Below are positions 1-37,170 of a stretch of 37,170 nucleotides of DNA, piece by piece. Below the pieces are notes generated by a model, which saw only the letters and a list, made by a program, of their open reading frames with translations, was not told the DNA's origin and searched no databases. Source of the DNA: a virus; the IMG/VR virus record IMGVR_UViG_3300020433_000020, positions 1-37,170 of that record. One strand, given 5' to 3'. Both the position numbers and the translations under genes were made by a program. The first letter of the stretch is position 1, and every line of letters begins with the position of its first letter.

Positions 1-10
1 CAATAATGCG

Positions 11-1657
11 ATGAACTACTTTTTTCCTGAGTTCAAGTACACCCTTGATCACAGGGAGATGCCCTATGCTTTGAAAGAGGTACAAAATGGTAAGCCCGTC
101 GGCGAATCTGAGCCTGCACGGGAAGTCTATGTGCGGATTGCGGCGGGCACCGATTCTGTGGTGAGTGAGGGAGAACCGTCGCAGGGTTACTACAAGGTCA
201 AAGAGGACTTTAAGACTAAATCAGAGGGCATTAGCGGTTATGAGATCGAAAACTTGGATAACCCGTTTCAGACCATAAAGACCGAACACTTCCCTTCCCC
301 CAACTCAAGAGGGAGGCTGTCTGCACCCATCAAGGTGGTCTTTCCGTCACAAGCCCAAAAAGACTTCATGGTGATGGTCAAAGTCGCAGCTTGCATCGCA
401 CTGTTGTGTCGAGGTGAGTTAGACAACGACCCTGCCGATGGCGAGCAAAAAGGGGCGTCGGGTTTTTGGAAAGTCTCGCGACAAGTCCTCCAAGGGTTTG
501 GCATGGCTGGCGGTTGGGGTGGTCAGATTTATCAGACAGGTGGCATCACACCGGGCACTTGGGCACCTTCAAAGCTCTCTATTGCTTCCGCAGCCGAGAA
601 TATTGCAGAGGCGTTTCAAAGGCGGTCGGGAGCTATTCCTGACGCGGTGTTCGATGCATTGGTAGCAGCGCATGGTAAGAACCTGCTTTTTCATATGGGG
701 GCAGATCGAACACACCCGCTTGTCGATGGCACCATCAAATCTTTCAAGGCAACCTGCGGTGCATCTGATTCCAATAAATATATTTTTGATTCACAAGGCG
801 CGAAGACCTTATTCGAGCATTGCAACACATTCGAGACCAAGGATGACCGTTACGTCGGCGCACACCTGAATGTTCATGCCCCATGGAGCAACGATACGGA
901 CATGGGAACAGTGATTAAGGAGTACAACACCCTTGGAAATATATCCAATGGTGTGCTGGACAGCTATTTCTCGGTCCTTGAAATGGGACAAGTTGAGATG
1001 GAAGAGGTGCCTGTCTTTGTCGGTGCTGTAAAGGCTGATTACAGCGAAAGTGAGATGGTTACGGGTCTTGAAGAGGGGAATGCGGTTATTATCCCTGCTC
1101 GGAACTGCTTTACCAGAGCACAGTTAGACTCAGCGTTAGCTGTTCTAAACGTCGCAACCGCAGGCGTTACAGAGGGTCAATGGATTGCCATCCGCCCATT
1201 GGAAACACTGTTACTTCCAGTCGAAGAGTTCCTTGAAAAACTGTTGAACTGGTTGAAGACCGTCCGCGATGGGCTGCTTGCCATCATCAAGCAGATTCTC
1301 GATTACATTCGGATGATTGAAGCGCGAATCTTGGAGATCCAGCAACTCATCCGTAAGATTCAAGGGATTCTTCGCATGTTCGCGGACTTCACCGTGTCCG
1401 CAGAGCTTCACATGCTTGTGTGTACGGGGGCGGGAACGCAAGGTCTGATTGCTGAGTTCATGCAGTCTGAAAACAAACCCCAAGACGGTAAAGGTGCGGT
1501 TGGTACGGGTGCTGTGGTCGTGGCAGGAGGGTTGCCACTCATCATTCTCGACCTGTTGAAAGCCATCTTTGCTGCTACCGACAGTCCGGGGGCGTCCACA
1601 GGAGACGGTGGTGGTGGTCCTGATGCCGCTGCGTTGCTGGCGGATGAGGGCTTGTAA
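11..1657 (+). CDS. Putative virion/baseplate-associated protein, 548 aa, unknown function
   Basis: I do not recognise a named family. The first ~390 residues are a mixed globular region. Residues ~405-455 form a continuous amphipathic helix rich in L, I, K, R and E (for example LLNWLKTVRDGLLAIIKQIL), probably a coiled coil or helical bundle. Residues ~498-522 are a Gly/Val/Leu/Ile-rich hydrophobic stretch that could touch a membrane or pack in a core, followed by a Gly/Asp/Ala-rich tail. The start is the ATG at 11: the bases ATGA at 11-14 would overlap the stop of an upstream gene, as happens at the right end of the window. The reading frame is however open to the left edge, so a start outside the window is possible. 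Its stop overlaps the next start (TAATG), suggesting translational coupling. The position just before gp25 and baseplate J genes suggests a tail or baseplate role; this is inference. Confidence 0.75.
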   Translation: MNYFFPEFKYTLDHREMPYALKEVQNGKPVGESEPAREVYVRIAAGTDSVVSEGEPSQGYYKVKEDFKTKSEGISGYEIENLDNPFQTIKTEHFPSPNSRGRLSAPIKVVFPSQAQKDFMVMVKVAACIALLCRGELDNDPADGEQKGASGFWKVSRQVLQGFGMAGGWGGQIYQTGGITPGTWAPSKLSIASAAENIAEAFQRRSGAIPDAVFDALVAAHGKNLLFHMGADRTHPLVDGTIKSFKATCGASDSNKYIFDSQGAKTLFEHCNTFETKDDRYVGAHLNVHAPWSNDTDMGTVIKEYNTLGNISNGVLDSYFSVLEMGQVEMEEVPVFVGAVKADYSESEMVTGLEEGNAVIIPARNCFTRAQLDSALAVLNVATAGVTEGQWIAIRPLETLLLPVEEFLEKLLNWLKTVRDGLLAIIKQILDYIRMIEARILEIQQLIRKIQGILRMFADFTVSAELHMLVCTGAGTQGLIAEFMQSENKPQDGKGAVGTGAVVVAGGLPLIILDLLKAIFAATDSPGASTGDGGGGPDAAALLADEGL

Positions 1658-2604
1658 TGGCGTTCAATTGGCTTGGTATTTTCGGTGTATCAGACTACCT
1701 ACACCTCCGTCAGTTTCTCTTAGAGGAACTTCGGAGCGTAAGCTCCCACGCACTACAACTCGACACAGAGATTCATCGAATCGGAAAGGTGCGGGTTATT
1801 TGGGGTAAAGACGCGAACGGCAACGCCACAGAACAGCGTTTGGGCTTCATGATTGATAACGCCGCATCAAGCCTTGGGAAGTTGCTGCGAGCTTATATTG
1901 CTCAAGGCGGCAACCCGTTTGATATTTGCGACTACTTTGATCCCGAAGAGGGTGTTGTCTGGGACGCAGATGAGTCTGGAGCACTCGTAATCAAGTACAA
2001 GCAACCCTACGGGGGGTTGCTTACAGTCAAGACCCGTGAGAACCCGACAAGCGGTTTCGACGCGGGTGGTGAATTGATCTGGCATAAGAACAGTCGGTTG
2101 AGAATCGGAAAGACACCCGCTAATGATCGTGCTGAGTTGATAGCAGAGCGTATTGTGAGTGCCAGAGGGTGGGCAAACAGCGCAATCAAGCAAAAGCGAT
2201 CAAACATCGAGTGGCAGATTATCAAGCTGCTTGATCTCAGAGAACAGCTCCGCGATGAGCGTCGCTTTGTTTTGGGCCAAGCGGTCGCAGACTTGGTTTC
2301 GGGGTACGAACTTACCGAAGAGTTCACGTCTAAATACACGCTGAAAGAACACCTCCAAACCCTCGACGACATTTTGTTTGAGGCGGACCAAGAAACGGGT
2401 TTACCGGTATACGGGCTGTTGAATATCCAAAACCTGCAAAAAGGCTTCTACGACTACATCACCCCACCCCGACAAAAGATGGAAGACGATTGGGTTGCGA
2501 TGAAGGTTCCTTCATTGATGGTGATGCGCGGAGAAGACCGCGTGGACGTACTTGACGGAATTGCTGCCCCTAACGACGGAACCGAAGTAGACCCCGAAAG
2601 ATAG
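1657..2604 (+). CDS. Putative virion/baseplate-associated protein, 315 aa, unknown function
   Basis: No named family is recognised. The start ATG shares its A with the TAA stop of the preceding gene, and a GATGAGGG stretch at 1643-1650 can act as ribosome binding site. The N-terminal ~170 residues are mixed alpha/beta; residues ~175-265 are strongly helical and charged (for example LLDLREQLRDERRF). The C-terminus is acidic (GTEVDPER). There is no signal peptide and no membrane segment. The tight coupling to the preceding gene and the baseplate genes that follow suggest that the two products act together in the tail, perhaps at the tube-baseplate junction; that is inference from order alone. 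Confidence 0.75.
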   Translation: MAFNWLGIFGVSDYLHLRQFLLEELRSVSSHALQLDTEIHRIGKVRVIWGKDANGNATEQRLGFMIDNAASSLGKLLRAYIAQGGNPFDICDYFDPEEGVVWDADESGALVIKYKQPYGGLLTVKTRENPTSGFDAGGELIWHKNSRLRIGKTPANDRAELIAERIVSARGWANSAIKQKRSNIEWQIIKLLDLREQLRDERRFVLGQAVADLVSGYELTEEFTSKYTLKEHLQTLDDILFEADQETGLPVYGLLNIQNLQKGFYDYITPPRQKMEDDWVAMKVPSLMVMRGEDRVDVLDGIAAPNDGTEVDPER

Positions 2605-2618
2605 CGGGTTGGTTTGTC

Positions 2619-2643
2619 TGTCTATAGCTTCCCTTGAACAGAA
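2619..2643 (+). promoter_or_regulatory. Shared upstream element, copy 1 (before gp25-like gene)
   Basis: TGTCTATA, five variable bases, then CCTTGAACAGAA: the same 8 + 12 bases with the same spacing occur at 23986-24010. It lies in the 51-base gap before the gp25-like gene and ends 12 bases before its ATG. It may be a phage late promoter (TCTATA as a -10-like box) or a 5' leader element; the sequence alone does not decide. Confidence 0.45.
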
Positions 2644-2644
2644 C

Positions 2645-2652
2645 AAAGGAAG
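2645..2652 (+). promoter_or_regulatory. Ribosome binding site of the gp25-like gene
   Basis: AAAGGAAG lies three bases before the ATG at 2656 (its core AGGA is five away), directly after the shared upstream element, and supports this start. Confidence 0.55.
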
Positions 2653-2655
2653 CCC

Positions 2656-3738
2656 ATGTCTGTCGAGTTCCAATTAGCCTATACCTGCCCACACGAGATG
2701 ATTCGGGAACCCGCTCGTCTTGCGCCTGATGGGGTGACGCTGATTACGTCTCAAACCGCATTGAGCGAAGGTGTGCGGGTTTACATGAACGATGTGGAAG
2801 TCCCAGCCGAGGGGCTTCAATCGCCAGCCACGCTAATTGCGGGATCGGCTGGACCCTACCGCATCTTTGCCGATGCGCGAGATTTAGAGGTCGTCTATCA
2901 AGGCGTGTCAAAGGGTCTGGAGCTACCAATCGGCTCAATCAAAGCCTCCGAACTTGCAAAGTTGATGGATAGGCTATTTGACGAGGTGGAAGTAACGGTG
3001 GCTAACGGTCGGCTCCAACTGAAAGACAATAAGGAAGTGGGCAAGACCAGCGCGGTTAAAGTATCGGGTCGGGCTGCGGAAACGGTTGGGTTTAGCGGAC
3101 AGCGTGTGGCGCGCGGACGAGAGGTCGCGCCCCCTTGGTCTGTTGGCTTGAGGGATCGATTTCTCACTGTGAGCTACCCACGATTTGCATACCCCCCAAA
3201 GCAGCGCAATAACGTGCGTTTTGAGGTCAGCTATTTCACCGAAGCTCACCGTTGCCGACGGTGTATGGCTACCCGAGTTGAGAATGACTTTAGGGTAGAC
3301 GTCAACGGGGAGCTTCGTCTAATCAATAACGAGGACTTGCTGTACCAGTCATGCTTGAAAGCACTGTTGACAGAGCGGGGGAGCAACCCCCAACACTCGT
3401 GGTACGGCAGCACCATCATGAACCTCATTGGCACAAAAGCCGTTGGGGGAATGGCGTCTGTCATCTCTTCTGAGATCAAGCGGGTACTGGACACGCATAA
3501 AGGTCTTCAAGAGCAGCAAGCCAACTATCAGAACGTGACGATGGAAGAGCGGCTTTATAGCGTCCGAGACATTCAAGTCATGAGGCATCAAAACGACCCC
3601 TCCACGTTCATGTGTGAGGTGGTGGTTCAAAACTACTCAGGTAAGCCCGTTCGTTTGAGTGTTGTGTATACCGTCCCTGGCGCGAATGGCATGATTACAA
3701 GTGGCGGTAAAGTAATCAAACAGATGGGGAGTTACTGA
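2656..3738 (+). CDS. Baseplate wedge protein, gp25/gpW-like, with N-terminal extension
   Basis: Likely baseplate wedge subunit, equivalent to T4 gp25 or P2 gpW, which joins the baseplate wedge to the sheath in contractile tails. The gp25-like part is the C-terminal ~140 residues (from ~220): LLYQSCLKALLTERGSNP followed by WYGSTIMNLIG matches the family pattern of a helix, 'T..G' and 'YGS', then ~100 residues further on a strand pair ending in VVVQNYSGKPVRLSVVY. T4 gp25 is only about 130 residues, so the first ~200 are an extra domain, with a VGFSGQRVARGREVAPPW segment at ~150-170 and a CRRC pair at ~203. The start is supported by AAAGGAAG at 2645-2652. Its TGA stop overlaps the next ATG. Assignment rests on pattern recognition, not on a search. 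Confidence 0.68.
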   Translation: MSVEFQLAYTCPHEMIREPARLAPDGVTLITSQTALSEGVRVYMNDVEVPAEGLQSPATLIAGSAGPYRIFADARDLEVVYQGVSKGLELPIGSIKASELAKLMDRLFDEVEVTVANGRLQLKDNKEVGKTSAVKVSGRAAETVGFSGQRVARGREVAPPWSVGLRDRFLTVSYPRFAYPPKQRNNVRFEVSYFTEAHRCRRCMATRVENDFRVDVNGELRLINNEDLLYQSCLKALLTERGSNPQHSWYGSTIMNLIGTKAVGGMASVISSEIKRVLDTHKGLQEQQANYQNVTMEERLYSVRDIQVMRHQNDPSTFMCEVVVQNYSGKPVRLSVVYTVPGANGMITSGGKVIKQMGSY

Positions 3739-6700
3739 TGGCCATTACATTTGCGCTTCCAGACGGAAGAAATCTGAGCAAGGCGGCAATCTCTACCACT
3801 CGCGACTATCGGTTCATTACGGGAACCTACAATGAAAGCGACACGGTAAGTTTGCAGGTTTCCATTCGAGGTAAAGCCTTCAGTACGGATCCCGATCTCA
3901 TCTCGTTTTCGGATGGTGGTTTCATTGTCCCGAACCCGGAAGCCTACCCCGATGGCTTGGCGTTGTATTCGGGAAGCAATGAAGTCAAACTGCAATCGAC
4001 CAACTTGAAGGGCATGGTTGCAGATCAAGGTCAGCTTGATTTGATCTTGGTGAAGGAAACCGTTGCGGCATCGTTACCGTTAGCCCCGACCGGAATCAAA
4101 GCTGAGTCCTATCGGGGGTTTACACGCATCACGCTTGAGGCGGTGTCCGATACAGAGAACTTGATCGGGTACAACTTCTACGCGGCCCTGTCGTCGGGCG
4201 GTGGGGATGAGGGTTACTCTCAGATCAACGTAGACCCAGTTTCAGTCCCAACAGTAAACCGCTATGAGCAACCGCTTGCAGAAATGGACGTAGACCTCGT
4301 CGTCGCAAGAGATGAAGACGGCAATCTGCTCAAGAACCCCCAAGTCTTACACGTCGTTGCAGAGCAAGCAGACTTGGGCACTCAGGAGATCATCAAACGA
4401 GAAATCGATGAGGTGATGGTAGTTACTGACGACATGGACAAGCTGCGACTTCAAATGCAAGTCCAGCAATATTACCGAACAGAAACATATAGCTTTGACC
4501 ATGACCGTAAGGCGTCTGAGATCAACTCGCCTCGCACAGTGACAAACAACTTTTTTGCGTCAATGCCTGACGAAGAACCGCTGTATTACGTGGTGACGTC
4601 CCTGTACTTGAATGACGGCGTAGAAACTGAATCTCCGTACTCCGTGGAAGTCGAAGCGCGTCCAATGACGGTGATGGCTGAAAAAGGCAACTTCCCCGTT
4701 GTCACTAAAGACGACATGCTTCAAAAGATGGCGGTAGATATTTACCGAGCAAACCCAAGCATCTCTTTTCAGCCAGGCACAGTGATTCGCGACGTGGTTG
4801 TCGATCCCGTTCTCAATGAGGCGCAACGTATTCGCCTTGTCGTGGACTTTCTCCACCGAGCGTCGTCGCTTCACACGCTTTTGGAGATCGACGACCCGAA
4901 TCGAGTCGGTGAAAGCATCAGTGCCCCTGAGTCGCCGTACAAATCCGCCCTTGCTTCCGCGCTCCACCTCAGCTCTTCTGTTGCAGTGCAGCCCATCATT
5001 GACGGGTGTTTCGACAAATTGGCGGCTAACTACGGTGTTGTAAGGCGAATCGGCTCCAAGGCGCGTGGAGAAGTCACGTTCTTTGTAAGGGAGTTGGATA
5101 AGACTTATCAGATCCCATTGGGCACACGAGTCTCTGGCGGGTCGGTGTTCTTGACCACCTCATCGACAGCGATGAACTTTGAGAACGCCGCAGCTTATTA
5201 CAACCCGACCACCAAACGATATTCTGTCACCGTTGGTGTCGTCGCGCTCAATGCAGGGTCGAGCGGTAACGTGAACTCAGGTGCGATTAGTTCAACCCCC
5301 CTCGCGGGTCTTAGTGTCTCTAACGCTGCCCCCACCTTCGGGGGTGCGGACGGTGAAAGCAACGCAGTGCTGGCAAACCGCGCATTGGTCCGCATCGCTT
5401 CGGTCGATACGGGCACAAAGCGTGGGTACTACCAAGCGGTTGCTGGTATTTCGGGTGTCTTGGAAGCCTTTTGCGTCGGTGCTGGCGATGATTTGATGCG
5501 GCGTGATTTCGACGAAACCTACGGCAAGCACCTTGGGGGCAAAGTTGACGTCTGGATTCGAGGCGAGAAGACAACCAAAATCTCAGACACCTTCGCGTTT
5601 ACCTTTGAGACCAAGCAAAACGTCCAATTTGAGTTGGTCCATCTCGACAGTCTGACCTTTCGAGCATTGGATAACACCTTGTCTCTTGAAAACCCCATTG
5701 TGGAGATGCTGGACTACCAGACACCAAAGCTGGGGCTAATGAACGCAAGTACAGGCGAATACTTTGACCTGACAGATATTGAGATCGTTGACTACAACAT
5801 CATTCGATTGTCTATCGACTTGCCACAACCCGCCGTGGATTTCTCAGACGTCATTCTCGGCGATTACCGATACCGAACAGGGTCTTCTTACGTTTTTGCC
5901 CGCCAACCCGTCACAGAGATCGAGTCGTTGGTGGGAACCGTGACAGGAGAATTGAGTGCTGCGACATACACATTGACCAGAGCAAACCCCCCAACGACAA
6001 CGGGGTTCTCAAGGAAAGCTGAGGACTTCGTCAAGATTATTGCGCCAACAGACCCCGATAGTGATGCGGTCGTTCCGACAGGTGATCTGATTGAGGTCGT
6101 TGATGAGTCTCATGTGCTTGTCGGTGAGCACTTGGAGTATCTTGCAAATCTGGGCGGGATCAACCTTACTGTACGCGTCACATCAGAAGATGGGGCCACA
6201 GAATATCGTGGTCCTTACCATCCTTCCGGCATTTACGACTACACGCTTATTGAAGGAGACCAGACGACACCGCTCGCCATCAAGCGAGTCGAAGGGCGTG
6301 ACATTGAAGACGGGCAAACCGTCATGGTGTCGTACAAGCACGATGAGAACTTCACCATCAAATACAGAAGCAACCTCATCATTTCGACAACGCAAGATAC
6401 CATTGACGACATGAAGCACTTGGCTGCCGATGTGCTCATCAAGGAAGCCATCCCAGTCACCATTGATTTGACTGCCACGGTTATAGCTAAGCGTGGTTAC
6501 ACGCCTTCCGAGGTAGACGCCGCAATTCGGATCAGCTTGGAAACATTGTTTGCTGGATTGAACATGGGTGATCCCGTTCGCCAGTCGGATATTGTGGAAG
6601 CCATCGATAGCTCTGATGGTGTGTCTTACGTGATCTTACCGCTGACAAAAATGGCTTTGGGTGATGCTTCTTACGTCGTGCAAGAGTCGTTGGCGAGCAA

Positions 6701-7226
6701 TCAAGTGGGGGATCACTCGCTTTTGCTTCGGTGGTCGAACAATAAAACCAACGTCTTTTTGATTCAGGAAGAGTTGAACCACAACACCACCGCAGGGGGC
6801 GGCAGCGATCAAGGCAACTACCGCATGGTTGAAAAAGACGGCTTCAAACTCGACGTGTTGGACAGCGCGCCACACCTGTTGGGCGCATCACCACACCAAG
6901 CGTTTATCATCGGTCAGGGTGGCTTACCGATCCCGCAATACTCAGACAACGAAACGATCCGAAGTCAGGGGTATGTGACCGAAGATGAGATCGCCACAAG
7001 GCGAAAAGAGCTAACCGCTAACCGCGTGCTGGTAAGTTTGCCTGTTGGTGAGTCACCGCTTGATTCAGAGTTTAGGGTCACTTACGGCGTCTCTAATGAC
7101 CGTGGAGCCATGGACTTGGAGTGTGGTCCTACATCGTACTTTGTACTGGGAGAGGTCACGCTGTCCTTCGATGAGGATCGCGCAAATGCCACCCGCCTTA
7201 GTTCAAGCGTGAGTCGGAGCTACTAA
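3738..7226 (+). CDS. Baseplate J/gp6-like protein, 1162 aa, with Fn3-like segment
   Basis: Baseplate J family (P2 gpJ, T4 gp6), the wedge protein that dimerises into the ring around the hub. The core is at ~440-560: IPLGTRVSGGSVFLTT, then LNAGSSGNVNSGAIS, then FGGADGESNAVLANRALVRI, the usual order of J motifs. A second conserved part, at ~905-975 (VTIDLTATVIAKRGYTPSEV and GDPVRQSDIVEAIDSSDGV), matches the J C-terminal domain. Residues ~113-310 look like one fibronectin type III fold with a long inserted loop: the front strands lie near 113-165 and the closing strands (YYVVTSLYLNDGVETES) near 280-310. At 1162 residues it is far larger than typical J proteins (300-660), with extra material in the middle and at the end. 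It starts on a TGATG overlap with GGGGAG upstream and ends on a TAATG overlap. Confidence 0.88.
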   Translation: MAITFALPDGRNLSKAAISTTRDYRFITGTYNESDTVSLQVSIRGKAFSTDPDLISFSDGGFIVPNPEAYPDGLALYSGSNEVKLQSTNLKGMVADQGQLDLILVKETVAASLPLAPTGIKAESYRGFTRITLEAVSDTENLIGYNFYAALSSGGGDEGYSQINVDPVSVPTVNRYEQPLAEMDVDLVVARDEDGNLLKNPQVLHVVAEQADLGTQEIIKREIDEVMVVTDDMDKLRLQMQVQQYYRTETYSFDHDRKASEINSPRTVTNNFFASMPDEEPLYYVVTSLYLNDGVETESPYSVEVEARPMTVMAEKGNFPVVTKDDMLQKMAVDIYRANPSISFQPGTVIRDVVVDPVLNEAQRIRLVVDFLHRASSLHTLLEIDDPNRVGESISAPESPYKSALASALHLSSSVAVQPIIDGCFDKLAANYGVVRRIGSKARGEVTFFVRELDKTYQIPLGTRVSGGSVFLTTSSTAMNFENAAAYYNPTTKRYSVTVGVVALNAGSSGNVNSGAISSTPLAGLSVSNAAPTFGGADGESNAVLANRALVRIASVDTGTKRGYYQAVAGISGVLEAFCVGAGDDLMRRDFDETYGKHLGGKVDVWIRGEKTTKISDTFAFTFETKQNVQFELVHLDSLTFRALDNTLSLENPIVEMLDYQTPKLGLMNASTGEYFDLTDIEIVDYNIIRLSIDLPQPAVDFSDVILGDYRYRTGSSYVFARQPVTEIESLVGTVTGELSAATYTLTRANPPTTTGFSRKAEDFVKIIAPTDPDSDAVVPTGDLIEVVDESHVLVGEHLEYLANLGGINLTVRVTSEDGATEYRGPYHPSGIYDYTLIEGDQTTPLAIKRVEGRDIEDGQTVMVSYKHDENFTIKYRSNLIISTTQDTIDDMKHLAADVLIKEAIPVTIDLTATVIAKRGYTPSEVDAAIRISLETLFAGLNMGDPVRQSDIVEAIDSSDGVSYVILPLTKMALGDASYVVQESLASNQVGDHSLLLRWSNNKTNVFLIQEELNHNTTAGGGSDQGNYRMVEKDGFKLDVLDSAPHLLGASPHQAFIIGQGGLPIPQYSDNETIRSQGYVTEDEIATRRKELTANRVLVSLPVGESPLDSEFRVTYGVSNDRGAMDLECGPTSYFVLGEVTLSFDEDRANATRLSSSVSRSY

Positions 7227-8752
7227 TGGCATATGACGACGACGATAAGAAAAGCCCGAGGTATCTTGGCAGGCGTCTAACAAACAACATTCAAGACCCC
7301 TCACCCCCATCGGCAACCAGTGCCACCGCTACAGACCGAATGCGTCAAATCGAAGACGCCATCATGGTCCAACTGTTCAACCGTCTGCCATCGAACTATG
7401 TCTCAAAGGCGCAAGGTCCGATCTACACCAACGTGTTTAGAGCGATTGCAAAGCAACTGGCAGAGTATCAAGTCGAAGCAGAGTTAGCAGCGGACGACCC
7501 AAGGTATGACCTGACACGACCAGAGTATCTGTACCAGATACTTGGTCAGGTGGTCTTTCCAGATTCCATGCGTCCAAGGTCTGAGGTCATCGACGTAGAC
7601 GGCGACGTTTCTCTCCGCAGCTTTCTTAGAGAGATGGTCATTTTGCTCATCGAAGGCTCCCGCAAAGACCCTGTAGAAAAGGGTGTGGGGCTTCTATCAG
7701 ACATTGGGATCGACATTGTAGAAAACGTCGCGTTTGAGGGTAAGCCGGGATCCGGCGTCGGGCTGGAAGACCAATTCGAGATCGAGGTCAACGCGGTATC
7801 GCCTAAGCATACGCTGAAAGACGCACACCACCACTGGCACCGTATCCGCGTCAACTCAAACGGGGACGGCAAAACATACGGCACTTATTCAAGCGATGGC
7901 TCAGAAGACTACCACTGCCATGAGATCAAGGACTTCGAGATTCAACCTCATGTGGCAGCCGACTTGTCTGAGCACTCTCACGACTTCGTGCAGGCGTTTC
8001 CAGACAACCCATTCATTCTACAGCACAACGTCAAGCTAATCCTACAAGCTCTAAAGCCCGCACACCTGCTTTACCAGTACCGTCATTTCTTCGTTGAGTT
8101 TTACGGTGAGGTGTTTCAGGACGACCTGACGTGGGACTATTTCACTTGGAAATACCAAGACTTACGAAAGAACTGGCGAGGTGCGAAAAGTATTACGGGA
8201 ACGGCTCGAACGGGAGAGGGAAACAAAACCTTTCTCATTGATCCCGAAAGAGACTTTATCAACGTACTGCCGGGGTCTCCCTTAGAAATCCTTAGCGGCG
8301 ACAATGCTTCCGAATATAGGGTCAAAGAAGTTCACCGCCTCCCCTACCCGACAGACATGGTGGCGAGAAGTTACACGACTTCACCCACGGGTTTGGTTGG
8401 AACTGCCATTGTGAAAGACAGTGTGATCTACGACAAAACCGTTGACCCGTACGGAAACCCGACGCCAGTGAATTTAGGGGCTATTGCAGAAGACGAGGTG
8501 TTCACTTTTACTGAGGGGCCTAACCTTGGTGCCTATCGAGTTGAGATGGTGCTTGGATCTAACGGCGGCTTACCAGGTAAGGGTGAGTGGTCCTCAACTG
8601 AGCTTTTGATCTCACACTCGATTCTGGAAGTACGACCGCCGATGCCATACCGCGTCGATACTCAGTCTTACAGTGTCAGTGTAGATAGACTCGGGAGTGC
8701 TGTGCCTGAAAAGGTAGAATCAGAAACAGTATCCGAACAGTTTTACTTGTGA
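7226..8752 (+). CDS. Tail/baseplate protein following J (tail protein I or gp53 position), His-rich
   Basis: The N-terminal helical part (residues ~38-112, with VQLFNRLPSNYV and PEYLYQILGQVVFPD) and the place directly after baseplate J suggest the role filled by P2 gpI or T4 gp53, a baseplate periphery protein that connects to fibres. Sequence similarity to those families is not obvious by eye. Residues 201-252 hold clustered histidines: HHHWH at 201-205, HCH at 230-232 and HSH at 250-252, with a GDGKT turn between, reminiscent of metal-binding His motifs in tail tips. The C-terminal ~190 residues are beta-rich. The start overlaps the preceding stop (TAATG). The N-terminus is very acidic (MAYDDDDKK). 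Confidence 0.65.
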   Translation: MAYDDDDKKSPRYLGRRLTNNIQDPSPPSATSATATDRMRQIEDAIMVQLFNRLPSNYVSKAQGPIYTNVFRAIAKQLAEYQVEAELAADDPRYDLTRPEYLYQILGQVVFPDSMRPRSEVIDVDGDVSLRSFLREMVILLIEGSRKDPVEKGVGLLSDIGIDIVENVAFEGKPGSGVGLEDQFEIEVNAVSPKHTLKDAHHHWHRIRVNSNGDGKTYGTYSSDGSEDYHCHEIKDFEIQPHVAADLSEHSHDFVQAFPDNPFILQHNVKLILQALKPAHLLYQYRHFFVEFYGEVFQDDLTWDYFTWKYQDLRKNWRGAKSITGTARTGEGNKTFLIDPERDFINVLPGSPLEILSGDNASEYRVKEVHRLPYPTDMVARSYTTSPTGLVGTAIVKDSVIYDKTVDPYGNPTPVNLGAIAEDEVFTFTEGPNLGAYRVEMVLGSNGGLPGKGEWSSTELLISHSILEVRPPMPYRVDTQSYSVSVDRLGSAVPEKVESETVSEQFYL

Positions 8753-8764
8753 TGAGGCAGTGAC

Positions 8765-9859
8765 ATGGCAGCGAATATCAAAACGACATTGAACGGAAAC
8801 GCAGCGACGGAGCTGTTGGGGATCAGCCGCGACGACTTGAGCGCAGGTGATGTGGTCAAGTGTGTGTCTGCGGACGCTGCGATGACGGAAGGCGGCTATG
8901 TTTGGTCACTTGCCTATGTTCCAAGTGATGGAAGCGGGTTGTCAGAAGCCGCCCTTGTCGTTGATGGAAACAAGTGTGAGTTTACTGTGGACAAGGAAGG
9001 TCCTTACCTCGTTAGCCTTGTGATTGATCCTGGAACCGAACACGAAGACCAACAGTACCTTCGATTGAGGGCTTTGACCGCGACGGCTGGGTTGAGACTA
9101 ATCGCTGCGGGTGAGCAAATCACCGACGACGCTGTAATCCCGTCTGACTTGACGGGGTATGGGTGGGCAGACGATCAGAACAAAAACCTCCTTGGGCTGG
9201 CAAATGCGATTGGTGGCTTGGACGATCTGCTTTCCGCCTTGACCACCACAGTAGAGGCAAATGTCGTCAAAGCTGAAAACGATGACGCTGCGCTCAATAC
9301 GGCTCTCGAAACTCAAATTGGTGCTGTCGCTCTCGACCTTGAAACCCATGAGATCAACAGCGGCGAGAAGTTTGACGCCCTCGACCTGAAAGACAACCAA
9401 CTCACCGAACACCTCGACGCGACTGACCTTACTGTCACGAACAATAAAACAGACACCGACGCACAAATCGCAGAGCTGTTGGCGAAGATCAACGCTCTCG
9501 AAACTGCGGTTGCTGATTTCTCACCTGCCGGAGAAACAGGCGACCTCCGCTATTTGAAGCGCACCGAGATCGTAGAGTTAGAGTATGTCTGTCACGATTG
9601 CGACGTGTATCTCGCAGTGAAGACCGTCGCAGAAGAAGTGACTCATATCTATCTTGAAACAGATGCGCCCAGGCATCGCCGACTCTATGTGGTCGATGAA
9701 ACCGGACTGGGTGACATTCACGTTCACGCCGTGACCGCCCAAGTGTCCGCAACGATCAATGGAAGCGAAGACCCGCTTGTACTAAATAATCGCGCTGCCG
9801 TTCATTTAAGTTGTGGCGGTACAACCGACGCTGGCGTGTCTGAGTGGTTTATAAGCTAA
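8765..9859 (+). CDS. Trimeric fibre-like tail protein with coiled coil, 364 aa
   Basis: Likely a tail fibre or fibre-adaptor subunit. Residues ~1-105 look like a small Ig-like beta sandwich (repeated hydrophobic strands, EGPYLVSLVIDPG). Then comes a short conserved-looking piece, GWADDQNKNLLGLANAIGG, at ~132-150. Residues ~165-256 are a heptad-like, Ala/Leu/Asp-rich coiled coil, as in trimeric fibre shafts. The last ~110 residues form a beta-rich head (VCHDCDVYLAVK, HVHAVTAQVSATING). The ATG is 13 bases after the preceding stop, with GAGGCAG as ribosome binding site. Homotrimerisation and host contact are inferences from the architecture. Confidence 0.68.
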   Translation: MAANIKTTLNGNAATELLGISRDDLSAGDVVKCVSADAAMTEGGYVWSLAYVPSDGSGLSEAALVVDGNKCEFTVDKEGPYLVSLVIDPGTEHEDQQYLRLRALTATAGLRLIAAGEQITDDAVIPSDLTGYGWADDQNKNLLGLANAIGGLDDLLSALTTTVEANVVKAENDDAALNTALETQIGAVALDLETHEINSGEKFDALDLKDNQLTEHLDATDLTVTNNKTDTDAQIAELLAKINALETAVADFSPAGETGDLRYLKRTEIVELEYVCHDCDVYLAVKTVAEEVTHIYLETDAPRHRRLYVVDETGLGDIHVHAVTAQVSATINGSEDPLVLNNRAAVHLSCGGTTDAGVSEWFIS

Positions 9860-9883
9860 TCTTGCGTTCGATGAAGTCTCAAT

Positions 9884-9943
9884 ACAGGCACCCATTTATG
9901 TAGGGGTGCCGTCCCCTGTTGACACTTACAAGATCATAAGGGG
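9884..9943 (+). promoter_or_regulatory. Structured leader with alternative pairings to the ribosome binding site
   Basis: The 91-base gap before the 515-residue fibre gene holds GGCACCC (9887-9893) facing GGGTGCC (9904-9910) across a 10-base loop. CCCCT at 9913-9917 can pair either with AGGGG at 9902-9906, which breaks the first hairpin, or with the ribosome binding site AGGGG at 9939-9943. No T-run follows, so a terminator is unlikely. A switch in translation is inferred from pairing alone. Confidence 0.35.
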
Positions 9944-9950
9944 CTAATCC

Positions 9951-11498
9951 ATGTCACATTTCTTTACTAAGAACAAGCAAATTGACCTTCAGGGTCTCGC
10001 AGATAACATTGATATTTCGTCGTTGGAAGGCACCGTAGCCGGACAAACACTGAAAGCCGTCAATATCGCAGCAGACGGAGATCCCGTGGTTATCAAGTTC
10101 CAGCCTGGAGCTGATGATGGCGGTTTCTCCTTGCCGAGTGGTACAGCAGGTCAGTTTTTGACGCTCGTAGACGACGATGGCGATGCTGATACACCCCTCG
10201 TCGCTGGCTTTCAAGACTTTCCCGCCATCCCAAGCAGCCTAAGTGATTTTCTCACCCCTCCTGGTGCTGATGACTACAGGATTGTTTACGACGGTGACAC
10301 TGATGCGTGGGTTCTCAAGACGGCAATCCCAGATGCAACCGCTGACAACCTCGGCAGCATTTTGATGGCAAGTGCCACGATGGATGACGCCGGGACAGTA
10401 GGCGCCCCTTATTTTTGGGGAGAGGTATCGATCCCAGCTTTGACCCTTTTGATGAACCCAGCGGATCAAGCGGAAGGCGACATTCTGAAAGTAGTCGGAG
10501 GCGCATGGGTCCCCTCACCAGATATTAGCGGAGGTGCTGACCTTCCCGCAGGAACCGACGGTGGCGACATTCTCACTTGGGACGACACGTCAAACAGTTG
10601 GCTTCCAAGCAGCATCTCGACTGTTCGGCCTCCTGATGGCAACGCTGAGGGTGACTTGCTGGTCTGGCGAACAGCACCAGACCGCTCTCCGACATACGTT
10701 GAAGAGTTCACGTTATTTGGCGGCTTCAAGTTTAAGTGGAAGAGCGAGGCGGCGAGGTTTGCGGCGGGTAGGCCCATCAAGATTCGTTTTACTCAGGACT
10801 CAAGCAAGAGCGGTGGTCTTAACGAGGCTTTCTGGATTGAGGATGGTCTTGATTACTTCATTCTTGATATTCACGCGAACTTCAATACCGATGTCAACGA
10901 TACAATCGATATTGATGGCATCATCAACAGTAGAGTTTTAGACACAGGCGACGCTGCGTTGTACATTGAGACCAGTGGGGTCCACGGGTTTACTGGCGAC
11001 GAACTTGGTTTGAACCTTACTGGCTCGGGGATCGTCAACGGCAGTTTTGCCGAACCCGTCATCTTGACTGGTCCATACGGCTGGATTCCCCAAGCTCATG
11101 CAGACCACGGCGAGGACACGCTGGTCGAAGGCACAGCCATTGTTCGACTGACTGATGCGAATTTGAACACAGGCGTCGATGGCGGCGGCACTACCAATAT
11201 CCTTACGTCGGTAGATGGCGATGCAACCAAGAACAAGGTGGTCCTTGTGATTGACGAGTTTACCACTCCAACACATGGCGCAACGCTGCTCTTGAAGGAA
11301 GGCTCTGTTGGTCAACACGTCTACGTCACTAACAACTCGGACGAAGATCGGATCATTAAGGTGCAGATTGCAGGCGGATCAGGCACGCTCAATGGGTATG
11401 GCGGCGCAGTCGGCGCCGTAACGATCCCTCCACGCGGTACGGGTCATTTCTTGTGCATTGACGACACCGATACCGACGGGGAGTGGATTACGCTCTAA
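9951..11498 (+). CDS. Tail fibre-like protein with short repeats, 515 aa
   Basis: Likely tail fibre or fibre-associated protein. Three repeat units start with GDILKV (176), GDILTW (205) and GDLLVW (234), exactly 29 residues apart; the first two are followed by a W(V/L)PS motif, a pattern common in fibre shafts of large phages. A looser copy (GQFLTLVDD) lies near residue 65. The C-terminal half is beta-rich and Gly/Asp-rich, with ILTGPYGWIP near 375 and a final sandwich ending in GHFLCIDDTDTDGEWITL. The start ATG has AGGGG at 9939-9943 seven bases upstream. The 91-base gap before it is the longest in the window and is structured (see the regulatory entry). No enzymatic motif is visible. Confidence 0.7.
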   Translation: MSHFFTKNKQIDLQGLADNIDISSLEGTVAGQTLKAVNIAADGDPVVIKFQPGADDGGFSLPSGTAGQFLTLVDDDGDADTPLVAGFQDFPAIPSSLSDFLTPPGADDYRIVYDGDTDAWVLKTAIPDATADNLGSILMASATMDDAGTVGAPYFWGEVSIPALTLLMNPADQAEGDILKVVGGAWVPSPDISGGADLPAGTDGGDILTWDDTSNSWLPSSISTVRPPDGNAEGDLLVWRTAPDRSPTYVEEFTLFGGFKFKWKSEAARFAAGRPIKIRFTQDSSKSGGLNEAFWIEDGLDYFILDIHANFNTDVNDTIDIDGIINSRVLDTGDAALYIETSGVHGFTGDELGLNLTGSGIVNGSFAEPVILTGPYGWIPQAHADHGEDTLVEGTAIVRLTDANLNTGVDGGGTTNILTSVDGDATKNKVVLVIDEFTTPTHGATLLLKEGSVGQHVYVTNNSDEDRIIKVQIAGGSGTLNGYGGAVGAVTIPPRGTGHFLCIDDTDTDGEWITL

Positions 11499-11530
11499 GG
11501 CATTCACTCCTTTCGGTTGGATGGCTATTC

Positions 11531-11544
11531 CTACAGCCCTGTAG
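11531..11544 (+). promoter_or_regulatory. Short hairpin abutting the ribosome binding site of the 1604-aa gene
   Basis: CTACA and TGTAG pair across a GCCC loop. The 3' arm overlaps the first bases of the AGAGG ribosome binding site (11543-11547), which is six bases before the ATG at 11554. It could lower or time initiation, but the stem is only five base pairs. Confidence 0.3.
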
Positions 11545-11553
11545 AGGCTTTGT

Positions 11554-14500
11554 ATGAGTAGTGATCCACACAGCAACGGAAAAGGGTACGGGTCGGTCGC
11601 TTATGGCTCCGACCCGTACGGCCATTTGGACATCAAGAGACCAGAAATGGTCTCTGTGGTGTCGGACGGCTTTTACCTGCACGTTACTTTCAGCGAACCC
11701 ATCCGCTGGGATTCTATCAGCCTTTCTCCTGACAACTGGACACTCACTGCCACGTATGGGGTGGTTCCTGAGATCATTGACGTTAGCACAGGGGCGGGCA
11801 CTGTCTCCGATACCGTTACGCTTGCTCACACAGGGCTGACCCTCGGCGGGCTTTACACGCTGAAATGCGGCTTCGCACAGGACGAAGCTGGCAACACCAT
11901 TTCTCCGTCGAAGAACAAAGTTTCGTTCTTGGCGAAATCGGTCGCACCTACGGCACAGGCTTATCCCACAGGGGAAAACAAAGTCGTCACACAGATTGCG
12001 CCGTATTTGATGGCAGGCGCGGAAGACCTCGCCAACTACAGCATCACAACCGACTACCCTTCGTTGCCCAAGATTATCGGCGCAGACGATCAGACTGCTC
12101 AGACGGTGCTGTACCTTCAAGGGCTGACGTCTGTGGACTATGAGATCACCTTTGGTCCAGCTCAGGCAATACTTGTCAACACACCCGCGACACTGACAAG
12201 CCACTCTCATATGGACGCGTCGGGCAGACTAACGCCGACGAGTGCCTACAGATTAGATATGGCTGTTCGCGATTTACCTGCGACGTGGTCGGTTGCTGTA
12301 GGAGATGGCGAGACCCGAATCACAGTTCTGTTTGATGAAGGGCAAGTCATTCAGGTGTACGCGGGTGGGATCGACACTGTATTTACTTACGACTGGTCAG
12401 AGGTGGCACAGGTCTCCTTGCTGAGAAATCCGTTCACGGGTCACATCGCGCTGTTGCTTGATGGTGAACCAGTGCTCTCACGCGACCTCGCTGCCGTCAC
12501 GGAACCCCACGATGCCGCATGGAACGTCTTAGCGAGTGGCTTTGGTGCGATGCTCACGGTGGACTCGGTATCTCTAACGGCATCCCAAACCATGTATACG
12601 ACGGACGGTAACTTTGTCCATGAGTTGAAGGCTCAGTTTCTTGGCTTGGATGACATGGCCAAAAACCGTATTCAAGTCAATCGAGGTCCGCTTACCAAAG
12701 GTTGGGGTGACGCCACACCCGCTGGGATCAATGACGTCGCCATTCGCGTAAATGGAACTGCTGTTTCGGTTGCAGACGTAAACCCGTACCTCGGACTCAT
12801 CTATCCCGCGACACCCATCCCGAAGATGCCCGTTGGTGAGATCGACGTTGAGGTGGATTACCGTTGGTTTGAGAATCCCCAAATGTCGTTCCGGTCGTTG
12901 AACCACATGGGCTTGGTGTTGAACAAGTGGGATCAAGCCAAGAACCCTGAAGTCCAAAGCGAAACGCTTGCGGTCGAAAACCTCGGTGGTGGCTCAAACG
13001 AAGGTGAACGCTACCCGATTTCCTTGGGTCTCATGCGACCGCCTCGACCCCGACCCAAGTGGATTTCTCATCGTCATATCGGGTTCGACAACACCTACAC
13101 AGCCAGCTTGAACTCTCCTATTTCCTTGGTATTGAACGCAAACATTTACGGCAATCGCGCACGTAAGGGTTATTTTCAGTCCGCTCAATCAGGGCGTTTC
13201 GAGGGTAAGCTCGGCAACGGCTGGGAGGCGCGAGGGAATCTGTACCTCCATGAAGATACCGACGACTATACAAGCGTAACGTCTGAGATCGCTTCTGCTA
13301 TCGCCAAGCCGATTGAGATGAACCCTGTCGGGGCAACGGTCACGATGGTTGCGAGGACAGAGGCGGGCTTAGCCACCGTGATCAATGACCGCCTGTCCGT
13401 CGGACCCGCTATTGCTTTCCATGACACCAAAGACCTCCGACTGCTTGCTGGGGTGGTGTTGGACGGCGTATCTCACATTGCCATGTTGGTTGGCGATGAG
13501 ATCGATAACGCCGATTCTTGGCAACCCGTGTACTCGAAAACAGTGTCCTTCCTCACTGGGAATCGTATTGAGGTGTTAGAGGATGACCTTCCCGAACTGT
13601 TTTACGAAGGGCTAAAGGTAGTCGTTCCGAGAGGCAGTCAATCAGGTCAATACACGGTTCTGAATATCGAGAAGCTGTCTACGGGGAATTGGTGGCTCTA
13701 TGTCACGCCAGATTTTCCAGAAGACACGACGAAGTGGGGTGGTGGCAGTGCGGAGGTGTACTTTGAAGCCCCTTGGCAAGCGTCGCCTTTCAACCTTCAA
13801 ATGGTGGGTCGTGCAGACAACGAGGCGATTGGCTTTGCCTTTACGGGCAACACGTCTTTCATGTCTTCGGCAGCCATCCCGTCGGCAAACGCCAACGTCC
13901 TTCACAGTTATGCAAGTAACGGTGCGACTGACCTTGCATTGTCTGAGAGGGGTGAAGTTCTTTTCGGGAACTTAGTCGGCGGCTTGCACTCACGTTGGGA
14001 CTTCGTTCGTTATGTGACAGTGCCAGATGACTACATCATTTCATCAATCGGGCATTTGCACGCGCTGACTCTACACGATGCGCCAACAGATCAATCCGAA
14101 TGGCGAAAAACATCGGTGCGCGGCACGGTTACCCTCGAAGACGACGACAAGATGCGGATTAGAGCTGAGGGGGCCGGAGACAAAAAAGTCGGGTTTGAAA
14201 AGTTGGACGCGTTGATCCCGCCCCAAGCTGGGATTGAGGTCTCCGCACGCTTCAAAGCCCAAGAAACCACGTCGTGGGGTGATGCAGGCTTCCGTTTTCA
14301 AGGCCCCAACCATGATGTGTTGTTTGCGACCATCCCCTACACCGATAGCGGCATGTTCGTCGCACAGTCTGTTGCGCTACTCGGCACGCACTCATTTGAA
14401 TCCCAAGGCTGGGAGATGAGCGGTGAAGGGGTCTATCAGTTTGAAGGGTCGCGACTTAGACTCCAAAAGACAGCCTACAAGCCATTGTCTCTCACCAACG

Positions 14501-16368
14501 AGCTACAAGGCGAAGGGGAAACCCTTTCGAGAGTTATGGAGATGCGAATCGCCTTTCGCAGCTCAACTTTCAACGACCTCAATGATGCAGGCTTGATCTT
14601 CGGTATGGACGCTGGCGATAAGAGCGTCGGGCTTATTTTTGCCGAATCAAAGATCGCCTTGACCTCGGACGGGCTGACGTATTTGGCAGAAGCCGAATAC
14701 GAGTGGCTGAATGGGGTCGAAACTGACTTCAAGGTCATTGTAGACGTTGAGGTAGGAACGGTCACAGTGCATGTCGGCGGGGTTGAGCTTTGCGCGGCTC
14801 CATTGAACGCGTTTGAGGATAGTGAGCACAGCACTCGCGCTTACGTGATTGGGTTTGGTGAACCTGAGTGGGACATGGACCTTTACAGTTTCCGTGTTCG
14901 CGAGAAAGCCCCCGCTAATGTGAAGCGCACTTTGGGTATCTGGAAAGGGGGCAGTCCCGACCTGTTGAGCAGTTGGGAGCTTGCGCGCTCTGAGGGTGAG
15001 ATCGTTGAGATGGATTGGTCTGATGACGTGACCGCCATGGTTGTCATTGACCCGAATTGGGGAGCTTCGTTGCTTAGGCCCGATTTGCCTCCACCGCCAA
15101 CATACGTCGGATCGGGTCGTCCTGAAAGGCATGATCCGACGGGTGCATGGGCAACAGTCGAATGGGAGCACTTGCCCATCTCTCGCCGTAACGTGTCGTC
15201 CGTGCATTTCGGTATGCAAAATCCAGTGTCCCAATCAAATACGGTTTGGGATCACTTTCGGTATCGGGTCTTTATCCAAGAAAACGAATCGGAAACCCCG
15301 CCTCGTACTGCCGTATTGAACCGTTGGAATGTCCTAAGCAGTGGAGAGTACACGGGAGACGTTACCGTTGAACATGCGCGCATCAAGGTCAGGGAACATT
15401 TGATCCATGTCCAAGAGGCGAACGCGAGCGCAAAGCGAGTCTTTCACGTCTACGTCAATGGTGAGCGTGTTCCAGACGAGTCTTGGAGTTTCGACAAATC
15501 GAAGCAGGTCATTCAGCTTGAGTCGTCATTCGACAAGTACAGCACGGCTGAGATTGCCTTTTCGCCAGGACTTCCCATCACCAAAACATACCTGCTCAAT
15601 CAGCCCTTGCACGACGGCATTACGACCCTCAACGAAGGGACGCCGCCATATTTGCTGACGCAGCTCGGAATGTTGCAGAGATCAGTGTCCCCTGATCCTC
15701 CAAGAGAGGATGAGATCAATGATCTCATCTCAGAGCATCCCGACTTTCAAGCCCAAGACCCAACCGCACTTGTAGAGTATGATCACGATTCTGCGTACTC
15801 GTCGGTGGATTTCTTTCAAGTCGAGAACGGCGGCGAAACAGATTTGATCTCGTCGCTTGACGATGGAATCGCGCCCGCAAAAGGTTTGGCTGAGATCAAT
15901 CTCGATGGACGAATGTTCGTTGAGACCCTTGCGCCCCCTCCCGCACACCCTTTTGAACAAGGTGGTGGCTCTCCCGGCTCGTTTCTCACCTTGGGTGGTG
16001 GTGCACACACGATGACAGGGATGCTCGGCGGCGGTGAGGTGCAAGGAGCGGTGACATGGCCCACAGCCCCGTCCCGACCAACGGCAAGCCCGAGCTTGGC
16101 GAAAAATCGAACATTTTGGGAGTTGCGTGAATCTTTTGAGGACGCAGTGCCAGCACCCTCCACAGTAGAACTGACCTACGTGATGGAAGACGGTGGCCCG
16201 TATTCGAGGACGGGTCCGTGGGGTGGCTTTAATTCTTTGACCCCGCTTTCGCTTCTAAACGGCGGCGAAAATGCTGACGGTATGGTGTTGAGCGGAGGGG
16301 CTGCCTTGCCAGAACCCATTCGCACAAGGAGGTCTTTCGATGAGATTGATGGCAATTGGAAAGCGTAG
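11554..16368 (+). CDS. Giant fibre/adhesin-like protein with Ig-like and concanavalin-like segments, 1604 aa
   Basis: Likely a host- or glycan-binding tail protein. The N-terminus has a Tyr/Gly motif, GYGSVAYGSDPYG, at ~11-23. Residues ~30-130 look like an SbsA/Big_5-type Ig domain (LHVTFSEPI, then GLYTLKCGFAQDEAGN). Residues ~216-340 look like a concanavalin/LamG-type jelly roll (LDMAVRDLPATWSVAVGDG, then ALLLDGEPVLSRDL). Two more such modules follow, at ~850-940 and ~948-1115 (DAGFRFQG and DAGLIFGMDAGDKSVGLIF occupy the same strand). Residues ~1460-1515 are a Gly/Pro/Ser-rich linker. No catalytic motif was found. The ribosome binding site AGAGG at 11543-11547 abuts a hairpin, and a small hairpin overlaps the TAG stop. 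Module calls are by eye and moderately certain; the open frame itself is secure. Confidence 0.72.
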   Translation: MSSDPHSNGKGYGSVAYGSDPYGHLDIKRPEMVSVVSDGFYLHVTFSEPIRWDSISLSPDNWTLTATYGVVPEIIDVSTGAGTVSDTVTLAHTGLTLGGLYTLKCGFAQDEAGNTISPSKNKVSFLAKSVAPTAQAYPTGENKVVTQIAPYLMAGAEDLANYSITTDYPSLPKIIGADDQTAQTVLYLQGLTSVDYEITFGPAQAILVNTPATLTSHSHMDASGRLTPTSAYRLDMAVRDLPATWSVAVGDGETRITVLFDEGQVIQVYAGGIDTVFTYDWSEVAQVSLLRNPFTGHIALLLDGEPVLSRDLAAVTEPHDAAWNVLASGFGAMLTVDSVSLTASQTMYTTDGNFVHELKAQFLGLDDMAKNRIQVNRGPLTKGWGDATPAGINDVAIRVNGTAVSVADVNPYLGLIYPATPIPKMPVGEIDVEVDYRWFENPQMSFRSLNHMGLVLNKWDQAKNPEVQSETLAVENLGGGSNEGERYPISLGLMRPPRPRPKWISHRHIGFDNTYTASLNSPISLVLNANIYGNRARKGYFQSAQSGRFEGKLGNGWEARGNLYLHEDTDDYTSVTSEIASAIAKPIEMNPVGATVTMVARTEAGLATVINDRLSVGPAIAFHDTKDLRLLAGVVLDGVSHIAMLVGDEIDNADSWQPVYSKTVSFLTGNRIEVLEDDLPELFYEGLKVVVPRGSQSGQYTVLNIEKLSTGNWWLYVTPDFPEDTTKWGGGSAEVYFEAPWQASPFNLQMVGRADNEAIGFAFTGNTSFMSSAAIPSANANVLHSYASNGATDLALSERGEVLFGNLVGGLHSRWDFVRYVTVPDDYIISSIGHLHALTLHDAPTDQSEWRKTSVRGTVTLEDDDKMRIRAEGAGDKKVGFEKLDALIPPQAGIEVSARFKAQETTSWGDAGFRFQGPNHDVLFATIPYTDSGMFVAQSVALLGTHSFESQGWEMSGEGVYQFEGSRLRLQKTAYKPLSLTNELQGEGETLSRVMEMRIAFRSSTFNDLNDAGLIFGMDAGDKSVGLIFAESKIALTSDGLTYLAEAEYEWLNGVETDFKVIVDVEVGTVTVHVGGVELCAAPLNAFEDSEHSTRAYVIGFGEPEWDMDLYSFRVREKAPANVKRTLGIWKGGSPDLLSSWELARSEGEIVEMDWSDDVTAMVVIDPNWGASLLRPDLPPPPTYVGSGRPERHDPTGAWATVEWEHLPISRRNVSSVHFGMQNPVSQSNTVWDHFRYRVFIQENESETPPRTAVLNRWNVLSSGEYTGDVTVEHARIKVREHLIHVQEANASAKRVFHVYVNGERVPDESWSFDKSKQVIQLESSFDKYSTAEIAFSPGLPITKTYLLNQPLHDGITTLNEGTPPYLLTQLGMLQRSVSPDPPREDEINDLISEHPDFQAQDPTALVEYDHDSAYSSVDFFQVENGGETDLISSLDDGIAPAKGLAEINLDGRMFVETLAPPPAHPFEQGGGSPGSFLTLGGGAHTMTGMLGGGEVQGAVTWPTAPSRPTASPSLAKNRTFWELRESFEDAVPAPSTVELTYVMEDGGPYSRTGPWGGFNSLTPLSLLNGGENADGMVLSGGAALPEPIRTRRSFDEIDGNWKA

Positions 16369-16381
16369 GGCAACTATGCCC
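16368..16381 (+). other. Small hairpin on the stop codon of the 1604-aa gene
   Basis: GGGCA and TGCCC pair across ACTA; the first G is the last base of the TAG stop. There is no T-run, so it is not a typical terminator. It covers the start of the possible 23-codon leader ORF. It may be an RNA-processing or stability element, or chance. Confidence 0.25.
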
Positions 16382-16447
16382 CGTTGTATCGGTAACAGTC
16401 CTATCGAATACACGGAGAGAGAGAACCCGAAGGAGTTAGAGCGATGA
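16376..16447 (+). CDS. Possible leader ORF, 23 aa, overlapping next start
   Basis: A 23-codon frame, beginning MPRCIGNSPIEY, fills the gap between the 1604-residue and 215-residue genes. TAGGG at 16366-16370 lies five bases upstream of its ATG. Its TGA stop (16445-16447) overlaps the downstream ATG as ATGA, the coupling arrangement used by real genes in this window. It could be a translated leader, a tiny gene, or chance. The length gives no coding statistics. Confidence 0.28.
   Translation: MPRCIGNSPIEYTERENPKELER
16430..16435 (+). promoter_or_regulatory. Ribosome binding site of the 215-aa tail gene
   Basis: AAGGAG lies eight bases before the ATG at 16444, in a purine-rich stretch that includes GAGAGAGAG, and supports that start over alternatives. 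Confidence 0.65.
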
Positions 16448-17091
16448 GTTCCACTCTACAGCGGGAAAAGATGACACGAATGAGGCAAGCTATGAAACTC
16501 GGAGCCAGCATCACCCATGCAGATCACTTCCAAATCGGAAAAGGAACCTTTCTGCTGGAAATGAAGGACGCCCGGACGGGGGAAGTGCTTGTCTCTTGGG
16601 AAAAGGACAATGTGATCACCAAGGACGGCGGTGTTTTAGCGGCGATGCTATTTCAAAACCGTGGCGGTGTTTCGCGTGGACTTTCCATGCTCGCAGTCGG
16701 TTCGGGGGCAAGAGGTTCCCTGCTCAACCCCGACGCCCCACACGTCAACCAAAGAAAGTTGAATGCCGAACTTGAGACAGGACGGAAAGGCTTTGCTTCG
16801 GTTGTGTACCGAGATGCCGAAGGTGGTGTGAGCGCGGTTCCCACAAATGTTGTCGATTTCACGACTTCATATGGCGAAGCGGAGGCAGTCGGACCCCTCA
16901 ATGAGATGGGTCTACTCTCTCCTAAATCAGATGACCCCACGGTAAAGAACCCAGTAGATGCGGAGTGGCCCACGTATGACGCAACGGTCGATCTTACGGA
17001 CAAGGATATTTTGGTCAACTACCTGACCTTCCCTGTGATCTCGAAACCGTCAACAGCGATTCTCACGATTACTTGGCGATTGACCTTCTGA
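16444..17091 (+). CDS. Small tail protein of a conserved large-phage type, 215 aa
   Basis: The sequence has the look of a compact tail structural protein found next to fibre genes in large phages: NVITKDGGVLAAMLF at ~57-71, a GSGARG turn, VVDFTTSYGEAEAVGPLNEM at ~136-155, and the end NYLTFPVISKP plus ITWRLTF. The family placement is from memory of such patterns and no family name is claimed. It is beta-rich, without signal peptide or membrane segment. AAGGAG at 16430-16435 lies eight bases before the ATG and fixes the start. It could be an adaptor between larger fibre proteins; that is inference from its size and place between the 1604- and 1155-residue genes. Confidence 0.72.
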   Translation: MSSTLQREKMTRMRQAMKLGASITHADHFQIGKGTFLLEMKDARTGEVLVSWEKDNVITKDGGVLAAMLFQNRGGVSRGLSMLAVGSGARGSLLNPDAPHVNQRKLNAELETGRKGFASVVYRDAEGGVSAVPTNVVDFTTSYGEAEAVGPLNEMGLLSPKSDDPTVKNPVDAEWPTYDATVDLTDKDILVNYLTFPVISKPSTAILTITWRLTF

Positions 17092-17105
17092 GGCAGGGAT
17101 AGACA

Positions 17106-20100
17106 ATGGCGATTCATAACAAACGATTTACTCAGATTGGACAAAGCGTATCGAGAGACCTTCCCGCAGGGGAGCGTAGCTTTGATTCGCTCGTCTACCA
17201 ATCGGGTAAACCTGTTCTGGACAGCGAGCTAAATCTATCTCCCGAGGTTTTAGCTTACGCTGAAAGGTTGCTGCGTAGCGCGCACCATCCATCAGGGTTT
17301 ATTCGTACTCAAACAGCATACGATTCGATTCAAGACTACGAGTTTCTAAAGCCCGGTGATGACGACTTCGTTGATAATGGGTTCGCGATTAAAAAGATGA
17401 TTGCAAACGTCGCGGGTCGTCCCGTGGTCGTCGAGTATAGCAATACCACCAAGAGCAAAAACATCGTTCAACTCGATGAAGCTCCCATCAATGGCGGAAC
17501 GAACCCTGATGTGAAACGAACAGACTTTGTGTTCCTTGAGGTTTGGCTCGCACAAGTGGCGTCCAGCCCAAGCGCAGAGGGTTGGATTCAGATCAACGCC
17601 GTTGATGCTGATGGCAATCACGCATTAGTCAACGGGGATCAAATTCAGTTCACCAATGCGGCTGGCGATGCGTTCCTCCTTGAAGCTGGCGTTGATTTTT
17701 ACCTTGAAGAAGATGACGGTATGGGGGGGACGATTGCGTGGAATGTCAATCAAGTCGCAGCAAGCCTTCAAGCTGCCATCGACGCCCTCGATGGGTTCAA
17801 TGCGTCTGGTACAGCCGACATTGTTTACATTCGCTCAACAGACACAGGAGAGGCAGGCAACGGTTGTTTCTATGAGCCAATGCTGCTTGACCCTGCAAGT
17901 GGAGCCATCACCCCTCACACACCACCTGTTGGCGGCAAGTGTCAGTTCGCAGGTGGGATCGATACGCCAAACAAGCCCGCACAGGACAAAATCTACCGAC
18001 ACGGTAATGTGCTTAGCCCCGAAGACGTGGCTTTGTCTGATGACATTCGAGACATGGCAGTCGCCGCCGAATCGACTCAGCGCGTCCAACTCCAATACCG
18101 AATCCGAAAGACAGGCAGCACTGAAGCTGTGAACCACAAAACCGAATGTGATGGCTTTTCTTCACCGTCGGTGTGGGCACAAGGGTCTGGAGAAGCGCCG
18201 GTAGAGAACTACAGATTTCTTCGGGCTGACGGAGAAAGCGTTGATCCCGATGGTCCGACAAGCGCACTTCAATACGGTCGTGTAGACAACGGCTTGTGGA
18301 TTGCTGGTAACGGGTCAGAGGAATCAGCCGAAGCGTTGGGAAGTGTGGACGGCTTTGTCTACGCCCTGCCTATTTGCTTCGTGTTCCGACGCAATAACGC
18401 CTACGTGAACGGCTCGGGAGAGCCACAAAAAGGTGCTGGTTTCAATCCGCAACACAACACCAATGGTGCGCTACCTTGGAATCATGCGGGTCTGAGCAGA
18501 GACGTCGAGCCAATCGGCGGCAACGCCATTATGGGTAGCATACCGGCTGGCGAATCTGACCGCCCAGACGGTGCCTTTTCAAACGTGATTGAAGATTGGG
18601 ACGTTCTTGATCTCCGCCGCCATAGCCTGCCAACAGGTGCGGACTTATCCGCAGAGTTGCGGCGACAGATTCAACACCTGTTGGATGGCAGCTACCACAC
18701 ATGGGCAATTGACGCGACTTCGCGCAATACGCTTGGAACGACGTCCGGGGACGTGTCCACGCAGTACCTCGCCTGTAACGAGATCGGTCGGCACAAAGAT
18801 AGCGGTGCGACTAACAGTTGGTCGGGTGCAACGGGGTTTGGTGAGTTCATTCGTAACTTTGACCACGTAGCCCGACGGTTTGGCGACCAGCCTGTCGTTG
18901 AGCGGTTAGTCGTCGAGTTCTTTTGCGATGACGGCTTTGATGCCAACCACGGCAAGTTCGTCACCAAGAAAGACGGTACGAATAAGTGGTACGAGGGTGA
19001 CACGCTTCACCTTAATCTCGAAGCTCTCAACGCAACCACACGCCAAGGGTGGGGAGATCCTGAGTGGGCAAATGAATTGGGGACCGTGGCTGAGTTCATG
19101 CCTCCCGGCACGGTCATCACTGACATTCTGGGTGCTTGGCATGATGACGGTAACTACAATGAAGCGATTGACCAGCACGTACAGCTTGCGAGCGTTATCG
19201 GTGTTGGTACACGCAGTGTCGTCCTTGAGCTGGACGCTAATCATCAAAAGGCTACGGGTGGCATCGATGCCGCTGAGTACAACGTGGTGGGTGACGTAGA
19301 TAATGGCGACAATGGCTCTCCGCGCCGCATTTTCGTTGAGTTTGAGATTAGTTACCCGATGGGTGTTGGACTCACGGAAACGCCCGACCGAAAGATTTAC
19401 CCCGGCTCGGATACAGTTTATCCGCACGGCGAGATGATTGAGAACCGATACCCCGAACCGGATCCCGTAACAGGCAGACCGGTAGGGCGGCCCCTTGAGA
19501 TGGAGAAGCCCCTACCGCCAAAGTTCCGTGAGGGCTTCCGCGAGGTGGTTGTCGAGATGGTCGCCAACTGTGGAGAGGATTGCCACCATGAGGCTGATCC
19601 CTACACAGAAATCCGCGACAGCATCGTTTCGCTCAGTCCGAACACGCTCCGACCCCCACGACGGGTTTGGGGTTCGTTTGACTACACTGTCTCGATTACA
19701 GATTCAGTGAGCGGCGATAGCTTCAACGCGCACGAGGGCACAGACTTGACCGATTGCACCGAGTACGGGTCATCTTCACGCAACGTCCGAATTGCCGAAG
19801 GTGAGAAGTTTAGTGGTGTGGGTCAAACGCTTTGCGACATTGTGTACTACGCGCAAGACCCGATCTCGAATTGGGGCGGTGACGATGAAGGATATCAGGT
19901 CAGCGTCTACTATCGAACCAATGCCCCACAGACTTGCGGGATCAAGGAAGCAGACTTTCACACAGAGGGGGCCGACTCCGGTCCGCTGCCAACCAACCTC
20001 AAGTTAGAAATCTTGGCTATCTCGGATGAAGTCTGGACGGGACAGGTTGGCATGGGTTCCTTAGAGCTTGGCTTTCCTTACGTGGCACCGTTGGATCAGA

Positions 20101-20573
20101 TTCCAGCCATCAAAAGCACTTTACACAGTGACGCGCACCCAGCCGAATGGCAGTTCTGCGCTTCGACGGTATCAACCGTTGATGACTTTGACGCCACAAC
20201 AGGCATCCTTGCTTTACACCCGTTCTTGCCGATGGATAAGACGACCGTGTTGAGCTTGGGAGACCTTGAGAACCCACCCTTTGCAGACGGCGAGTTTCGT
20301 GCGGTCTATCCGTTTGCAGACGACAACTCGTATCGACCAACAGTGTTCGCTCAAAGCCACAGCGGGGTGGTTCGACACAAGGTCTTTTATCCCGTGCTCA
20401 CGCGTTCTCTCCAAGACTCGCGACTCTTCCGTAAGGGTGAGCTTTTATTGGTCGTGTTTTCGCGGTGGGGTGAGTGTGATGACGACAACACCGTTCGTTT
20501 CACCGACTCAGACAATCAAACATGCGCGGCTGTCTACCGAACCAAAGACATGCTCATGACGGTGGGGGATTAA
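17106..20573 (+). CDS. Large tail fibre/tail-tip protein, 1155 aa, cysteine-rich
   Basis: The N-terminal FDSLVYQSGKPVLDSELN at ~26-43 resembles the opening motif of phage tail proteins of the DUF4815/DUF6519 kind ('vlyQ.GkpvlDsdlN'), thought to anchor a fibre to the baseplate. The middle and C-terminal parts are beta-rich with many acidic turns. There are about 14 cysteines, unusual for a fibre, including NCGEDCHH at 821-828, a possible metal site. The C-terminus RFTDSDNQTCAAVYRTKDML resembles a conserved ending I associate with large-phage tail proteins. A GAGGCAGGGA stretch covering the preceding stop serves as ribosome binding site. The next gene begins two bases after the stop. No hydrolase motif is seen. 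Confidence 0.7.
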   Translation: MAIHNKRFTQIGQSVSRDLPAGERSFDSLVYQSGKPVLDSELNLSPEVLAYAERLLRSAHHPSGFIRTQTAYDSIQDYEFLKPGDDDFVDNGFAIKKMIANVAGRPVVVEYSNTTKSKNIVQLDEAPINGGTNPDVKRTDFVFLEVWLAQVASSPSAEGWIQINAVDADGNHALVNGDQIQFTNAAGDAFLLEAGVDFYLEEDDGMGGTIAWNVNQVAASLQAAIDALDGFNASGTADIVYIRSTDTGEAGNGCFYEPMLLDPASGAITPHTPPVGGKCQFAGGIDTPNKPAQDKIYRHGNVLSPEDVALSDDIRDMAVAAESTQRVQLQYRIRKTGSTEAVNHKTECDGFSSPSVWAQGSGEAPVENYRFLRADGESVDPDGPTSALQYGRVDNGLWIAGNGSEESAEALGSVDGFVYALPICFVFRRNNAYVNGSGEPQKGAGFNPQHNTNGALPWNHAGLSRDVEPIGGNAIMGSIPAGESDRPDGAFSNVIEDWDVLDLRRHSLPTGADLSAELRRQIQHLLDGSYHTWAIDATSRNTLGTTSGDVSTQYLACNEIGRHKDSGATNSWSGATGFGEFIRNFDHVARRFGDQPVVERLVVEFFCDDGFDANHGKFVTKKDGTNKWYEGDTLHLNLEALNATTRQGWGDPEWANELGTVAEFMPPGTVITDILGAWHDDGNYNEAIDQHVQLASVIGVGTRSVVLELDANHQKATGGIDAAEYNVVGDVDNGDNGSPRRIFVEFEISYPMGVGLTETPDRKIYPGSDTVYPHGEMIENRYPEPDPVTGRPVGRPLEMEKPLPPKFREGFREVVVEMVANCGEDCHHEADPYTEIRDSIVSLSPNTLRPPRRVWGSFDYTVSITDSVSGDSFNAHEGTDLTDCTEYGSSSRNVRIAEGEKFSGVGQTLCDIVYYAQDPISNWGGDDEGYQVSVYYRTNAPQTCGIKEADFHTEGADSGPLPTNLKLEILAISDEVWTGQVGMGSLELGFPYVAPLDQIPAIKSTLHSDAHPAEWQFCASTVSTVDDFDATTGILALHPFLPMDKTTVLSLGDLENPPFADGEFRAVYPFADDNSYRPTVFAQSHSGVVRHKVFYPVLTRSLQDSRLFRKGELLLVVFSRWGECDDDNTVRFTDSDNQTCAAVYRTKDMLMTVGD

Positions 20574-20574
20574 G

Positions 20575-23500
20575 ATGCCACGTAAAATCGACCCAGCAAA
20601 AATCAAAGTAGGACACGGACTCGCCGCATCAGACAGCGTTGAAGTCAATGCGTTGATCCCAGGTGCAGGTCAACCGGGTTCTGTTGGTGGTGGCGGAGCT
20701 GGCTCCGCTACTCACATTCAAGATGAGCATGACGCTCACGCGGCATCGGCGGTGTCTGTAGACGACGTGCCAAAGATTTACGATGCTTCTAATGTTGAGG
20801 GTGTCCTTGACGAGTTGGCTGCACTGGTTCCACCGAGACCACCAACCATCGGTAATGCCCTTCATTACTTCCACACAACAGGAATCCCTGACTGGGGTAT
20901 TCTAAAGCTGGACGATGCATCATGGTTCGCACGAAACCCTGACCAGTTTGATCTTTCTTACGGTTGGGGTTGGGGCGGCAAAGCGACGGACCCCACAGGC
21001 GGTGTCAATCTGTATGCCGGAAAAGAGGTCTACCCCTACTTTTGGCAACCTGTATTTATCGCAGAGAACTTAGATAAGAACGCGCCTTCAAACGACCCTC
21101 AAACCGACCCTACGTTCAATGTCGCAAGCGATTCTTATGTGGGCGGCGGTGTTGGTGAGTCTCACGCCGGTCAGTTTGGGGAAAGTAATGTGACAACATT
21201 CCGAATCATCCCTACCAGCGGTCCGACAGGGGGGAAAAAGGTTGTGGTTTCAGGCGTTGTCTTCCCTGCCGATAGAGGCACGTTGGCATTGGTTCGTTTC
21301 GACAATAGCGGCGACAGCGAAGACGGCATCTTTTTTGAGGTGGTCAATCCCGAGGACTTCAAGACACAACGTGTGCTTGCCGCACTAAACTTGGGACAAG
21401 GTATTTTCGATAAGTGTGACGGCTCTCCGGGCGGTATTTTTTGGCTCGGGGATCACGGCGGTGACTGCGCGCCTCATTCTTATGATCCGTTCTCCTATCC
21501 AGGACGGGCAACAGGTCAGCTTGATCTGTATGAGATTCATACTGGCAAACGTCGGAAAAAAGACGAAGCCGATATCGATTTGCTCGCTCCGTTCTATGAC
21601 TTTGACGGCGATGGCGTCCAAGGTGCACCCGCCGCCGGTCAGGTTCGACTCGGCACGGATCCCAATGCGGGCATCCCTTTGATTCCAGATGGGATTCCTA
21701 TTTTTGGTGGCACTTCGGTCGCCAGAGGTGGTGGGCACAATCAGAACTTCTTCCGATACCGGCTCCCCTATCTTGCGGATTACAGCAAACCCCACGGTCT
21801 AAAGTGGACGCCGCCCTCGGCACTTCACCGGTATTACGATAAGCCTTCGGTGGCTTCGGATTCGGCGACACCGTTGGAAAATGCGGGTGACTACAGAGAG
21901 TTTGAGCGTGACTATTGGACTTTCCAAGTTGCACGATACCGCCACCAATTCTCGCTTCCAGATGACATTATTCTCGACCACAACGCGCGAAGTAGTGGGA
22001 CGTATGTGCTCTTCCACTTCACGAAAGAGAAATACTTTGAGGAATGTGTACGCGACAAGATCATGCCGACCAAAGACAAGTTGTATAGTGCCAACTTAGT
22101 TAAGCCCAACCCGTCTAACTATGCAAATATCGCGAACGCTCGAACTTCCTACAACGAGGCTTTAGATGGCGGTGTTCGCGAAGCGGGTAGCTACCACATT
22201 CTTCGAGCCAATGTTTACGAGGACTACCTCGGAGACAAGGACAGCGAGTTTTGCCACGTCCCCGTCCCGCCCATCGTTGACGGATCAAATCAGGTGAAGC
22301 ACGCAAAGGCTACTCTGTATATGGCCGATGATACGAGCGTAAAAATTAGTGGGGTCAGGTATTTCACGTCCGGTGATTTAGGGGATACTCGTCCCAACTT
22401 TGGTTTTACTAAGATTGATGTTCTACTCAATGAGCCGAATCATGATGACGGGATTTATGGGCTGTTTGAAACGTCTTGGTTGAGCTACGACCATCCAAGA
22501 GGTAGCAGTAGGGCGTCTTTTAACCCCGACACCAACCCAGATAGGCTGTCGCACAGAAACCCCGCACTGCTGAGCCTGTTTAGTTTTACGCAGGGCTATA
22601 GTGATGAGGATGGCGTCTCTGGCACGTATAGGTTTGCCTTAAAGCATCCAGAACAGCCGGATATTGTAAGTTCGTTGGGTCAGCGTCGCGGTCGTGTCGA
22701 GTTTTCTGCCAGACAGCTACTCAACCCTGACGACGGAAGCTCGGATTTTCCCGAGTCCGATAGGCAAGCACACTTGGAAGGTATTTGTTTCTTTTCGGGT
22801 GATGACGATCAGCCATGCTTTTCGCGTGATGCCGTTATGCGAGCATTTTTCCGACGTCCGTTGAACCACGGAAGATCCTTTCTGGATTATGCCCCGTTCT
22901 ACAACACGGGCAATAAGATTCAGGTTGAATTCGGCGGTTCTCCCGTTGAACGTGTGCTTTGGTACGGCGTGAACCACCTGTTAAATCGCAAACCAATTAG
23001 GTACAGCAACTACCAACCGTTCATGGATTTGAGCGATGATCCCGACTGTTTGATGTACAAGGTCGGTCAAGACAGAGAAGAGCGTTTCTTGGACGAAAGC
23101 TACCGTCTTCGTTCTACCTTTAGAGATAAAGACGGTAAATCACCCCTAAGCCTCCCCTATGAAGAGACGCTTAGGGGTCCGGGCTTGCCTCATGGAACAG
23201 GTTTGGTGATCACGATTCCGTCAAATGGATTTGAGTGCTGGGATTCACCATGGAGAAGCCTGCATTGGATGACATCAGATTCAAATACTCACTCATTAGC
23301 CGATAACGATAAAGGGATGGGTAACGAGCTTCAAGTAGCAGGTTGGCCCGACAGAAATCCGCCGATTCAAGACGGGATGACAACACCCGTTCTGTCTTCG
23401 GGTTGTTTGATTTACCCCAAGCATGACTACAGCACAGGCACCACACTGCCTCCGGGTCCGAACTACTCGGGCTTGAGCGGAGATCGGTGCTGGGTAAGGT

Positions 23501-23976
23501 ACTTTAACTTCCACGGGGCGGAGAGTTCTCCAAAGGTCACGATTGAGTTGGACGGCATCTCATTAGACGACCTGTTGTGGAAACCCGGTTTACCCAACCC
23601 AGGCAGCAATAAGATGGCAGTCCTCATCAAAGTCCCTGGACAAACAACGTGGATGGATATCGGACGGCGGGACGGCGACGGCCCCTCGAAACAAGATCCT
23701 TTTGCCGATGGCGCAGGCTGCATGATTGTCGGACCTGAGACAAAAGACTTAGACCCAAGCGATGTTGAGGCAACGATGCCGAATAGGTGTGTAGTGACCT
23801 GTAACTTAGGTCCCGCAGCCACGCTGTATAACAACCATGACAATATACAACAGCTTCTTATGAAAGTGGTCATCTACGAGAATGGCGCATCTTTAGATTT
23901 GGAACAGGGTGGACCAAATGGGACGCACGCAGACTTGAGGGGGCTTGTCGGTATTCGAGTCTACCCAAGGATGTGA
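20575..23976 (+). CDS. Large tail fibre-like protein with Ca-binding-type loop, 1133 aa
   Basis: Beta-rich virion protein. The N-terminus has a Gly-rich hinge (GSVGGGGAGSATHIQDEHDA, ~35-54) and ASNVEGVLDELAALVPPRPP at ~80-100, a helix often seen near the attachment end of fibre proteins. Residues 342-350 read DFDGDGVQG, the DxDxDG pattern of calcium-binding loops. The C-terminal ~190 residues hold MDIGRRDGDGPSKQDPFADG, which has the feel of a conserved jelly-roll tip. One base separates it from the preceding stop, with GGGGGA as ribosome binding site. A perfect 10-base inverted repeat lies inside the gene at 23142-23178. Function as a fibre or tail-tip subunit is inferred from context. Confidence 0.7.
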   Translation: MPRKIDPAKIKVGHGLAASDSVEVNALIPGAGQPGSVGGGGAGSATHIQDEHDAHAASAVSVDDVPKIYDASNVEGVLDELAALVPPRPPTIGNALHYFHTTGIPDWGILKLDDASWFARNPDQFDLSYGWGWGGKATDPTGGVNLYAGKEVYPYFWQPVFIAENLDKNAPSNDPQTDPTFNVASDSYVGGGVGESHAGQFGESNVTTFRIIPTSGPTGGKKVVVSGVVFPADRGTLALVRFDNSGDSEDGIFFEVVNPEDFKTQRVLAALNLGQGIFDKCDGSPGGIFWLGDHGGDCAPHSYDPFSYPGRATGQLDLYEIHTGKRRKKDEADIDLLAPFYDFDGDGVQGAPAAGQVRLGTDPNAGIPLIPDGIPIFGGTSVARGGGHNQNFFRYRLPYLADYSKPHGLKWTPPSALHRYYDKPSVASDSATPLENAGDYREFERDYWTFQVARYRHQFSLPDDIILDHNARSSGTYVLFHFTKEKYFEECVRDKIMPTKDKLYSANLVKPNPSNYANIANARTSYNEALDGGVREAGSYHILRANVYEDYLGDKDSEFCHVPVPPIVDGSNQVKHAKATLYMADDTSVKISGVRYFTSGDLGDTRPNFGFTKIDVLLNEPNHDDGIYGLFETSWLSYDHPRGSSRASFNPDTNPDRLSHRNPALLSLFSFTQGYSDEDGVSGTYRFALKHPEQPDIVSSLGQRRGRVEFSARQLLNPDDGSSDFPESDRQAHLEGICFFSGDDDQPCFSRDAVMRAFFRRPLNHGRSFLDYAPFYNTGNKIQVEFGGSPVERVLWYGVNHLLNRKPIRYSNYQPFMDLSDDPDCLMYKVGQDREERFLDESYRLRSTFRDKDGKSPLSLPYEETLRGPGLPHGTGLVITIPSNGFECWDSPWRSLHWMTSDSNTHSLADNDKGMGNELQVAGWPDRNPPIQDGMTTPVLSSGCLIYPKHDYSTGTTLPPGPNYSGLSGDRCWVRYFNFHGAESSPKVTIELDGISLDDLLWKPGLPNPGSNKMAVLIKVPGQTTWMDIGRRDGDGPSKQDPFADGAGCMIVGPETKDLDPSDVEATMPNRCVVTCNLGPAATLYNNHDNIQQLLMKVVIYENGASLDLEQGGPNGTHADLRGLVGIRVYPRM
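23142..23178. repeat. Perfect 10-base inverted repeat inside the 1133-aa gene
   Basis: ACCCCTAAGC at 23142-23151 and GCTTAGGGGT at 23169-23178 are separated by 17 bases. The arms are in coding sequence. About one such repeat is expected by chance in a window of this size, so no function is claimed. Confidence 0.5.
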
Positions 23977-23979
23977 CCA

Positions 23980-24027
23980 ATGACTTGTCTATACACCACC
24001 TTGAACAGAAGCACGGAGATTGATTGA
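23980..24027 (+). CDS. Possible leader ORF, 15 aa, overlapping start of the giant gene
   Basis: The frame MTCLYTTLNRSTEID starts four bases after the preceding stop. AAGGA at 23967-23971 lies eight bases upstream of its ATG. Its TGA (24025-24027) overlaps the ATG of the 4076-residue gene as TGATG. Translation of it would deliver ribosomes to that start. The same bases carry the element shared with 2619-2643, so nucleotide rather than peptide selection may explain them. Confidence 0.3.
   Translation: MTCLYTTLNRSTEID
23986..24010 (+). promoter_or_regulatory. Shared upstream element, copy 2 (before 4076-aa gene)
   Basis: Second copy of TGTCTATA-N5-CCTTGAACAGAA, in the 50-base gap before the giant gene, ending 16 bases before its ATG. 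It overlaps the possible 15-codon leader ORF. I did not find it in the other gaps of the window. Confidence 0.45.
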
Positions 24028-27000
24028 TGGCTACGGGCAACGACAACCTGCTACAAAGACTGAGAAAGCTGCTTGCAGAAGCAGCCGACACCTCTGATAT
24101 TCGACAGCCTTGGCAAGAGCTTTTCGCTCGCAAAGACAGCGTTCCTCCACGAGCAATTCGTGCAGCGGAAGCCGTTGAAGGCTTTATCGGTAGCTGGGCT
24201 GCGTCTCATGTTGTGGACGGTCAAATCCGACATGTCGTAGACAAAACTGTCGTTCCCAAAGCGGGTTTTGACAGTATGCTCGGAAAGCGCGGCTATCCAG
24301 AAATCAACTTTGTGCCTTACAACTGGAACACCAATGCGGGTGGAACAAACAACCCCGCACTGGTTGGTCATCCCGTTAGCTTTGAGTTCGTAGGTCCGAC
24401 GGATAAGGCTTTTCACGAAACGGGTGTGAACTTCGGTGCGAATCTCAACCGCAACTTCATCGAAATGTCCGTCGATCCCCAGGAAATTTTCGGGATCACC
24501 GACAAGGACTTGAGTACCCCACACTGGGTTTTGATTACTGATCCAGGAGACGGTCTAAAGACCAAGATTCGTGACCCAAAGATTTCCTCTTATACCCCTA
24601 CAACAGTACCGAACGGCTTCACCGAGACAAAGAAGCACCAAGGCACCGCGCGATACGAACTGTTCCGCATAATTGAGATCAGAGAGAAAAAAATCCTTTT
24701 GGATGGAGTTAAGCGGCTTGAAGACTACTTTGAGCGATGGAACTCAAATAGCAAAACGGGAAATCTCGGAAGCATTGCCATCCTTAGACCGAAGGTGGCT
24801 CGGCTTGCCCCATTGAACAATACTTGCACGCGTTGGGCGGTTCTCCCACCCGAACGCTCTGCATTGGGTGAGTACGGCTATGGCTTGGCGTACTACAACA
24901 GCATTGGTGGACTAAGAGAAGACCATAACTTGGGCTACGCCCTGCCCGTCCCGAAACCCGTCACCTTGCGAGCGTTCAAGGGTGCCGATGGCGACGAGCA
25001 GATGGATGGGCGTTGGACACCAATCGATTCGTGGGATTCTTATTTTTCCACTTCGATTGATGGGCTGCCTCAACTCGACTTAGGCGTGCCAGCTTTTGGG
25101 CGGTTCCGTATAAAGAGCAGTGTCGGAATCCACAAAATGCTTTCGGGTCGTCGGCTACGTGGAGAGGATCTTGGGATCCTGCATATCAATCAAATCCGAC
25201 CGCCAAGGAATCGGACAGAGGATGACTCCCTGTATCAGCACGTCTATTCGGTGTACTTGGGGTTCCATGAGATCGTGGACTTCGATGAAGACTATGTTGA
25301 GTGCAGACTCCCTATTGGGGTAGACGTCAACACGGGTCGTAGAACGCAGTGGGAACCGTACTTTCCCGAACTGACCCGTCTGAGCTGTTCAATCCACAAT
25401 ACAGTCCGTTCACTTTTTTCTGATGTTAGTTACAGCACGGCTTTTTACGACGATATCGAAGCCACGCGACTGACCGGTCTTATCAACCCCAATGAAGTTG
25501 GGCGTTCCATCAAGGTACACGGTACGAACGACGTGCCATTAGGGGCGTATTCTGGACGAGCCGACCGTTCGATCCCTAATACCCAATTCAACGAAGATCC
25601 GGGTTCGCTTCTGGATCTTGGCTTTCGCATGGTGTTGTTCACCGCTCGTCCGTCAAGAGGTTTTGAATCAGCACTTGTAAATCAAATCGCGGGTTCTGTA
25701 GCTGCACTCAATGACGATGGTGATTACACTGTCAATTGGGCTAACCCTATTAACTCAAATGAGATCATCCTTGATCCAAGAATCACTGATGAGCAACAGT
25801 ACGTTGATGTAGATTACGCGTCGGGGACGGTTTCGTTCTCGCACAAACCCCGCCCAGGTGGGGATATTGTCTTCAATGAAGACGGTAAGCCGATTCTTTT
25901 CGCGTCTTTCGTCCCGTACTCGATGGAGGGGGATCAGCGTGGCTCTGCCATCCGCCTGACGGGTGGGGATTTGCTATCAGCAAACTTGGGCTATCCCGTT
26001 TCGACTCAGCACGACGTTTTCTCAGAGCGCAAGCTCGGACGTTCCGCGAACTACGACCAGACTATCAGTATGGGTCAAGACCTGTATCTGGTTTACGAAG
26101 ACCGAAACACGCCGTACGCAGAGCATTGGGAGATTCCAGAAACAGGGTACTTTCAGCTAATTCAAAAAGAGGGTGACACCCCTTACAACGACACGGGAGA
26201 CCTCCTTGATCAGTACGTCAAGGCATACAGGGGTATTGAAGTCACTAATGATCCCAATGGCATCACGGTTTGCCTGAAAAACGTGACATGGCAAAATGTG
26301 CCCTCTCTGCCATTTTCACAGCCAATCATTACAATCCCTGCTCTTACTTCAATCATGTTTCGGTGTCGTCCTGACATCAACGCTGCGTTTGATACCTCAT
26401 ACGGTAGTAATGTCCGAGCAAGCACTGTTCGCTTCGCTTACGCTGATTTGAAGTACATGGAAGATGGTTCGGTGACGGTCACGCCCACTGCGGTGGCTGG
26501 ACCCGCTCAAGAACTGCGTTCGTTCTTCCCGCTCGGTGAAAACATCACCTCTCCTGAAGTGGCTCGATTCCATTTTGACGCGATGACACAGCGGTGGTCT
26601 ACCAATGACCCGCCGTGGATGGATAGCGGACACACGGAGCCACCCGGTAAGGAGCATGAGATCGGCATCGAGGTGTCTCGTGGTCGGTTGTATACCAACT
26701 GGCAGTTTGCTGCCGACGCAGACTACATGCGCGTTGGCGCAAACGTGTCCAGACTCCAATATAGCATTGGGCGTCATATTGCTCCCCCCGGTGATATTGC
26801 CATCGATATCGACTCGGCAGATGAATTCAACAACGCTGTATTTGAGTGCTTTCAAGACCTAAGCCGGATGGCACTGCTAACAGGTGTGATTGAAGGGTCT
26901 ACTATTGCCTCAAAGGTATACGAAAACATCAAGACTGACTTGGTGAACCAGGATGGGCAAACCCAACGCTTCCTGTTCATAAATAAGTCGTATGGAGATG

Positions 27001-30000
27001 ATCCCAGCCGCATTGAATTAGATGGATGTCCAGGCAACCCGCTTACGTGGATTTCTGTAACGCTGGATAAAGAAACTCCAGTGAATACGTTGGCGCAACG
27101 ACTCAATCAAGAGTGGCAGCTTGTGGCTCCCGGCGCACCTCCTGTCGCTGATATGAACAAGGAAGGCGAGCTGCTTTTGACGGGGCGTCAAATCCAAGCC
27201 GCGCCTTCATTGCCTTATCTTGCATCGGGAGAGTTGAGCTTCCCGATTACGGTCAATCCCGGCACCTATGTATCCAGTCTTGACATTCGTTCGGCAACCA
27301 ATCATTCGGTGTACGAGACCCAGACCCTTCAATTGAAGCCCGCTTGGGCGTGTATTGAACTGAGGTGGAGGGTTAACTCGGCTGAAACGTACAACACCCC
27401 CTCAGAGTATGCACAGGCTCTCAATGAGAGGCTTCTATACAACGGCACCACAGATGATTTACTGAAGCGTGCAGGGTTTCGTCCAGCACTCATCAACTCT
27501 GAAAACCCTGGCTTGCTCGCGGCGAATATCAAAGAGCTTCCCCTTGTTTTCGTAGCGAATGACGACAAACGATTCCCGTCTTCGTTGGACGGGGCTACAC
27601 AAATCGCACTTGTGTGCAGTGGTAGTGCCCGCCTTGATACGCTGGCTTCCGAAAGCATAGATCAGGATCAACTCGGGTGGGAACCATTTACCGCTCCCGC
27701 GCCAAGTGTGTTGGTGGAGCTGGACTCTCATGGCAAAGCTAATAGTGTCCACGGACTTCTCGGGAACCCCCTATCCAATAATCGCTTCGGCTTGTTTTGG
27801 GGAAATCGGTCTAACGCCACTTTCCCAAACGCTAAGCATTATCCGAAAGGGGCGGACGGCGACTGGGATAGCGTCAACTTAGGTGCGCTTGGTAATAGCG
27901 CAGAACTAATGTTTGACGTCAACGGGACTCGACCTTTGGGTCGCCTTGCGGGGTCGTTCAAGATTAGTAACGCTTTCTTCTTAGGCGATTCAGAAAAGAT
28001 TAGGCTCATTCTTGATCTTCCTACGGGGCAATCTTCTAACTGGTACAACGACCAGACCGAAGTAAGCTCGGAAGCAGACCTGTATGGAGAGAAGATCAAT
28101 CCGCGCGTCAAAGGCGAATACTCCGGTCCAAGCGAACCTTTACCGGCAAAAGTGAAATCTGGTTGGTTGGGTCGTTGGCAGTGGCCCCATCATGATATTG
28201 GCGACGTCGATAAGCCGAAAAACCTCGGTGGGATCAAACGAATCCACCTGAGCTTTGGTACGAAGACGTTTAACGAAAACGGTTTCCGCACACACTTTGG
28301 CGGCGACCCTTTCAGTTTGAACGGCTCCCACGGCGGTCAACTTGTAAAGATTAGCCCGACAGATGAGTCTCAGTGGAAACGGCCCAAGAACGTCTGGGAC
28401 GACTTCGCATACGGTGACATTGTATCAGGGTATTCCCCCAAGTATCTCCAACCCGTCATTGAGGGTCGCGTCATTGAGAAGACGCCAAAGAGAGAACTGG
28501 ACGACAACGGGTTTCCCGTTGAAGGTGACTACAGCCTGTTCGCTATCATGGGTGAGCGAAACGTCGAGACAAACAATACGGCTGCGCCGTCTGTCTACTT
28601 GAGTCAAGCGTTCAAGCATACCGGGTGGACGCAAACGAACATGCGGACCAGCGTGGTCCCCTCAGCAATTTGGGGTTCTGACGCTGCCGTGGCGCATTTG
28701 GTCAGTCAGGTTAATCCAAATGTAGAACCCACAGAAGTAGAGACGGAATTCTTTACCAGCCGTCCTAATCCAAATGCGACGTCTTCGGTTTTGATTGGTG
28801 CTGGTCGCGTTAGCATGTTGTCTACGCTTGGGGCAATCGAACCGACTGGAATCGCTTTTCACAATCTGATTCAAGACTTTTCGGCAACAGCCACGAAGCA
28901 GATCGGTCGGTCTTCTGTCTACCTTGAGTCGGGTGCGTGGACGACCACCTACCCGAATGGTGATGAGCGTGTCCCTTATTGGGGAGAAAAGAACTTTGCT
29001 CCCAGCAGTCTTGGGTCTAAAGGCAACACGACAAGTCAGTACGGCGGTGTCGGCGGCATCCGTGTCAGCGGTGATGCCCATCTGTGGGTTCAAGATATCA
29101 AACCCCTATGGTCAGATGGAGAGGCCACAGCGTTTATTGTGCCTCGCCATCCGTATCAAACTATTTCAGGAATGTTTGATCACGGTCTGATTGAAAGAAC
29201 CGGGTCGGTCATCAGTGATAACTCGAAACTGGTTGAAGTCACGGTTCTGATTGGGATGAGTCAAAGCGACATGTCCGCTTTTGAGGGCTTCATCAACACA
29301 GACAGTGCTTACTCTTTTGGTGGCTCTACTGCCGCCACGATGGGATCCAACTTATTTCCGTTCTGGAATTTCAACCCCGCTCCAAACCATCAGCAAGGCG
29401 AACGATATTTCAAGTTCGGGCAGGCTGCCGTTGCGTCTGAAACGCCTCAACTGATGCCGTCACTTGCTGGCACTCACCTTGAACTTGGCGGTATTCGCTA
29501 TAGGGTCGTCTCTTCGCCTGTAATCCAACTTGGCGGGACTTTGGCGCAGCTTGTTTATCCCGGTATTGACAGCGGTTTCAGTAGCGGCACTCCACTCTAT
29601 GCAGACACCCCATATCATGATGGGGATCGAATGTTGCCGTCCAAAGGCCGAAACCGCTTGTCTCAGTTTGCGGGTTTTGTAGCCCTGCGCGCAGAAGTGG
29701 TGATTCCTGTGTCCAGTAGCCCGCAGGAAGGTTGGAACGAGTGGGGTTTTTACGACAAGCGGTTTGGGAATGATCTTATCTACTCTGGAAAGGTGGTTGA
29801 TCCCGGTGGGTCGCCTACAGGGGTCCCCTCGTCTGTCAGGGGTCTAACGATTGACCCTCAAGTGGTAGCAGGTAAGGACAGGCTTCCAATTGAGATCATA
29901 CCGCTTACTGGTACGACCACCCGTATTGGTCCGGGTTCTCAATCACCCCCGGATCAATTCAACTTCAAGCAATCCGCAGACAATTCGAGCCAAGGTACGC

Positions 30001-33000
30001 TCACTGGCGGAGCGCACTTGCTTGGGGTGCATGATCAAATTGGATCAAGTGGTAAGCGTTTCAGTCGGGCTTTTTTCACGATCAATGATCGTACCCGTTC
30101 GGAACTCGTGGATGAAGTTTACAAAGGCGGCACCGCGCGGATTGTCGTTCTTGCAGACGAGTCCGGTTTGGTAGACAGTTTGCCGAATGGCGATGAGAGC
30201 AGTCTCAGTCCCATCGGCGGCGGTCGCTTGAATACTTATGGCTACGCACGCCGGTTGGGTCCGGGCGTCATGATGGACGGTGGTTTAGGCTTGGTTCAAG
30301 CCACGGCTTTCCGTGCAACACCCCGCAGTAGTCAAACTGAAAACTTAGGTCAGATGACCGTGTGGGGTAGAGGTGCTTATCCGTTCTACAACGGTTTGCG
30401 CCCCGCCGATATTGGCGTCGAACTGCCTTCGACCTTCAACACTGTTGAGTTCTATGGCGAAATGTCTGTGGCGAGTCCGCAAGGGCGTGTCGTGTTTGAA
30501 AGCCCGTTGGCTGCCGAAGGCATCGTTGCCAACATGTTCACAGCACAGTACGCCTCAACATTCTATATCGGCCCCTACCACTATCGCAAAAAGGGTCTAA
30601 ATACGGACACCTCCTATGAAGCCGGTGTCTTTAGAGACAGTGGTTTAGGTTTGAGCGACACCTTGTTCCCATATGTGAGCGCAGGGGTCGTCGTAAAAAC
30701 ACCGGGGACGACGGTTTACGAACGTGCTTTCCGCTCTCTTGATGCGACGGGCAGCAACCCACACCGAAAGCTGAGGGAAGGCACCCATAATCGAGGCGGG
30801 ATTCCTGGCATGGGTGTTCCGTTCAAAGGTGAAGTCTTGCTTCTCCCACAAGGCCCAACGTCAATGGGTGTTGGGTTTGCAGACTACAGGGGCGGTTCCG
30901 GTAAAACGCCGCTCGACATTCCGTTGTATGAGTTTATAAATGGCGCAACTGTTCCGCAGATCGTCGCTAAGACACTAAGACCTTACACAAAGATTGAGAG
31001 TTCGCCGTTCGGGATCAATGTTTCGGCTGTCGTGAACGGGCAGGAAAACATGTCCTACCCAAATGCGGGAGTGGGTCCTGAAAGGCACAAAGGTCAAATG
31101 GGAACCGTGTCGCAGGCGTACCGACACTCAAACAGTCGTGAGAACGATGCTGATTACGGTTGGTCTGATTCAAACGGCAGCAAGCCTGAACTTCAAGTGC
31201 GAGTGCTTGACGGCATGGTACTCGAAGACATTACCAACGGCACTTTCTACACCATCGGCTCGATTGGTCGCGACGTTCACCGTAAGAACGCCACAACACA
31301 GCTTGGAGTTATTGGCGATACTGTACGCGCACCGGTCAACGGCTCGTTGACTGCATTGGGCGGCAACCAGTACCGAGTAAATGCAGCGCAAGCGGCATGG
31401 AACGAACGCTACTTGCCCGAAGTGCTGTATGACTTCACAAGTATGGTCGATGTGACAAAGGATCCCTTTGTGGAGCCTAAAGTTGGTTTTGGTGATCGTA
31501 CAGATGACGGATACGTCCGTAGACCACTGTTCGGTCACGACATGCGGATTACTCCCAACGTAGAGTTTGTTCCTGTATTGGGTCCACGCGGTGTTCGTGG
31601 CGGGCTTCTCCCCCCTTGGTACTTCGACCTTTCAACTAAGGGTAAAGTTCTCGGTCTCGATAGCGGGATTGACGCTGACGCCTTGTTTTACGATCTTGAT
31701 CACGACTTCAAGCAAGATGACGTGGGCAAGATGCTCTACATTTGTGGAACGCACACGTATGAACATACGGGTTGGTGGGTCATCATCGGATTCGGCGCAA
31801 GCGACAAGCACGTTGCTCACGGGTTAGATTCTTCGACGGCGATTAGCAATTACGTCATGCTGCGGAAGTACAACTGGGCAGACCGTAGAGTTCCGATGAC
31901 AACCAATCCCACACCCTCTCGATACGTTCCTATCGGGAATGATCTTCGCAGCGATGATTGCTCCGGTCTTATCCCTTTGCGCTATCGCGCACCATACGTC
32001 ACGTTGGTGGCGGATAAGCGAACCAATATGGCTGACGGTCTTGGTTTCATGGGAGTAGATCACACTGGCGTGATTGAAGACGATGCTGATCTTACCTACG
32101 GCGACTTCAAGCTCGGCTTTATCCCATCTGAGGGCTTAGAAAAGGCTGTCGTTTTCATTATTGGTCGTGAAGAACTGATCGATGATGGCGTCAGGACTTT
32201 GGAATCACTGGCGAGCTTCCTCAATAAAGATCCGAGGTCGAACGGTCGGGCGTACATCAACGAACTTGCAAACGGTGCGGTTGGAAAGCTGGTCCAATGG
32301 GACGTCAAGGAAAACGTCCTTATTGGTCGATATGAGCCTAAATATCTCGGCTCCGAAACTCTAAGAAGCAAAGTGTTTTCTGGGGCAGCTTCTTTTTCAG
32401 TGTACTGGGAAAGCCGAACTGGGATCAGTGGGTCTGACCCCTTCGCGTATAGCGACGATGAGAAATCCGGTTTCATTGCCTGTTTAGGTCACAGCTTGAA
32501 CGCTGACAGAACCAGTGGCGACAGGAACAATGCGATGCCGATCCCCGCGCTGAGGGATGCAAGCCAAATCCAAAACAAGTACGCGTTCGATTACAAAGAG
32601 ACTGCGGCGCGTGGATTGCGGTGGGTCTTTTCCCATCCGTTGACTGAGGAAAACGTAGGCTCCTACATTCATTTGACGAAGCCCCATAAGTATCACTTCG
32701 GCGTGCTCCCTCCCTCACAAAATAGTGGGCTTGACGGGCGTTCTCAAGCGGTACTTGATGGGGGATGGTCAACTGCACATCAGACGCTTAGTGATTCGAT
32801 GTCATCTAAAGGCGTGTTCTTGACGACCGATATTTTCAGGATCAACCGTTGTCCAAATACTGGCAAAATGGTTATCGGCGGTGACTGCGAAGTTTACTTC
32901 ACCGAAGCCCATACGATCCCAGAAGTATCAGGAGATGCTGGAAAAGGGACAGCCATCACCTACTCTCCATTGGGTGTTCATGGCGTTTGGCAAGACACCG

Positions 33001-36000
33001 ATACAGGTGAGCTGAGCCAAGAGCATTTGAATTGGCCGACATTGTTTGAGCTTCAGCCGATTGCCCGAGAGAAAATCGTTGTGGTTTCTCCGAGCAGTGC
33101 GAAGTCCTCGCCGATGCTGACTCGTGGTCGCTCCGGTTCAGCCGGTACGCCCCTTGGTCCGCAAGGGGTCGGCCCTATGGTTGCGTCAGGCAACGTGGCT
33201 CCATCGAGACCTGAAGCCTCATTCTTAATGGATCCTTGGCAGCTTATTGCTCGACCGAATAGCACGAAGTTGTCTTTACCTGCCGATGAAAAACACGGTT
33301 GGGATGTCCAAGGCTACGATAGCCGTGTCTTGGCTAACAACGCGAATGTAAAGACCATCGAAGTGGTGGAGATTATATCGCAGCTTGAAAAGGATATTGC
33401 TGACTTAGCGGTCATGATCGCAGAAGATGAAGCCGAAAAATCAGCCCTTCAAGAGACCATCGATGATTTGAGTAGTCTCATAATTGATGATAGCAGTCCT
33501 GTCGTTCAGCTATTGAGGAAGCTGCTCTCCGCGCTTAACGTCGATCTCAATAATATTTTGGAATCAGAGATTCCCGGTGAGCTTGAAGGCGCGTCTGTTT
33601 TTACTGATGCCCTCGCCATAAGAGCAGAGAAAACGCGAAAGATCGCCGATGCTCAAAAAGCTGTTGGGGAGATGGAAGAAATCCTTTCAGCTCTCGGTGA
33701 TGAGTTAGAGACAACAGAAGACGCATTAGCGCAAACACAGAAGTATTTGGTAAATCTCATAGAACAAGAGGGCTTCCTCATTGGTGAAAAGAGTGGGGTG
33801 GAAAACGAACTCGCGAAACGCCTCGAAGATAAATCCACTATTCAAGAGGCTTACGATTCGGCATCTGGCGATTACACCGATCTGACGACCTTTTTGAGTC
33901 AGAATGCGACTGCTATTAAGGAACTGGACGAGAACTTTGACGAAGAAGCGGATTGGTACAGCGACGACGAGCAGGTCAAAAAGTTAGTCGAAGAGAGAAA
34001 GGGGATTTTTGCTCAGCTTTATGAAAAGCGGACTGAAATGTTCCAATTGAAGGAACTCCTTGAGCAAAGGTCGGATGACATAGCTGAATTGCAGGCAAAG
34101 CTGGCTGAAATAGCCCCACAGCTTGTGGAGGTAGTGAACGCTAAAGAGGTTACTCTGGCTGAGGAAAAGGAAATTAAAGCCGTGCTGGATTCACTCCAAG
34201 CGAGGCTAAATCCCATCCCTGGCGAAGTGAATGCCATGGTTGCTGAGGGTTGGGAAACATTGTTTGAGGCTGACCGTCTTGCTGAGCTGACCGCTGTAGG
34301 TGTGGATGCTTCCATGTCACCTGGTCTGAGGTCGGTTCGCGAAGCTGTAATTGATCTGCTTGGTGATGCAGGCGACGATCTCAAAATGATGTCCATAGAA
34401 TGGGCTGGGGAAGAATCCCCATTCATCAACGATAATGACGTCAACCATTGGAATCAGTACAGAACAATCTTGCAAGAGATTGAGGCGGTTGAGGAAGCTA
34501 TCGCGGTTCTTCTTGAAGCCGCCGATGTTGAACAGATTGCATCACTTGAGGGTGAATTGAGGCTGAAATCCGCGAGCGTTGATGCAAACAAAAACCGCAA
34601 GGCGAACGCCGAAGAAGAAGCGGAATTCTGGAAAGTCTACAAGATCAAGAAAGGGGCTTCTCTACCGTCAGGTGAGGAACCTGTTATTGCGGACGATGCA
34701 ACATATTCGTGGTCTCCTGCGGGAGAGTGGTGGCAGCTTTATCAGCCAGCTTGGGATCAACATGGACCCAATGCGTCTGAGCCGCCTCCAACCCTGAAGA
34801 TTGACCTTACGGAATCATTTACTCAAGCTGTTGGACCCGGTGCTGGGTTGAATACGCCATTCCCAAGTCGTTTCCCACGAGGTGTTCGACTCAATCGTAT
34901 GTGGGTAAACTTTGGTGTGTGGGGAACACCCCCTCATCTCAAAGGTGTACGGACAATGGACGAACTCCCAGGATTCGCTCCAAACGACCAACTGAATCAG
35001 TCCAAGGAAGACGTACTCAACCAGCTTTACATTAGCTTCAACCTTGTCCTTGAGATTCCTGGGTCACAAGCACGGGCTTTGGAGTTAGATACAGAGCACC
35101 CGAGAGGCTCGGGCACCGCAGCGTTCCCATTTGGAGATCGCGCCCCGACAAGCTCCTACACTCACCCGAAAAACGCTGACGACGGGGAGAGACTGCGTGC
35201 TTGGCCGGGGGGCACGATTGTCGTACCGCTTTACGTGAACCGAGAAGCTGGCGATATGATGCCTAACGTCATGGAGCGTTTTGTTACTGTTGGTCCAGAA
35301 CCGTCATACAACTCAACGTACGTTGATGGCGGAAACGACCCTAAATATAAAGACTGGTCGGGTGGGCATTATGAGCACGGTTTTGGCGCATCAGGACCAG
35401 ACCTTGATCCTAATCTTTACGACAGCAAGAGCTTGAACACGGACAGGCAACGTATGCACTGGAAGGGATATAAGTCTCCTAACTTCCACGCTCAGCTACT
35501 CGTCAACTCATTCAACCCCGTTGTTTGGGGGGGCATGGACTACTCAAACAAAAATCACAATATCGAGGCGAACTCACGAAAGGGTGTCTTTGAGGAAACC
35601 AAGTTCTCTCGCGTGCAGGCTTCGGTCTTCCCGAGGCAGTCTGTAATGAGTGGTGGGTTGCGGTCTTGCTTTACGAGTGGTTTAGTTCCCGACGGATCCG
35701 TGTTCACAGATTTCGAGCCGCAGTCGCTTTCCGCAGCGACAATGACTGGGATCACTATCGCGCACTCAGCCGCGTTCATGGCACCCCCAACGGTTGAAGC
35801 GGGTAGTCTTTCAAAGAAGAACTTGGAGGGTGGTCATAGTTGCCCCCACGCGTTCACAGTGGCACTGACGCCAGTTGGTGATGAGTACATTCCCACTGAA
35901 GATCCTATGGACCCTAAAACAGACCTCGCGGCAAGGTACGGGCGGCGTCTTGAGACGAAAAAGGGTCTTGCTCCGACAGTAGAGAACGCTCGGCAGTTCA

Positions 36001-36257
36001 AGGTCGGTAACTGGCTTGATCGCATCAAAGCCAAGTATGGAATCGCCGCACCTTCGGGATCGATGCTGCCCCCAGGATCAAGAGTCTTCTTGGAAGTCGC
36101 GGTGGGACCTGGACCCGCTGCGAAAGACCAAGACCCAGAAGCCTATTGTGCCGCTGGAACTTGGGTCGGCAGCGTCAAGCTCAGTTTCGATGTTGAGACC
36201 GTCGATGGCACAGCTTGGACAAGCGACGTAAACATTCTTGGCGATGAGGAAGGATAA
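24027..36257 (+). CDS. Giant tail protein, 4076 aa, with embedded ~430-residue coiled coil
   Basis: The largest gene of the window (12.2 kb). The first ~55 residues are helical (LLQRLRKLLAEAADTSD), a possible docking element. Residues ~60-3100 are a long beta-rich, Gly/Asn/Asp-rich region with no enzyme motif that I recognise and no clear short repeat. Residues ~3105-3545 change abruptly to a Glu/Lys/Leu/Ile/Ala-rich coiled coil (QLEKDIADLAVMIAEDEAEK through NRKANAEEEAEFW). Residues ~3550-4076 return to beta-rich sequence, ending AGTWVGSVKLSFDVETVDG. ATG at 24027 is chosen over the in-frame TTG at 24024 because GGAG at 24015-24018 is eight bases away. Candidate roles are a central or long side fibre, or a tail-tip scaffold; no tape-measure hallmarks are seen. 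Fibre-type function is inference. Confidence 0.72.
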   Translation: MATGNDNLLQRLRKLLAEAADTSDIRQPWQELFARKDSVPPRAIRAAEAVEGFIGSWAASHVVDGQIRHVVDKTVVPKAGFDSMLGKRGYPEINFVPYNWNTNAGGTNNPALVGHPVSFEFVGPTDKAFHETGVNFGANLNRNFIEMSVDPQEIFGITDKDLSTPHWVLITDPGDGLKTKIRDPKISSYTPTTVPNGFTETKKHQGTARYELFRIIEIREKKILLDGVKRLEDYFERWNSNSKTGNLGSIAILRPKVARLAPLNNTCTRWAVLPPERSALGEYGYGLAYYNSIGGLREDHNLGYALPVPKPVTLRAFKGADGDEQMDGRWTPIDSWDSYFSTSIDGLPQLDLGVPAFGRFRIKSSVGIHKMLSGRRLRGEDLGILHINQIRPPRNRTEDDSLYQHVYSVYLGFHEIVDFDEDYVECRLPIGVDVNTGRRTQWEPYFPELTRLSCSIHNTVRSLFSDVSYSTAFYDDIEATRLTGLINPNEVGRSIKVHGTNDVPLGAYSGRADRSIPNTQFNEDPGSLLDLGFRMVLFTARPSRGFESALVNQIAGSVAALNDDGDYTVNWANPINSNEIILDPRITDEQQYVDVDYASGTVSFSHKPRPGGDIVFNEDGKPILFASFVPYSMEGDQRGSAIRLTGGDLLSANLGYPVSTQHDVFSERKLGRSANYDQTISMGQDLYLVYEDRNTPYAEHWEIPETGYFQLIQKEGDTPYNDTGDLLDQYVKAYRGIEVTNDPNGITVCLKNVTWQNVPSLPFSQPIITIPALTSIMFRCRPDINAAFDTSYGSNVRASTVRFAYADLKYMEDGSVTVTPTAVAGPAQELRSFFPLGENITSPEVARFHFDAMTQRWSTNDPPWMDSGHTEPPGKEHEIGIEVSRGRLYTNWQFAADADYMRVGANVSRLQYSIGRHIAPPGDIAIDIDSADEFNNAVFECFQDLSRMALLTGVIEGSTIASKVYENIKTDLVNQDGQTQRFLFINKSYGDDPSRIELDGCPGNPLTWISVTLDKETPVNTLAQRLNQEWQLVAPGAPPVADMNKEGELLLTGRQIQAAPSLPYLASGELSFPITVNPGTYVSSLDIRSATNHSVYETQTLQLKPAWACIELRWRVNSAETYNTPSEYAQALNERLLYNGTTDDLLKRAGFRPALINSENPGLLAANIKELPLVFVANDDKRFPSSLDGATQIALVCSGSARLDTLASESIDQDQLGWEPFTAPAPSVLVELDSHGKANSVHGLLGNPLSNNRFGLFWGNRSNATFPNAKHYPKGADGDWDSVNLGALGNSAELMFDVNGTRPLGRLAGSFKISNAFFLGDSEKIRLILDLPTGQSSNWYNDQTEVSSEADLYGEKINPRVKGEYSGPSEPLPAKVKSGWLGRWQWPHHDIGDVDKPKNLGGIKRIHLSFGTKTFNENGFRTHFGGDPFSLNGSHGGQLVKISPTDESQWKRPKNVWDDFAYGDIVSGYSPKYLQPVIEGRVIEKTPKRELDDNGFPVEGDYSLFAIMGERNVETNNTAAPSVYLSQAFKHTGWTQTNMRTSVVPSAIWGSDAAVAHLVSQVNPNVEPTEVETEFFTSRPNPNATSSVLIGAGRVSMLSTLGAIEPTGIAFHNLIQDFSATATKQIGRSSVYLESGAWTTTYPNGDERVPYWGEKNFAPSSLGSKGNTTSQYGGVGGIRVSGDAHLWVQDIKPLWSDGEATAFIVPRHPYQTISGMFDHGLIERTGSVISDNSKLVEVTVLIGMSQSDMSAFEGFINTDSAYSFGGSTAATMGSNLFPFWNFNPAPNHQQGERYFKFGQAAVASETPQLMPSLAGTHLELGGIRYRVVSSPVIQLGGTLAQLVYPGIDSGFSSGTPLYADTPYHDGDRMLPSKGRNRLSQFAGFVALRAEVVIPVSSSPQEGWNEWGFYDKRFGNDLIYSGKVVDPGGSPTGVPSSVRGLTIDPQVVAGKDRLPIEIIPLTGTTTRIGPGSQSPPDQFNFKQSADNSSQGTLTGGAHLLGVHDQIGSSGKRFSRAFFTINDRTRSELVDEVYKGGTARIVVLADESGLVDSLPNGDESSLSPIGGGRLNTYGYARRLGPGVMMDGGLGLVQATAFRATPRSSQTENLGQMTVWGRGAYPFYNGLRPADIGVELPSTFNTVEFYGEMSVASPQGRVVFESPLAAEGIVANMFTAQYASTFYIGPYHYRKKGLNTDTSYEAGVFRDSGLGLSDTLFPYVSAGVVVKTPGTTVYERAFRSLDATGSNPHRKLREGTHNRGGIPGMGVPFKGEVLLLPQGPTSMGVGFADYRGGSGKTPLDIPLYEFINGATVPQIVAKTLRPYTKIESSPFGINVSAVVNGQENMSYPNAGVGPERHKGQMGTVSQAYRHSNSRENDADYGWSDSNGSKPELQVRVLDGMVLEDITNGTFYTIGSIGRDVHRKNATTQLGVIGDTVRAPVNGSLTALGGNQYRVNAAQAAWNERYLPEVLYDFTSMVDVTKDPFVEPKVGFGDRTDDGYVRRPLFGHDMRITPNVEFVPVLGPRGVRGGLLPPWYFDLSTKGKVLGLDSGIDADALFYDLDHDFKQDDVGKMLYICGTHTYEHTGWWVIIGFGASDKHVAHGLDSSTAISNYVMLRKYNWADRRVPMTTNPTPSRYVPIGNDLRSDDCSGLIPLRYRAPYVTLVADKRTNMADGLGFMGVDHTGVIEDDADLTYGDFKLGFIPSEGLEKAVVFIIGREELIDDGVRTLESLASFLNKDPRSNGRAYINELANGAVGKLVQWDVKENVLIGRYEPKYLGSETLRSKVFSGAASFSVYWESRTGISGSDPFAYSDDEKSGFIACLGHSLNADRTSGDRNNAMPIPALRDASQIQNKYAFDYKETAARGLRWVFSHPLTEENVGSYIHLTKPHKYHFGVLPPSQNSGLDGRSQAVLDGGWSTAHQTLSDSMSSKGVFLTTDIFRINRCPNTGKMVIGGDCEVYFTEAHTIPEVSGDAGKGTAITYSPLGVHGVWQDTDTGELSQEHLNWPTLFELQPIAREKIVVVSPSSAKSSPMLTRGRSGSAGTPLGPQGVGPMVASGNVAPSRPEASFLMDPWQLIARPNSTKLSLPADEKHGWDVQGYDSRVLANNANVKTIEVVEIISQLEKDIADLAVMIAEDEAEKSALQETIDDLSSLIIDDSSPVVQLLRKLLSALNVDLNNILESEIPGELEGASVFTDALAIRAEKTRKIADAQKAVGEMEEILSALGDELETTEDALAQTQKYLVNLIEQEGFLIGEKSGVENELAKRLEDKSTIQEAYDSASGDYTDLTTFLSQNATAIKELDENFDEEADWYSDDEQVKKLVEERKGIFAQLYEKRTEMFQLKELLEQRSDDIAELQAKLAEIAPQLVEVVNAKEVTLAEEKEIKAVLDSLQARLNPIPGEVNAMVAEGWETLFEADRLAELTAVGVDASMSPGLRSVREAVIDLLGDAGDDLKMMSIEWAGEESPFINDNDVNHWNQYRTILQEIEAVEEAIAVLLEAADVEQIASLEGELRLKSASVDANKNRKANAEEEAEFWKVYKIKKGASLPSGEEPVIADDATYSWSPAGEWWQLYQPAWDQHGPNASEPPPTLKIDLTESFTQAVGPGAGLNTPFPSRFPRGVRLNRMWVNFGVWGTPPHLKGVRTMDELPGFAPNDQLNQSKEDVLNQLYISFNLVLEIPGSQARALELDTEHPRGSGTAAFPFGDRAPTSSYTHPKNADDGERLRAWPGGTIVVPLYVNREAGDMMPNVMERFVTVGPEPSYNSTYVDGGNDPKYKDWSGGHYEHGFGASGPDLDPNLYDSKSLNTDRQRMHWKGYKSPNFHAQLLVNSFNPVVWGGMDYSNKNHNIEANSRKGVFEETKFSRVQASVFPRQSVMSGGLRSCFTSGLVPDGSVFTDFEPQSLSAATMTGITIAHSAAFMAPPTVEAGSLSKKNLEGGHSCPHAFTVALTPVGDEYIPTEDPMDPKTDLAARYGRRLETKKGLAPTVENARQFKVGNWLDRIKAKYGIAAPSGSMLPPGSRVFLEVAVGPGPAAKDQDPEAYCAAGTWVGSVKLSFDVETVDGTAWTSDVNILGDEEG

Positions 36258-36259
36258 CC

Positions 36260-36733
36260 ATGAGCAGTAAGACAGTATCTCAACTCGCCAAGAGCGTCGC
36301 CAAACGAGCGCGAGACGAAGCAAAAGCTAAGGGTGTGAAACACGTTCTTGTAAGGCATCATGCGCGACGGGTTGCTTCACGGGTGTTGATCTCGAAGAAA
36401 GCCCCCGACAACTTGATTGCCGAGTGTCAGTATTGGACAAAAGAGCTTGGACGTAAGCTCAAGGCACAAACCAGCTTGAGCTTTACCCGACAAGGCGGTT
36501 GCCAAATCAGCTTCACCGAAGATTGGGGCGGCTACTCCATCGAGGCACACGAAATCGGAAACGTCATCGTGTGGTCTTCGGGTCGAGACAAGGCGGCAAA
36601 CCTGCCTCGCGAGATCGAGAAACTGGCTCAGAAATCCAAGCGCGGAGCGATGGCTCTCTACCGCGAAAACTCTCCGAGTGTGAGTGCGCGAGAGGTAGCA
36701 TATAGGTGGGCGTCGAAGGAGGGCTGCAAATGA
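36260..36733 (+). CDS. Small basic protein, 157 aa, unknown function
   Basis: Not recognised. The N-terminal ~50 residues are strongly basic and helical (SVAKRARDEAKAKGVKHVLV, then HHARRVASRVLISKK). A short beta part follows (GGCQISFTEDWGGYSIEAHE), then a basic C-terminal helix pair (LPREIEKLAQKSKRGAMAL, VAYRWASKEGCK). The composition differs from its acidic, beta-rich neighbours and would fit a nucleic-acid-binding, chaperone or assembly protein; there is no evidence to choose. GAGGAAGGA at 36246-36254, overlapping the end of the giant gene, is a strong ribosome binding site. Its TGA stop overlaps the ATG of the following gene (ATGA). Confidence 0.7.
   Translation: MSSKTVSQLAKSVAKRARDEAKAKGVKHVLVRHHARRVASRVLISKKAPDNLIAECQYWTKELGRKLKAQTSLSFTRQGGCQISFTEDWGGYSIEAHEIGNVIVWSSGRDKAANLPREIEKLAQKSKRGAMALYRENSPSVSAREVAYRWASKEGCK
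36716..36723 (+). promoter_or_regulatory. Strong ribosome binding site for the last, partial gene
   Basis: AAGGAGGG, nearly the full anti-16S complement, lies six bases before the ATG at 36730. It settles the start of a gene whose end is outside the window. Confidence 0.75.
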
Positions 36734-37170
36734 AAGTCATCGTAAACCACACAGACAATAAGCTCATCGAAGTCGGCAAATCCCCTGAGATTGGAGAACA
36801 CATGTTCGTCAACGGGCGTTATTTGCTGCCTGTTCCTGAAGGCTCTGATCTCGACATTGAGAAAGGTGCGAAGGTCGTATCGGACGATGGCTCTTTCGGT
36901 GCTGACTCTCTCGTACATCAAGCCTTTGAGGGCTTACTCGCTCAATATCCCATGTACAGCCACGTCATCTACAACCCGAACATTCTCGCTAAGGACGTAG
37001 AGGATTACGACGTTGACGCGGGCATGACAGAGGTTGGTCCTCCGATGGTTTCACACACGTCGAGAGCGCAAATCGGAAGGTATCCAGGACCCCAAGCAGG
37101 CAACGCTGCGGGATCAACGCTTGTGCTTCCACAAAACAACCATGTGGACCCGGCTCGGCCCGGACTACTT
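36730..37170 (+). CDS. Probable virion protein, partial (3' end outside window)
   Basis: The frame is open from this ATG to the window end (147 codons, no stop). The start is well supported: AAGGAGGG at 36716-36723 is six bases upstream, and the ATG overlaps the preceding stop as ATGA. The visible part begins MKVIVNHTDNKLIEVG, continues with LVHQAFEGLLAQYPMYSHVI at ~62-81, and ends in a Pro/Gly-rich piece (YPGPQAGNAAGSTLVLPQNN, RPGLL) that resembles extended linkers in tail proteins. No family is claimed. The position after the fibre block suggests a tail or virion component. Confidence 0.72.
   Translation, partial: MKVIVNHTDNKLIEVGKSPEIGEHMFVNGRYLLPVPEGSDLDIEKGAKVVSDDGSFGADSLVHQAFEGLLAQYPMYSHVIYNPNILAKDVEDYDVDAGMTEVGPPMVSHTSRAQIGRYPGPQAGNAAGSTLVLPQNNHVDPARPGLL

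Follow-up and report, generated by a model that had tools for sequence, protein, structure and literature searches.

A giant protein encoded beside baseplate genes in huge phages, with a conserved N-terminal module and exchangeable C-terminal parts, is probably a tail fibre or tailspike

The window analysed here, a viral fragment record of 37,170 bp, contains one frame that encodes a 4,076-aa protein, raising the question of whether so large a gene is genuine and, if so, what its product does. The frame is open on the plus strand from 24024 (TTG) or 24027 (ATG) to the stop at 36257, and its length of 4,076 aa is counted from the ATG, which is directly preceded by CACGGAG. At the base composition of the window, 4,076 stop-free codons have a chance probability of ~e^-188, and each of the other five frames is interrupted by a stop after 167 codons at most. 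Scanning of viral contigs with the window protein, and then with growing alignments, located ten full-length relatives, each a single open frame (2,954, 3,412, 3,789, 4,204, 4,225, 4,234, 4,249, 4,296, 4,346 and 5,090 aa) with 28-44% identity to the window protein over aligned residues. An extra giant gene is split across both contig ends of a 289,014-bp record (L023, L036); it exits one end and resumes in frame at the other, the leftover bases making up one codon, which suggests that this contig is a complete circular genome. Because the full-length single-frame relatives come from separate assemblies, a fused-gene assembly error is excluded and, despite the unusual size, the joining of several genes into one by assembly or annotation has a negligible probability. 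The uninterrupted 12.2-kb frame of 4,076 residues described in an earlier, sequence-only reading is thus genuine, and neither outcome that the reading had named against itself, an assembly fusion or a close full-length homologue with a solved role, was found. Its remark that the gene fills a third of the window is true of the window, but the window is a fragment; the 12.6-kb gene of a 275,102-bp relative makes up about 4.6% of that record.

Residues 1 to about 820 are common to all family members, whatever their C-terminal part. This N-terminal module (residues 1-822; 24027..26492, plus strand), defined by alignment A9 and HMM matches and proposed to be a virion anchor, occurs in a single copy per record in the records tested. 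It closes in giant, short and medium members alike with a junction motif, YGSxxRxxxLRFxxAxxxxxDGSVTVxP (residues 791-822; 26397..26492, plus strand), located by motif listing and BLASTP endpoints. In the loci of relatives, the giant's profile matches much shorter proteins at the same position, behind the same baseplate genes. The matches to these non-giant relatives cover window residues 1 to about 820-880 only, and their full-length frames give family-HMM E-values of 1e-113 or better. BLASTP similarity between the window protein and non-giant members ends at residues 818-823 in 12/12 comparisons, and past the first tens of columns after the junction no profile similarity was detected between tails of different classes. 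Where giant-class regions occur without the anchor, the frame is always truncated by the end of its locus or contig.

A scan with the 1,155-aa neighbour described below found 232 relatives, of which the best 80 were kept (contigs up to 618,736 bp), and a scan with alignment A9 gave 57 loci. The frames recovered in these pattern-seeded scans of one viral collection, in which class counts are not frequencies, fall into size groups of about 1,000 aa; 1,085-1,189 aa, ending in a tail of ~300 aa; 1,474-1,518 aa, with tails of other kinds; 1,703-2,212 aa, whose tails match one another and are parallel beta-helix-like; and, in the giants, 2,954-5,090 aa. A repeated N-rich pattern is visible in the beta-helix-like tails, and the NosD parallel beta-helix family (PF05048) matches above its cut-off in one of them (L102) and below it in other medium-size members, whereas the window protein itself has no such match.

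Giants have in common a middle region and two conserved regions, gc1 and gc2. The middle region (residues 823-2449; 26493..31373, plus strand), delimited by an occupancy table and with no PDB match to its profile, is the most variable part between giants and is largely missing or replaced in the 2,954-aa member. Region gc1 (residues 2450-3080; 31374..33266, plus strand) is defined by sequence conservation and includes the motifs PNVEFVPVLG, EENVGSYIHLTK, DIFRINRCP and LQPIAREKIV. Region gc2 (residues 3545-4076; 34659..36254, plus strand), with the motifs NREAGDMMPNVMERFVTVGP, FKVGNWLD and VETVDGTAWTSDVN, is among the best conserved parts, with 81-96% identity in its last bin between close relatives whose overall identity is ~60-65%. 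Self-BLASTP detected no internal repeats in the window protein, none emerged at profile level (top probability 1.2% across 171 non-overlapping profile chunk pairs), and the giant gene contains a single degenerate 30-nt DNA repeat pair (two copies, 77%). The protein is thus without obvious short repeats and mostly non-repetitive, as had been claimed.

Giants do not form one group in either the anchor tree (5 label changes, at least 4 of them forced by well-supported branches) or the neighbour-gene tree (5 label changes, with L062 scored as 'none' though a short copy exists there, masked by an antisense ORF), so tail class has changed repeatedly. Within the giants, separate trees for the anchor, the middle region and the C-terminal part show broad agreement and no strong conflict, and the trees are unrooted; the pattern is therefore explained equally well by giant tails having been transferred and by an early giant tail having been replaced repeatedly.

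The gene lies in a tail and baseplate cluster, all on the plus strand. Upstream are genes for a gp25-like baseplate protein (2656..3738; PHROG 975 baseplate protein, E 7e-10), a gp6/J-like baseplate wedge protein (3738..7226; PHROG 6, E 7e-32, with tblastn matches to LR745208, Tunturi_5 and phage G), a 215-aa conserved cluster protein related to phage G gp190 (16444..17091; PHROG 5417), a 1,155-aa tail-associated protein that is a conserved upstream neighbour (17106..20573; local matches to phage G gp211 and a Tunturi_5 'tail fiber protein') and, immediately before the giant, a 1,133-aa protein conserved in the locus comparison (20575..23976). Downstream are a 157-aa ORF (36260..36733), found only in the window and one relative (L027) among the loci compared, and the start of a ~250-285-aa gene (36730..37170) that comes next after the giant in several other members. 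The giant directly follows a gene of the 1,133-aa type in nearly all giants, as do its counterparts in short and medium members, and baseplate gene order is common to the window, its relatives and the huge phage LR745208. No shared ancestry of the giant with its 1,155- and 1,133-aa neighbours was found by profile comparison.

In annotated collections, the cluster has its closest relatives in LR745208.1, an uncultured phage record of 485 kb in the size class of the huge phages of Al-Shayeb et al. 2020, to which we presume it is linked, followed by Tunturi_5 and phage G. Most of the upstream baseplate and tail cluster occurs in LR745208.1 in the same order, with 29-55% identity for several genes, but the giant gene is missing there. 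Bacillus phage G and Tunturiibacter phage Tunturi_5 encode distant relatives of the gp6/J-like, gp25-like and 1,155-aa proteins, but neither genome has an anchor copy anywhere. Of 14 related or reference records that were searched, 13 lack the gene, and the wider group can therefore do without it.

Searches of PHROGs, Pfam and NCBIfam assigned the window protein to no enzyme or other family, in agreement with the earlier report of no enzyme motif, and profiles of all its parts had no match in the PDB. No confident match to annotated phages was obtained; tblastn of both protein halves against 50,697 phage records returned no relative, nor did the short member L125 match phage records, and two scans of genome contigs were likewise negative. 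Two Enterococcus phage matches (E ~1e-3) are located in the coiled coil described below and were taken as chance. AlphaFold2 models had a mean pLDDT of 56 for the N-terminal 790 residues and 42 for the C-terminal region of L028. With these poor models Foldseek found nothing at E <= 0.001, and the top VIA-align hit, a phage tail tube (Z 6.5 over 83 residues), is within the tool's stated noise; given the low pLDDT, we claim no fold. The models consist mostly of strands, so the earlier 'beta-rich' description has some backing, albeit weak at such confidence.

Taken with the neighbourhood, these features suggest that the giant is probably a baseplate-attached tail fibre or tailspike, of receptor-binding type, in a huge phage whose baseplate is of contractile type. 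This reading is based on the conserved N-terminal module, the sharp junction, the interchangeable C-terminal parts (some beta-helix-like) and the adjacent baseplate genes. Location in a tail and baseplate cluster and a conserved N-terminal module joined to unrelated C-terminal parts are what is expected of fibres and tailspikes, and the conserved baseplate neighbourhood together with the anchor-plus-exchangeable-tail architecture of the relatives gives good support to the earlier label of tail protein. Residues 1 to about 820 would dock the protein to the virion, and residues past the junction motif would form the outward-reaching part. Phages of the group would retain the dock and swap what follows the junction. 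In the class of the window, the outer part would be a ~3,250-residue non-repetitive extension consisting of the variable middle, gc1 and gc2; in the window's own sublineage, a coiled-coil insert lies between gc1 and gc2. We infer that the protein is part of the virion, that its N terminus docks it there and that the remainder contacts the host, and likewise any oligomeric state.

Three observations are at odds with a fibre or tailspike. No family, PDB or fold match links the protein to a known fibre or spike, although the models are poor; for subunits of T4-type long tail fibres (gp34/gp37), the giant has no PHROG, Pfam or PDB match at sequence-profile level, and a distant similarity of fold to them may exist. 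The gene is missing from most of the related or reference records, as noted above. Finally, the C-terminal region, which is the fast-evolving tip in many fibres, is here among the best conserved parts. A fast-evolving distal tip is common in fibres but no strict requirement, and the conserved C terminus would argue against a simple variable receptor tip. A tentative possibility is that the giant extension represents a new type of appendage among huge phages, a fibre of several thousand residues without repeats, in which the conserved C-terminal regions would not be a receptor tip but would serve as a fixed platform for docking or contact, the whole unit replacing ordinary spike parts.

The conservation of the C-terminal regions is also what a structural tail appendage would predict. 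Under such a scheme, which we consider unlikely, the giant would serve as a shaft, collar or branching platform, with other fibres held by its conserved C terminus, and host contact would be left to neighbours such as the 1,155-aa or ~1,800-aa proteins. Several other very large proteins are encoded in the same cluster, and branched fibres are known in jumbo phages, for example phiKp24 (PMC13282480). However, the same N-terminal module bears spike-typical beta-helix-like tails in relatives, and whole-tail exchange is expected of host-range parts. Very improbable is a protein that is carried in or released from the virion and acts on the host cell, forming no permanent appendage: its great size, lack of a recognised fold and conserved C-terminal regions without assigned function would fit, but there is no match to an enzymatic or toxin family, and an anchor with an exchangeable tail in a baseplate context better fits a surface appendage.

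The one feature that recalls a tape measure, besides size, is a coiled coil at residues about 3095-3540 (33309..34646, plus strand), detected by heptad scan and by weak SMC/Rad50 matches. The only NCBIfam signal in the window protein is of this SMC/Rad50 type (3109-3408), and among full-length giants the insert is present only in the window and L027. The earlier denial of a tape-measure-like helical body is therefore wrong for ~10% of the protein. A tape-measure protein would have a mostly helical body, whereas here the helical stretch takes up only ~450 residues out of 4,076 and is missing from most relatives; moreover, the family varies from about 1,000 to 5,090 aa by whole-tail replacement, with which tail length would vary wildly. 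A tape-measure or other tail-core function is accordingly disfavoured to the point of being scarcely credible.

Returning to the fibre or tailspike reading, modular proteins of this type, with a conserved N-terminal structural module and an exchangeable C-terminal part, are described for Klebsiella phages (PMC8262889) and for E. coli tailspikes (PMC10408124). The giant family resembles them in its conserved N-terminal module, in the sharp junction that follows, in C-terminal parts that can be exchanged and are in some cases beta-helix-like, and in the adjacent baseplate genes. Unlike them, its ~820-aa N-terminal module matches no anchor in the libraries searched, and its C-terminal part in the window class is ~3,250 aa long, non-repetitive and without a known fold, with a conserved end. 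The sequence comparisons thus point to a family of modular fibre or spike proteins that appears new, built on an overall plan (conserved anchor, replaceable C-terminal part) that is standard for phage receptor-binding proteins. The earlier suggestion that the architecture may be new stands for the family, which is absent from the databases searched, but not for this plan. A limited literature search found no description of the family, and a paper on a jumbo-phage lineage (PMC12619734) appears not to describe the giant gene. For huge phages, Al-Shayeb et al. 2020 (PMC7162821) report predicted proteins as long as 7,694 aa, some of them tentatively considered structural, and the available portion of that paper does not describe the giant family or its modules.

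The family provides the adsorption machinery of huge phages with a defined set of proteins that is in none of the libraries searched. Its recognisable anchor and junction motif would allow fibres and spikes to be picked out in contigs of up to 618 kb. In the family, one presumed attachment module carries outer parts that range in length from a few hundred residues to ~4,200. The classes thus form a natural series in which one can ask what makes fibres of such size worth their cost to some huge phages and which bacteria are recognised by each class.

We note several further features of the compared loci. Two window genes, 7226-8752 (508 aa) and 11554-16368 (1,604 aa), correspond to a single fused 1,763-aa gene in LR745208.1, which also has a 3,642-aa open frame near its tail cluster (L051:8287-19215) that does not match the giant family profile. 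On the 84,412-bp contig of L028, the gp6/J-like alignment (72113-75538, minus strand) spans two in-frame TGA codons, which may reflect a sequencing error, an interruption or recoding. In the 275,102-bp record of L007, an open frame of 1,603 aa has a Phage_sheath_1 match below threshold (162328-162696, minus strand), the sole match in a Pfam sheath search; it may encode an enlarged tail sheath protein. The gene before the 5,090-aa giant (L006:2287-9888) encodes 2,533 aa, about twice the usual size. The 1,155-aa window protein (17106-20573) has a local region (about 34-40% identity over ~150-210 aa) and an N-terminal-proximal DSELNL motif in common with the ~1,700-2,100-aa protein encoded downstream of the giant in relatives (L007:23343-28703), and the two are possibly paralogous tail proteins.
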